A DNA stretch of 64,000 nt from Klebsiella pneumoniae (GTDB taxonomy: Bacteria > Pseudomonadota > Gammaproteobacteria > Enterobacterales > Enterobacteriaceae), in assembly GCF_000742135.1 (NCBI RefSeq), contig NZ_KN046818.1:4407447-4471446 (forward strand), read 5' to 3'. Each line of letters begins with the position of its first letter. The first letter of the stretch is position 1. The notes below the pieces were generated by a model. That model was not told the origin of the DNA, made no database searches, and saw only the letters and a program-made list of their open reading frames with translations. Below, piece after piece: positions 1-64,000 of the stretch. The translations under genes were made by a program, and so were the position numbers.

Positions 1-235
1 TGAGTGCAGAATAGGGCGGATCGCAGTTCACCGCCGCGGATTCAGGCTAATATGTCGTCATATCCGGCTGTTTATGCTGAAATATATTGCCTGGCGAAAT
101 TTATTATCTATATCTATTCTTTCCAGGCATACGCGCGGCGCGGCGGGGCCGGCGGCCAACAGACCCCGCTAGACGGGCCTCTCAGCCACATCGCGCGGCG
201 CAAAGGAACGAGCCGCTGAATAACCTGAACGAAAA

Positions 236-249
236 TAAGATTATTCTCA
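236..249 (+). promoter_or_regulatory. RcsAB box upstream of galF
   Basis: The 14-mer TAAGATTATTCTCA matches the RcsAB consensus TAAGAATATTCCTA at 11 of 14 positions. RcsA/RcsB activation of group 1 capsule clusters through such a box ahead of the first gene is established. The location, about 170 bp upstream of galF, is right. Binding in this strain is inferred. Confidence 0.65.
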
Positions 250-379
250 CTTCTGACTGTTGGTAAAAGGGAGTTGTGTGTATTCTTTTACGTGACAGTG
301 AATTTAAGAATTTGGCGGGCAGATGCCCGGGCAGTATCCGTGTATTATCAGTTCCAATGGATTTGTGACATGTACAATT

Positions 380-402
380 TTGCAAAACCGCGTGTTTTGC
401 AA
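380..402 (+). repeat. Perfect 9-bp inverted repeat in galF leader
   Basis: TTGCAAAAC (380-388) and GTTTTGCAA (394-402) are exact reverse complements separated by 5 nt. The repeat ends a few bases before the galF Shine-Dalgarno AGGTGA. It could be a protein operator or an mRNA hairpin affecting translation. No T-run follows, so it is not a simple terminator. Confidence 0.5.
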
Positions 403-416
403 CCAAACAGGTGAAG

Positions 417-1313
417 ATGAATATGGAGAATTTGAAAGCGGTTATTCCGGTCGCAGGACTAGGCATGCATATGCTGCCGGCCACAAAGGCAATTCCAAAG
501 GAGATGCTGCCGATCGTTGATAAGCCAATGATTCAGTACATCGTTGACGAAATCGTCGCCGCCGGGATCAAAGAGATTGTTCTGGTGACGCACTCCTCGA
601 AGAACGCGGTGGAAAACCACTTCGACACCTCCTACGAGCTGGAAGCCCTGCTGGAACAGCGCGTGAAGCGCCAGCTGCTGGCGGAAGTGCAGGCCATTTG
701 CCCGCCGGGCGTGACCATCATGAACGTGCGTCAGGCGCAGCCGCTGGGCCTGGGCCACTCCATCCTCTGCGCCCGGCCGGTAGTCGGCGACAACCCGTTT
801 GTGGTGGTCCTGCCGGATATCATCCTTGACGGCGGCACCGCTGACCCGCTGCGCTATAACCTCGCCGCTATGATCGCCCGCTTTAACGAGACCGGCCGCA
901 GCCAGGTGCTGGCGAAACGCATGCCGGGCGATCTTTCCGAATACTCCGTCATCCAGACCAAAGAGCCGATGGTGGCTGAAGGCCAGGTGGCGCGTATCGT
1001 TGAGTTTATTGAAAAACCGGACGAACCGCAGACCCTGGACTCCGATCTGATGGCGGTGGGGCGCTACGTGCTGTCGGCGGATATATGGGCCGAACTGGAA
1101 CGTACCGAGCCGGGCGCATGGGGCCGTATCCAACTGACCGACGCCATTGCCGAACTGGCGAAGAAGCAGTCCGTCGACGCGATGCTGATGACCGGCGAAA
1201 GCTACGACTGCGGGAAGAAAATGGGCTACATGCAGGCCTTCGTCACCTACGGGATGCGTAACCTGAAAGAAGGCGCCAAATTCCGCGAAAGTATTAAAAA
1301 ACTGCTGGCCTGA
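417..1313 (+). CDS. galF: GalF, UTP-glucose-1-phosphate uridylyltransferase subunit
   Basis: GalF is the GalU paralogue that opens Enterobacterial capsule and O-antigen clusters. It belongs to the cytoplasmic nucleotidyltransferase family making UDP-glucose from UTP and glucose-1-phosphate. In E. coli, GalF has little activity alone and modulates GalU. The N-terminal signature is [17 protein letters not shown]; the MH pair in place of GalU's TR identifies GalF rather than GalU. Length (298 aa) is normal. GTG 411, ATG 417 and ATG 423 are in-frame starts. ATG 417 is the usual Klebsiella annotation, but AGGTGA at 409-414 is better spaced for ATG 423. It is the first gene of the K locus and probably shares a transcript with cpsACP. 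Confidence 0.97.
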
Positions 1314-1705
1314 GCGCCAGCCTGAAACCGAGCGGCAAGGCTGAAGCATTCGTCCTGCCGCGCAAAACGTTATGCAGAAATTATTCATAACGCGAATGTT
1401 ATAACGATTGTAAAGAAACGTATGGCTTCGGAGACTTCTGGTAGTTTGTCTCTGGCCTCTGTGGTGCAATGGTCGGAGTAGCGGCAATAATGCTTTATGA
1501 ATAGTCACTTAGTGCGACAATTCCTAAAGCGCAGGGAAAGCGGTCAACGACAGCCAAAAATAAAACTTGACTGCGATCATGTTTCCGCTTTAAACATCTC
1601 ACTTGCATGCATGAAAATGTGAAATGAATTGGCATGCGAGCTGGTACAGACATTACGGATAATCCCTGAGCACGGCAGTGGACATCATCGAAGGATCACA
1701 GGTAT
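1314..1705 (+). other. galF-cpsACP intergenic region
   Basis: No gene is visible. A bulged stem, GCGGCAAGG (1332-1340) with CCTGCCGC (1354-1361), follows the galF stop but lacks a strong T-run. TTGACT (1567-1572) with TTTAAA (1589-1594), 16 bp apart, is a possible promoter for cpsACP. The remainder shows no clear element. Confidence 0.35.
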
Positions 1706-2335
1706 ATGAACTGGCAACTCATCTCATTTTTTGGCGATAGCACCGTTTTGCTGCCAAGCGCAGCGGCGCTGTTTATTGTCCTGATGCTGCGTAAAACGTC
1801 GCGGTTGCTGGCGTGGCAGTGGAGTTTGCTGTTCGGCATCACCGGCGCTATCGTCTGCGCCTCCAAACTGGCCTTTATGGGCTGGGGTCTGGGTATTCGC
1901 GAGCTGGATTACACCGGCTTCAGCGGCCACTCAGCGCTTTCCGCGGCCTTCTGGCCTATCTTCCTGTGGCTGCTCAGCGCCCGTTTCTCCGTCGGTCTGC
2001 GTAAAGCGGCCGTTATTACCGGCTATGTTTTGGCCACCGTAGTGGGCTATTCGCGGCTGGTCATCCATGCGCATTCCGTCTCGGAAGTGATTGCCGGCCT
2101 GCTGCTGGGCGCTGCTGGCAGCGCTTTGTTCCTGATACTGCAAAAAAGTACTTCTGATTCGGTGTATAAGACTATCCCTTGGGGTGGGGTTGCGTGTCTG
2201 ATAATGGTTCCGCTTGTCCTGTTACATTCCGGCAGTAAAGCACCGACTCAATCCCTGTTGGGGCAAATCGCCACCGTAATTGGGCCGCTGGATAAACCTT
2301 TTACCAGAGAAGACCTTCACAAGCAGGCATGGTAA
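1706..2335 (+). CDS. cpsACP: CpsACP, PAP2-family membrane phosphatase
   Basis: This is the second conserved gene of Klebsiella K loci (orf2). The 209-aa protein has several hydrophobic segments and the PAP2 acid-phosphatase core: SGH at residues 73-75, and SR (116-117) with His123 in the third motif. The usual SRxxxxxHxxxD ends in Glu127 instead of Asp. The family dephosphorylates lipid pyrophosphates, so a role in recycling undecaprenyl carrier is plausible but unproven. The start ATG follows AAGGATCACAGG. The gene ends before a long AT-rich gap leading to wzi. Confidence 0.92.
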   Translation: MNWQLISFFGDSTVLLPSAAALFIVLMLRKTSRLLAWQWSLLFGITGAIVCASKLAFMGWGLGIRELDYTGFSGHSALSAAFWPIFLWLLSARFSVGLRKAAVITGYVLATVVGYSRLVIHAHSVSEVIAGLLLGAAGSALFLILQKSTSDSVYKTIPWGGVACLIMVPLVLLHSGSKAPTQSLLGQIATVIGPLDKPFTREDLHKQAW

Positions 2336-3294
2336 TCTCCATTTGTTTTACAGGAGAAATTAAGTTTTCGCCGGTTAATTAGACAAATAAGAAAATAATC
2401 TACTATATACTCGGTAATTGATAATTCATATTTATGAAATAATGAAGTGCTACTACATTGTTATTGCATATTTTCCTGGATATAGCCTTGATCAGACGTT
2501 TCTTAAATGCGCTGAGACGTTACCTGATGCACATTCAATGAATATCCAGACACAGGAAACTATTAGAAATTGTAGTTGACTATAACGCCATCATCTGATT
2601 TTTGCATGATGATGAGCTATGGGAAAAGATCTTTTTTTACAGACAGTTAGCTGCATGTGTGATGATGTAGCAGTTCCGGGAAGATCTCTAACCCTGGAAG
2701 TCAGCGAATAATCTTAATTGGTGACCCGCTTATTTTTTGTCAGTAGAACGACAGGCGGCATTAATTGGCAGATATTCGGTAACAACACTCCCAATTGTGA
2801 CCGAAATCCCGTAAACTTAACGCCGCCAAAAATAATGGCCTGACCAATTATTCATCCACAGGTCGATAAAAAATTAAGTCGTTCAGGTAGTCAGTGCGCT
2901 GGTAGCTGTTAAGCCAGGGGCGGTAGCGTCGCTGAAGCCGCTTGCTGCAGTACAGAGGTTCTCTTCAACGGCTGAAAAATCGTCCCGGTCAGGATGATCG
3001 CCCTCACTAGATATCTATCAGTTTTCTACGGATATCCCCAGAAGTTGGCCAGGAGCGGCTGCTGATATCGCCTGGACATTAACTTTCCTGTCTCATCCAT
3101 AGCCTGTAGGGTAAAATTCGCCTACATTGTGAGCTGAGTGGATGTTATAAGGCTAACAAGCAGCTTAGGGTAAATGTACTTGCCTCGCCGGTGTTGCACA
3201 GCGAAGTCAGCTGGTGCCGCGAGCGCTTTCTATCTTGGTATTCCCCTTATTCTCATTGAGATACGACAGCGGGGCTGAAAATGGATCTTGTACA
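2336..3294 (+). other. Long non-coding region upstream of wzi
   Basis: This 959-bp stretch has no supportable gene. The first 300 bp are AT-rich, with TATA-like tracts near 2400. An imperfect hairpin, CATCATC (2589-2595) with GATGATG (2608-2614), lies mid-region. A JUMPstart/ops element sits at 2892-2929, so the wzi-wzc transcript must start upstream of it and has a leader of at least 365 nt. I could not place its promoter with confidence. The open frame extending upstream of wzi to 3214 is leader sequence. Confidence 0.6.
2892..2929 (+). promoter_or_regulatory. JUMPstart with ops element (capsule operon)
   Basis: The sequence begins CAGTGCGCTGGTAGCTGTTA and ends with the ops core GGCGGTAGCGT at 2919-2929, essentially the full published JUMPstart consensus. 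In the established mechanism, RNA polymerase pauses at ops and the NusG paralogue RfaH loads, suppressing termination over long surface-polysaccharide operons. Its position before wzi indicates RfaH dependence of the main capsule transcript. Confidence 0.95.
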
Positions 3295-4734
3295 ATGATA
3301 AAAATTGCGCGCATTGCCGTGACGTTGGGTTTGCTTTCCTCACTGGGAGCTCAGGCTTACGCGGCCGGGTTAGTGGTAAATGACAACGACTTGCGTAACG
3401 ACCTGGCCTGGCTTTCCGATCGCGGGGTCATCCATCTGAGCCTGTCGACGTGGCCGCTGAGCCAGGAAGAGATCGCCCGGGCGCTGAAAAAGGCCAAACC
3501 TTCCTATTCTTCTGAGCAAGTGGTCCTGGCTCGAATTAACCAGCGACTGTCTGCCTTAAAAGCCGATTTCCGGGTCACCGGCTACACTTCAACCGACAAG
3601 CCGGGCACTCCGCAGGGGTTTGGCCAGACGCAGCCGGCGGATAATTCGTTAGGCCTGGCGTTCAATAACAGCGGTGAGTGGTGGGATGTCCACCTCCAGG
3701 GCAACGTCGAAGGGGGAGAGCGGATCAGCAACGGATCGCGCTTCAATGCCAACGGCGCCTACGGCGCGGTGAAGTTCTGGAACCAGTGGCTCTCCTTTGG
3801 TCAGGTACCACAGTGGTGGGGACCGGGCTATGAAGGTAGCCTGATCCGCGGGGATGCCATGCGACCGATGACCGGTTTGCTGATGCAGCGAGCCGAGCAG
3901 GCGGCGCCGGAAACCTGGTGGTTGCGCTGGGTAGGCCCATGGCAGTACCAGATCTCCGCTAGCCAGATGAATCAGTACACCGCTGTGCCACACACTAAAA
4001 TTATCGGTGGCCGTTTCACCTTTACGCCGTTCCAGTCATTAGAATTAGGTGCATCACGTATTATGCAGTGGGGTGGGGAAGGGCGGCCTGAATCACTTAG
4101 TAACTTCTGGGATGGTTTAACAGGCAAGGATAATACCGCCGCAAACGATCCCAATGAACCGGGCAACCAACTGGCCGGTTTTGACTTTAAGTTCAAACTG
4201 GAGCCAACGCTTGGCTGGCCGGTCAGTTTCTATGGACAAATGATCGGAGAGGATGAGTCTGGTTTTTTGCCTTCAGCAAATATGTTCCTTGGCGGTGTTG
4301 AAGGACACCATGGGTGGGGCAAAGATGCGGTTAACTGGTACGTGGAAGCGCATGACACGCGTACCAATATGAGCCGGACCAATTACAGTTATACGCATCA
4401 TATCTATAAGGATGGCTACTATCAGCAGGGTTATCCTCTGGGTGACGCAATGGGCGGTGATGGTCAACTCGTTGCCGGTAAGGTTGAGCTTATTACGGAG
4501 GATAACCAGCGCTGGAGTACACGCTTAGTATACGCGAAGGTCAACCCGGAGAATCAGTCGATCAACAAAGCGTTCCCTCATGCGGATACTCTGAAAGGTG
4601 TACAGCTGGGCTGGAGCGGAGATGTTTATCAGTCGGTTCGTCTGAATACCTCTTTGTGGTACACAAACGCGAACAATAGCGACAGCGATGACGTTGGGGC
4701 CAGTGCAGGGATAGAGATACCATTTAGTTTATAA
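3295..4734 (+). CDS. wzi: Wzi, outer-membrane capsule attachment protein
   Basis: Wzi is an outer-membrane beta-barrel lectin that fixes exported group 1 capsule to the cell surface; wzi alleles are used for K typing. The 479-aa product has a signal peptide (MIKIARIAVTLGLLSSLGAQ, cleavage near residue 23 after AYA). The mature N-terminal part (DNDLRNDLAWLSDRG) is conserved, and a barrel rich in Gly, Trp and Tyr ends in Phe-Ser-Leu. The start at 3295 was chosen because the signal peptide begins there; an in-frame upstream codon at 3214 would add 27 unlikely residues. It is the first gene after ops and starts the export module. Confidence 0.96.
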   Translation: MIKIARIAVTLGLLSSLGAQAYAAGLVVNDNDLRNDLAWLSDRGVIHLSLSTWPLSQEEIARALKKAKPSYSSEQVVLARINQRLSALKADFRVTGYTSTDKPGTPQGFGQTQPADNSLGLAFNNSGEWWDVHLQGNVEGGERISNGSRFNANGAYGAVKFWNQWLSFGQVPQWWGPGYEGSLIRGDAMRPMTGLLMQRAEQAAPETWWLRWVGPWQYQISASQMNQYTAVPHTKIIGGRFTFTPFQSLELGASRIMQWGGEGRPESLSNFWDGLTGKDNTAANDPNEPGNQLAGFDFKFKLEPTLGWPVSFYGQMIGEDESGFLPSANMFLGGVEGHHGWGKDAVNWYVEAHDTRTNMSRTNYSYTHHIYKDGYYQQGYPLGDAMGGDGQLVAGKVELITEDNQRWSTRLVYAKVNPENQSINKAFPHADTLKGVQLGWSGDVYQSVRLNTSLWYTNANNSDSDDVGASAGIEIPFSL

Positions 4735-4870
4735 GGCTGAATGCTGAAAACAGGGGAGAGAGGGTGGTAGCGCTGCAGGACGCAGTCAGCTTTTATCTTT
4801 CCACAAGCCGGCAGGGAAGTAACGGCTATGACAGCTGCTCAGGAATTGGCAAATTTTGATTTACTGATGA

Positions 4871-6018
<1,148 letters not shown>

Positions 6019-6019
<1 letters not shown>

Positions 6020-6453
6020 TGTTTGATTCAATTTTAATCGTATGCACGGGGAATATTTGCCGCTCACCGATTGGTGAACGATTATTACGCCGGGCATTAC
6101 CAAATAAGAAAATTGATTCTGCCGGAGTCGGAGCGCTGATAGACCACGCAGCTGATGCTTCTGCAATTCGGACGGCTGAGAAACATGGTCTGTCCCTTGA
6201 AGGCCATAAGGGAAGGCAATTTACTCCTGCTCTAGGAGGGCAGTACGATTTAGTATTGGTAATGGAGCGTAGCCATCTAGAACAGGTTAGCCGAATTGCA
6301 CCAGAAGTCCGAGGCAAAACTATGCTGTTTGGTCACTGGTTGGAAGGCAAAGAGATCCCAGATCCTTATCGTAAAAGCGACGAGGCATTTGATTCTGTAT
6401 ATCAGTTAATTGACATTGCCAGCCAGCGTTGGGCTGCCAAATTGAGTGGATAA
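6019..6453 (+). CDS. wzb: Wzb, low-molecular-weight protein tyrosine phosphatase
   Basis: Wzb dephosphorylates the tyrosine-rich tail of Wzc; this cycling is needed for capsule assembly. The 144-aa protein has the LMW-PTP loop CTGNICRS with nucleophile Cys9 and Arg15, and the general-acid DPY motif (IPDPYRKS) near residue 115. ATG 6019 overlaps the wza stop and fits the family N-terminus MFDSILIVCTGN better than an in-frame ATG at 6007. wzc follows 17 bp later. Confidence 0.97.
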
Positions 6454-6470
6454 TTTTCAGGAAACACTGT

Positions 6471-8639
6471 ATGACTTCAGTCACAACAAACAAACCGGCA
6501 ACACCGGATTCTGATGAAATCGATCTGGGGCGCCTTATTGGTGAGTTGATCGATCATCGAAAATTAATTATTGCTATAACGACCGGGTTTACAGTACTTT
6601 CAGTACTTTATGCGCTATTAGCTACTCCGATCTACCAAGCAGATGCACTAATTCAGGTGGAGCAGAAACAGGGAAACGCGATCTTAAGTAGTTTGAGTCA
6701 GATGTTACCTGATGGCCAGCCGCAGTCAGCTCCGGAAATAGCCTTATTACAGTCTAGGATGATACTTGGTAAGACTGTGGATGATTTGAACTTACAGGCA
6801 CAGGTAAGACCAAAATATTTTCCTCTTGTAGGCCGCGGTTTAGCACGAATTATGGGTGATAAACCAGGGAATATTGCTATTAGTCGCATTTATTTACCTA
6901 GTCGAGGTGATGATGAAAGTGCGCCAAAAGTTATTCTTACTGTGAAAGATGATAAACATTATCTGGTTGAGGGCGATGATTTTAGTGCTAATGGTACTGT
7001 AGGGACGTTACTTAATGAACATGGCATCTCTCTTTTAGTTAACTCAATTGATGCAAAACCGGGCGATAAGTTCACTGTTAGCCAGTTGACGAGATTGAAA
7101 GCTATTACTGATCTTCAGGAGATCTTTAGCGTTGCCGATCAAGGTAAAGACACTGGGATGTTGGAGCTAACATTAAGTGGAGATAATCCTGAGCTGATAT
7201 CTCGCATACTTGATAGCATTAGCCAGAACTATTTGACCCAGAATATAGATCGGCAAGCTGCGCAGGATGCAAAAAGCTTAGAGTTCCTAAATGAACAATT
7301 GCCGAAAGTTCGTAGTGATCTGGATATTGCAGAAGATAAGTTAAATGCTTATCGCAAACAGAAAGACTCTGTTGACCTAACCTTGGAGGCTAAATCAGTT
7401 CTGGAGCAAATTGTTAATGTTGACAATCAACTTAACGGCTTGACTTTCCGTGAAGCGGAAATATCACAACTATATACCAAAGAGCACCCGACCTATAAAG
7501 CATTAATGGAGAAGCGACAAACACTGCAGGAAGAGAAATCCAAGCTCAATAAACGGGTGAGTAGCATGCCATCTACGCAGCAGGAAGTATTACGTTTGAG
7601 TAGGGATGTAGAGTCCGGTCGTGCTGTGTATTTACAGTTGTTGAATCGTCAGCAAGAACTAAATATTGCTAAATCAAGTGCTATTGGTAATGTGCGGATT
7701 ATAGATAACGCAATAACTGAACCTGATCCCGTAAAACCCAAAAAAGTGTTGGTGGTTGCAATTGGCATTATTTTGGGCCTGTTTGTTTCGATCAGTCTAG
7801 TACTGGTAAAGGTTTTCTTACGTCGTGGTATTGAATCCCCTGAACAACTGGAAGAGATCGGTGTCAACGTTTATGCTAGCGTTCCAGTTTCGGAGTGGTT
7901 GGCAAAAAATAACCGTAAATCTAAGCAATTACGTAAGAATGAATCTGATGCTCTGCTCGCAGTAGAGAATCCGGCTGATTTGGCGGTTGAGGCCATTCGT
8001 AGTTTACGCACTAGTCTACATTTTGCGATGATGGAAGCCAAAAATAACGTGCTTATGATTTCCGGTGCTAGTCCTAATGCAGGTAAAACATTTATCAGCA
8101 GTAACCTAGCGGCAACTATCGCATTAACCGGGAAAAAAGTGCTGTTCATAGATGCTGACTTACGTAAAGGCTATGTATACAAAATGTTTGGCCGTAAGCA
8201 GGATAAAGGATTGTCAGAGATCTTAGCTGGACAAGTGGCTGCAGAAACAGTGATCGAAAAAGTTACTGGCGGTGAGTTTGATTATATCGGTCGTGGGCAA
8301 ATTCCTCCGAATCCTGCAGAATTGCTCATGCATCCACGTTTTGAAAAATTATTAAAATGGGCAACTCAAGTTTATGATTTAATCATCATCGATACTCCAC
8401 CAATTTTGGCTGTTACCGATGCTGCAATCATTGGTCGTTATGCTGGTACATCTTTATTGGTTGCACGCTTTGAAGAAAATACTGCGAAAGAAATTGAAGT
8501 TAGTATGAAGCGATTTGAACAAAGTGGTGTAATTGTAAAAGGCTGTATTCTAAATGGTGTCGTGAAAAAGGCTAGCAGCTATTATGGCTATGGCTATAAC
8601 CATTATGGTTATTCTTATTCTGATAAAAAACACGATTAA
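6471..8639 (+). CDS. wzc: Wzc, tyrosine autokinase and capsule co-polymerase
   Basis: Wzc is an inner-membrane polysaccharide co-polymerase whose cytoplasmic BY-kinase domain controls polymerisation and export with Wza. In the 722-aa protein, a Wzz-type N-terminal domain with a first membrane segment near residues 30-50 leads to a coiled-coil periplasmic region and a second membrane segment near 425-445. The kinase follows: Walker A GASPNAGKT (532-540), Walker A' LFIDADLRKG, Walker B LIIIDTPP. The C-terminal cluster YYGYGYNHYGYSY carries seven tyrosines. ATG 6471 was chosen because it precedes the family N-terminus; an in-frame ATG upstream overlaps wzb. Confidence 0.97.
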   Translation: MTSVTTNKPATPDSDEIDLGRLIGELIDHRKLIIAITTGFTVLSVLYALLATPIYQADALIQVEQKQGNAILSSLSQMLPDGQPQSAPEIALLQSRMILGKTVDDLNLQAQVRPKYFPLVGRGLARIMGDKPGNIAISRIYLPSRGDDESAPKVILTVKDDKHYLVEGDDFSANGTVGTLLNEHGISLLVNSIDAKPGDKFTVSQLTRLKAITDLQEIFSVADQGKDTGMLELTLSGDNPELISRILDSISQNYLTQNIDRQAAQDAKSLEFLNEQLPKVRSDLDIAEDKLNAYRKQKDSVDLTLEAKSVLEQIVNVDNQLNGLTFREAEISQLYTKEHPTYKALMEKRQTLQEEKSKLNKRVSSMPSTQQEVLRLSRDVESGRAVYLQLLNRQQELNIAKSSAIGNVRIIDNAITEPDPVKPKKVLVVAIGIILGLFVSISLVLVKVFLRRGIESPEQLEEIGVNVYASVPVSEWLAKNNRKSKQLRKNESDALLAVENPADLAVEAIRSLRTSLHFAMMEAKNNVLMISGASPNAGKTFISSNLAATIALTGKKVLFIDADLRKGYVYKMFGRKQDKGLSEILAGQVAAETVIEKVTGGEFDYIGRGQIPPNPAELLMHPRFEKLLKWATQVYDLIIIDTPPILAVTDAAIIGRYAGTSLLVARFEENTAKEIEVSMKRFEQSGVIVKGCILNGVVKKASSYYGYGYNHYGYSYSDKKHD

Positions 8640-8732
8640 TTTTATACTCTGGACTCTATGCAATGTAGAGTCCACCTATTTTCTCCAGAATATTTCCCGC
8701 CCTTTTTATCTACCCGTGTCGATGAGGGAATT

Positions 8733-10160
8733 ATGACGCATTTTTCAAAAAACGTAAGTTGTAGCGTGGCGTTGGCTTTGGCGGACTTCGTTAGCTTTGT
8801 GCTTTCGTTGTACTTGGCATTAGGAGTACTTTCGGTAACTCTACCTGATTTCCATCAGCGAGTTCCAAAAAACCAAATAGAGGGGTGGATTGGACTGCAC
8901 TGGTTATTAGGGGCGTGTTGCGTAGTATGGTATGGTGTTCGTTTACGTCATTATTTTTACCGTAAAACTTTTTGGTTCGAATTAAAAGAGATATTACGTA
9001 CTCTGGCTATTTTTGCAGTAATAGAAATGGCTGTGATGGCATTTGCCAACTGGTATTTTTCCAGGTATGCATGGCTTTTGACTTGGCTTTTTGCAGCTGC
9101 GTTGGTGCCTTTTGTAAGGATGTCAGTCAAATATGTGCTAAATACTTTTGGGCTTTGGATGCGTGATACCTGGATTATTGGTAGCGGGAAGAATGCACAG
9201 GAGGCATATAAAGCAATTAATAGTGAAAATAATCTGGGGTTAAATGTAGTTGGATTTATCAGCAATGCTGAGGATAATAAATTAGGCATGATGATTGATG
9301 GTATTCAAGTTATTCAGTCTGATACTACTTGGATAAAAAATATTGATAAAAGGGCACAGTTCATTGTTGCAGTTGAGTCCCACCAAAGTGATATCCGTAA
9401 TAAATGGTTGCGCGAATTTATGATTCGTGGATATCGCTATGTATCGGTAATTCCAACTCTACGCGGTATGCCATTAGATAGCACTGACATGTCATTCATC
9501 TTTAGTCATGAAGTAATGATATTTCGAGTTCAGCAAAATTTAGCTAAATGGTCATCGAGAATTCTTAAGCGTACATTTGATATTGTTGGGGCTCTGGGAA
9601 TAATTCTTCTTCTTTCGCCATTATTAATTTATATTAGTAGAAAGGTAAGAAAGGACGGCGGTACAGCTATATACGGGCATGAGCGTGTAGGTAAGGGTGG
9701 TAAACCATTTAAATGCCTCAAATTCCGTTCAATGGTTGTAAATTCTAAAGAAGTATTAGAAGAGCTGTTGGCAAATGATCCAGAAGTAAAAGCAGAATGG
9801 GATGCAACTTTCAAACTGAAAAACGATCCTCGCATTACTAGTATTGGTCATTTTTTACGTAGGACAAGTTTGGATGAACTTCCTCAATTGTTCAATGTGC
9901 TTAAAGGGGAGATGAGTTTAGTAGGGCCACGGCCGATCATTACAGCGGAGTTAGAGCGATATAACGATGAGGTCGACTACTATCTATTAAGTAAACCTGG
10001 GATGACTGGGCTATGGCAGGTGAGCGGGCGTAGTGATGTCGATTATGATACTCGTGTGTACTTGGATGCGTGGTATGTAAAAAACTGGTCTATGTGGAAT
10101 GATATCGCAATCTTGTTCAAAACCATAAATGTTGTATTAAAAAAAGATGGCGCTTATTGA
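8733..10160 (+). CDS. wbaP: WbaP, undecaprenyl-phosphate galactose phosphotransferase
   Basis: WbaP starts the capsule repeat by transferring galactose-1-phosphate from UDP-Gal to undecaprenyl phosphate at the inner membrane. The 475-aa protein has four N-terminal membrane helices, a central soluble domain and a C-terminal bacterial sugar-transferase domain. Visible core features are KCLKFRSM, RTSLDELPQLFNVLKGEMSL, VGPRP and GLWQVSGRSD. WbaP in place of WcaJ means galactose, not glucose, is the first sugar. ATG 8733 has a good site (GAGGGA); an upstream in-frame ATG at 8658 gives an atypical extension. Confidence 0.95.
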   Translation: MTHFSKNVSCSVALALADFVSFVLSLYLALGVLSVTLPDFHQRVPKNQIEGWIGLHWLLGACCVVWYGVRLRHYFYRKTFWFELKEILRTLAIFAVIEMAVMAFANWYFSRYAWLLTWLFAAALVPFVRMSVKYVLNTFGLWMRDTWIIGSGKNAQEAYKAINSENNLGLNVVGFISNAEDNKLGMMIDGIQVIQSDTTWIKNIDKRAQFIVAVESHQSDIRNKWLREFMIRGYRYVSVIPTLRGMPLDSTDMSFIFSHEVMIFRVQQNLAKWSSRILKRTFDIVGALGIILLLSPLLIYISRKVRKDGGTAIYGHERVGKGGKPFKCLKFRSMVVNSKEVLEELLANDPEVKAEWDATFKLKNDPRITSIGHFLRRTSLDELPQLFNVLKGEMSLVGPRPIITAELERYNDEVDYYLLSKPGMTGLWQVSGRSDVDYDTRVYLDAWYVKNWSMWNDIAILFKTINVVLKKDGAY

Positions 10161-10182
10161 CCTTTATTTTGTGAGAAAGAAA

Positions 10183-11169
10183 ATGGGAAAAAAGAAAATA
10201 TTATTTGATACTCGTTGGATAGGTGAGCATGGTATAGGTAGATTTGCTAAGGAAGTTAGAGACTCAAAATTAACTATACAGGACTTAAAACTACCATGGA
10301 AACCTACAAATCCGCTTGATACAATATTATTGACTATTTATTTAATTTTTAAAAAAGATATCTATTTTTCACCTGGATACAACGCGCCTTTTTTTTTCCT
10401 TAAACGATCTATAATCACGATTCATGATCTTAATCATATAGATATTCCTTATAACAGTTCCTTTCTTAAAAGAATTTATTATAAGTTTGTGCTTAAAAGA
10501 GCTTGCAGAAAAGCGTTATGTATACTAACCGTATCTGAATTTTCTAAGAAGAGGATTTGTGAATGGTCGGGTCGAAACGCGGATGAAGTTTTTGTAGTAG
10601 GAAATGGAGTGTCCAAAGAGTTTCTTATAAATCACCCAACACCCAAGAAAGAACAAATATTAATGGTTGGTAACAGGAAAAAACATAAAAATGAATTGAA
10701 TGCACTAATAGCTTTTTATAAGTCAAATATACCCTCATCGGTTAAGCTAGTTTTTACAGGTTCTATTACCAATGAATTAGATATAATTATCGATCGTAAC
10801 AGGCTTAGGGATAGGGTATCTTTTCTTGGTACAGTATCAAATACTAAACTTGCCGAGTTATATAGAGAATCCTTATTTTTGCTATTTCCTTCGTTATATG
10901 AAGGTTTCGGTCTCCCGATAGTGGAGTCAATGGCTTGCGGAACTCCAGTTATAATCTCTAATAGCACATCTTTACCTGAAGTTGCTGGAGGGGCTGCTAT
11001 TATTGTAAACCCAGATGATGTAGAGGATATAAAAGATAAAATTGAAAAATTATATCATGATGCAGAACTTCAAAATAAACTTATCGAAAAGGGTCTTTTA
11101 AATATTGAAAGATATACTTGGGAAATGACTCGCAATAAATTTGAAACAATAATGAATAGATATATTTAA
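10183..11169 (+). CDS. Glycosyltransferase, GT4 type (capsule)
   Basis: This 328-aa GT-B protein is a family 1/4 glycosyltransferase. The C-terminal Rossmann half carries the retaining-enzyme motif EGFGLPIVE (E-x7-E) followed by ACGTPVI, and TVSEFSK marks the end of the N-terminal half. It probably adds one sugar, likely mannose or a uronic acid, to the lipid-linked repeat. Its exact donor cannot be read from sequence. The start at 10183 is preceded by GAGAAAG; ATG 10147 would overlap wbaP by 14 bp. It is much more AT-rich than wbaP and opens the serotype-specific block. Confidence 0.88.
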   Translation: MGKKKILFDTRWIGEHGIGRFAKEVRDSKLTIQDLKLPWKPTNPLDTILLTIYLIFKKDIYFSPGYNAPFFFLKRSIITIHDLNHIDIPYNSSFLKRIYYKFVLKRACRKALCILTVSEFSKKRICEWSGRNADEVFVVGNGVSKEFLINHPTPKKEQILMVGNRKKHKNELNALIAFYKSNIPSSVKLVFTGSITNELDIIIDRNRLRDRVSFLGTVSNTKLAELYRESLFLLFPSLYEGFGLPIVESMACGTPVIISNSTSLPEVAGGAAIIVNPDDVEDIKDKIEKLYHDAELQNKLIEKGLLNIERYTWEMTRNKFETIMNRYI

Positions 11170-11208
11170 CTTTGTTCATAAATAAAAATATATTTATGGA
11201 GAGATTAG

Positions 11209-12225
11209 ATGAAAAAAATGTTGATAATACTCATAGCCGTTTTTAATCCGTGCTACTCCTTCGAATTAGGTATTGGAACACATTTTTCCTCTTATCCGGG
11301 GCAACCGGATAAATATCTTCGGCTCATCAAATCTTATGGTTTTACATCAATTAGAGATGACTATACGTGGAATAAAATTGAAGACGTCAAGGATGATTTT
11401 AATTCACGTGGTAAAATTGCTAAAGTTGATAAGGCTATAAATCAAGCTGCATCTTTCAATATAAATACTTTAGTCGTATTGGATTATGGTAATAAACATT
11501 ATAACTCTAATTATTATCCAAATACTGAAGAGTCTTTAAACGCTTATAATAGGTATGTTGAATGGACAGCCAGACATCTAAAGGGGAAAGTAAAATATTA
11601 TGAGATTTGGAATGAATGGACAATAGGTACAGGGATTAAAAAAGATGGGAAAATCCCACCATCGGTTGATGATTATTATAATTTAGTAAAACTAACCAGT
11701 GCCACGATCAGGAAAGAAGATCCTAATGCTATTATTCTGGCGGGGTCAATTAATCCATTATCCGATAAACCTAGATTTATCGGCGTAAGTGATGAGCAAT
11801 GGATAACGGCTTTAATAAAAAAAGGGATGCTGGAGTATATAGATGGGATTTCATTACATCCATATTCATATGCTAATAGTTCGGAAAGTCTACGAACTGT
11901 TAAAGGAAATATAGATGCTATTGATTCTTTTCATGATAGGATTAAACTGATTTCGGGGAAAGAAATTCCTTTTTATATTACTGAAATGGGAGTGCCTACC
12001 CATTATGGCCATGGAGGAGTTTCACTTGATGAACAGAGTGATTTTATAAACGAGTATTCGCGTGAAGTAATGAATAGAAAATATATCAAAGGGCTTTGGT
12101 GGTACGACTTAATAAACGATGGTGGTAACATTTTAAATAAAGAAGATAATTTTGGTTTCTTCTATGAAAATTTATCTCCGAAACCAGTTATGCAGGATTT
12201 TAAAAAAAACCTCATATCTAAGTGA
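11209..12225 (+). CDS. Secreted glycoside-hydrolase-like protein (clan GH-A fold)
   Basis: The 338-aa product begins with a probable signal peptide (residues 1-17, MKKMLIILIAVFNPCYS) with no convincing lipobox, so it is predicted periplasmic. The rest resembles clan GH-A TIM barrels (GH5/GH39 type). WNE at 134-136 supplies the likely acid/base Glu136, and TEMG supplies a likely nucleophile Glu259. Conserved ISLHPY and LWWYD stretches fit strands lining the active site. A periplasmic hydrolase in a synthesis operon recalls PslG of Pseudomonas. It might trim or release misassembled polymer. Substrate unknown; catalysis is inferred from two acidic residues in the right motifs. Confidence 0.75.
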   Translation: MKKMLIILIAVFNPCYSFELGIGTHFSSYPGQPDKYLRLIKSYGFTSIRDDYTWNKIEDVKDDFNSRGKIAKVDKAINQAASFNINTLVVLDYGNKHYNSNYYPNTEESLNAYNRYVEWTARHLKGKVKYYEIWNEWTIGTGIKKDGKIPPSVDDYYNLVKLTSATIRKEDPNAIILAGSINPLSDKPRFIGVSDEQWITALIKKGMLEYIDGISLHPYSYANSSESLRTVKGNIDAIDSFHDRIKLISGKEIPFYITEMGVPTHYGHGGVSLDEQSDFINEYSREVMNRKYIKGLWWYDLINDGGNILNKEDNFGFFYENLSPKPVMQDFKKNLISK

Positions 12226-12258
12226 ATGCTCATACCATGTATAGAAGGTGGTGATGCT

Positions 12259-13320
12259 GTGAAAAATGTATTATTTGTACTCCCTTTCTTAGGGTATACT
12301 GGGGCAGATAGGGTTATTTTTACTCTTTTAAATAACTTGGATAGAACAAAAATAAAGCCTTTTTTACTAGTGCACTCAGATAAAGAAGAAAAAAGTGGTC
12401 TGATTAAATATCTAAAGGATGACGTAACAGTAATATCTCTTGGGATTAACGGGAGGATTAGCCGGAACCTCCATAGAATAATATATGGTATGAGAAAAAA
12501 TATTAAACTTTACAACATAGACACAGTTCTTATTAGTGATGGAACATCAAACGCGAGCATTTCGCCTTTTTTATTTTTATTTGGTGATGCTAAAATAATT
12601 GCAAGAGAATCAAATCTTCCTAGTCTGTTTGAGACGAAAAAGGTAGTTAGATTTCTATATAAAAATTTTTATAGTAATTATGATAGAATAATTGTCCAAA
12701 GTAACGACATGTACGATGACCTTACGAAGCAGATGAATATCTCAAGAGACAAAATTGTCAAAATAAATAACCCCTTAGATTATGATTTTATTATATCAAA
12801 ATCACAAGAGAAATCCGCATATGAGATGCCGAGTAATAAAATAAATTTACTTGCAATTGGTAGGTTAACATATCAAAAGGGATTTGATTTGTTACTCGAA
12901 GGTATATCCAAGTTAAAAAATGACAAATATCATCTCACTCTAGTAGGACAAGGTGAGGATGATATGAAACTAAGAGACATTTGTAAAAGACTAGATATTA
13001 TAACAAAAGTCACTTTTATTGATAAAACAGATAACCCATATGCATTAATGAAACAAGCCGATGTATTTATTTCAAGCTCAAGATGGGAAGGATATCCTAA
13101 TGTTGTTATTGAGGCTTTAGCATGCGGATTACCTGTTGTTGCCAATGATTATCCCGGGGGTATAAACGAAATAATCAATGATAGTAATGGCTATATATGT
13201 GATATAAGAAATGATCTAGAAGAAAATCTTGAAAGTGCACTAAAATTAAGAAATGTATCTTATGATAAGAAAAAGATAGATGTCATCTTTAGAGCATATG
13301 AAGATACTATTATTTCCTAA
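12259..13320 (+). CDS. Glycosyltransferase, GT4 type (capsule)
   Basis: This GT-B glycosyltransferase of family 4 has about 353 aa. The N-terminal half has a glycine-rich acceptor loop, PFLGYTGADRV. The C-terminal half has GRLTYQKGFDLLLEGI and the donor-site motif EGYPNVVIE (E-x7-E) followed by ACGLPVVA. The start is uncertain: ATG 12226 abuts the previous stop but has no ribosome site. GTG 12259 has GAAGGTGG upstream and places the first beta-strand (VKNVLFVLP) at the N-terminus. The linkage formed is not predictable. It is strongly AT-rich. Confidence 0.87.
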   Translation: MKNVLFVLPFLGYTGADRVIFTLLNNLDRTKIKPFLLVHSDKEEKSGLIKYLKDDVTVISLGINGRISRNLHRIIYGMRKNIKLYNIDTVLISDGTSNASISPFLFLFGDAKIIARESNLPSLFETKKVVRFLYKNFYSNYDRIIVQSNDMYDDLTKQMNISRDKIVKINNPLDYDFIISKSQEKSAYEMPSNKINLLAIGRLTYQKGFDLLLEGISKLKNDKYHLTLVGQGEDDMKLRDICKRLDIITKVTFIDKTDNPYALMKQADVFISSSRWEGYPNVVIEALACGLPVVANDYPGGINEIINDSNGYICDIRNDLEENLESALKLRNVSYDKKKIDVIFRAYEDTIIS

Positions 13321-13346
13321 TTTAGACTAAATCTTTTTGGATTCAT

Positions 13347-14447
13347 ATGAAAAAACTAATCATAGTTAATGAAGTTTGTTCCGATAATATTGGTGATCAT
13401 GCTATAAATTTAGGGGTGTTGAAGATATTAGATGAATATAATTTTAAGGGCATAAGTTATGGATTCGATGCTGAGAAAAAAAATGTAGGGCCTAAAATAA
13501 AAAAATCAAAGAAAGAATCTAGTTTCATTCGATTTTTAAAGTTTATAAAAAATAAAACATTGAAAAATAATAGATTTTATAAATATTCCCTGTGGCTTTT
13601 AAGGAATTATTCTAGGGTATCCAGTATAACTAAACAAAATAAAGGGCAAGCGATAATAATAGGGGGAGGCCAGTTGATCCAGTCTGGAGGAACTTTTGCT
13701 ATTGCCATGTACACATGGACACTTTTTTCTAAGCTACGTAATGTAGATATATATATCATTGGTGTTGGGTGCGCTGAGCATTTTGATAGAATAGATCGGT
13801 TCTTGTTCAAGCGCTCGTTATCAAGAGCGAAGGGTATATTAGTCCGTGAAAAGAGTTCTATAAGTAAAATAAAAGATTTCTTTGATTGTGATGTAAGATA
13901 TATTCCTGATCTTGCATATGCATTATTTAAACAAGATGATTATAACCACAAAAAAGACAATTTAGCCATTATAGGTTGCACTGCTTATTATGTTTATATG
14001 AAAAACATAAACGAATTGGGTCTGAAAGATATTATGACCTTTGAGCAATATATAAATGCTTGGATTTCAATTATTTTAGACGAATGTAATGAGCACAGAG
14101 TATTACTTCTATCTACTACCGTTGAAGACGCTGAGTTTAGTCGTATCGTGTATAACCAAATAAGTAAGAACTATATTCATTTATTGGATCGTATAATAAT
14201 TAAAGATGAAGTGTTGCCTGTCCGTGAATATATTGAATTACTGAAAACTGCAAAAATAGTACGTTCTGGGCGCATGCATTCACTAATTCTTGGTCATATT
14301 AGTGGATGCAAATGTATTCCATATAATATAAATAAAAAAATAGAACATTTTTCGCATGAGTATTTGGACCATGATGCATCAAATATAAGCAAGAGTGTTT
14401 ACAACTCATTTGGTAATGCATTTTCCGGTGATAAAGGGAGTAAGTAA
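13347..14447 (+). CDS. Polysaccharide pyruvyltransferase family protein
   Basis: The 366-aa protein matches the polysaccharide pyruvyl transferase family (PF04230, CsaB/WcaK-like), which adds a pyruvate ketal from phosphoenolpyruvate to a sugar. Visible features are the N-terminal NIGDHAINLGVL, GGGQ at residues 106-109, the REKSS loop, and the C-terminal GRMHS (308-312) typical of the family. It implies a pyruvylated sugar in the capsule repeat, adding negative charge. Its stop is directly followed by the next ATG (14448), so the two are probably translationally coupled. Confidence 0.9.
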   Translation: MKKLIIVNEVCSDNIGDHAINLGVLKILDEYNFKGISYGFDAEKKNVGPKIKKSKKESSFIRFLKFIKNKTLKNNRFYKYSLWLLRNYSRVSSITKQNKGQAIIIGGGQLIQSGGTFAIAMYTWTLFSKLRNVDIYIIGVGCAEHFDRIDRFLFKRSLSRAKGILVREKSSISKIKDFFDCDVRYIPDLAYALFKQDDYNHKKDNLAIIGCTAYYVYMKNINELGLKDIMTFEQYINAWISIILDECNEHRVLLLSTTVEDAEFSRIVYNQISKNYIHLLDRIIIKDEVLPVREYIELLKTAKIVRSGRMHSLILGHISGCKCIPYNINKKIEHFSHEYLDHDASNISKSVYNSFGNAFSGDKGSK

Positions 14448-15608
14448 ATGATAATTATGGACTTAATGGCGACTCAGTCATCGCCTGAAGCTGCATTTCA
14501 TGGTGGTGGTGAATATGCTAAATGTGTTTTCTATGCTGCAATTAAGAATGGGTATAAAGATTTCACAGGAATATATAATAATACTTTAAATCTTGATCCC
14601 GACATTACTTTTTTATGCAATCAGAATAATATAACATTAATACCCGTCTCTTCATCGGCAGAGTTGGTTAAAATCGTTAACTCTCATCCAGGTTCTATAT
14701 TTTACTCTGCATTGCCGTATGCTTTAAATGGTATTGATACTTCAATCATTAACTTTATAATTACAATCCATGGCTTAAGAGAGCTTGAGTGTCCATATGA
14801 TGAAGTTGTATGGGATTATACTCATGGTCTTAAAAACAAATTAAAAGTATTTCTGAAAAACTATGTATTCAAGTCATACTTCTTAGATAAAGTTAAAAGT
14901 AACTTTGAGAAAATAGCTGTAAAGAAAAATGTAAAAATATTTACAGTATCTAATCATTCAAAATATTCAATATTAAGTTTTTTTCCGACTATCGATAAAG
15001 ATGATATTTTGGTTTTTAGAGCTCCATGTCCATTTGGACCGCATGAGCCAGAGTGTAAAAACCATAATCTTTTGTCTTTAGGTGGACGAAAATTTTTTTT
15101 AATGGTAAGTGGCAATCGGTGGCAGAAGAACATAGTTAGAGCTCTACGTGCATTAGATAACTATTTTGATAAAATAGCTGATTGTGATTTAAAAGTAATC
15201 ATTACAGGTAGTAAATCACCATTAATAAAATTACGTAATGATAAACGCTTTATATTCATCGATTATGTCGAAGGAAGTACATTAGATTGGCTTTATAAGA
15301 ATGCATTTTGTTTTATTTATCCCTCTTTAAATGAAGGATATGGTTATCCGCCATTACAGGCCATGAGGTACGGTACACCCGTAATTGCATCTTGCACATC
15401 AAGTATTCCAGAAGTATGTGCAGATAATGTACTATATTTTGATCCAAGGAATATAAGCGAAATCGAAAATCGAATTCTGCAATTATCTACAGATGGTGAA
15501 CTTTATAATAAACTAGCTTTGAAGGGGAGCGAGCATTATAAAAAGATATTACAATCACAGGACAAAGATCTATCTAAATTACTAAGGGGTATTTTTGAGG
15601 CACGTTAA
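14448..15608 (+). CDS. Glycosyltransferase, GT4 type (capsule)
   Basis: This 386-aa GT-B glycosyltransferase starts at the base after the pyruvyltransferase stop. The N-terminal half includes a Gly-rich loop (AAFHGGGEYAK) and TVSNHSKYSI. The C-terminal half has MVSGNRWQKN and NEGYGYPPLQAMRYGTPVIA. The E-x7-E motif of retaining GT4 enzymes appears as E-x7-Q, so the second acidic residue is replaced. Some active Wbd-type mannosyltransferases vary here, so the gene is not called inactive. Donor unknown; mannose is plausible given manCB. Confidence 0.87.
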   Translation: MIIMDLMATQSSPEAAFHGGGEYAKCVFYAAIKNGYKDFTGIYNNTLNLDPDITFLCNQNNITLIPVSSSAELVKIVNSHPGSIFYSALPYALNGIDTSIINFIITIHGLRELECPYDEVVWDYTHGLKNKLKVFLKNYVFKSYFLDKVKSNFEKIAVKKNVKIFTVSNHSKYSILSFFPTIDKDDILVFRAPCPFGPHEPECKNHNLLSLGGRKFFLMVSGNRWQKNIVRALRALDNYFDKIADCDLKVIITGSKSPLIKLRNDKRFIFIDYVEGSTLDWLYKNAFCFIYPSLNEGYGYPPLQAMRYGTPVIASCTSSIPEVCADNVLYFDPRNISEIENRILQLSTDGELYNKLALKGSEHYKKILQSQDKDLSKLLRGIFEAR

Positions 15609-15667
15609 TCTTTTATTTAAAAATATTTCCTTTATATTTTCAAAGTCTTTAATGATAATGGAAAGTT

Positions 15668-17095
15668 ATGTCTAAAAACAAAACGTTGTCTGGAGGGGTT
15701 GCTTGGTTTTTCATTAGTAATCTATTTCCTGCTATAAGTGCTCTTTTAATATTTTCTTTAGCTTCAAGATTAATATCCCCATCAGAGTTAGGAACAGTAG
15801 CTCTAGCAACAACTATTGCTACGGTGCTTACTAGTTTATGTGCAGTAGGTTTCGGAGATGCATTAATTCAATGTAAAGAGATAACCAAAAGACATCTGAA
15901 TACGGTTTTTACAGTATGCATTTGTGTTTCATTATTTGTCTATGTTATCTCTGTAACCTTGATTGAGACAATCAACCTAGATGCCTTTACTCATTTATTT
16001 AGGGTGGTTTATCCCTTAACTGCGTTTAAAATAATACTAGATTCTTGTGCAATCGTACCATTAAGTTATTTAACACGAACAATGGAATTTAAATCTATTG
16101 CATTAAGGACGATGTATTGCTCTCTTGCCTCTTTTATTTTATGTATCCCTATTCTTTATTACGGAGGAGGGGTGTGGGCAATTGTCGTCAGCCAATTGAC
16201 GACACCAGCTGTAAGTTTTTTAATATTAATTAAAGCAGCCAATCTTAAATTAAGAGTTGCTTTTCATCGTAAGGAATTTAATGAATTAAAAAAATTTGGA
16301 TTGACGTCAACAATTACTAAGTTGATTACGTCTATCAGTGTTGATAATCTCATGATTGGCTTTTATGGTAATGCAATTACCCTTGGTTTATATGCTTTTA
16401 GTCGACGTATTTTTGGAGTTATTTCTGACGTATTAAATAATGCCATTGCGAACGTTTCTTATCCTTTATATGCATCCAAACAAGATAATCTTAATGAGTT
16501 AAAAATCATTTTCCTAAAAACAACATTTCTTTCAGCACTTATCAGTTTGCCTGCATTTTGTGGTTTGATACTGATTTCGCCGTATCTGATTCCTATGGTT
16601 TTTGGTAATCAATGGGAGCCAGCTATCTCTGTTGTTCAAGTATGTAGTGCTATTGGTTTTATTTCCTGTATTGGTGCATTACAAATGTCATTGATAAAGG
16701 GATTAGGTCATACTTCTTGGATACTCAAGTATCAAATAGCACAACAAGTTTCAACTGCTATATTGGTACTGATTTTTGCAAAGGATGGAGCATATATAGT
16801 AATGTTAGCTATAGCAATAAAAACTTTTTCTATCTGGCCTTTTTCTATGCGCTATGTATCAAAAATATTGGGAGTAGGTATAGTCGATTATATGAGATAC
16901 TTTGTTAAACCAATTTTAGCGGTTTCGGCAATGATTACAGTTTGTGTTATAATTGAATGTATTACAAAAGATTATGGCTCGTTAGTTATTCTGTTGAGCG
17001 TTATTTTAGGGGGCGTTATTTCCTATATATTAAGTGCCTTTTTATTGGCAAGAAAGGAAACCTTTGATTTTATAAAGGCAATTAAAAAAAGATAG
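15668..17095 (+). CDS. wzx: Wzx, capsule repeat-unit flippase
   Basis: The 475-aa integral membrane protein has about 12-14 hydrophobic segments along its whole length and the MOP-superfamily polysaccharide flippase pattern (N-terminal GVAWFFISNLFPAISALLIF, then SRLISPSELGTVALA). Wzx moves the undecaprenyl-linked repeat to the periplasmic face for Wzy. As usual for serotype-specific flippases the gene is very AT-rich. It lies next to wzy, which supports the assignment. Confidence 0.92.
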   Translation: MSKNKTLSGGVAWFFISNLFPAISALLIFSLASRLISPSELGTVALATTIATVLTSLCAVGFGDALIQCKEITKRHLNTVFTVCICVSLFVYVISVTLIETINLDAFTHLFRVVYPLTAFKIILDSCAIVPLSYLTRTMEFKSIALRTMYCSLASFILCIPILYYGGGVWAIVVSQLTTPAVSFLILIKAANLKLRVAFHRKEFNELKKFGLTSTITKLITSISVDNLMIGFYGNAITLGLYAFSRRIFGVISDVLNNAIANVSYPLYASKQDNLNELKIIFLKTTFLSALISLPAFCGLILISPYLIPMVFGNQWEPAISVVQVCSAIGFISCIGALQMSLIKGLGHTSWILKYQIAQQVSTAILVLIFAKDGAYIVMLAIAIKTFSIWPFSMRYVSKILGVGIVDYMRYFVKPILAVSAMITVCVIIECITKDYGSLVILLSVILGGVISYILSAFLLARKETFDFIKAIKKR

Positions 17096-17140
17096 TTTAA
17101 TCAACGTGTTTAATTATTTTATATATAACGAGAGACCTTT

Positions 17141-18367
17141 ATGTCCATCGATTATTTTGCGGATCGCTATAGAAATATAGCATTTAAATATAAGCATATA
17201 TTATGCTTTTTATCTTTACTTTGTGTTGCGTTCGCAGTTTTTGATGGTTTTCGCGGGACGCAATATAAGCCTTACTTCCCATTTGCGTTTTTAAGAGACT
17301 TGTCTGTTTTTGTGGGGGGAGGGCTAGGTTTTTTTATAATCGCAAAAATTAAAATACAAAAAAGCTTTGCCTTATTGGTTTTTTTGCAGATTTTTATTTG
17401 CGCTTATTCATTTTTCACTAGTTTTTTGGTTTCAGATAAAGCCGTATTCGTTAGGCAATTGACTTTAGGTGGGGGCATTGGATTTTGGTCCAAAATGTTA
17501 AGCATGATTTGTATTTGTTTCCTTACATATGCTTATATTTACGTGTCCGGGAAAAAAGCTGTTGAAAAAATATTTAAGTGTTTTATTTATTGTTCATTTC
17601 TCTATTCGTTGCTCACCATTATATTGTATTTGTTTTTACCGTCTCTTTATGCATCCTTACCAAGGCAATGGTACGGTCGAATATCTATTGGTTATCCGAC
17701 TCAAGATGTTTATGTTTTAGCTATTTCGCTAGTGTTACTTCTGGAGAATATATTAAACAAAACTCTTTCAATATTAATTTCTGCGGTAAATGTAAGCTGT
17801 ATTATCATGCAGAACACATTTACAGGCTATATTCTTATTGTGTTCGTGTTTTTTATTTATTTTATCCGATTTGGTTTTTTTAGCAAGGCATTAATATTAT
17901 CTTTAGGTTTCTTTTTGCTCATGTTTGTTTTTTATATCTATAAAAACTATGAGGTCTTTGGCAATTTTGGTGTTTTGATTAAGGTGAAGGCTGATTCACT
18001 TATTCTAGGCGGCACGGATGACCCATCTTTTTATTTAAGATTGCAGCAAATAGCAATGATGATGAAGTCGTTATTTTCAGACTGGATATTTGTATTATTT
18101 GGCTATGGAGGGATTGGTGGTTTTTCTGTTGAGTCGGGAGTATATTCAACTTTAGCATTTTCAGGAGTATTAGGCATTATAATATATGTGTTTACGATTC
18201 TATACTTCCTTTTTCTCTCGATTAAAAATAAAAGCTTCATCCTTTTTTCCATACCATCAATGTACATTCTTTCATCTTTTTCAATCAGCCCAATATATTT
18301 AATGTCTACATATTGGACTTTGGGTTTTTTAATAGCCTATCAATCTTTTGTTGATGAGGTTAAATAA
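17141..18367 (+). CDS. wzy: Wzy, capsule repeat-unit polymerase
   Basis: The 408-aa protein is almost entirely hydrophobic, with about 10-12 predicted membrane helices and a larger polar loop in the middle. This architecture, its place after wzx, and the presence of wzc identify it as the Wzy polymerase that joins repeat units at the periplasmic face. Sequence conservation in this family is very low, so the call rests on topology and position. AT-rich with rare codons, as typical of transferred serotype genes. Confidence 0.85.
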   Translation: MSIDYFADRYRNIAFKYKHILCFLSLLCVAFAVFDGFRGTQYKPYFPFAFLRDLSVFVGGGLGFFIIAKIKIQKSFALLVFLQIFICAYSFFTSFLVSDKAVFVRQLTLGGGIGFWSKMLSMICICFLTYAYIYVSGKKAVEKIFKCFIYCSFLYSLLTIILYLFLPSLYASLPRQWYGRISIGYPTQDVYVLAISLVLLLENILNKTLSILISAVNVSCIIMQNTFTGYILIVFVFFIYFIRFGFFSKALILSLGFFLLMFVFYIYKNYEVFGNFGVLIKVKADSLILGGTDDPSFYLRLQQIAMMMKSLFSDWIFVLFGYGGIGGFSVESGVYSTLAFSGVLGIIIYVFTILYFLFLSIKNKSFILFSIPSMYILSSFSISPIYLMSTYWTLGFLIAYQSFVDEVK

Positions 18368-18585
18368 TGTTATTGTGTTTGCATTAGCAAAATTGTTGTT
18401 CTGCAAATCTTCTGATTTGAATTCCTATTTTCTATTTCAGAAGATGAATAAATTCTAAAATATGCGTGTTATTAATTTATTTTTATGAATGTATGTCATT
18501 TATGATCGTCCATATATCTTTGCACGGTGATGCTGGTTAAGACTTAGACATTTAATTAAATTATGGTAACTGAGATGGTGGTTAT

Positions 18586-19740
18586 ATGAAAACGGACATT
18601 AACATTGGTGTCGTGGCTGATTGGTTTATCACTTATGCTGGTTCAGAAAAGGTTGTCGCTGAGTTTTTAAGTTTATTTCCTAAATGCGAGCTTTACGCTG
18701 TTGTGGATTTTCTCTCTCAAGAGAATAAATTACATTTTCAGAATAAAGTAATAACAACTACTTTCATTCAAAACTTGCCTAAAGCACGTACAAAATACCA
18801 GTCATACTTACCATTTATGCCACTGGCAATTGAACAGCTTGATGTCTCTAAGCATGATGTAATACTTTCTAGTAGCCATGCAGTCGCTAAGGGCGTGCTT
18901 ACAGGACCTGACCAACTTCACATAAGTTATGTTCATTCTCCTATTCGTTATGCATGGGATTTGCAACATCAGTACTTGAGAGAGGCTGGATTGAGTAAGG
19001 GAGTGAAAGCTCTCTTGGCTCGGTGGATATTACATAAAATAAGGATGTGGGATTCCCGGACTGCAAATGGTGTAGACCATTTCATTGCTAATTCTAATTT
19101 TATTGCGCGTCGTATAAAAAAAGTCTATGGCAGGAATGCGGATGTTATATATCCTCCTGTTGATGTCGACAACTTCACATTTCAAGAAGAGAAGGAAGAA
19201 TATTATTTTACGGCATCTCGTTTGGTTCCGTATAAACGTATTGATTTGATTGTTGAGGCATTTAGTTGTATGCCAGGAAGAAAACTTGTTGTTGTCGGTG
19301 ACGGACCCGAAATGAGAAAGATAAAAAATAAAGCAACAAAAAACATAGATATTCTAGGCTACCAGTCAAATGAGGCTATGCGGGAGTATATGCAAAAAGC
19401 AAAAGCATTTGTTTTTGCGGCCGAAGAAGATTTTGGCATTACCCCGGTTGAGGCCCAGGCGTGTGGAACACCTGTTATTGCCTTTGGTAAAGGTGGATCT
19501 TTGGAAACAGTAAGACCATATGGAGTAAGCAATCCTACTGGTATTTTATTTGAAAACCAAGATATACAATCTATAATTAACGGTGTTGATTTATTTGAAC
19601 GTGTATGCGATGAAATTAGTCCTGGAGATTGTAGAAAGCATGCTGTAAAATTTTCCATTGATAGATTTCGTAATGAAATAAATGATTATGTTCTAGAAAA
19701 ATATAACAAATTCTTAGATGCGAAAAAAATAAATTATTAA
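18586..19740 (+). CDS. wbaZ: WbaZ-like mannosyltransferase (GT4)
   Basis: This 384-aa GT4 glycosyltransferase resembles WbaZ, the mannosyltransferase often placed just before gnd in Klebsiella K loci. Features include the N-terminal ADWFITYAGSEKVV loop, the conserved ISYVHSPIRYAWD, SRLVPYKRIDLIV, and donor motif EDFGITPVE (E-x7-E) with ACGTPVIAFGKGG. It would use GDP-mannose made by ManC/ManB downstream. A 218-bp gap separates it from wzy; a 561-bp gap follows. Symbol given by family resemblance. Confidence 0.85.
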   Translation: MKTDINIGVVADWFITYAGSEKVVAEFLSLFPKCELYAVVDFLSQENKLHFQNKVITTTFIQNLPKARTKYQSYLPFMPLAIEQLDVSKHDVILSSSHAVAKGVLTGPDQLHISYVHSPIRYAWDLQHQYLREAGLSKGVKALLARWILHKIRMWDSRTANGVDHFIANSNFIARRIKKVYGRNADVIYPPVDVDNFTFQEEKEEYYFTASRLVPYKRIDLIVEAFSCMPGRKLVVVGDGPEMRKIKNKATKNIDILGYQSNEAMREYMQKAKAFVFAAEEDFGITPVEAQACGTPVIAFGKGGSLETVRPYGVSNPTGILFENQDIQSIINGVDLFERVCDEISPGDCRKHAVKFSIDRFRNEINDYVLEKYNKFLDAKKINY

Positions 19741-20301
19741 TGTTTTCTGTAATGGAAGAATTAATTTGCATGCAATTATAATCTGAAGTTAAATTATTTC
19801 ATTGAGGTTATATTTAATAGAATATACTTTCTTCACTCAAATACGTATGGATTTCATGACTGCCCTCTGCTTCATATTATAGTCGTAACCTATTTGTGGA
19901 TGACTGATGAAATTGTTCTTTAGGGGGCGTGCGTGAAATGAATTAGCCGGTCAGAATATGGTGAGGGATTTAGTAATAATTAATGTGGTTACCCTTGTTG
20001 AGTTTTATTTTAACATATCAAGTTTCGTTTTTATTAATATCTATTAAAAATTGCAGCAATTTAATATGCTCAAGTTATTTATTCTGAGTGCCATTGAAAG
20101 TGTTTGGTGGTAATTTTTATTATCTATTTAAAAAAATATCTTGGAGTATACCCTTGATAAGACAAACTTGACGCTTAATTTTATTAAGCTATGAAAAAGC
20201 TAATTAGGGTATACTATACGTATCACCATCTTTGAGCTAACATAATGATCACATTTAAACTGCGAACGTTTCGCAGTGACCACACCAGACAGGAGTATGT
20301 A
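19741..20301 (+). other. AT-rich wbaZ-gnd intergenic region
   Basis: This 561-bp AT-rich stretch has no credible gene. It probably ends the wzi-wbaZ transcript and contains the gnd promoter. Candidates near the 3' end are TTGACG (20168-20173) with TATGAA (20190-20195), and TATACT (20210-20215). The gnd Shine-Dalgarno AGGAG is at 20291-20295. The base composition suggests H-NS-type silencing or leftover transferred DNA. Confidence 0.45.
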
Positions 20302-21708
20302 ATGTCCAAGCAACAGATCGGGGTTGTCGGTATGGCTGTGATGGGGCGTAACCTTGCGCTAAACATCGAAAGCCGTGGTTATACCGTCTCCGTTTTCAAC
20401 CGCTCCCGTGAAAAGACCGAGGAAGTGATTGCAGAAAACCCAGGCAAGAAACTGGTTCCTTATTACACAGTACAAGAATTCGTTAAATCCCTTGAAACAC
20501 CACGTCGTATCCTGTTGATGGTGAAGGCCGGGGCTGGCACCGACAGCGCCATCGACTCCCTGAAGCCTTACCTTGATAAAGGCGACATCATCATTGATGG
20601 CGGCAACACCTTCTTCCAGGACACTATCCGTCGAAACCGTGAGCTGTCTGCCGAAGGTTTTAACTATATCGGTACCGGTGTTTCCGGTGGTGAAGAGGGG
20701 GCTCTGAAAGGGCCTTCCATCATGCCTGGTGGGCAGAAAGAAGCCTATGAGTTAGTTGCTCCGATTCTGAAGCAGATTGCTGCGGTTGCTGAAGACGGTG
20801 AGCCATGTGTGACCTATATCGGTGCTGACGGTGCTGGCCATTATGTGAAGATGGTTCATAACGGCATTGAGTATGGTGACATGCAGCTGATTGCTGAAGC
20901 TTATGCGCTGTTGAAAGGCGGTCTGGCACTTTCCAACGAAGAGCTGGCGCAAACCTTCACCGAATGGAACGAAGGCGAGCTGAGCAGCTACCTGATCGAC
21001 ATTACCAAAGATATCTTCACCAAGAAGGATGAAGACGGTAAATACCTCGTCGATGTCATTCTTGATGAAGCAGCAAACAAAGGTACTGGTAAGTGGACCA
21101 GTCAGAGCTCACTGGATCTTGGGGAACCTCTGTCTCTAATCACCGAGTCCGTATTTGCTCGCTATATTTCTTCTCTTAAAGACCAGCGTGTAGCCGCTTC
21201 GAAAGTACTGAGCGGTCCGCAGGCTCAGCCGGCCGGTGATAAAGCTGAATTTATCGAAAAAGTGCGTCGCGCGTTGTACCTCGGTAAAATCGTTTCCTAT
21301 GCTCAGGGCTTCTCCCAGCTGCGAGCTGCTTCTGATGAATACAACTGGGATCTGAACTACGGCGAGATCGCTAAGATTTTCCGCGCTGGCTGCATCATTC
21401 GTGCGCAGTTCCTGCAAAAGATCACTGATGCTTATGCGCAAAACGCTGGCATTGCTAACCTTCTGCTGGCGCCATACTTCAAGCAGATTGCTGATGACTA
21501 TCAGCAGGCGCTGCGTGATGTGGTGGCCTATGCCGTGCAAAATGGTATTCCGGTACCGACGTTCTCTGCCGCAATTGCCTATTACGATAGCTACCGTTCC
21601 GCTGTTCTGCCCGCTAATCTGATTCAGGCTCAGCGGGATTACTTTGGCGCGCATACCTATAAGCGTACCGATAAGGAAGGTGTATTCCATACCGAGTGGC
21701 TGGAATAA
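20302..21708 (+). CDS. gnd: 6-phosphogluconate dehydrogenase, decarboxylating
   Basis: Gnd is the third pentose-phosphate enzyme, oxidising 6-phosphogluconate to ribulose-5-phosphate with NADPH. The 468-aa protein shows the N-terminal NADP motif [20 protein letters not shown], substrate-site GVSGGEEGA, and the characteristic [15 protein letters not shown] 20302 follows AGGAGTATGTA and gives the family start [10 protein letters not shown]; an in-frame ATG at 20245 adds 19 atypical residues. It is a housekeeping gene at a polymorphic locus and a known recombination boundary between K-locus variable and sugar-nucleotide genes. Confidence 0.98.
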
Positions 21709-21716
21709 TTTTTCCT

Positions 21717-21742
21717 GCAGTCAGGCCATTTGGCCTGACTGC
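21717..21742 (+). terminator. gnd terminator hairpin
   Basis: GCAGTCAGGCCA (21717-21728) and TGGCCTGACTGC (21731-21742) are perfect 12-bp inverted arms right after the gnd stop, followed by TTAAATCTT. The short T-run makes it weaker than a canonical terminator, but the stem is strong and symmetrical. Confidence 0.7.
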
Positions 21743-21932
21743 TTAAATCTTCATACCTAATTTTATAAACTAGCTAAAATACTTCCTTCAGCAAATAATT
21801 AAAATATCTTATTTTCAAGCTTTTTTAAGAATTTGCCATATTTATTATCTTGTACTCCTATATTAGTCTGCTTCTGGCCTCAGTGATTTACTGGGTGTTA
21901 AATAACAGGGTTTTTAATTAAAGGAAATTAAT

Positions 21933-23348
21933 ATGTTACTTCCTGTGATAATGGCTGGCGGTACCGGCAGTCGTCTCTGGCCGATGTCTCGCGAGCTTTA
22001 CCCGAAACAGTTCCTCCGGCTGTACGGGCAGAACTCCATGCTGCAGGAAACCATCTCCCGCCTCTCGGGCCTTGAAATGCATGAACCGATGGTCATCTGT
22101 AACGAAGAGCACCGTTTCCTGGTGGCTGAACAGCTGCGCCAGCTCAACAAGCTGTCCAACAACATTATTCTAGAGCCGGTCGGGCGCAACACCGCCCCGG
22201 CCATCGCCCTGGCGGCTCTTGAGGCCACCCGTCACGGTGAGGACCCGCTGATGCTGGTCCTCGCCGCCGACCATATCATCAATAACCAGCCGGTCTTCCA
22301 CAACGCCATCCGTGTCGCCGAGCAGTATGCCGATGGAGGCCATCTGGTCACCTTCGGTATCGTGCCGAATGCCCCGGAAACCGGCTACGGCTATATCCAG
22401 CGCGGCGTGGCCCTCACCGACAGCGCCCACACCCCGTACCAGGTGGCCCGTTTCGTGGAGAAGCCGGACCGCGCCCGCGCCGAGGCCTACCTCGCCTCCG
22501 GAGAGTACTACTGGAACAGCGGCATGTTTATGTTCCGCGCCAAAAAATACCTCTCCGAGCTGGCCAAATTCCGCCCGGATATCCTCGAAGCCTGCCAGGC
22601 CGCGGTCAATGCCGCCGACAACGGCAGCGACTTCATCAGCATTCCGCATGACATTTTCTGCGAGTGCCCGGACGAGTCCGTGGACTACGCGGTGATGGAG
22701 AAAACCGCCGACGCGGTGGTGGTCGGTCTCGATGCCGACTGGAGCGACGTCGGCTCCTGGTCCGCCCTGTGGGAGGTCAGCCCGAAAGATGAGCAGGGCA
22801 ACGTCCTCAGCGGCGACGCGTGGGTGCACAACAGCGAAAACTGCTATATCAACAGCGACGAGAAGCTGGTGGCGGCCATCGGCGTGGAGAACCTGGTGAT
22901 TGTCAGCACCAAGGACGCCGTGCTGGTGATGAACCGCGAGCGTTCCCAGGACGTGAAGAAGGCGGTCGAGTTCCTCAAGCAGAACCAGCGCAGCGAGTAC
23001 AAGCGCCACCGCGAGATTTACCGTCCCTGGGGCCGCTGCGACGTGGTGGTCCAGACCCCGCGCTTCAATGTCAACCGCATCACCGTGAAACCGGGCGGCG
23101 CCTTCTCGATGCAGATGCACCACCACCGCGCCGAGCACTGGGTCATTCTCGCCGGCACCGGCCAGGTGACGGTCAACGGCAAGCAGTTCCTGCTGACCGA
23201 GAACCAGTCCACCTTTATTCCGATTGGCGCCGAGCACAGCCTGGAAAACCCGGGTCGCATTCCGCTGGAAGTGCTGGAGATCCAGTCGGGGTCGTACCTC
23301 GGCGAGGACGACATTATTCGTATTAAAGACCAGTATGGTCGTTGCTAA
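21933..23348 (+). CDS. manC: Mannose-1-phosphate guanylyltransferase
   Basis: ManC makes GDP-mannose from mannose-1-phosphate and GTP and may also carry phosphomannose isomerase activity (type II). In the 471-aa protein, the N-terminal nucleotidyltransferase domain has [19 protein letters not shown], and the FVEKP and NSGMF motifs. The C-terminal cupin domain has RPWG, KPGG and MHHHRAEHW. It starts after AAAGGAAA and is followed by manB after 22 bp. GC content is far higher than the glycosyltransferase block, matching chromosomal Klebsiella. Confidence 0.97.
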
Positions 23349-23370
23349 TTTTTTCGGGACAAAACGCAGA

Positions 23371-24741
23371 ATGACACAGTTAACATGCTTTAAGGCTTAT
23401 GACATCCGTGGTGAACTGGGCGAGGAGCTGAACGAGGACATCGCCTACCGTATCGGCCGCGCCTATGGCGAATTTCTGAAACCCGGGAAGATAGTGGTGG
23501 GTGGCGATGTGCGCCTCACCAGCGAGTCGCTGAAGCTGGCGCTGGCCCGCGGGCTGATGGACGCCGGCACCGACGTGCTGGATATTGGCCTGAGCGGCAC
23601 GGAAGAGATTTACTTCGCCACTTTCCACCTCGGGGTGGACGGCGGCATCGAGGTGACGGCCAGCCATAACCCGATGAACTACAACGGCATGAAGCTGGTG
23701 CGCGAGAACGCGAAGCCCATCAGCGGCGACACCGGCCTGCGGGATATCCAGCGCCTGGCGGAGGAGAACCAGTTCCCGCCGGTGGACCCGGCGCGTCGCG
23801 GGACCCTGCGCCAGATTTCGGTGCTGAAGGAGTACGTTGACCACCTGATGGGCTATGTGGACCTGGCGAACTTCACCCGTCCGCTGAAGCTGGTGGTGAA
23901 CTCCGGCAACGGGGCGGCGGGGCACGTGATTGATGAAGTGGAGAAACGCTTCGCGGCGGCCGGGGCGCCGGTGACCTTTATCAAGGTGCATCACCAGCCG
24001 GACGGCCATTTCCCGAACGGTATCCCGAACCCGCTGCTGCCGGAGTGCCGCCAGGACACCGCCGACGCGGTGCGTGCGCATCAGGCGGACATGGGGATCG
24101 CCTTTGACGGCGACTTCGACCGCTGCTTCCTGTTCGATGACGAGGCGTCGTTTATCGAGGGGTACTACATTGTCGGCCTGCTGGCGGAGGCGTTCCTGCA
24201 GAAACAGCCGGGGGCGAAAATCATTCACGACCCGCGCCTGACGTGGAACACGGTGGACATCGTGACCCGCAGCGGCGGCCAGCCGGTGATGTCGAAGACG
24301 GGGCATGCGTTCATCAAGGAGCGGATGCGCCAGGAAGACGCCATCTACGGCGGGGAGATGAGCGCGCACCATTACTTCCGCGACTTCGCCTACTGCGACA
24401 GCGGGATGATCCCGTGGCTGCTGGTGGCGGAGCTGCTGTGCCTGAAGAACAGTTCGCTGAAATCGCTGGTGGCGGACCGCCAGGCGGCGTTCCCGGCGTC
24501 GGGGGAGATCAACCGCAAGCTGGGGAATGCGGCGGAGGCGATAGCGCGCATCCGGGCGCAGTATGAGCCGGCGGCCGCACACATCGACACAACGGACGGT
24601 ATCAGTATTGAATACCCTGAGTGGCGCTTTAACCTGCGCACGTCCAATACCGAGCCGGTGGTGCGTCTGAACGTTGAGTCCAGAGCGGATACTGCGTTAA
24701 TGAATGCAAAAACCGAAGAGATTTTAGCTCTTCTCAAGTAA
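23371..24741 (+). CDS. manB: Phosphomannomutase
   Basis: ManB converts mannose-6-phosphate to mannose-1-phosphate for ManC. The 456-aa protein has the phosphohexomutase catalytic serine loop [13 protein letters not shown], the metal site DGDFDRC, the sugar-binding [10 protein letters not shown], and the C-terminal phosphate-binding [15 protein letters not shown] 23371 gives the family N-terminus [17 protein letters not shown]; the long open frame starting at 23224 overlaps manC in another frame and is not a plausible start. Confidence 0.97.
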
Positions 24742-24759
24742 TGCATTATCCATAATGGA

Positions 24760-24802
24760 AGCCATAGGGTCAGATTTTAATCGTATTATTGACCTTATGG
24801 CT
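24760..24802 (+). terminator. Stem-loop between manB and ugd
   Basis: AGCCATAGGGTCA (24760-24772) pairs with TGACCTTATGGCT (24790-24802) with one G-U pair and a 17-nt loop. No long T-run follows. It may terminate part of manCB transcription or protect the 3' end; ugd starts about 100 bp later. Confidence 0.45.
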
Positions 24803-24904
24803 TATTCTTGACATCCCACTGGTCAAAGCGTAAAACCGCCCACAGCAATATTTAAATTCGTGGCTATCCGCCATTACCCAGTTAACTGATTAAAGTGTAA
24901 TCGA

Positions 24905-26071
24905 ATGAAAATTACTATTTCCGGTACAGGTTATGTTGGTTTATCGAACGGTGTCCTGATTGCGCAAAACCACGAAGTGGTTGCTCTGGATATCGTACAG
25001 GCCAAAGTGGATATGCTTAACCAGAAGATCTCTCCGATTGTGGATAAAGAGATTCAGGAATATCTGGCAGAAAAACCGTTAAATTTCCGTGCCACCACGG
25101 ACAAGCACGACGCCTATCGTAATGCCGACTACGTGATTATTGCGACGCCGACCGATTACGATCCCAAAACCAACTACTTCAACACCTCTACGGTGGAAGG
25201 GGTTATTCGCGATGTCACTGAGATCAACCCGAACGCGGTGATGATCATTAAATCGACCATCCCTGTGGGGTTCACCCGCGACATCAAAGAACGTTTAGGG
25301 ATTGATAATGTTATTTTCTCTCCTGAGTTCTTGCGTGAAGGCCGTGCGCTGTACGACAACCTGCACCCGTCACGCATTGTCATTGGTGAGCGCTCTGCGC
25401 GTGCCGAACGTTTCGCTGACCTGCTGAAAGAAGGCGCGATTAAGCAGGATATCCCGACCCTGTTTACCGACTCCACCGAAGCGGAAGCGATCAAACTGTT
25501 CGCGAACACCTATCTGGCGCTGCGCGTTGCCTATTTCAACGAGCTCGACAGCTATGCTGAAAGCCAGGGGCTAAACAGCAAGCAGATTATCGAAGGGGTA
25601 TGCCTGGATCCGCGTATCGGCAACCACTACAACAACCCGTCCTTTGGCTATGGCGGCTACTGCCTGCCAAAAGATACCAAGCAGCTGCTGGCGAACTACG
25701 AATCGGTCCCGAACAACATTATCGCGGCTATCGTCGATGCCAACCGTACCCGTAAAGACTTTATTGCGGATTCTATTCTTGCCCGCAAGCCTAAAGTGGT
25801 GGGTGTGTATCGCCTGATCATGAAGAGCGGGTCAGACAACTTCCGTGCCTCTTCTATTCAGGGCATCATGAAGCGCATCAAGGCGAAAGGTATCCCGGTT
25901 ATTATCTATGAACCGGTGATGCAGGAAGATGAGTTCTTCAACTCCCGTGTCGTGCGCGACCTGGATGCCTTCAAACAAGAGGCGGATGTGATCATTTCTA
26001 ACCGTATGGCGGAAGAGCTGGCTGATGTGGCAGACAAGGTTTACACCCGCGATCTGTTTGGTAATGATTAG
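24905..26071 (+). CDS. ugd: UDP-glucose 6-dehydrogenase
   Basis: Ugd oxidises UDP-glucose twice to UDP-glucuronate using NAD+, feeding capsule uronic acid and core or lipid A pathways. The 388-aa protein has the N-terminal Rossmann motif [10 protein letters not shown], central [11 protein letters not shown], and the catalytic loop [13 protein letters not shown] with the thioester-forming Cys. Length is normal. By convention it is the right boundary of Klebsiella K loci. A fragment of another ugd 3' end lies 1.25 kb downstream. Confidence 0.98.
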
Positions 26072-26086
26072 GATTTTTAACCTTTA

Positions 26087-26108
26087 GCTGGATGAGAGTA
26101 TCTCCAGC
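26087..26108 (+). terminator. Hairpin after ugd
   Basis: GCTGGA (26087-26092) pairs with TCCAGC (26103-26108), followed by CAAATTTTAT. A short stem with an AT-rich tail just after the ugd stop; possible weak terminator. Confidence 0.4.
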
Positions 26109-26264
26109 CAAATTTTATATGAAATTGGATTCCATTGATGTTAATTAACCTATGGGCTTGGTTATAAAGTTAGTTATTTACGGCTAATGAGTTTTCTCTG
26201 GTGATATAAACTAATTTTGTAGAACATCAATGCTGCCAATCGAGTATTTATCAGGAGTTCAAGT

Positions 26265-27272
26265 ATGAAATTTTTAGTCACAGGTGCGGCTGGTTTTATT
26301 GGGTTTCATGTCAGCAAACGCCTTTTGAATGATGGGCATCAAGTTGTTGGGATTGATAACATTAATGATTATTATGATGTAAAGTTAAAAGAATCTCGTC
26401 TTGAACAATTAGAATCTCCCTCTTTTACTTTTTACAAGTTAGATCTCGCTGACCGTGATGGTATGTCTAAACTTTTCGAAACGGAGCAGTTTGAACGTGT
26501 TATCCATCTTGCGGCTCAAGCGGGTGTACGTTATTCTCTCGAAAATCCATATGCTTATGCAGACTCCAATTTAACGGGCTATCTGAATATTTTGGAAGGT
26601 TGCCGTCACAATAAAGTGCAACATCTATTATATGCTTCATCCAGTTCTGTCTACGGTCTAAACCGTAAAATGCCATTCTCAACAGATGATTCAGTCGACC
26701 ACCCCGTTTCGTTGTATGCTGCCACAAAAAAAGCTAATGAGCTGATGGCACATACTTATTCCCATCTGTACAGCATCCCAACGACAGGACTGCGTTTCTT
26801 TACGGTCTATGGTCCCTGGGGCCGTCCGGACATGGCGTTATTCAAATTCACGAAAGCGATGCTGGAAGGGAAAAGCATTGATGTTTATAACTACGGTAAA
26901 ATGAAGCGTGATTTTACCTATATAGATGATATTGTCGAAGCTATTGTTCGTATCCAGGATGTAATCCCTCAGCCTGATCCTGAATGGACAGTCGAGGAAG
27001 GATCTCCGGCTACCAGCTCCGCGCCATATCGGGTCTACAACATTGGTAACAGCTCACCGGTGGAACTGATGGATTATATCAATGCATTGGAGCAGGCATT
27101 GGGATTGGAAGCGAAGAAGAATATGATGCCTATCCAGCCGGGTGATGTGTTGAATACCAGTGCCGAGACACAAGCTCTCTATGAAACTATCGGTTTTAAA
27201 CCGGAAACGCCAGTACAGCAAGGTGTTAAAAACTTTGTAGATTGGTATAAAGAGTACTATCAATATAACTAG
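26265..27272 (+). CDS. uge: UDP-glucuronate 4-epimerase (extra copy)
   Basis: The 335-aa extended SDR epimerase interconverts UDP-glucuronate and UDP-galacturonate. It has NAD motif GAAGFIG (7-13), SSSSVYG (125-131), and catalytic Tyr151/Lys155 in YAATK. CAGGAG precedes the ATG. It closely resembles the second uge at 28363-29367 (opposite strand), by eye about 85 percent identical in protein with most changes in the N-terminal half and near the C-terminus. It is AT-richer, especially at its 5' end, and lies between ugd and a ugd remnant, suggesting it arrived with the K locus. It would allow galacturonic acid in the capsule. Confidence 0.92.
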
Positions 27273-27324
27273 TTTATTGGAAGGGGGGGATAGAAACGTT
27301 TTCGCGCCTCCCTCATACCGACAG

Positions 27325-27419
27325 CAAGTAGCGGATGTATCATTTCCAACCGTATGTTGGAAAAGCGGGCGGATGTTGCGGACAAGGTATACACCCGCGA
27401 TCTGTTTGATAACGATTAA
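27325..27419 (+). pseudogene. Remnant of a second ugd 3' end
   Basis: This segment aligns with the last ~95 bp of the intact ugd (25973-26071). After one single-base deletion near 27338-27340, it reads in frame as [16 protein letters not shown] then stop, against [16 protein letters not shown] in the intact gene. No start, promoter or body of ugd precedes it. Differences from the intact copy show it derives from a diverged allele. It marks the stump left when a K locus with its own ugd and uge recombined into the chromosome. Confidence 0.88.
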
Positions 27420-27841
27420 TTCTGCCTGTCTGACCCTGGCGGTTCCCTGCCGCCAGTATGCTTCTTTATCTCCCCGCTCTATCCCTCACTACGCGTATTT
27501 CTCGCACATTCAGATTAACCTCAATAAATTGTGATGGACATTACGATCTTGTACGAAACCCGTTGCGGGCGCAGAACAGGTCCGATAAGTTAAACTTACC
27601 TTGTGAAGAGCTACCGTCACTGTGATGTAGATGCCGGAGATAAGCGCCGGGAGGTAAAACAAAGCCTGCAACGCAGGCTTTTGTTATTTCTGTGTGCAGG
27701 GAAAATGATGAGCATGGCCAGCCAAGAGTGCTTTTCTCATGCCTTTATGCCATGGCAAATCACAGAATGAATAGTCATTCTGTCATAAAGTTATTTTATC
27801 TCTTAATATTATCTTAATGTCATTGTAATATGAAGCCAGCC
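27420..27841 (+). other. Junction intergenic region
   Basis: No protein gene is supportable here. It includes a hairpin CTGGCGG (27436-27442) / CCGCCAG (27450-27456) right after the ugd remnant, probably the old ugd terminator, and a strong terminator at 27661-27682. The 100-120 nt leading to that terminator contain no gene on either strand that it obviously serves, so a small RNA is possible but unproven. AT content rises after 27780. Confidence 0.4.
27661..27682 (+). terminator. Intrinsic terminator
   Basis: AAAGCCTGC (27661-27669) and GCAGGCTTT (27673-27681) form a perfect 9-bp stem with loop AAC and flanking A and T runs, so it could act in both directions. On the minus strand it would lie downstream of nothing recognised except read-through past the small ORF at 27842; on the plus strand it follows the ugd remnant region. 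Confidence 0.65.
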
Positions 27842-27964
27842 TTACCACTTACGTTTATTAAACGTCAGTTTCGTTTTTTTTCTGTCTTTTAAATAAGAAA
27901 TTAAAAAATAAACGGAAATAGCAAGTAGTATGGCAGCCACCACTAAGAAAAATAGGTTTTCCAT
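27842..27964 (-). CDS. Predicted 40-aa single-pass small membrane protein
   Basis: Reading the minus strand gives a 40-codon frame beginning MENLFFLVVAAILLAISVYF and ending in a basic tail (LKDRKKTKLTFNKRKW). One hydrophobic helix (about residues 4-24) followed by Lys/Arg-rich residues predicts an inner-membrane peptide with its C-terminus in the cytoplasm. Only a weak ribosome site (GGTAG) precedes the ATG. Klebsiella genomes carry annotated small membrane proteins of this kind near the capsule locus, but the function is unknown. The compact hydrophobic-basic layout argues against chance. Confidence 0.6.
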   Translation of the reverse strand: MENLFFLVVAAILLAISVYFLISYLKDRKKTKLTFNKRKW

Positions 27965-28327
27965 AATATCTACCACATAGCGTATGTTGATTAAATTATT
28001 AGCTTGATAAGCAATGCGCCAGTTTTGTTCTGTAGCATGGCTTGCTCTAACATATCCTGGATTTAGGAAAATTCCTACAGAGTGTAATGTTTTTTATTAC
28101 TCAGTATTTCATGCTACTTTTTCGATTGGAAACGGCATGGATACAGCCGAAGTGCAGTACTGTGGCATGTGGAGATTTGCTTTTTTAACAAAGGCTGGAT
28201 GAAACTGGTTTCAGTTAGGCCAACTAAAGGGTAAAAAATATGCTATAGCATAAAATATTATATATAACGTAATGCAGCTGCAGTTGATTCACATAACGTA
28301 AGAGTATGCAGAGTAGCTGCAAGAAGT
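27965..28327. other. AT-rich intergenic region
   Basis: No gene is supported between the small membrane-protein ORF and the uge terminator. A 62-codon frame on the plus strand (28014-28202) lacks family features, a ribosome site and a hydrophobic or charged pattern expected of a real protein. Promoter elements for the small minus-strand ORF would lie here, but none is clear. Confidence 0.4.
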
Positions 28328-28351
28328 TGCCGCAACCTGACGATTGCGGCA
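28328..28351 (-). terminator. uge terminator hairpin
   Basis: TGCCGCAA (28328-28335) pairs with TTGCGGCA (28344-28351) with an 8-nt loop, a few bases beyond the stop of the minus-strand uge. Only a poor T-run follows in the minus direction. Confidence 0.5.
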
Positions 28352-28362
28352 GGGCAGGGGGA

Positions 28363-29367
28363 TTAGATCTGATAGTAATCCTTGTACCACTCCACGAAGT
28401 TCTTCACGCCTTCCTTCACTGACGTTTGCGGCTTAAAACCCACCAGGTCATACAGCGCTTGGGTGTCTGCGCTGGTGTCCAGCACATCGCCCGGCTGGAT
28501 CGGCATCATATTCTTCTTCGCTTCCATTCCCAGCGCCTCTTCCAGGGCGGTGATGTAGTCCATTAGTTCCACCGGTGAGCTGTTGCCAATGTTATATACC
28601 CGATACGGCGCGGAGCTGGTGGCCGGGGAACCGCTCTCAACGGTCCAGTCGGCATTGGCCTGCGGGATCACATCCTGCACCCGAACCACCGCCTCGACGA
28701 TGTCGTCGATATAGGTGAAGTCGCGCTTCATTTTGCCGTAGTTGTAAACGTCGATACTTTTTCCTTCCAGCATCGCTTTCGTGAACTTGAACAGCGCCAT
28801 ATCCGGGCGACCCCACGGACCATACACTGTAAAGAAGCGCAGCCCGGTGGTCGGGATGCCGTACAGGTGAGAATAGGTGTGCGCCATCAGCTCATTAGCT
28901 TTCTTGGTGGCGGCATACAAGGAGACCGGATGATCGACGGAATCTTCGGTGGAGAACGGCATTTTACGGTTGAGGCCGTAAACCGAGCTGGAGGAGGCGT
29001 ACACCAGGTGTTTCACCTTGGTATGACGGCAGCCTTCCAGAATGTTCAGATACCCCATCAGGTTAGCGTCTGCGTAGGCATACGGGTTTTCGAGTGAGTA
29101 GCGCACACCGGCCTGGGCGGCCAGGTGGATCACGCGATCAAATTGCTCTGTGGCGAACAGCTTTGCCATACCTTCACGGTCGGCCAGATCCAGCTGCTGG
29201 AAATGGAATGCCGGAGAAGCCAGGCGATCCAGACGGGCCTGCTTCAGGCTGACGTCATAATAGTCGTTCATGTTGTCGATTCCGACAACATCATGCCCTT
29301 CATTCAACAGGCGCTGCGCGATATGGAAGCCGATAAAACCTGCGGCACCAGTGACCAAAAACTTCAT
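28363..29367 (-). CDS. uge: UDP-glucuronate 4-epimerase (resident copy)
   Basis: The 334-aa SDR epimerase makes UDP-galacturonate from UDP-glucuronate; in Klebsiella, Uge is needed for galacturonic acid in LPS core and for capsule in some strains. It has NAD motif [22 protein letters not shown], and Tyr/Lys of YAATK. A strong Shine-Dalgarno (GGAGGAAAAAT) precedes the ATG. GC content is typical of the chromosome. It sits in its usual place beside the O-antigen locus but points toward the capsule genes, forming a diverged inverted repeat with the extra copy at 26265. Confidence 0.95.
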
Positions 29368-30430
29368 ATTTTTCCTCCGGGGTGTGGATATCCCGTTCTA
29401 CATAAGTGCCGATTTTACACTGGCTTGCGGTTGGGATCACTTGGTTTACCATGACAAGATATGCAAGTACCTGTAAACAGCGGCGTCAGAGAGTAAATGT
29501 CATGTAATTAATTATCATTCGCGAAAGACATTAAGACATTCAGAAGTTGAAAATAATATAAAACCCAATATAAACAATGGGTTGGGTGTTTGCTTCGGTA
29601 TTATCGAGTATTACGAGGTTTAGACGCGGTCTGGCCTCGTAGAGTAAAGATGGTTACTTTAGTTTGCCCGGTGTGTTTGTTTGCCGAGAGCTCATTTAGC
29701 GATAATGCCATGATATCGTCTAAAGTGTGTCCATTTTTACATTGAAAAAGCCATGCACCGGATTTTTACTTTAATTCCTTACTTGCAGAGTTATAATACG
29801 CTGCCGTTCTATTTAGCAGACTTAGGTATTGCTTGATAAATCATCACCAAAAGTAAATCAGTAAGTTGGCAGCATTACCCAAAAGTTGTTATTAATATGC
29901 AAGAAATTATTTCAGAATTTCATGCTGTCCTTAGATGGTTCTTTTGCATGTAAGGGCGTGATGAGCAGGCGAGGGGAGTGCTACGCCAGGCATGCTGCTT
30001 GCGGAAATGAGAAAGTCCTGATAGCTAACGGAGAAGGGAAACGCCAGAGTAAAGCCTTTTTGTAGCTAAGGTAACGAGATGCATGGCTGTACTAAACAGT
30101 AATGCCATCTGCAGTGCGGTTTGAACGGATGTGAGTGCTAAAAACTCGGTGGATCACGCATTTTGGTTGCGATAGCCAATGGCGGTAGCGTGGAAGAAAA
30201 CATAAGGTGATTTTTTAATTTATTGAATTAAAAGGGTTTTTATCGTTTATGGCTGGGGTGTCGCTTGCGCTTCCGTTCAAATCATTGGTTGCAGTCGATG
30301 AATGGCAGCTGACCTGATAAACTTTGCCCGCAGCACAAAGCAGTCAGTTTCTCGATGGTTGAGCCTGACAGGATCGGCGAGGTAGACCTGGTATGACTAA
30401 CTCATTCAGTGGATATTTGCAGAATAATTT
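29368..30430 (+). other. uge-wzm intergenic region
   Basis: This 1063-bp gap between divergent uge and wzm has no supportable gene. It should contain the uge promoter (close to 29400-29450) and the O-antigen promoter. A JUMPstart-like element with a perfect ops core lies at 30163-30192, leaving about 240 nt of leader to wzm. The middle is AT-rich, as expected for an H-NS target. I could not assign -10/-35 boxes with confidence. Confidence 0.5.
30163..30192 (+). promoter_or_regulatory. ops / JUMPstart-like element (O-antigen operon)
   Basis: GGCGGTAGCGT at 30181-30191 is identical to the ops core upstream of wzi. The preceding bases (TTGGTTGCGATAGCCAAT) resemble the middle of JUMPstart. It implies RfaH recruitment and antitermination for wzm-wbbO, as known for other LPS operons. 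Confidence 0.88.
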
Positions 30431-31210
30431 ATGAGTATAAAGATGAAGTACAATTTAGGGTATTTATTTGATTTACTTGTTGTGATAACAAATAAAGATC
30501 TAAAAGTGCGCTATAAGAGCAGCATGCTAGGCTATTTATGGTCAGTAGCAAATCCATTGCTTTTTGCCATGATTTATTATTTTATATTTAAGCTGGTAAT
30601 GAGAGTACAAATTCCAAATTATACAGTTTTCCTCATTACCGGCTTGTTTCCGTGGCAATGGTTTGCCAGTTCGGCCACTAACTCATTATTTTCATTCATC
30701 GCTAACGCTCAAATTATCAAGAAGACAGTTTTTCCCCGGTCCGTGATTCCGCTAAGTAATGTGATGATGGAAGGCTTGCATTTTCTTTGCACCATCCCGG
30801 TTATTGTTGTCTTTCTTTTTGTTTATGGCATGTCGCCGTCCTTGTCCTGGGTTTGGGGTATACCTCTCATTGCTATTGGCCAGGTGATTTTCACCTTTGG
30901 TGTTTCAATCATCTTTTCAACGCTGAACCTGTTTTTCCGTGACCTGGAGCGCTTTGTAAGTCTGGGGATTATGCTGATGTTTTATTGTACGCCGATTTTA
31001 TATGCGTCTGATATGATTCCGGAAAAATTTAGCTGGATAATTACCTACAATCCGCTAGCGAGTATGATTCTTAGTTGGCGTGATTTATTCATGAATGGGA
31101 CTCTTAATTATGAGTATATTTCTATACTCTATTTTACGGGAATCATTTTGACGGTTGTCGGTTTGTCTATTTTCAATAAATTAAAATATCGATTTGCAGA
31201 GATCTTGTAA
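30431..31210 (+). CDS. wzm: Wzm, O-antigen ABC transporter permease
   Basis: The 259-aa protein has six hydrophobic segments of the ABC-2 polysaccharide exporter permease family. With Wzt it moves finished undecaprenyl-linked galactan to the periplasm. The start yields MSIKMKYNLGYLFDLLVV; a second ATG at 30443 is also possible, and neither has a strong ribosome site. Its TAA overlaps the wzt ATG. It is the first gene of the D-galactan I operon, about 240 bp after ops. Confidence 0.95.
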   Translation: MSIKMKYNLGYLFDLLVVITNKDLKVRYKSSMLGYLWSVANPLLFAMIYYFIFKLVMRVQIPNYTVFLITGLFPWQWFASSATNSLFSFIANAQIIKKTVFPRSVIPLSNVMMEGLHFLCTIPVIVVFLFVYGMSPSLSWVWGIPLIAIGQVIFTFGVSIIFSTLNLFFRDLERFVSLGIMLMFYCTPILYASDMIPEKFSWIITYNPLASMILSWRDLFMNGTLNYEYISILYFTGIILTVVGLSIFNKLKYRFAEIL

Positions 31211-31950
31211 TGCACCCAGTTATTAACTTCAGTCATGTTACAAAAGAGTATCCTCTGTACCATCATATTGGCTCAGGAATCAAAGATTTAATTTTCCATC
31301 CGAAACGCGCTTTTCAGTTGCTGAAGGGGCGGAAATATTTAGCTATCGAAGACGTATCCTTTACAGTTGGCAAAGGTGAGGCTGTTGCCCTGATTGGACG
31401 TAATGGGGCAGGAAAGAGTACCTCTCTTGGTCTGGTTGCCGGCGTGATTAAGCCAACTAAGGGAACCGTCACCACTGAAGGACGGGTGGCATCGATGCTT
31501 GAACTCGGCGGAGGATTTCATCCGGAACTTACCGGGCGTGAGAATATTTACCTGAATGCTACTCTGCTGGGCCTTCGACGTAAAGAGGTCCAACAACGTA
31601 TGGAACGTATTATTGAATTTTCGGAACTGGGAGAATTCATCGACGAGCCCATCAGAGTATATTCAAGCGGAATGCTAGCTAAGTTAGGTTTTTCGGTCAT
31701 CAGTCAGGTTGAACCGGATATTTTAATTATTGATGAAGTTCTGGCAGTAGGTGATATCGCTTTTCAGGCTAAATGTATTCAGACCATCAGAGATTTTAAG
31801 AAAAGAGGCGTGACGATACTGTTTGTTAGCCACAATATGAGTGACGTTGAAAAAATCTGCGATAGAGTCATCTGGATCGAAAATCATAGACTCAGAGAAG
31901 TGGGGTCTGCCGATCGAATCATTGAACTGTACAAGCAAGCAATGGCTTAA
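31210..31950 (+). CDS. wzt: Wzt, O-antigen ABC transporter ATPase
   Basis: The 246-aa ABC ATPase powers Wzm. Visible are Walker A GRNGAGKST (63-71), signature YSSGM (151-155) and Walker B ILIIDE (171-176), with the D-loop AVGD. It has no C-terminal carbohydrate-binding domain, unlike the ~430-aa Wzt of O8/O9a. This fits the galactan I system, where export does not require recognition of a capped chain end. Start and wzm stop overlap (TAATG). Confidence 0.96.
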   Translation: MHPVINFSHVTKEYPLYHHIGSGIKDLIFHPKRAFQLLKGRKYLAIEDVSFTVGKGEAVALIGRNGAGKSTSLGLVAGVIKPTKGTVTTEGRVASMLELGGGFHPELTGRENIYLNATLLGLRRKEVQQRMERIIEFSELGEFIDEPIRVYSSGMLAKLGFSVISQVEPDILIIDEVLAVGDIAFQAKCIQTIRDFKKRGVTILFVSHNMSDVEKICDRVIWIENHRLREVGSADRIIELYKQAMA

Positions 31951-31965
31951 TCATTGGGTAATATA

Positions 31966-33861
31966 ATGAACAATAGCGTTAAAATCTATACCAGCCACCA
32001 TAAGCCTAGTGCTTTTCTTAATGCTGCAATTATCAAACCTCTGCATGTCGGCAAAGCTAATTCTTGTAATGAAATTGGTTGTCCAGGAGATGACAGTGGC
32101 GATAATATTTCTTTTAAGAATCCGTTTTATTGCGAACTAACTGCGCATTATTGGGTTTGGAAAAACGAAGAGCTGGCAGACTATGTCGGTTTCATGCACT
32201 ATCGCCGTCATCTTAATTTTTCCGAAAAACAAACTTTTTCTGAGGATACCTGGGGGGTCGTGAACCATCCATGCATTGATGAAGAATATGAGAAGATCTT
32301 TGGATTAAACGAAGAAACAATTCAACGGTGTGTCGAAGGTATTGACATCTTGCTGCCAAAAAAATGGTCTGTCACTGCGGCGGGAAGTAAAAATAATTAC
32401 GATCACTATGAACGAGGTGAATACTTACACATTCGTGATTATCAGGCTGCCATTGCCATCGTTGAAAAACTATATCCAGAGTATAGCACGGCAATAAAAA
32501 CATTTAATGATGCCAGTGATGGCTATTACACAAATATGTTTGTCATGCGCAAAGATATTTTTGTTGACTATTCTGAGTGGCTCTTTTCCATTCTGGATAA
32601 TCTCGAAGATGCCATCTCGATGAACAATTATAATGCCCAGGAAAAACGCGTTATTGGGCATATAGCTGAACGGCTGTTTAATATTTACATAATTAAGCTG
32701 CAACAAGATGGTGAGCTTAAGGTAAAAGAATTACAGCGTACCTTTGTCAGCAATGAAACATTCAATGGTGCACTGAATCCAGTTTTTGATTCTGCGGTTC
32801 CAGTGGTTATCAGTTTCGATGATAATTACGCAATCAGCGGTGGCGCATTAATTAATTCCATTATCCGACATGCGGACAAAAATAAAAATTATGATATCGT
32901 CGTACTCGAAAACAAAGTTAGCTATTTGAATAAATCCCGGTTGGTAAATCTAACCTCTGCTCATCCGAATATTTCTCTTCGTTTTTTTGACGTTAATGCC
33001 TTCACTGAAATTAACGGTGTGCATACCCGAGCGCATTTTAGCGCATCAACGTATGCCCGTCTTTTTATTCCTCAACTGTTCAGACGATACGATAAAGTCG
33101 TATTTATTGATTCGGATACCGTTGTAAAGGCAGACCTGGGTGAACTGCTTGATGTCCCTCTGGGCAACAATTTAGTTGCAGCGGTTAAGGATATCGTCAT
33201 GGAAGGTTTTGTAAAATTTTCTGCAATGTCGGCATCAGATGATGGCGTTATGCCGGCAGGCGAATATTTACAAAAAACCTTAAACATGAATAACCCTGAT
33301 GAATATTTTCAGGCAGGGATTATTGTTTTTAATATCAAACAAATGATCGAAGAAAATACTTTTGCTGAATTGATGCGTGTATTAAAGGCAAAAAAATACT
33401 GGTTCCTCGACCAGGATATCATGAATAAAGTATTCTACTCTCGAGTCACATTTCTGCCATTAGAGTGGAACGTTTATCATGGTAATGGCAACACGGATGA
33501 TTTCTTCCCTAATCTTAAGTTTGCAACGTATATGAAATATTTAGCAGCTCGCAAGAAGCCTAAAATGATTCATTATGCGGGTGAGAACAAACCATGGAAT
33601 ACTGAAAAAGTTGATTTTTACGACGACTTTATTGAAAACATCGCTAACACTCCATGGGAGATGGAAATCTATAAACGTCAGATGTCGTTAGCGGCTTCGA
33701 TTGGTTTAACCCATAGCGAGCCGCAACAACAAATCTTGTTCCAGACCAAAATCAAGAACGTATTGATGCCTTATGTTAATAAATATGCACCAATAGGCAC
33801 GTCAAGAAGAAACATGATGACTAAATATTATTATAAAGTACGCCGTGCTATTCTTGGATAA
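31966..33861 (+). CDS. wbbM: WbbM, galactan I galactosyltransferase (two domains)
   Basis: WbbM polymerises D-galactan I, [-3)-beta-D-Galf-(1-3)-alpha-D-Galp-(1-]. In the 631-aa protein the N-terminal half (about 5-230) is a DUF4422-type domain (KIYTSHHKP, then FMHYRRHL). The C-terminal half is a GT8 domain with VVISFDDNYAISGG and the metal-binding FIDSDT near residue 380. The ATG at 31966 was preferred over TTG 31954. It follows wzt closely and is followed by glf after 15 bp. Confidence 0.94.
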   Translation: MNNSVKIYTSHHKPSAFLNAAIIKPLHVGKANSCNEIGCPGDDSGDNISFKNPFYCELTAHYWVWKNEELADYVGFMHYRRHLNFSEKQTFSEDTWGVVNHPCIDEEYEKIFGLNEETIQRCVEGIDILLPKKWSVTAAGSKNNYDHYERGEYLHIRDYQAAIAIVEKLYPEYSTAIKTFNDASDGYYTNMFVMRKDIFVDYSEWLFSILDNLEDAISMNNYNAQEKRVIGHIAERLFNIYIIKLQQDGELKVKELQRTFVSNETFNGALNPVFDSAVPVVISFDDNYAISGGALINSIIRHADKNKNYDIVVLENKVSYLNKSRLVNLTSAHPNISLRFFDVNAFTEINGVHTRAHFSASTYARLFIPQLFRRYDKVVFIDSDTVVKADLGELLDVPLGNNLVAAVKDIVMEGFVKFSAMSASDDGVMPAGEYLQKTLNMNNPDEYFQAGIIVFNIKQMIEENTFAELMRVLKAKKYWFLDQDIMNKVFYSRVTFLPLEWNVYHGNGNTDDFFPNLKFATYMKYLAARKKPKMIHYAGENKPWNTEKVDFYDDFIENIANTPWEMEIYKRQMSLAASIGLTHSEPQQQILFQTKIKNVLMPYVNKYAPIGTSRRNMMTKYYYKVRRAILG

Positions 33862-33864
33862 TAA

Positions 33865-35921
<2,057 letters not shown>

Positions 35922-35933
35922 GTGGGCATAGCA

Positions 35934-37067
35934 ATGAGAAAACTGTGTTATTTCATAAATTCGGATTGGTACTTCGATTTACACTGGATCGATCGTGCCA
36001 TCGCCTCCCGTGATGCAGGTTATGAGATTCACATCATCAGCCATTTTATTGATGACAACATAATAAATAAATTCAAAACATTCGGCTTTATTTGCCATAA
36101 TGTTACTCTTGATGCTCAATCTTTTAATGCATTAGTTTTCTTTCGTACTTACCATGATGTGCAAAAAATTATTAAAAATATAAAACCGGATCTCTTGCAT
36201 TGCATCACTATCAAGCCATGTTTGATTGGTGGTGTGCTCGCGAAGAAATTTAATCTGCCGGTCATCGTAAGTTTTGTTGGGCTTGGAAGAGTATTTTCTT
36301 CAGACAGCATGCCTTTAAAATTATTACGGCAGTTTACTATTGCTGCATATAAATATATTTCCAGTAATAAGCGCTGTATATTTATGTTTGAACATGACCG
36401 TGACAGAAAAAAACTGGCTAAGTTGGTTGGACTCGAAGAACAACAGACTATTGTTATTGATGGTGCAGGCATTAATCCAGAGATATACAAATATTCTCTT
36501 GAACAGGATCACGATGTCCCTGTTGTATTGTTTGCCAGCCGTATGTTGTGGAGTAAAGGACTGGGCGACTTAATTGAAGCGAAGAAAATATTACGCAGTA
36601 AGAATATTCACTTTACTTTGAATGTTGCTGGAATTCTGGTCGAAAATGATAAAGATGCAATTTCCCTTCAGGTCATTGAAAATTGGCATCAGCAAGGATT
36701 AATTAACTGGTTAGGTCGTTCGAATAACGTTTGCGATCTTATTGAGCAATCAAATATCGTTGCTTTGCCGTCAGTTTATTCTGAAGGTGTTCCGCGAATT
36801 CTTCTGGAAGCATCTTCTGTGGGTCGCGCTTGTATTGCTTATGATGTCGGTGGTTGTGATAGCCTTATTATTGATAATGATAATGGAATTATTGTTAAAA
36901 GCAATTCACCTGAAGAGTTGGCTGATAAACTTGCCTTTTTGCTTAGCAATCCTAAAGCACGCGTTGAAATGGGTATTAAAGGACGTAAGCGTATTCAGGA
37001 TAAATTCTCGAGTGGGATGATTATTAGTAAAACGCTAAAGACTTATCATGATGTGGTTGAGGGATAG
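35934..37067 (+). CDS. wbbO: WbbO, galactosyltransferase of D-galactan I
   Basis: WbbO is the 377-aa GT4 enzyme that adds the first Galp and Galf residues to the lipid-linked GlcNAc primer. Motifs are ASRMLWSKGLGDLIEA and donor site SEGVPRILLEAS (E-x7-E). ATG 35934 gives the known 377-aa length; a GTG at 35922 directly after the wbbN stop is in frame but less likely. A 122-bp gap separates it from the last gene of the cluster. Confidence 0.95.
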   Translation: MRKLCYFINSDWYFDLHWIDRAIASRDAGYEIHIISHFIDDNIINKFKTFGFICHNVTLDAQSFNALVFFRTYHDVQKIIKNIKPDLLHCITIKPCLIGGVLAKKFNLPVIVSFVGLGRVFSSDSMPLKLLRQFTIAAYKYISSNKRCIFMFEHDRDRKKLAKLVGLEEQQTIVIDGAGINPEIYKYSLEQDHDVPVVLFASRMLWSKGLGDLIEAKKILRSKNIHFTLNVAGILVENDKDAISLQVIENWHQQGLINWLGRSNNVCDLIEQSNIVALPSVYSEGVPRILLEASSVGRACIAYDVGGCDSLIIDNDNGIIVKSNSPEELADKLAFLLSNPKARVEMGIKGRKRIQDKFSSGMIISKTLKTYHDVVEG

Positions 37068-37189
37068 TTGTCGATCAAACGGTTATCCTTTTTTATTAAT
37101 TGCCAGATATTGTTTCTTTACCATCAAATTTTTTTTGAAGTATATTATTAACTAAAATTACTGTAACGTGTCACTCGGGAGGCGATCAA

Positions 37190-38506
37190 ATGTCTGAAAG
37201 ATCTTCAAGTGCACTGGTCTCTGTTGTGATACCTGTGCACGATGCTGCAGAATATATATCTGATACGCTAAGTTCCATTTTATCGCAATCGTTACAGGAT
37301 ATTGAAGTCATCATTATTGATGACAATTCAGCTGATGATACGTTAAAGCTACTGCAGTCCTTTGCCGCTAATGACTCGCGAATACGTCTTTTGAATAATT
37401 CGCAGAATATCGGTGCAGGTGCATCACGTAACATGGGCTTAAAAATAGCAAGTGGCGAATATATCATTTTTCTTGATGATGACGATTATGCCGATGCTAA
37501 TATGCTCAAACGGATGTATGATCATGCTGCATTGCTGCAAGCCGATGTGGTTATCTGCCGATGCCAGTCTTTAGATCTACAAACCCATTCATATGCACCT
37601 ATGCCATGGTCTGTGCGCGTAGATTTACTCCCCCAAAAAGAACTATTTTCATCAGATGAAATTACTCATAATTTCTTTGATGCATTTATCTGGTGGCCCT
37701 GGGATAAGCTTTTCCGTCGCCAGGCTATACTGGATACTGGGTTACAATTCCAGGATTTAAGAACGACTAATGATTTATTTTTTGTTAGCGCTTTTATGCT
37801 ACTTACCAAAAGAATGGCGTTCCTGGATGAGATCTTGATTTCTCATTCCATTAATCGCAGTGGTTCATTATCGGTGACCAGAGAGAAATCATGGCACTGT
37901 GCTCTTGATGCGTTACGTGCCCTCTATTCATTTATTGACTCAAAGCACTTGTTGCCTTCACGTGGTAGAGACTTTAATAATTATGCAGTGACTTTTCTTG
38001 AGTGGAATTTAAATACGATTTCTGGTCCGGCGTTTGATTCTTTATTCACTGCTTCACGCGAATTCATCGCCTCATTGGATATTGATGAAAGCGATTTTTA
38101 TGATGATTTTATCAAAGCGGCACACTATCGCCTGATTCGGTTAACGCCGGAAGAGTATCTTTTCTCGTTAAAAGATCGGGTATTACATGAGCTTGAATCC
38201 TCTAATTTATCTTCAGAGAAGTTGCAAGCCAGTATTGCTTCTCAGGATCAAGTTCTTAAAGCCAGGGAAGAAGAAATTGATGAGCTAAGAGCGTCCGTTG
38301 CACAGAAAAAAGAACGTATTGATAGGTTGGTCCAGCGAAATGCATATTTAGAGACTGAGTATCAGAAACAGCAAGATCAATTAACTAAACTACAAAATGA
38401 ATTAAATAACGCTGCTCAACGTTATTCAGCCCTTATTTCATCATTGTCATGGAAAGTTACAAGACCTTTAAGGTTAATCAAAGCGTTAATCACGAGGAAA
38501 ATGTAA
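37190..38506 (+). CDS. KfoC-like GT2 glycosyltransferase with coiled-coil tail
   Basis: The N-terminal domain of this 438-aa protein is GT2: VSVVIPVHDAAEYISD and the DDDD site in FLDDDDYAD. Residues about 320-415 form a heptad-rich coiled coil (EEEIDELRASVAQKKERIDR and following), and a basic tail (WKVTRPLRLIKALITRKM) may touch the membrane. A kfoC-labelled gene ends the common O1/O2 variant-1 cluster in Klebsiella; that position matches here. It could extend or modify the galactan or another glycan. It has a Shine-Dalgarno GGGAGG and its own leader after wbbO, so it may be partly independent. Confidence 0.85.
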   Translation: MSERSSSALVSVVIPVHDAAEYISDTLSSILSQSLQDIEVIIIDDNSADDTLKLLQSFAANDSRIRLLNNSQNIGAGASRNMGLKIASGEYIIFLDDDDYADANMLKRMYDHAALLQADVVICRCQSLDLQTHSYAPMPWSVRVDLLPQKELFSSDEITHNFFDAFIWWPWDKLFRRQAILDTGLQFQDLRTTNDLFFVSAFMLLTKRMAFLDEILISHSINRSGSLSVTREKSWHCALDALRALYSFIDSKHLLPSRGRDFNNYAVTFLEWNLNTISGPAFDSLFTASREFIASLDIDESDFYDDFIKAAHYRLIRLTPEEYLFSLKDRVLHELESSNLSSEKLQASIASQDQVLKAREEEIDELRASVAQKKERIDRLVQRNAYLETEYQKQQDQLTKLQNELNNAAQRYSALISSLSWKVTRPLRLIKALITRKM

Positions 38507-38563
38507 TATTTTTATCAATACTTCATGCTTATTTTAGTTGCAGAGAAATACTCCTGATTAACG

Positions 38564-38605
38564 AGCAAAGTTATGCAGGGAGGCATATTAACACCTCCCT
38601 TTGCT
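38564..38605. terminator. Bidirectional terminator between O-antigen and his operons
   Basis: Two nested arms, AGCAAAG (38564-38570) with CTTTGCT (38599-38605) and AGGGAGG (38577-38583) with CCTCCCT (38594-38600), lie between the converging kfoC-like gene and hisI. It could stop transcription from either side. Confidence 0.6.
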
Positions 38606-38609
38606 ATTA

Positions 38610-39202
38610 TTACCTATGCCGTGCTCTTAAATTATCAATCACTTCCCCGAGATCCAGCCCCTGGTCCTGCAGCAGCACCAGCAGGTGATACATCAGGTCC
38701 GACGCCTCATTCTTCAGCTCGAAGCGGTCGTTCACGGTGGCGGCCAGCGCGGTCTCCACGCCTTCTTCCCCCACTTTCTGCGCAATACGCTTGGTGCCGC
38801 TGGCATACAGCTTCGCCGTGTAGGAGCTCTCCGGGTCGGCGTGTTTACGCTCGGCCAGCAGCTGCTCCAGCTGATAGAGGAACAGCCACTGGTGGCCGGT
38901 TTCGCCGAAGCAGCTGGTGGTGCCTTTGTGGCAGGTCGGCCCGATCGGGTTTACCAGCACCAGCAGCGTATCGTTGTCACAGTCCGGCGTGATGCTCACT
39001 ACATTGAGGACATGGCCCGAGGTTTCACCCTTGGTCCACAGCCGCTGCTTGGTGCGCGAGTAAAAGGTGACCTTGCCGGTGGCTTCGGTTTTCTCCAGCG
39101 CCTCCTTGTTCATGTAGCCGTGCATCAGCACTTCGCCGGATACGGCGTGCTGCACGATGGCCGGCATCATGCCGTCCGTTTTTTCCCAGTCCAGCTGTTC
39201 AG

Positions 39203-39209
<7 letters not shown>
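38610..39209 (-). CDS. hisI: HisIE, phosphoribosyl-AMP cyclohydrolase / phosphoribosyl-ATP pyrophosphatase
   Basis: The bifunctional 199-aa enzyme does steps 2 and 3 of histidine synthesis. The N-terminal cyclohydrolase half has the Zn-binding residues in [12 protein letters not shown], and the [12 protein letters not shown] stretch. The C-terminal half is the helical pyrophosphatase ([10 protein letters not shown]). Last gene of the his operon; it overlaps hisF by 7 bp. Confidence 0.98.
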
Positions 39210-44714
<5,505 letters not shown>

Positions 44715-44753
44715 GATTGTATTCCCCTGTGTGTCCTGTGACCGGCTGGCCGA

Positions 44754-45653
44754 TTACTCCATCATTTTCTCAATCGGCAGCACCAGAATGGAGCTGGCGC
44801 CCAGCGCCTTCAGTTTTTCCATGGTCTCCCAGAACAGGGTTTCGCTGCTGACCATGTGCATCGCCACGCGCTGCTTGTCGCCTGCCAGCGGCAGAATAGT
44901 CGGCCGCTCGGCGCCCGGCAGCAGGGCAACCACTTCTTCCAGGCGTTCGGTCGGGGCGTGCATCATGATGTATTTCGACTCGCGGGCCTGAATCACGCCC
45001 TGAATACGGGTCAGCAGGCGGTCAATCAGCTGCTGTTTGACGTCGGCCATTTCGCCGTCGCGCTGGATCAGACAGGCTTTGGAGCGGTAGATCACTTCCA
45101 CTTCGCGCAGGCCGTTAGCTTCCAGGGTGGCGCCGGTGGAGACGAGGTCGCAGATAGCGTCGGCGAGGCCGGCGCGCGGCGCCACTTCCACGGAGCCGTT
45201 CAGCAGACAGGATTTAAAGGAGATACCTTTTTGATCGAGGTAGCGCTTCAGCAGGTGCGGGTAAGAGGTGGCGATACGTTTGCCGTCCAGCGCCGCCGGG
45301 CCGTTCCAGGCTTCATCCACCGGAGTCGCCAGCGACAGGCGGCAGCCGCCGAAGTCGAGACGGCGCAGGGTGAAGTAGCGCGGGTCTTCGCCCTGGGCGC
45401 GGCGGCTGAGCAGCTCTTCTTCCAGCACGTTTTCGCCGATAATGCCGAGGTCGACAACACCGTCCATCACCAGGCCCGGGATATCGTCATCACGCACGCG
45501 CAGAATATCGATTGGCATATTTTCCGCCAGCGCAATCAGACGCTGGGTGTGCAAATTGACTTTAATGCCGCAGCGGCTGAGTAATTCGCGTGAATCTTCG
45601 CTTAAACGGCCTGATTTCTGAATAGCTATGCGTAAACGGGTGTTGTCTAACAT
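44754..45653 (-). CDS. hisG: HisG, ATP phosphoribosyltransferase
   Basis: The 299-aa long-form enzyme catalyses the first, feedback-inhibited step, joining ATP and PRPP. PRPP loop and active-site region read [16 protein letters not shown]; the C-terminal ACT-like regulatory domain covers about residues 225-299. It is the first structural gene after the hisL attenuator. Confidence 0.98.
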
Positions 45654-45700
45654 TGTTCTTTTCCTCTGAATACCTGTCTGAATCTGTCCGAATTTGGTCC

Positions 45701-45735
45701 AAAAAAAAGCCCCCGGAAGTGAATCTTCCGGGGGC
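45701..45735 (-). terminator. his attenuator terminator
   Basis: On the minus strand GCCCCCGGAAG pairs with CTTCCGGGGGC around a 5-nt loop, then a run of eight U. It lies between hisL and hisG. In the known mechanism it forms when histidyl-tRNA is plentiful and hisL is translated through. Confidence 0.95.
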
Positions 45736-45798
45736 TCTCTGCGCGTTCATGCACCACTGGAAGATCCAAACGTCTTCCAGCACACATCGCCTGAAAGA

Positions 45799-45849
45799 CT
45801 AGTCAGGATGATGGTGATGATGGTGGTGTTTAAATTGAACGCGGTTCAT
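45799..45849 (-). CDS. hisL: HisL, his operon leader peptide
   Basis: The minus strand encodes MNRVQFKHHHHHHHPD (16 aa) with seven consecutive histidine codons. Ribosome stalling there during histidine shortage favours the antiterminator and opens transcription of hisG to hisI. It sits between the his promoter and the attenuator, as in E. coli. Confidence 0.97.
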   Translation of the reverse strand: MNRVQFKHHHHHHHPD

Positions 45850-45888
45850 AAAAATTCTCTGTGAATGACTATGCATTTGATGTCCTTT

Positions 45889-45918
45889 AACCTAAACCAC
45901 TTCCGCCGCAGAAAGCAA
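45889..45918 (-). promoter_or_regulatory. his operon promoter
   Basis: Minus-strand TTGCTT (45918-45913) and TAGGTT (45894-45889), 18 bp apart, followed by AAAGGACATC, match the enteric his promoter from memory. The start site would lie about 40 bp before hisL. Confidence 0.8.
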
Positions 45919-46025
45919 GGGCTTTTTTCTATCATTAATTCATTTCATATTGAGCGAAGAAATTGTCAGTTGCCGCTGGCTGGCGTAGCCTGTAATCAGC
46001 ACAGCGAAAGAGTCAGGAGCCTGGG

Positions 46026-46850
46026 ATGAAAAAGGTCGCGATAGTCGGTTTGGGATGGCTGGGGATGCCGCTGGCGCTGTCGTTGACGGCGCGAGGCTGG
46101 CAGGTCACCGGCAGTAAAACTACGCAGGATGGCGTGGAGGCGGCGCGGATGTGCGGGATCGACAGCTATCCGCTGCGCCTGGAGCCGCAGCTGGTCTGTG
46201 ATACCGAGGACCTCGACGCGCTGATGAACGTCGATGCGCTGGTGATCACCCTGCCGGCCCGGCGTACCGGGGCAGGGGAAGGGTTTTATCTACAGGCGGT
46301 GCAGGAGATCGTCGATACCGCGCTGGCGTACCATATTCCGCGGATCGTCTTCACCAGCTCCACCTCGGTGTATGGCAACGTCAACGGTACGGTGAAGGAG
46401 AATTCCCCGCGTCTGCCGCAAACCGCCAGCGGACAGGTGCTCAAGGAGCTGGAGGACTGGCTGCACAACCTGCCGGGGACGTCGGTAGATATTCTGCGCC
46501 TGGCCGGGCTGGTGGGGCCTTCCCGCCATCCGGGACGTTTTTTCGCCGGCAAGTCGGCGCCGGATGGCCAGCACGTGGTCAATCTGGTGCATTTGCAGGA
46601 TGTGGTGGCCGCTATCGAACTGCTGCTGCAGGCCCCGAAGGGCGGGCACATCTATAATCTATGTGCGCCCCGCCATCCGGCGCGCGGCCTCTTTTATCCG
46701 CAGATGGCCCGCGAGCTCGGTCTGCCGCCGCCGGTGTTCAGCGACAGCCCGGACGGCGGCCAGGGCAAGATTGTAGATGGCAATCGTATCTGCAATGAGC
46801 TGGGGTTTGAGTACCAGTACCCCGATCCGCTGGTGATGCCGATGGAGTGA
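46026..46850 (+). CDS. yeeZ: YeeZ, SDR-family NAD(P)-binding protein
   Basis: The 274-aa protein has an N-terminal Rossmann motif (VAIVGLGWLGMPLALSL) and SDR-like central TSSTSVYGN and YNLCAP. It is the conserved neighbour of hisL/hisG in E. coli, transcribed away from the his operon. Function is not established; the fold suggests a nucleotide-sugar epimerase-like oxidoreductase. AGGAG precedes the ATG. Confidence 0.9.
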   Translation: MKKVAIVGLGWLGMPLALSLTARGWQVTGSKTTQDGVEAARMCGIDSYPLRLEPQLVCDTEDLDALMNVDALVITLPARRTGAGEGFYLQAVQEIVDTALAYHIPRIVFTSSTSVYGNVNGTVKENSPRLPQTASGQVLKELEDWLHNLPGTSVDILRLAGLVGPSRHPGRFFAGKSAPDGQHVVNLVHLQDVVAAIELLLQAPKGGHIYNLCAPRHPARGLFYPQMARELGLPPPVFSDSPDGGQGKIVDGNRICNELGFEYQYPDPLVMPME

Positions 46851-46888
46851 TCCGCCAGCGGTGATTCGCATACCGTAAGGGGGTAGCG

Positions 46889-47779
46889 ATGAAACCACTG
46901 CTGGATGTCCTCGTGATCCTGGATGCCCTGGAAAAAGAGGGGAGCTTTGCCGCCGCGTCGGCAAAGCTCTTTAAAACGCCCTCGGCGCTGAGCTACACCA
47001 TTCACCGCCTGGAAAGCGATCTCAATATTCAGCTGCTCGACCGCAGCGGCCATCGCGCGCGCTTTACCCCCAGCGGACAGATGCTGCTGGAGAAAGGGCG
47101 GGAGGTGCTGCATATCGCCCGCGAACTGGAGATCCGGGCGGTTAAGCTGCAGCAGGGGTGGGAGAATAGCCTTCGTCTGGCGGTGGACAGCACCTTTCCC
47201 GTGGCGCTGCTCTCGCCGCCAATCGCTGCATTTTATCAACAACAGCCGCTGACCCGGCTGCACTTCACGCTGAACCCCTCCCTGCTGGACTGGCGGCCGC
47301 TGACTGACGGGCAGGCCGATCTGCTGCTGGGGGCGCTCGGCGAACCGCCGCCGCTGAGCGGTTATGACTATCTCCCCCTCGGCGAGCTGGAGCTGCTGCT
47401 GGTCGTTGCTCCACAGTATCCGCTGGCGCGACACCGCGCACCGTTGAGCTGGCGAACCCTGCGCCGTTACCGGGCGGTGGCCACCGGCGAGGGCGGGGCG
47501 CTACTCAGCGATCAGGAGACCCTGACGGTGTGTGACGCCGCGGGGCAGCTGGCGCTGCTGCGCCTGGGGCTGGGCTGGGGGTGCCTGCCGCGCTATCAGG
47601 TGCAGGGTCTGCTGGACAGCGGCGAGCTGGTCTGCATGACCGTGCGCGGGCTTTCGCCTCGTCAACGCGCGTGGATCGCCTGGAATGACGCCACCTGCGG
47701 TTTGGCTGGCAAATGGTGGCGGGAAACGCTATTAGCAAATAGTGCTATTTTTACAATTTATCATACGGAAACCGTATAG
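46889..47779 (+). CDS. yeeY: YeeY, LysR-family transcriptional regulator
   Basis: The 296-aa LysR regulator has the N-terminal winged helix (LLDVLVILDALEKEGSFAAA, then LFKTPSALSYTIHRLE) and a C-terminal effector-binding domain. Its target is not established; it stands between yeeZ and plaP as in E. coli. AAGGGGG precedes the ATG. It lies 38 bp after yeeZ, so the two may be cotranscribed. Confidence 0.92.
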   Translation: MKPLLDVLVILDALEKEGSFAAASAKLFKTPSALSYTIHRLESDLNIQLLDRSGHRARFTPSGQMLLEKGREVLHIARELEIRAVKLQQGWENSLRLAVDSTFPVALLSPPIAAFYQQQPLTRLHFTLNPSLLDWRPLTDGQADLLLGALGEPPPLSGYDYLPLGELELLLVVAPQYPLARHRAPLSWRTLRRYRAVATGEGGALLSDQETLTVCDAAGQLALLRLGLGWGCLPRYQVQGLLDSGELVCMTVRGLSPRQRAWIAWNDATCGLAGKWWRETLLANSAIFTIYHTETV

Positions 47780-47882
47780 ATATTAGCACGTTAAAAATTA
47801 TGCTTACGCAATGAACTTCATAACATCTTGTCAACGCCGTTGAATTTGTTGCAAAATATGCGGCCTGAAAACCAGAGACTAG

Positions 47883-47916
47883 CCGACGCTTTTTTTTAAA
47901 GTGTCGGTTATTTTTT
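47883..47916 (+). terminator. yeeY terminator
   Basis: CCGACGC (47883-47889) pairs with GTGTCGG (47901-47907) with one mismatch, followed by TTATTTTTTT. It lies about 100 bp after the yeeY stop. Confidence 0.65.
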
Positions 47917-48068
47917 TGGTCGAAAGACACATCATTCAATACCAAGAGGCCGGGCTTCGTACCGGATAGATATTTACTAAAAACCGACAGTCGTTGTCGC
48001 TGAGGAATAGAAAGAAATGGGGCAATTTTTTGCTTACGCGCTGGCGTTCACCGTAAAAGGGGATAACT

Positions 48069-49427
48069 ATGTCGCATAACGCTACTCCAAATACCTCTCG
48101 CGTGGAATTACGTAAAACGCTTACGTTAGTTCCGGTTGTAATGATGGGCCTGGCCTATATGCAGCCGATGACGCTGTTCGATACGTTTGGTATCGTCTCT
48201 GGTATGACCGACGGTCACGTGCCGACGGCCTACGCCTTTGCGTTAATCGCTATCCTGTTTACTGCCCTGAGCTATGGCAAGCTGGTACGTCGTTACCCTT
48301 CTGCCGGCTCGGCGTATACCTATGCGCAGAAATCCATCAGCCCGACCGTTGGCTTTATGGTGGGTTGGTCCTCGCTGCTCGACTACCTGTTCGCGCCGAT
48401 GATCAACATTCTGCTGGCGAAAATCTATTTTGAAGCGCTGGTGCCTTCGATTCCGTCGTGGGTGTTTGTTATCGCGCTGGTCGCCTTTATGACCGCCTTT
48501 AACCTGCGCAGCATTAAATCCGTGGCCAACTTCAACACCGTGATCGTGGTGCTGCAGGTGGTGCTGATTGCCGTTATCCTCGGCATGGTGATTTATGGCG
48601 TGTTTGAAGGCGAGGGCGCCGGTACGCTGGCCAGCAGCCGTCCGTTCTGGTCCGGTGACGCGCACGTGATCCCGATGATTACCGGGGCGACGATCCTGTG
48701 CTTCTCGTTTACCGGTTTCGACGGCATCAGCAACCTGTCTGAAGAGACCAAAGATGCAGAGCGCGTCATTCCGCGCGCGATCTTCCTGACCGCGCTGATC
48801 GGCGGCCTGATCTTCATCTTTGCCACCTACTTCCTGCAGCTGTACTTCCCGGATATCTCGCGCTTTAAAGATCCGGATGCGTCACAGCCGGAAATTATGC
48901 TCTACGTGGCAGGTAAAGCCTTCCAGGTTGGCGCGCTGATCTTCTCCACCATCACCGTACTGGCGTCCGGTATGGCGGCGCACGCTGGCGTGGCGCGTCT
49001 GATGTACGTTATGGGCCGCGACGGCGTGTTCCCGAAAAGCTTCTTCGGCTACGTGCACCCGACCTGGCGCACTCCGGCGATGAACATCATCCTGGTCGGC
49101 GCGATTGCGCTGCTGGCGATTAACTTCGACCTGGTGATGGCGACGGCGCTGATTAACTTTGGTGCGCTGGTGGCGTTTACCTTCGTTAACCTGTCGGTGA
49201 TTTCCCAGTTCTGGATCCGTGAGAAACGCAACAAGACGCTGAAAGACCACTTCCAGTATCTGTTCCTGCCGATGTGCGGCGCCCTGACCGTTGGCGCGCT
49301 GTGGGTCAACCTGGAAGAGAGCTCGATGATTCTGGGCCTGATCTGGGCCGGTATCGGTCTGGTCTACCTGGCCTGCGTGACCAAAAGCTTCCGCAACCCG
49401 GTGCCGCAGTACGAAGATGTGGCCTAA
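48069..49427 (+). CDS. plaP: PlaP-like putrescine / amino-acid permease
   Basis: This 452-aa APC-superfamily transporter has about 12 membrane segments. It starts near the consensus [20 protein letters not shown] and includes [20 protein letters not shown]. The E. coli orthologue PlaP (YeeF) imports putrescine, and length and neighbourhood (yeeY, yeeZ) match. A 289-bp gap and a terminator separate it from yeeY, so it has its own promoter. Substrate is by homology. Confidence 0.92.
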
Positions 49428-49450
49428 GGAATAGCGTGATGTAAATAAGA

Positions 49451-49481
49451 AAAGCCGGAGGGAAACCTCTGGCTTTTTTTT
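49451..49481 (+). terminator. plaP terminator
   Basis: AAAGCCGGAGG (49451-49461) and CCTCTGGCTTT (49466-49476) form a stem with one G-U pair and a GAAA tetraloop, ending in eight T. A textbook intrinsic terminator just after plaP. Confidence 0.92.
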
Positions 49482-49514
49482 CGTCTGCGCCGGTTCGACA
49501 TCGAGGCCTGATTT

Positions 49515-49605
49515 TTTTGCAGGGCGGCGCTTGCCGGGCCTGGGGGACATAAGCTGACGGGAGGCCGCCGTAGGCCAGGTCAGGCGCAGCCGCCACCCGG
49601 CAGAA
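49515..49605. repeat. REP/PU-like palindromic segment
   Basis: GC-rich sequence with GCCGGGCCTGGG near 49530 and GCGCAGCCGCCACCCGGC at 49585-49603 resembles Klebsiella palindromic units between the converging plaP and the arsR-like gene. The pairing is imperfect, so the exact unit edges are not certain. Confidence 0.4.
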
Positions 49606-49609
49606 GAGC

Positions 49610-49921
49610 TTATCCTGCCTGCACCATAACTTTCAGCAGCGTATCCAGCAGGCCGGGAAAACGGGCGTCCAGATCTTCCCGGCGCAGCGAAATCATGTTC
49701 TCCCGTCCCTGAGGCCGTTGCCAGATCACACCGCTGTCGCGCAGGACGCGCCAGTGGTGGGTCATGGTGGACTTGGCCACCTCCTCCTGGCGCAGGGCGT
49801 TGCAGCTCAGCTCGCTGCCGTCGGCCAGCGTACGAATGATCTCCAGTCGCAGCGGGTTTCCGAGCGCGGAAAGGACATTTTCCAGGCGAATTTGTTCTCG
49901 TTCGGGGTGATTGGCGATCAT
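49610..49921 (-). CDS. ArsR-like winged-helix transcriptional regulator
   Basis: A 103-aa protein with the ArsR/SmtB-like helix-turn-helix: ENVLSALGNPLRLEIIRTLA, then AKSTMTHHWRVLRDSGVIW and the wing RPQGRENMISLR. It lacks a Cys pair typical of metal-sensing ArsR (CVC), having one Cys (ELSCNAL), so the signal is probably not arsenite. ATG 49921 has AGGATT upstream; a longer frame to 49969 adds an Arg/His-rich tail and is unlikely. It is divergent from the second EF-G gene with 239 bp between them. Confidence 0.85.
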   Translation of the reverse strand: MIANHPEREQIRLENVLSALGNPLRLEIIRTLADGSELSCNALRQEEVAKSTMTHHWRVLRDSGVIWQRPQGRENMISLRREDLDARFPGLLDTLLKVMVQAG

Positions 49922-50060
49922 AATAATCCTGTGTCGGCGGTGGCGCGGCGCATGGTAGCCGCAGCCCATATCGGCGGCTGGCGGCTACTATACCCAAACT
50001 CCGGTTCTGATACCACGCGCGCCGCCGCAACCTGCCCAATCGTAATGATAGCAAAAATAG

Positions 50061-50091
50061 TTCGAATATACTCGTACAGTTGTACTATGAT
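50061..50091. promoter_or_regulatory. Candidate operator / promoter between arsR-like gene and second EF-G gene
   Basis: GTACA (50074-50078) and TGTAC (50081-50085) are inverted arms inside a wider TAGT...ACTA symmetric region, overlapping a possible -10 (TATGAT, 50086-50091). The location between divergent genes fits a site for the ArsR-like protein. No experimental support; by eye only. Confidence 0.35.
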
Positions 50092-50160
50092 AGACGCAGT
50101 TAAATGAACTGCGGATCATTCCGACCGCAGACTGACCGTCAAAACGACTAAGGACGCATC

Positions 50161-52263
50161 ATGCCCCGACCCATCCCTCTCGAACGTTATCGCAACATCG
50201 GTATCTCCGCGCATATCGATGCCGGTAAAACCACCACCACCGAGCGCATCCTGTTTTATACCGGGATGAGCCATAAGCTGGGTGAAGTACACGATGGCGC
50301 GGCAACCACCGACTGGATGGCCCAGGAGCAAGAGCGCGGGATCACCATTACCTCGGCGGCGGTAAGCTGCTTCTGGCCGGGGATGGACCGCAGCTTCGAG
50401 CCGCACCGGATCAATATCATCGACACCCCTGGGCACGTGGATTTCACCATTGAGGTGGAGCGTTCCATGCGCGTGCTCGACGGCGCGGTGATGGTGTATG
50501 ACTCCGTCGGCGGGGTGCAGCCCCAGTCGGAGACCGTCTGGCGCCAGGCGAATAAATACCACGTTCCGCGGCTGGCCTTCGTCAACAAGATGGACCGCCC
50601 GGGGGCGGACTTCTTCCGCGTGGTGCAGATGATGATCGACCGCCTGAAGGCTAACCCGGTGCCGATTGTCATCCCCATTGGCGCTGAAGAGCATTTCACC
50701 GGCGTCGTCGACCTGGTGAAAATGCGCGCCATCCTGTGGGATGACGCCACCCAGGGCATGACCTTTAGCTATGGGCCAGTCCCTGACGATCTGCTGGCGA
50801 CGGCGCAGCAGTGGCGGGAGAAAATGGTCTCGGCGGCGGCGGAAGCCAGCGATGAGCTGATGGATAAATACCTGGAAACCGGTGAGCTGGACGAGGCGGA
50901 GATCGTCGCCGGTCTGCGCCAGCGCACGGTGAAGGGCGAAATCCAGGCGGTGCTCTGCGGGAGCGCCTTTAAAAACAAAGGCGTGCAGCGCATGCTCGAC
51001 GCGGTGGTGGAGCTGATGCCGTCGCCGCTGGATATTCCGGCGATACAGGGCATTGATGAGAAAGGTCAGCCGGCGGAACGCCATCCGAGCGACGATGAGC
51101 CGCTGTCGGCGCTGGCGTTCAAACTGATGACCGACCCCTACGTCGGCCAGCTGACCTTTATCCGCGTCTACTCCGGGACGCTGAAGAAAGGCGATGCGGT
51201 GTGGAACCCGGTGAAGGGTAAGAAAGAGCGCATCGGGCGTATCGTGCTGATGCAGGCCAACGACCGCCATGAAGTTGACGAACTGCACGCCGGAGATATC
51301 GCGGCCTGCGTTGGGCTGAAGGATGTGACCACCGGTGATACGCTGTGTGATCCGGATGCGATCATTACCCTCGAACGGATGGAGTTTCCGGAGCCGGTGA
51401 TTTCGCTGGCCATCGAGCCGAAGACCAAAGCGGACCAGGAGAAAATGGGCATCGCGCTGCAGCGGCTGGCGGCGGAAGATCCGTCGTTCCGTCTGCATAC
51501 CGATGAAGAGTCCGGCCAGACGATTATCTCCGGCATGGGCGAGCTGCATCTGGAGATCATTGTCGACCGGATGAAGCGCGAGTTTGGCGTCGAGGCCAAC
51601 ATTGGTCGTCCGCAGGTCACCTACCGTGAAACCCTGCGCAAGAAAGTGATGGACGTGGAAGGCAAATTTGTGCGCCAGTCCGGCGGCAAAGGGCAGTACG
51701 GGCACGTTGTGCTGACCCTGGAGCCGCTGGAGCCGGGCAGCGGTTTCGTCTTCGAGGACGCCACCAAAGGCGGCGTGGTGCCGCGCGAGTACATCCCTTC
51801 CGTGGAGAAAGGGCTGCGCGAAGCGATGGGCACCGGCGTGCTGGCGGGTTATCCGGTGGTTGACGTGAAAGCGACCCTGACCTTTGGGTCGTACCACGAC
51901 GTGGACTCCTCGGAGATGGCGTTCCGCATGGCGGCGATCTTTGGTTTCCGGGAAGGCGCGCGCAAAGCGGATCCGGTGATCCTTGAGCCGGTGATGCACG
52001 TCGAGGTGGAGACGCCGGAAGAGTACGCCGGGAATATTATGGGCGATCTCTCTTCCCGTCGCGGGATGGTGCAGGGGATGGAAGAGCGCTTCGGCAGCCA
52101 GATCATCCGCGCCGACGTGCCGCTGGCGGAGATGTTTGGTTATTCCACCACGCTGCGCTCGATGTCGCAGGGACGGGCAACCTACAGTATGGAGTTCCAC
52201 CATTACGCGGAAGCGCCGCGTAATGTGGCGGATGAAATCATCGCCAGCCGCGCGAAAAGCTAA
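50161..52263 (+). CDS. Elongation factor G paralogue (second EF-G)
   Basis: The 700-aa translational GTPase has full EF-G architecture: G1 AHIDAGKTT, switch [12 protein letters not shown]3 DTPGHVDF with the catalytic His, G4 [10 protein letters not shown]5 GSAFKNKG, then domains II-V ending with [20 protein letters not shown]. It is outside the rpsL-rpsG-fusA-tufA operon and stands alone here with its own Shine-Dalgarno (AAGGA), so it is a paralogue of the housekeeping fusA. It may work under stress or in ribosome recycling. Regulation by the divergent ArsR-like protein is a guess. All GTPase motifs are intact. Confidence 0.93.
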
Positions 52264-52271
52264 GCAACGTT

Positions 52272-52397
52272 CCCGGGTGCGACGCGAGGCGTCTTACCCG
52301 GGCTACTCTGGTACCAGCGCCCAGGCCCGGTAAGGCGAAGCCGCCACCGGGCAAAAAGGTAAGCACGAACTGGGGACGCAATGCCCGGCGGCGCTGC
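52272..52397. repeat. REP/PU palindromes left of the insertion element
   Basis: Two palindromes and a half lie here. CCCGGGTGCGACG with CGTCTTACCCGGG spans 52272-52302 and may terminate the EF-G gene. GCCCGG (52325-52330) pairs with CCGGGC (52347-52352). The third unit begins GCCCGGCGGCGC at 52383 and is cut by the insertion element at 52398. This is a bacterial interspersed mosaic element. Confidence 0.75.
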
Positions 52398-52446
52398 TGG
52401 ACTGCACCCCAAAAGTTGGACACCCAACTGAGTAAGGTGCAATTTT

Positions 52447-52968
52447 ATGGCTAAACCAAAGTATTCCCCTGAAACAAAACTGGCTGTGGTTAATCATTAT
52501 TTGTCCGGTAAAGACGGAGAACAGAGTACAGCCGACCTTTTTGGTATTGAAAGAACATCTGTCCGTCGCTGGGTCAGGGCATGGCAGTTCCACGGTGCAG
52601 AAGGCCTGACTGCAAAAAATAATCATTATTCCGATGAATTTAAACTCGTGGTCGTCCGGGCGGTTATCAGTGACCGCCTGACGATGCGTGAAGCGGCTGC
52701 CCGGTTTAATCTCTCCGCAGAAATACTTGTCCGGCGCTGGCTCGACGTGTACAACGATGCCGGAGCGGAAGGTCTTTTAAACATGCAATGCGGACGGCCC
52801 GGACAAATGACAAAGCCAAAAAATATCCCACCACTGACAGATAAAGAGCTGGAAAAACTCTCCCCCGAAGAACTCAGGGCCGAACTGCGTTATCTGCGGG
52901 CAGAGAATGCCTATCTAAAAAAGTTGAAAGCCTTGGTTCAGAGCGAAAAAAATGGCAAAAAGCCCTGA
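52447..52968 (+). CDS. IS transposase OrfA
   Basis: The 173-aa DNA-binding part has two helix-turn-helix regions (ETKLAVVNHYLSGKDGEQST and TMREAAARFNLSAEILVRRW) and a C-terminal leucine-zipper-like stretch (LSPEELRAELRYLRAENAYL). It ends GKKP-stop. Near the end AAA AAG (52957-52962), or AAA AAT at 52948-52953, can serve as a -1 slippage site into orfB, giving the OrfAB transposase as in other IS3 elements. Confidence 0.92.
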   Translation: MAKPKYSPETKLAVVNHYLSGKDGEQSTADLFGIERTSVRRWVRAWQFHGAEGLTAKNNHYSDEFKLVVVRAVISDRLTMREAAARFNLSAEILVRRWLDVYNDAGAEGLLNMQCGRPGQMTKPKNIPPLTDKELEKLSPEELRAELRYLRAENAYLKKLKALVQSEKNGKKP

Positions 52969-53024
52969 TAATCAGTGAACTAAGGCATGAACACGCTCTG
53001 CGGGACCTTCTGCGGGCGGCCGGT

Positions 53025-53810
53025 ATGTCCCGTAGCACGTGGTATTACAATATGAATGCACTGAAGCAAGGGGACAGGTATGCGGGTCTTAAAGAGAACA
53101 TCAGGAAGATATACCACTATCACAAAGGTCGTTATGGCTACCGCAGGATCACGCTCGCACTGAGAAAACAGGGGCTGCGGATAAACCATAAAACAGTGCA
53201 GCGGCTGATGGCAGAACTGTCACTCCGGTCTGTGATAAGGGCGAAAAAATATCGTGCCTGGAAAGGGAGAACGGGCGAGGCCGCGCCCAATATCCTGAGC
53301 CGGAACTTCGGTGCGTCAAAAGCCAACGAAAAATGGGTAACAGATGTGACAGAGTTCCCGGTACAGGGAAAAAAGCTTTACCTGTCGTCAGTTCTCGATC
53401 TGTTTAACCGGGAGGTTATCGCCTACAGCCTGTCGGAAAGGCCGGTGATGGAGATGGTGAATACGATGCTGGACGGTGCGTTCCCGAAGCTCAGACCGGG
53501 AGATGCTCCGCTGCTGCACTCGGATCAGGGCTGGCATTACAGGATGAGGAGCTATCAGGAACGTTTAAAGGCGCATGGGATGACGCAGAGTATGTCGCGT
53601 AAAGGAAACTGCCTGGATAATGCAGTGATGGAAAACTTCTTCGGGACCCTGAAATCGGAGTGTTTTTATCTGAGGGAGTTCAGGAGTGTCAGTGCGCTAA
53701 GAAAAGCCGTAGAGGACTATATCCATTACTACAACAACGAGCGGATAAGCCTGAAATTAAAAGGCCTGAGTCCGGTAGAGTACCGAACCCAGGCTCTGAG
53801 AGCCGCTTAA
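53025..53810 (+). CDS. IS transposase OrfB (DDE integrase domain)
   Basis: The 261-aa catalytic part has an HTH_21-type N-terminus (RYGYRRITLALRKQGL) and the DDE core: Asp in WVTDVTEF, Asp in LHSDQGWHY, and Glu in NCLDNAVMENFFG followed by LKSE. The frame is open upstream to the slippage region at 52962, where it continues ALIISELRHEHALRDLLRAA before this ATG, so the working product is the OrfAB fusion made by -1 frameshifting. Confidence 0.92.
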   Translation: MSRSTWYYNMNALKQGDRYAGLKENIRKIYHYHKGRYGYRRITLALRKQGLRINHKTVQRLMAELSLRSVIRAKKYRAWKGRTGEAAPNILSRNFGASKANEKWVTDVTEFPVQGKKLYLSSVLDLFNREVIAYSLSERPVMEMVNTMLDGAFPKLRPGDAPLLHSDQGWHYRMRSYQERLKAHGMTQSMSRKGNCLDNAVMENFFGTLKSECFYLREFRSVSALRKAVEDYIHYYNNERISLKLKGLSPVEYRTQALRAA

Positions 53811-53842
53811 TATGAACCATCCAACTTTATGGGGTCAGTCCA

Positions 53843-53922
53843 TGCGCTTGCGCGGGCCTACGGTCAGGCGTCCTCCCCGGTCATCGTTTGTAGTCCGGGT
53901 AAGGAGTTAGCCGCAACCCGGG
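53843..53922. repeat. REP/PU half and palindrome right of the insertion element
   Basis: The right half of the split unit (GCTTGCGCGGGC, 53845-53856) is followed by another palindrome: CCGGGT (53895-53900) with ACCCGG (53916-53921). The cluster ends close to the sbcB stop. Confidence 0.7.
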
Positions 53923-53934
53923 AATTTCAGCCAA

Positions 53935-55359
53935 TCAGACAATATCCTGTGCGTACTGCCACAGCGCCTTCAGCTGCGCCAGCTTCTCTTTATCATCCGC
54001 ATACTGCTGATACAGCATCTGCAGCTCATCGGCATAGGCCTGCAAAAAAGCCGGCGTAAACACCTGACGACGGTGCTCTAACCAGCGCTGCTGCTCATGT
54101 TCATCGAGCGTGCCGGGGAAGTTGCGCGCCCGGTAGTTAAACAGCAGGCGTTCGATACGCTGGTCGGCGAAGGTGATATCCAGCGCCGGCAGATTGCGCG
54201 GTTCGGTTTCCAGCACGATTTTCATCGCCGAGCGGTCGGCATCGCTAAAGAACCCATTGTACAGCTGGGCGTCGACGTTTTCGGACGGCACGAAGGGTTC
54301 GGCTTCGGCATAGACCGCCACTACCTTCTCGCGCACCTGCGGATTCGCCCGCAGCAGCTGGGCGTTCTCCAGACAGCGCTGAATAGAGATCCCCAGCCGG
54401 TCAGCATCCTGCGGGCGCAGGGTATTGGCCTGGGCCAGTACCGGACATTTATTAAGATGCACCAGCTTAATCGGCGCCGCCGGCAGATCGCCAAGCTCGG
54501 CGCGCGGGGTGTAAAGCCGCTCGCGCAGGGCATCGGCATCCAGTTCCAGCAGCGGCGCCATATCGCCCGCCAGATCGACCATAATCACCGCATTGCGGTT
54601 TTCCGGATGCCAGGCCAGGGGCGCCACCAGGCTGGTGTTGCCGCGCGCGGCGCCAAACATGCCGGAGACATGCACCAGGGGCTTCATCTGCGGCACGTCG
54701 ATAAGCGTCGCCAGCTTGCGCTTATTGCGGTGGCTGTAGAGATAATCAAACAGCCGCGGCTGCCGGGTTTTCACCAGCTTCGCCATGGCGATGGTGGCGT
54801 ATACGTCGGCCATCGCGTCATGGGCGTTCTGGTGTTCAATACCGTTGGCGACGGTCAGATGTTCAAGCCGGAAGCTCGGCAACCCTTCGTCATTCTCCGG
54901 CCAGGCGATCCCTTCCGGGCGCAGGGCATAGCAGGCGCGCATCACGTCGAGCAGATCCCAGCGCGAGTTATCGTGCTGCCAGCTCCAGGCATAAGGGTCA
55001 TAGAAGTTGCGATAGAAGATATTCCGCGTCACTTCGTCATCAAAGCGCACGTTGTTATAGCCGACGATACAGGTTTGCGGCACCGTGAACAGAGCGTGGA
55101 TGCGGCGGGCAAATGTGGCCTCATTATCCCCTTTGGCCAGCGCTTCCTGCGGCGTGATCCCGGTGATCATCACCGCCTGCGGCTGCGGCAGGTAATCGTC
55201 AGCGGGTTTGCAGTAAAACACTTCGGGCTCGCCGAGCACATTCAGCTCCGCGTCGGTGCGGATGGCGGCGAACTGCGCCGGCCGGTCGAGGGAAGGGCTG
55301 GTGCCGAAGGTTTCATAATCGTGGAATAAAAATCCGGGCTGGTTGACGCTATCTTGCAT
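53935..55359 (-). CDS. sbcB: Exodeoxyribonuclease I
   Basis: ExoI degrades single-stranded DNA 3' to 5' and takes part in mismatch repair and recombination. The 474-aa protein begins with the DnaQ-like DEDD domain: FHDYETFGTSP gives Asp14 and Glu16, and HNAHDAMADVYATIAM the later acids. An SH3-like and a helical C-terminal domain follow. Length matches E. coli SbcB (475 aa). Divergent from dacD. Confidence 0.97.
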   Translation of the reverse strand: MQDSVNQPGFLFHDYETFGTSPSLDRPAQFAAIRTDAELNVLGEPEVFYCKPADDYLPQPQAVMITGITPQEALAKGDNEATFARRIHALFTVPQTCIVGYNNVRFDDEVTRNIFYRNFYDPYAWSWQHDNSRWDLLDVMRACYALRPEGIAWPENDEGLPSFRLEHLTVANGIEHQNAHDAMADVYATIAMAKLVKTRQPRLFDYLYSHRNKRKLATLIDVPQMKPLVHVSGMFGAARGNTSLVAPLAWHPENRNAVIMVDLAGDMAPLLELDADALRERLYTPRAELGDLPAAPIKLVHLNKCPVLAQANTLRPQDADRLGISIQRCLENAQLLRANPQVREKVVAVYAEAEPFVPSENVDAQLYNGFFSDADRSAMKIVLETEPRNLPALDITFADQRIERLLFNYRARNFPGTLDEHEQQRWLEHRRQVFTPAFLQAYADELQMLYQQYADDKEKLAQLKALWQYAQDIV

Positions 55360-55533
55360 AGTCTGTTCATTATCCGTGGTGGCGTGCGACCGGTATGGTA
55401 AACGATTTGCCCGGTCATCAGAAGGGTCGCGGCAAGCAACTTCCTCTGCTGTGTCATATTTTCTTGCAATTAAACCCTGATATGAAACGCGAAGTTCCGT
55501 AAAAAGGACGGCGGATCTGTAAATCTAGAGGAT

Positions 55534-56703
55534 ATGCCGTTGAAAGGCCGTTTGTTTATTGCTGTATCTTTGCTCGCTTCGAGCGTTTCCTGCGCATTTG
55601 CCGTCGACTTACCTGCTACGGTCGCGCCGCCTTCCATTCAGGCTGGCTCCTGGGTGCTGATGGATTACACCACCGGTCAGGTCCTGACCGCGGGTAACGA
55701 ACATCAGCAGCGTAATCCTGCCAGTCTGACCAAACTGATGACCGGCTACGTGGTCGATCGCGCCATCGACAGCCATCGTATCACCTTTGACGATATCGTC
55801 ACCGTGGGTAAAGACGCCTGGGCGAAGGGCAACCCGGTGTTCGACGGGTCATCGCTGATGTTCTTAAAGCCAGGGGATCGCGTCAGCGTTCGCGACCTCA
55901 GCCGCGGGCTGATTGTCGACTCCGGTAACGACGCCTGCGTCGCGCTGGCCGACTATGTCGCCGGCGGCCAGCCGCAGTTTGTCGCCCTGATGAATCAGTA
56001 TGTCGAAAAACTGCACCTGCGGGACACCCATTTCGAAACCGTCCACGGCCTCGACGCTCCGGGCCAGCACAGTTCGGCCTATGACCTCGCGGTGCTCTCG
56101 CGGGCGATTATTCATGGCGAACCAGACGTCTACCACATGTACAGCCAGAAAAGCCTGACGTGGAACGGGATCACCCAGCAAAACCGTAACGGTCTGCTGT
56201 GGGATAAAACCATGAACGTCGATGGCCTGAAAACCGGCCACACCTCGGGCGCCGGGTTCAACCTGATCGCCTCGGCGGTGGATGGCCAGCGCCGGCTGAT
56301 CGCCGTGGTGATGGGGGCGGACAGTCCGAAAGGCCGCGAGCAGCAGGCCGCTAAACTGCTGCACTGGGGGCAGCAGAACTTCGACACCGTGCAGGTGCTG
56401 CAGAAGGGGCAGAAGGTCGGCACCGAGCGTATCTGGTACGGCGATAAAGAGCAGATTAAGCTCGGCACCGATCAGGATTTCTGGTTAGCCCTGCCGAAGG
56501 CGGAAGTGTCGCGCATTAAAGCGAAATATGTGCTGGATAAGAAGGATCTTGAGGCGCCGATCGCCGCCAATCAGCGGGTTGGCGAGATTTCACTGTATGA
56601 CGGCGACAAGGTGGTGGGGCACTATCCGCTGGTCACCCTCGAAAGCATCAATAAAGGCGGAGTGTTCTCGCGAATGAGCGATTACCTGCATCACGAGCTG
56701 TAA
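55534..56703 (+). CDS. dacD: D-alanyl-D-alanine carboxypeptidase DacD (PBP6b)
   Basis: This periplasmic low-molecular-mass PBP trims D-Ala from peptidoglycan pentapeptides. The 389-aa precursor has a signal peptide (cleaved about after residue 23, CAFA). Motifs are SLTK (64-67), SGN (130-132) and KTG (233-235), and a C-terminal amphipathic anchor (GVFSRMSDYLHHEL). It matches E. coli DacD in position next to sbcB and sbmC. Confidence 0.96.
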   Translation: MPLKGRLFIAVSLLASSVSCAFAVDLPATVAPPSIQAGSWVLMDYTTGQVLTAGNEHQQRNPASLTKLMTGYVVDRAIDSHRITFDDIVTVGKDAWAKGNPVFDGSSLMFLKPGDRVSVRDLSRGLIVDSGNDACVALADYVAGGQPQFVALMNQYVEKLHLRDTHFETVHGLDAPGQHSSAYDLAVLSRAIIHGEPDVYHMYSQKSLTWNGITQQNRNGLLWDKTMNVDGLKTGHTSGAGFNLIASAVDGQRRLIAVVMGADSPKGREQQAAKLLHWGQQNFDTVQVLQKGQKVGTERIWYGDKEQIKLGTDQDFWLALPKAEVSRIKAKYVLDKKDLEAPIAANQRVGEISLYDGDKVVGHYPLVTLESINKGGVFSRMSDYLHHEL

Positions 56704-56710
56704 CCACGCC

Positions 56711-56738
56711 AACCGCCTCTTTGCAGGCGGTTTTTTTT
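56711..56738 (+). terminator. dacD terminator
   Basis: AACCGCCT (56711-56718) and AGGCGGTT (56725-56732) form a perfect stem with a 6-nt loop, followed by a T-run to 56738. Confidence 0.95.
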
Positions 56739-56839
56739 CGTCTGTCGCTCGTGCTGGCGGGGCGCCTGTTTTTACAGCAGTGTGGTGGCGACTCTGTGAA
56801 TTCGCGCACATACTGAGGGGGGATCTCCTGTTAAATTAA

Positions 56840-56855
56840 CTGTATATTCATACAG
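56840..56855 (+). promoter_or_regulatory. LexA (SOS) box upstream of sbmC
   Basis: CTGTATATTCATACAG fits CTG-N10-CAG with an AT-rich core and sits 24 bp before the sbmC ATG. E. coli sbmC is a known SOS gene with a LexA site at this place, so DNA damage should induce this gene. Confidence 0.9.
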
Positions 56856-56879
56856 CAATTTATCTCCAAAGGAGGCAAG

Positions 56880-57353
56880 ATGAACTACAGCATCACCACC
56901 CTCGGCAAGAAAACCATCGCCGGTTTCCATCTGGTCGGGCCCTGGGATCACACGGTCAAGCAGGGGTTTGAGCAACTGATGATGTGGGTTGAGAACCACC
57001 AGGTGCCCGCCCGCGAATGGGTGGCCGTCTACTACGATAACCCGGAGGAAGTGCCGGCGGAAAAACTGCGCTGCGCGACAGCGGTCGCCGTGGATGAGGA
57101 TTATGTCATTCCCGCCAACAGCGAAGGGGTGATCCTGGCGGCGATTGCCGGCGGGGATTACGCCTGCGCCCGCGCGCGGGTGGTGGATTACGACTTCGCC
57201 ACCCCGTGGATGCAGTTTTTTGACAGCCTGCAGCAGAGCACGGCGTATCGCATCGCCCCCCAGCCCTGCTTTGAGGTCTATCTTAACGACGGCAACCACG
57301 ACGGCTACTGGGATATCGACATGTATGTTCCCGTTGAGCGCGTCGCGTCGTAG
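56880..57353 (+). CDS. sbmC: SbmC / GyrI, DNA gyrase inhibitor
   Basis: The 157-aa GyrI-like protein lowers gyrase-mediated supercoiling and protects against microcin B17 and quinolone-type damage in E. coli. It has the family fold opening [20 protein letters not shown], with CFEVYLNDG near the end. AAAGGAGG is the ribosome site. A LexA box just upstream shows SOS control. Length equals that of E. coli. Confidence 0.96.
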
Positions 57354-57451
57354 CGGTTTACCCCTGGTCCGGACAAGGTTTTTTACATTCCCGGCATGCT
57401 CCGGGCGAAAAAGCAGTTACAATTGGCCTTTTCGTTTTGCCGGAGAGGGTT

Positions 57452-58510
57452 GTGCGCGCTGATAAATCACTCAAGCCATTTGAGATCCGCTTGTATCGCC
57501 ATTATCGGGTGGTGCATGGTGTGCGGATTGCGCTGGCCTTTGTGCTCACCTTTTTGCTGGTGCGGCTGCTGAACGTGCCTGAGGGAACCTGGCCTCTCAT
57601 CACTCTGGTGGTGGTGATGGGGCCGATCTCCTTCTGGGGTAACGTCGTGCCGCGGGCGTTTCAGCGTATCGGCGGCACGATCCTCGGTTCGGCGCTGGGG
57701 CTGGTGGCGCTGAAGCTTGAGCTCATCTCTCTGCCGCTGATGGTCCTCTGGTGCGCGGCGGCGATGTTCCTCTGCGGCTGGCTGGCGCTGGGCAAGAAAC
57801 CCTATCAGGCGCTGCTGATCGGCATTACTCTGTCGGTGGTGGTCGGGGCGCCGCCCGGCGATATGCATACCGCGCTGTGGCGAAGCGGCGATGTGATCTT
57901 CGGCTCGCTGCTGGCGATGCTGTTTACCGGCATCTGGCCGCAGCGGGCGTTCATCCACTGGCGCATCCAGATGGCCAGCTATGTCACCAACTTTAACCGC
58001 CTCTACCAGGCCGGCTTCTCGCCAAATCTGGTGGATCGACCGCGGCTGGAAAAGCATCTCCAGCAGGCGCTGAACGACGTGGTTAAAATGCGCGGGCTGA
58101 TCACCCCCGCCAGCAAAGAGACGCACATCCAGAAGGCGATCTTCGAGGCTATCCAGACCGTCAGCCGCAACCTCGTCTGCATGCTGGAGCTACAGATCAA
58201 CGCCTGGTGGGCAACGCGTCCGGGTCACTTCGTGATGCTCAATGCGCACACCCTGCGGGAGACGCAGCAGATGACCCAGCAGACGCTGTTGTCCATCGCC
58301 CACGCGCTGTACGAAGGGAACCCTCAGCCTGTGCGCGCCAACAATGAAAAGCTGACTGAGATCGTCCTCGAACTGCGCCAGCTGCTGAAAGAGCAGGGTG
58401 ATGACGGCCTGGCGGAAACCCCGGTCCATGGCTATGTTTGGCTCTCAATCGAACTGGCGCGCCAGCTGGAGCTGCTCTCGCATCTGATCTGCCGCGCGTT
58501 GCGCAAATAA
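57452..58510 (+). CDS. yeeA: YeeA, FUSC-family inner-membrane protein
   Basis: The 352-aa protein has about six membrane helices in the first ~180 residues (from HYRVVHGVRIALAFVLTFLL) and a helical cytoplasmic C-terminal half, as in FUSC/aromatic-acid-exporter-like proteins. Transport function is inferred only. GTG 57452 with GGAGAGGG upstream gives the N-terminus MRADKSLKPFEI matching E. coli YeeA. It is 98 bp after sbmC. Confidence 0.92.
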   Translation: MRADKSLKPFEIRLYRHYRVVHGVRIALAFVLTFLLVRLLNVPEGTWPLITLVVVMGPISFWGNVVPRAFQRIGGTILGSALGLVALKLELISLPLMVLWCAAAMFLCGWLALGKKPYQALLIGITLSVVVGAPPGDMHTALWRSGDVIFGSLLAMLFTGIWPQRAFIHWRIQMASYVTNFNRLYQAGFSPNLVDRPRLEKHLQQALNDVVKMRGLITPASKETHIQKAIFEAIQTVSRNLVCMLELQINAWWATRPGHFVMLNAHTLRETQQMTQQTLLSIAHALYEGNPQPVRANNEKLTEIVLELRQLLKEQGDDGLAETPVHGYVWLSIELARQLELLSHLICRALRK

Positions 58511-58677
58511 ACACCAGATGCACCGGGTAACCACATGGGTTGTTTCGATTCAGCAGCGTTTAGGGTTATGATAAACGCAAAGGAAAAAACATTGTCATCA
58601 GCGGCTGCTAGCAGTTATGTTAGCCCTATAACGCAGTCGCTTTACGAATCCGAATCTCAATTATTAGGGGTGTAAAA

Positions 58678-59001
58678 ATGGAAACAACTAAGCCTTCTTT
58701 CCAGGACGTACTGGAGTTTGTTCGTCTGTACCGTCGTAAGAACAAACTGCAGCGTGAAATTCAGGACGTTGAGAAAAAGATCCGTGATAACCAGAAGCGC
58801 GTTCTGCTGCTGGACAACCTCAGCGACTACATCAAACCGGGCATGAGCGTGGAAGCCATCCAGGGCATCATCGCCAGCATGAAGAGCGATTACGAAGATC
58901 GCGTTGATGATTACATCATCAAAAATGCCGAGCTGTCCAAAGAGCGCCGCGACATCTCGAAAAAACTGAAAGTGATGGGCGAAGCCAAAGTCGAAGGCTA
59001 A
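58678..59001 (+). CDS. tmaR: TmaR (YeeX), polar PTS-controlling protein
   Basis: The 107-aa, almost entirely charged alpha-helical protein ([20 protein letters not shown], then [19 protein letters not shown]) forms coiled coils. In E. coli, TmaR gathers at cell poles and sequesters PTS Enzyme I depending on phosphorylation of one tyrosine. Length and neighbours match. It has a strong site (TTAGGGGTG). Confidence 0.94.
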
Positions 59002-59315
59002 ACCCTGCCGGTCCGGCGGCGGTCAGCGTCGCCGGGCTGTTCCGCGTTTCCCTCTCTTCCCTGCTTTTTTCTGCGAAAACTTTGTTCCGGCAACTGCCTC
59101 TCCTCACCGACACTTTGCTATACTGGCCCGCGAAAAACGTATTGATATCGGAAAGGTTTCTCTCATCCTGGCCGGGCATCTGACGCAGCGGCGTCAGGGC
59201 GATATCTCAACACCTCTCACCTCTCCGACGATCGATTCGCCAGAAGACAAACTCAGGTGCTGACCGGGCGCGACAGAACTCTTCCGCTGCTTTCGCCGAC
59301 AGGAGTCAACCTCAC
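59002..59315 (+). other. tmaR-cobS intergenic region
   Basis: This 314-bp gap has no supportable gene. TGCTATACT at 59116-59124 is an extended -10 with a poor -35, a plausible cobS promoter with about a 190-nt leader. No B12-box GCCACTG is visible, so I see no cobalamin riboswitch. A small stem, GACGC / GCGTC, lies near 59181-59195. AGGAG at 59301-59305 serves the GTG start of cobS. cobU, which precedes cobS in E. coli, is not here. Confidence 0.5.
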
Positions 59316-60056
59316 GTGATTAAGTCATTCTTTGCTGCACTCTCGTTTATCAGCCGCCTGCCGGTCCCGGCGCGGTTATCTCAGGGCCTGGAGATCGAAC
59401 AGTACCAGCGCAGTATCGTCACCTTTCCGCTGGTCGGTTTACTGCTTGGCGCCATCGCCGGCGCGGTGGCGCTCCTCCTGCAGCCGTGGTGCGGCGTCCC
59501 GCTGGCGGCGCTGTTCGGCGTGCTGGCGCTGGCGCTGCTCACCGGCGGATTCCATCTTGACGGGCTGGCTGATACCTGCGACGGCATTTTCTCCGCCCGC
59601 ACCCGCGATCGGATGCTGGAGATCATGCGCGACAGCCGGCTGGGCACCCACGGCGGGCTGGCGCTGATCTTCGTGCTGGTGGCGAAAGTGCTGGTGGTTG
59701 GCGAGCTGCTGCTGCGTGATATCCACCCCATCGCAGCCCTGGCGGCGGCCTGCGCCGTCGGTCGCGGGATGGCGGTGCTGCTGATGTATCGTCATCGCTA
59801 TGCGCGGGAAAAGGGGCTGGGCAATCTGTTTATTGGCAAAATTAGCCTGCAGCAGACGCTGGTGACGATGGCGATGGCGATCGCGCTGGCCACCGCCCTG
59901 ATGGGGCTGCAGGGGCTGCGCGCCGCGCTGATCACCCTGGTGCTGATCTGGGGTCTGGGATGGGCGCTGAAGCGAACCCTCGGCGGGCAGACCGGGGATA
60001 CCCTCGGGGCGGCGATTGAGCTGGGCGAATTACTCTTTTTACTGGCGCTGCTGTAA
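59316..60056 (+). CDS. cobS: CobS, adenosylcobinamide-GDP ribazoletransferase
   Basis: The 246-aa membrane enzyme joins adenosylcobinamide-GDP with alpha-ribazole (phosphate), the last step of cobalamin synthesis. Features are [12 protein letters not shown], the conserved [14 protein letters not shown] with acidic metal-binding residues, and several hydrophobic helices. Start is GTG with AGGAG 10 bp upstream. cobT follows after 27 bp. Confidence 0.96.
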
Positions 60057-60083
60057 GGCCTGACGCCAACGGTGAGGAACAGA

Positions 60084-61151
60084 ATGGAAACACTTTCGGC
60101 GTTACTGGCTGCCATTCCGCAGCCCGATGTGGCGGGCATGGCGCGCGCTCAGCAGCATATTGATGGCCTGTTAAAGCCGCCCGGCAGCCTTGGCCGTCTG
60201 GAGACGCTGGCGGTACAGCTGGCCGGTCTGCCTGGCTTGCAGGGGCAGTTGGCGCTGGCGGAGAAAGCGATTGTGGTCATGTGCGCCGACCATGGCGTCT
60301 GGCATGAAGGCGTGACCCCTTCGCCGCAGGGGGTGACGGCCATTCATGCCGGCAATATGGTGCGGGGCAACACCGGCGTCTGCGTGCTGGCGGCGCAGGC
60401 CGGGGCCAGGGTGCAGGTAGTGGATGTCGGCATCGATGCCGACCCGCTGCCGGGCCTGATTAACCTCAAAGTGGCCCGCGGTAGCGGGAATATCGCCCGG
60501 ACGGCGGCCATGAGCCGCCAGCAGGCGGAGACGGTGCTGCTGGCCAGCATGCAGCTCACCCGCCAGCTCGCTGCCGACGGGGTGAAAGCCTTCGGCGTCG
60601 GCGAATTGGGAATGGCCAATACCACCCCGGCCGCAGCGACGATCAGTGTCCTGACGGGCAGCGAGCCTGACGCGGTGGTGGGCTGTGGGGCCAATCTGCC
60701 GCTGGCGCAGCGGGGCCATAAGGTGGCGGTGGTGCGCCAGGCGATAGCCCATAATCAGCCGAACCCGGCCGACGGGCTGGATGTCCTGGCGAAGGTGGGG
60801 GGTTACGATCTGGTGGGCATGACCGGGGTGATCCTCGGGGCGGCCTCCTGTGGCCTGCCGGTGGTGCTGGATGGCTTCCTCTCCTATGCCTCTGCCCTGG
60901 CCGCCTGCCGCATGGCCCCGTCGGCGCACCCTTATCTTATTCCTTCACACCTGTCGGCGGAGAAAGGAGCGCAGATCGCCCTCGACGCGCTGGGTCTGCG
61001 GCCGTATCTCGATATGGACATGCGCCTGGGAGAGGGCAGCGGCGCCGCGCTGGCGATGCACCTGCTGGATGCCGCCAGCGTGATGTATAACCAGATGGGA
61101 ACGCTGGCGCAGAGCAATATTGTGTTGCCCGATAGCGCGCCGTCATCCTGA
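60084..61151 (+). CDS. cobT: CobT, nicotinate-nucleotide-dimethylbenzimidazole phosphoribosyltransferase
   Basis: CobT activates the lower ligand base to alpha-ribazole phosphate for CobS. The 355-aa protein has [19 protein letters not shown] and the C-terminal [11 protein letters not shown]. Counting from ATG 60084 puts the catalytic Glu exactly at 317, as in Salmonella CobT, which supports this start over a GTG at 60072. GAGGA lies upstream. Partner of cobS; cobU is elsewhere. Confidence 0.96.
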
Positions 61152-61154
61152 TGG

Positions 61155-61192
61155 TAAAGCGCATCGTCCCGCGATGGGGGCGATGCGCCGGG
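61155..61192. terminator. Terminator between convergent cobT and SAHH-like gene
   Basis: GCGCATCG (61159-61166) pairs with CGATGCGC (61181-61188), with outer TAAA / TTTA. It sits between converging stops and could act both ways. Confidence 0.65.
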
Positions 61193-61193
61193 T

Positions 61194-62303
61194 TTACAGG
61201 GCCAGCTGCCAGACCGCCTGGGGTAGGAGATAAACCTTCGCCGGGGCGCGCATGCCGTCGGTGACAATATGGCGGATGCCGCTGGCCATCACCGCGAGGG
61301 TGACGTCAAAGGCGTTCAGGCTGTCGCCGAAGCCAGCGGTCAGATTGAGCATTGAACCATTGGCCAGCAGATAGACGGTTTTGTCGGCCATGCGGTAGGC
61401 GTTGATATACGGCATCACCTCTTCCTGGGGGTACTGGCGCAGGTACTCGCCGTCGATCTCTTCCGCCACGTGGCCGACGTTAAGGATAAATACTCCCGCT
61501 TTCGCCCGGTCCAGCGCCTGGCGATTAACCACGTTTTTACCGCCTGTCGCTGTGGCCACCACGTCCGCCGAGGCGATTGCCTCCTGGAGGTCCACCACGT
61601 GCCAGCCGTCGTAGGCCGCCTGCAGACGGCGGGCAGGATCGATCTCCGCCACCATCACCTGACCGCCAAAAGCTTTTGCCGCCGCCGCGACGCCCTGGCC
61701 GACCAGGCCGTAGCCGATCACCAGCACTTTTTTCTCATGCAGGGTGAGGTGAGTGGTCTGGAAGAAGGTGTGCCAGGCAGTGAGACCGACCATATGGCGG
61801 TTGTGCAGCCCCTCTTTGACCGGCAGATCGTCCCAGTTAAAGATCGGATAGCCTGGCTGAATATCCCCCAGCCGATTGACGCCCGAGCCGGTGGCTTCCA
61901 GACCCGCCACGATGTTCCCAAACTCGCCGCGCTGGTGGAGCAGGGTGGTGATATCGGCGCCCATCTCGCACAGGTGAGTGGGCTGCCAGGCAATCGCTTT
62001 TTCCCATGACTGTTGCCAGTCGGCATCGCTCATATTGCGCCACGCGCAGGCCTCGGCGCCGCGCTCCACCAGCCAGGCCACCACGTCGTCCTGCACGGTG
62101 GTGGGGTTACAGGTGGTTAAAAAGACCTGAGCGCCCTTGTCGAGGATCCCCTGCACCAGCGGGATCATTTTCATGTCGAGGTGCATACAGCAGGCCAGAC
62201 GCACGCCGCTGAGGTCGGGCAGCGCGGCGACCTGACGCAGGGTACGCGGCATATTCTGGCTGGCCCATGCCACTTCTTTCGCTAAAGAGATTTTATTATT
62301 CAC
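61194..62303 (-). CDS. S-adenosylhomocysteine hydrolase-like protein
   Basis: The 369-aa protein resembles adenosylhomocysteinase (SAHH), with Rossmann motif VIGYGLVGQGVAAAAKAFG then VAEIDPARRLQAAYDGW, and LTTCNPTTVQDDVVAWL in place of ASCNxFSTQD. At the catalytic site of true SAHH (Lys-x3-Asp-Asn), this protein reads KEGLHNRH: Lys and Asn are kept but the Asp is His, so its substrate may differ. It is shorter than the ~430-aa family norm and lacks the C-terminal tail (K-x3-Y). GTG 62303 is preferred (GAAGGT upstream) over TTG 62327. Enteric bacteria normally degrade SAH by Pfs/LuxS, so a SAHH-like gene is unusual here. Confidence 0.78.
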   Translation of the reverse strand: MNNKISLAKEVAWASQNMPRTLRQVAALPDLSGVRLACCMHLDMKMIPLVQGILDKGAQVFLTTCNPTTVQDDVVAWLVERGAEACAWRNMSDADWQQSWEKAIAWQPTHLCEMGADITTLLHQRGEFGNIVAGLEATGSGVNRLGDIQPGYPIFNWDDLPVKEGLHNRHMVGLTAWHTFFQTTHLTLHEKKVLVIGYGLVGQGVAAAAKAFGGQVMVAEIDPARRLQAAYDGWHVVDLQEAIASADVVATATGGKNVVNRQALDRAKAGVFILNVGHVAEEIDGEYLRQYPQEEVMPYINAYRMADKTVYLLANGSMLNLTAGFGDSLNAFDVTLAVMASGIRHIVTDGMRAPAKVYLLPQAVWQLAL

Positions 62304-62501
62304 TGGGTTATGACCTTCAATTCGCAAAAGGGGTATCCCCCTGACCGAAAAGGGATTCTATCAGCCCCCGCGAGAATTCACAGCACAATGCCGTCGGACA
62401 TCGCCGCCCGCGCTATCCCCTGCGAAAGACAGGGTTGTTAATTTAAGGTTAAAAAAAGAAAATAAAATATAAGTAATTCCTATGATTTGAGCGATGAAGC
62501 G

Positions 62502-63233
62502 ATGTTGAGTGTTATTCCTGTGGGGATATTTTCACGGCTGCGGATTTTCCTTGGCCGCCTGAAGCCGCACGCGCTGCCGGTGGCCCGCCGGCATATCGTG
62601 CTGGGATCCATTGGCGCCGGCACCGGACTGGCGGTGACCAGCATGTTCAGCCACTGGCTGCTCGGCGAAGTCAATCTGTGGTTTATTGCCCCGATGGGGG
62701 CCTCGGCGGTACTCCTGTTTGGCGTACCGAGCAGCCCGCTGGCGCAGCCGTGGTCGATTGTCGGCGGCAACGTGCTGTCGGCGCTGATCGGCGTCACGGT
62801 CGGTATGCTGGTCCCCGATGCGGCGCTGGCCTGCGGTCTGGCGGCGGCTCTGGCCATCGCCGGGATGTATTTTCTGCGCTGTCTGCATCCCCCCGGCGGC
62901 GCGGTGGCCCTGACGGCGATCCTCGGCGGCGCCGGGGTGCACAGCGAAGGCTATCACTTTGTGCTGACCCCGGTGCTCCTCAACTCGCTGATGCTGGCGC
63001 TGCTGGCTATTGTGTTTAATAACCTGGTTGGCCGCCGTTATCCGCATCCGCTGGCGGCAGAGGAGGTCAAATCCAGGGCGGTGCCGCTGGGTATTTCGGT
63101 CACCCGGGAAGATATTCACGCCGCGCTGCTGGAAGGCCAGTTCCTCGACATTGATGAAGACGATGTCCAGGAGTTGCTGGAGAATATCGAGCAGCAGGCG
63201 CGGCAGCGTATCGCGACGGCAGCCCGCCGCTAA
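62502..63233 (+). CDS. HPP-family membrane protein
   Basis: The 243-aa protein belongs to the HPP family (PF04982): membrane helices between residues about 30 and 175 and the diagnostic RCLHPPGGAVALTAILGG. The C-terminal part is cytoplasmic and acidic (ending DIDEDDVQELLENIE...). Family members have been linked to nitrite transport in cyanobacteria/plants, which does not settle function here. Start is uncertain: TTG 62487 or ATG 62502. Confidence 0.82.
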   Translation: MLSVIPVGIFSRLRIFLGRLKPHALPVARRHIVLGSIGAGTGLAVTSMFSHWLLGEVNLWFIAPMGASAVLLFGVPSSPLAQPWSIVGGNVLSALIGVTVGMLVPDAALACGLAAALAIAGMYFLRCLHPPGGAVALTAILGGAGVHSEGYHFVLTPVLLNSLMLALLAIVFNNLVGRRYPHPLAAEEVKSRAVPLGISVTREDIHAALLEGQFLDIDEDDVQELLENIEQQARQRIATAARR

Positions 63234-63254
63234 GGGCGTACTGCGGGCTGCGGG

Positions 63255-63644
63255 TTACAGATCGCCGGTAAGATACTGCGCGACCCCGCGGCCAAAGCTC
63301 CAGTCGCCTTTCTGGTTACTGATAATCGACACCATCAGATCATCGCCGCTCAGGCCGCAGTGTTCCGCCAGCTCCTCCTGCAAAATGGCGAAGAAGCGCT
63401 GCTTCTGCGCCTCGCTGCGCGGGCTGGTATAGACCCGCACCACCACCAGATCCCGCGTGCGGGTCAGTCCGAGGCCGGTATCTTCAATCACCATATGGTG
63501 GGCTTTGTTTTCATGAACAATCTGGTAACGGTCGCGTTCTGGTACCTCGAAGGCGCGTAGCACGGCGCGATGGGCGGCATCCAGCAGGGTTTTGACCTCC
63601 TGTTCCGTACGGCCTTCAATCAGGTCAAATGTCAGTAATGGCAT
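63255..63644 (-). CDS. Tautomerase-family protein
   Basis: The 129-aa protein starts Met-Pro (MPLLTFDLIEGRTEQEVKTL); after Met removal the N-terminal Pro would be the catalytic base as in 4-oxalocrotonate tautomerase/MIF enzymes. It fits the longer tautomerase_2 type (PF14552). Its natural substrate is unknown. It is divergent from the LysR gene at 63760, which may regulate it. Confidence 0.85.
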   Translation of the reverse strand: MPLLTFDLIEGRTEQEVKTLLDAAHRAVLRAFEVPERDRYQIVHENKAHHMVIEDTGLGLTRTRDLVVVRVYTSPRSEAQKQRFFAILQEELAEHCGLSGDDLMVSIISNQKGDWSFGRGVAQYLTGDL

Positions 63645-63759
63645 GCAGGTGCTCCTTATCGTTAGGGAATAATGATGGGCTCAACAAGATGCTAGCCGAT
63701 GCCGCCGTCGGCAAAAACCGCTATAGTTGAATACATTGTTTTTACTGGTGAACAATCAC

Positions 63760-64000
63760 ATGAGCGAGAGTCGTCCGGAGAGTTACTGGCCCCATCTGTA
63801 CTGGCTGACGGTGCTGGAAGAACAAAAAAGCTATACCCGGGCCGCGGAAAAGCTGGGGATCAGCAAGTCGGCTATCAGCCAGAAAATCAGCGAGCTGGAG
63901 CGGGTGACCGGTAAAACCCTCGTCCATCGCACCACCCGCAGCGTGAGCCTCAGCGACGACGGACTGCGGCTGGTGGCGGAGCTCAACGAGCCGTTTGGTC
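63760..64000 (+). CDS. LysR-family regulator, 5' part (cut by window end)
   Basis: The first 80 codons encode a LysR winged helix: YWLTVLEEQKSYTRAAEKLG, then ISKSAISQKISELER, and TTRSVSLSDDGLRLV. The frame is open to the window edge. By the usual divergent arrangement it probably controls the tautomerase gene. Confidence 0.9.
   Translation, partial: MSESRPESYWPHLYWLTVLEEQKSYTRAAEKLGISKSAISQKISELERVTGKTLVHRTTRSVSLSDDGLRLVAELNEPFG

Follow-up and report, generated by a model that had tools for sequence, protein, structure and literature searches.

The stretch of DNA analysed here (the window; 64,000 nucleotides, positions 4407447-4471446 of contig 1 in a 5.55 Mb genome of Klebsiella pneumoniae) contains a group 1 capsule locus. 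Its products with Pfam matches are a sugar transferase, glycosyltransferases, a glycosyl hydrolase family 5 match, a pyruvyltransferase and a flippase-family protein, and the one locus protein without a Pfam match is encoded by the gene carrying both sites of the published K3 wzy primer pair. The primers match with 0 mismatches, at 17452 and 18000, and predict a product of 549 bp, the published size; judged by these sites, the locus is of type K3. At its 3′ end the order is gnd, manC, manB, ugd, forward uge and then reverse uge, with gnd, manC and manB named by position and from aligned annotated loci. The two uge genes form the face-to-face pair of the K3 locus. The features considered below are as follows.

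17141-18367, forward strand: wzy of type K3, which identifies the locus on the basis of the published primer pair
24905-26071, forward strand: ugd, UDP-glucose 6-dehydrogenase, an intact open frame
26072-26264, forward strand: ugd-uge intergenic stretch, found solely with the uge unit or its truncated forms
26265-27272, forward strand: forward uge (gla_KP), second copy, an open frame of 335 aa for a predicted UDP-glucuronate/UDP-galacturonate 4-epimerase
27273-27324, forward strand: spacer of 52 bp from the uge stop codon to the stump
27325-27419, forward strand: decayed ugd 3′ end (the stump, a pseudogene fragment), recognised by alignment to the window's own ugd
27436-27456, forward strand: terminator-like hairpin after the ugd end
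28363-29367, reverse strand: resident uge (gla_KP), which the literature places in LPS core synthesis (PMC3101168)

The initial annotation of this DNA had described an extra uge behind an intact ugd, an AT-richer uge region and, further on, about 95 bp of a ugd 3′ end with a one-base deletion, the ugd C-terminus and a stop codon. All of this is confirmed: both frames are open, GC content in the 500-bp bins from 26001 to 27500 is 0.37, 0.44 and 0.48, and 27325-27419 aligns to the last 95 bp of the window's own ugd with 81 identities, 13 mismatches and one 1-nt gap.

By its sequence, the forward Uge is a member of the NAD-dependent epimerase family (Pfam Epimerase PF01370, E = 4e-56) close to Klebsiella Uge. 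The solved structure nearest to it in sequence, 5u4q (E = 4e-199), bears the depositor label dTDP-glucose 4,6-dehydratase and is possibly a misnamed Uge. Forward and reverse uge share 78% nucleotide and 85% amino acid identity. In a midpoint-rooted IQ-TREE phylogeny of 52 Uge proteins, 50 of them different (L079 was left out because the start motif gave no frame), the four forward copies form one group (support 100/99) and cluster with the copies from the genus Klebsiella (100/98), separately from the resident copies of the species complex (98/95). FastTree joined the forward uge and the species-complex uges at 0.81 and IQ-TREE did not settle the exact sister, so we claim only that the forward uge belongs to the genus group. 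Among 391 other genomes of the family, with two candidates scored per genome, no match to it exceeds 78%, and among 394 genomes of the order the ugd-uge intergenic stretch matches in the window's own genome alone; no donor was thus found outside the capsule loci described here.

The similarity of the stump to ugd is not due to chance, since its local alignment score is 118 and the maximum over 200 shuffles of 27272-28362 is 29. At E <= 0.001 the whole genome holds two DNA matches to ugd, the gene itself and the stump stretch, and no third. The stump had been read as the remnant of a diverged ugd; the homology is real, but the fragment is close to none of the intact ugd genes compared. Compared with 44 distinct intact ugd 3′ ends it differs from the nearest by at least 11 mismatches and one gap, and the window's own ugd is hardly worse than the best of them. 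Its closest relatives are other stumps, such as the one in the Escherichia coli locus L036 (4 mismatches and a 4-nt gap). Ten of the 44 intact ends, including those of the window and of the two Klebsiella genomes G013 and G015 discussed below, encode one and the same peptide over their last 31 residues. Counted against 10 near intact 3′ ends, eight of which encode identical last 31 residues and two of which are one residue off, the private differences of the stumps, amino-acid-changing to silent, are 6:3 in the window (plus the 1-nt gap), 4:2 in L036 and 4:3 in L033. This proportion suggests that the stump has been decaying without selection, and together with the distance to all 44 intact ends it leads us to reject a recent remnant of a living ugd allele. 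The stump is so short that its descent from one given ugd is unprovable, and its start at 27325 is approximate.

The genus was represented by 20 genomes, one per Klebsiella species, including the window's own. Two uge matches occur in the latter only; all 19 others have one, which faces ugd in 15 of the 15 genomes whose fetched stretch includes ugd (the other 4 stretches are without it). We therefore reject the ugd-uge-stump order as a general feature of Klebsiella, the finding that the initial annotation had named as speaking against a scar. Two of these genomes, G013 and G015, are informative about the state without the insert. Each has one intact ugd, the last 95 bp of which align to both 25977-26071 and 27325-27419, and this ugd continues uninterrupted into window-like sequence, 98.3% identical to 27325-31000 in G013 and 89.8% identical over 27325-29450 in G015. 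As anticipated for genomes lacking the extra uge, 26072-27324 is absent from both. Because ugd runs straight into the sequence from 27325 onwards, both genomes lack the insert, and in the window the stump is a residue of a ugd at that place. The stump is thus a recombination scar, as had been proposed: insert-free genomes have the gene intact, and the truncated copy is colinear with it and with the sequence that follows. Four records of a plasmid collection also matched: three were K. pneumoniae loci lacking the unit, and the fourth, from E. coli, had only the first 217 bases. Scans of the species-genome contigs for exact patterns gave no match. The intact ugd of the window is 92.8% identical to that of G013, 97.5% to that of G015 (where the alignment takes in manC-manB) and 75-88% to those of six other Klebsiella.

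The same unit is present in group 1 capsule loci of E. coli. A megablast search with 26072-27324 finds matches in 88 of the 5426 E. coli genomes; in 77 they span 80% or more of the length. By identity the 88 divide into 19 (95-99%), 31 (90-95%, including the partial matches H153 and H154), 8 (80-90%) and 30 (60-80%); the 20 listed of these last 30 match the uge gene alone, at 77-78%. The E. coli units are of two types. Type A accounts for the 19 of 5426 genomes that match at least 80% of 27200-27419, all 19 in the 95-99% band; the four matches listed have full coverage and 95.4% identity. The longer segment 26072-28362 is matched over at least 80% in 31 genomes; H1-H3 are of type A, and the 28 genomes H4-H31 are of type B and match in a single piece that extends through the stump. 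Base-by-base alignments cover the type A loci L035, L036, L067 and L071 and the type B loci L033 and L034. The single-base deletion of the stump is common to all four type A loci, which have nearly the spacer of the window and an additional 4-nt deletion of their own in the stump; type B lacks the single-base deletion, but has the join at the same position and a homologous spacer. A comparison of the A and B spacers scores 22 (shuffle mean 6.2, sd 3.1), a value reached in 1 of 2000 shuffles. The idea that the spacer is further decayed ugd was rejected, as 1821 and 1783 of 2000 shuffles scored as high against ugd upstream of the join. The forward uge is 98.6-98.9% identical in nucleotides to two type A copies and 95.4% to two type B copies. 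To the left of it, the intergenic stretch 26072-26264 is 90-91% identical in four unit-bearing E. coli loci, the window ugd is 95.7-96.7% identical to the ugd of four such loci, and its stop codon and 3′ flank match theirs.

These E. coli loci are not K3. The K3 core (8658-19740) finds matches in 18 of 5426 E. coli genomes, none over 80% and all in or around wbaP. The genes upstream of the unit vary as well: it stands behind manC-manB in L035, L036, L067 and L071, behind manC-manB-rml in L100 (from its annotation only) and behind rml alone in L033 and L034. Taken together, the varied upstream genes and the poor match to the K3 core indicate that the unit occurs with different capsule cores. 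Since the join is common to types A and B and their spacers are homologous, the stump was in the uge unit before the two types parted; and since E. coli loci with other cores have the same join (type A also the deletion and the spacer), the stump arrived with the donor uge unit. Some of the E. coli copies are damaged: the annotations give a frameshifted uge in L067 and one truncated next to IS1 in L066, and in L065 the intergenic stretch and the first uge codons alone are left, beside ISKpn26. Insertion sequences or their remnants (IS1, ISKpn26, IS66, IS21, IS30 and IS3) recur to the right of the unit in L034, L035, L036, L065, L066, L067, L071 and L100. The resident uge is partial in L033, and the stretches of L034, L035 and L036 have no annotation for it.

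The right edge of the last exchange lies beyond the stump. Between the window and G013 there are 17 differing positions in 27329-27443 and 2 in 27444-27700. At the last three differences (27427, 27435 and 27443) the window has the base of L036; at 27427 and 27443 this is also the base of G015, and at 27435 the window differs from both G013 and G015 and is shared with type A alone. At 27458, 27460, 27479, 27491 and further positions the window has the G013 base, and L036 and G015 have another. As the differences end after 27443 and G013-private bases start at 27458, this handful of sites places the edge at about 27444-27457, 25-38 bp to the right of the stump and in or at the terminator-like hairpin. 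G013 could itself be recombinant. At 27370 and 27422 the window agrees with G013 and G015 and L036 alone deviates, so type A is a relative and not the donor. Further to the right, identity to G013 per kb is 99.4-99.8% over 28001-33000 and 97.8-98.4% over 33001-37000, is interrupted at about 37.1-38.6 kb and amounts to 95.9-99.5% over 39001-49000. On the O-locus side (27458-33000) the window is thus more like the genome of this other species than it is in most of the region beyond, which may point to a recent exchange of the O locus too.

Some further elements lie between ugd and the reverse uge. The block 27574-27694 is conserved at 82-90% in ten genomes of other Klebsiella species and includes a hairpin (27661-27681) that is terminator-like on both strands. 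A sub-threshold match to the Rfam family rydB falls at 27596-27664 (32 bits, cut-off 50); rydB proper is found elsewhere in 19 of 20 genus genomes, and 7 of 20 have a weak second match at the block, which is possibly an undescribed small RNA. A small membrane protein gene lies at about 27843-27966 on the reverse strand, judged by annotation at the same place in L033, L034 and L036.

While the observations of the initial annotation hold, its interpretation is only partly supported. It had taken the stump for the resident ugd left behind by an incoming K locus, and 27325 for the exact right edge of that capsule exchange. The join is common to E. coli loci with other cores, and the switch to a G013-like background is at about 27444-27457; the stump is not the scar of this strain's own exchange. 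We consider it an old founder scar that moves with a ugd-uge-spacer-stump unit, and put the probability of this reading at about 0.8. In the founder, a capsule locus ending in ugd-uge would have been joined to a resident ugd some 95 bp short of the stop codon, so that the 3′ end of the resident gene was left as the stump. We infer this crossover and its direction; it would have been non-homologous or of very short homology. The joins held in common suggest that ugd, uge, spacer and stump then moved as one piece among capsule loci and between Klebsiella and E. coli, probably by ordinary homologous recombination in the flanks, with the stump decaying meanwhile in the absence of selection. The last such exchange in this K3 strain would have ended at about 27444-27457. 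As for function, Ugd is expected to make UDP-GlcA, which Uge would convert to UDP-GalA, and the forward uge was presumably kept because the K3 polysaccharide contains galacturonic acid.

The founding step could also have taken another form, for which we see roughly one chance in four. A piece with a ugd 3′ end and uge would have entered the resident ugd by a single crossover, giving a restored ugd, uge and the displaced 95-bp 3′ end as a direct repeat, followed by the same later history. A uge between two copies of the ugd 3′ end is the layout that such an event leaves, but no carrier or integrase is seen, and because the 52-bp spacer is not recognisably ugd the right join would still need a non-homologous step. 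Far less probable is that the arrival of this strain's own K locus made the junction at 27325, with the stump as the 3′ end of the recipient ugd. Colinearity with the intact ugd 3′ ends and downstream sequence of G013 and G015 is what such an arrival would leave; against it, E. coli loci with other cores have the join, the spacer and (type A) the deletion, and over its 95 bp the stump has 13 mismatches and a gap relative to G013, in contrast to the 99.4-99.8% identity per kb of the window over 28001-33000. We reject as highly improbable that the ugd-uge stretch was duplicated locally in tandem and that a deletion followed, a history which would account for two ugd ends and two uge genes inside 5 kb. 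The two uge genes stand face to face, are 22% different in DNA and belong to separate, well-supported tree groups, and the sequence 3′ of the intact ugd does not resemble that of five compared single-ugd Klebsiella loci.

The process behind the founder scar is ordinary capsule-locus recombination, and the extra uge of K3 was already known. In the available part of their report, Fevre et al. 2011 (PMC3101168) describe a second, face-to-face glaKP in the K3 locus, link it to the galacturonic acid in the K3 capsule and give the type strain ATCC 13883 as K3. As in the window, their forward uge/glaKP lies between ugd and the reverse uge and is proposed as the last K3 gene; that part of the report does not mention a ugd stump, and it reports a transposase gene in the locus, whereas the gnd-manC gap of the window (224 bp) is too small for one. 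The cps locus of Kp13, as far as the accessible text of its description goes (PMC3438125), likewise has a uge-1 directly behind ugd, its protein 97% like that of a rhinoscleromatis strain, and a second copy, uge-2; unlike in the window, wzx and wzy follow uge-1, and no stump is mentioned in that text. E. coli group 1 loci of Klebsiella type (PMC6128206) resemble the present case in having rearranged ends and remnants beyond ugd, but in the passages available the remnants are of O8/O9 O-antigen genes, gnd and wcaM, and the words uge and epimerase are absent from the main text. From the portions at hand, surveys of 2015 and 2016 (PMC4616057, PMC5359410) bound the K locus at ugd, and the 2015 survey has one UDP-galacturonate 4-epimerase among 79 clusters. 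A narrow literature search for a K-locus breakpoint near ugd, or for a partial, truncated or remnant ugd, found none. What is new is a scar shared between loci, which labels a mobile uge unit lying immediately beyond the galF-ugd interval of capsule typing.

Short as it is, this scar can serve to trace one lineage of capsule-locus ends in K. pneumoniae and E. coli. It also illustrates that a truncated gene at the edge of a locus need not show where the latest exchange ended, and that the proposed last gene of K3 is missed when typing stops at ugd. More tentatively, and with the odds somewhat against it, ugd-uge-stump might serve group 1 capsule loci as a portable galacturonate module at their 3′ end; flanked by ugd homology left and right, it would be swapped independently of the core and across genera. 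If so, the module would alter the supply of sugars to capsule or core from a position immediately beyond the typing interval galF-ugd, and the stump would be its tracer.
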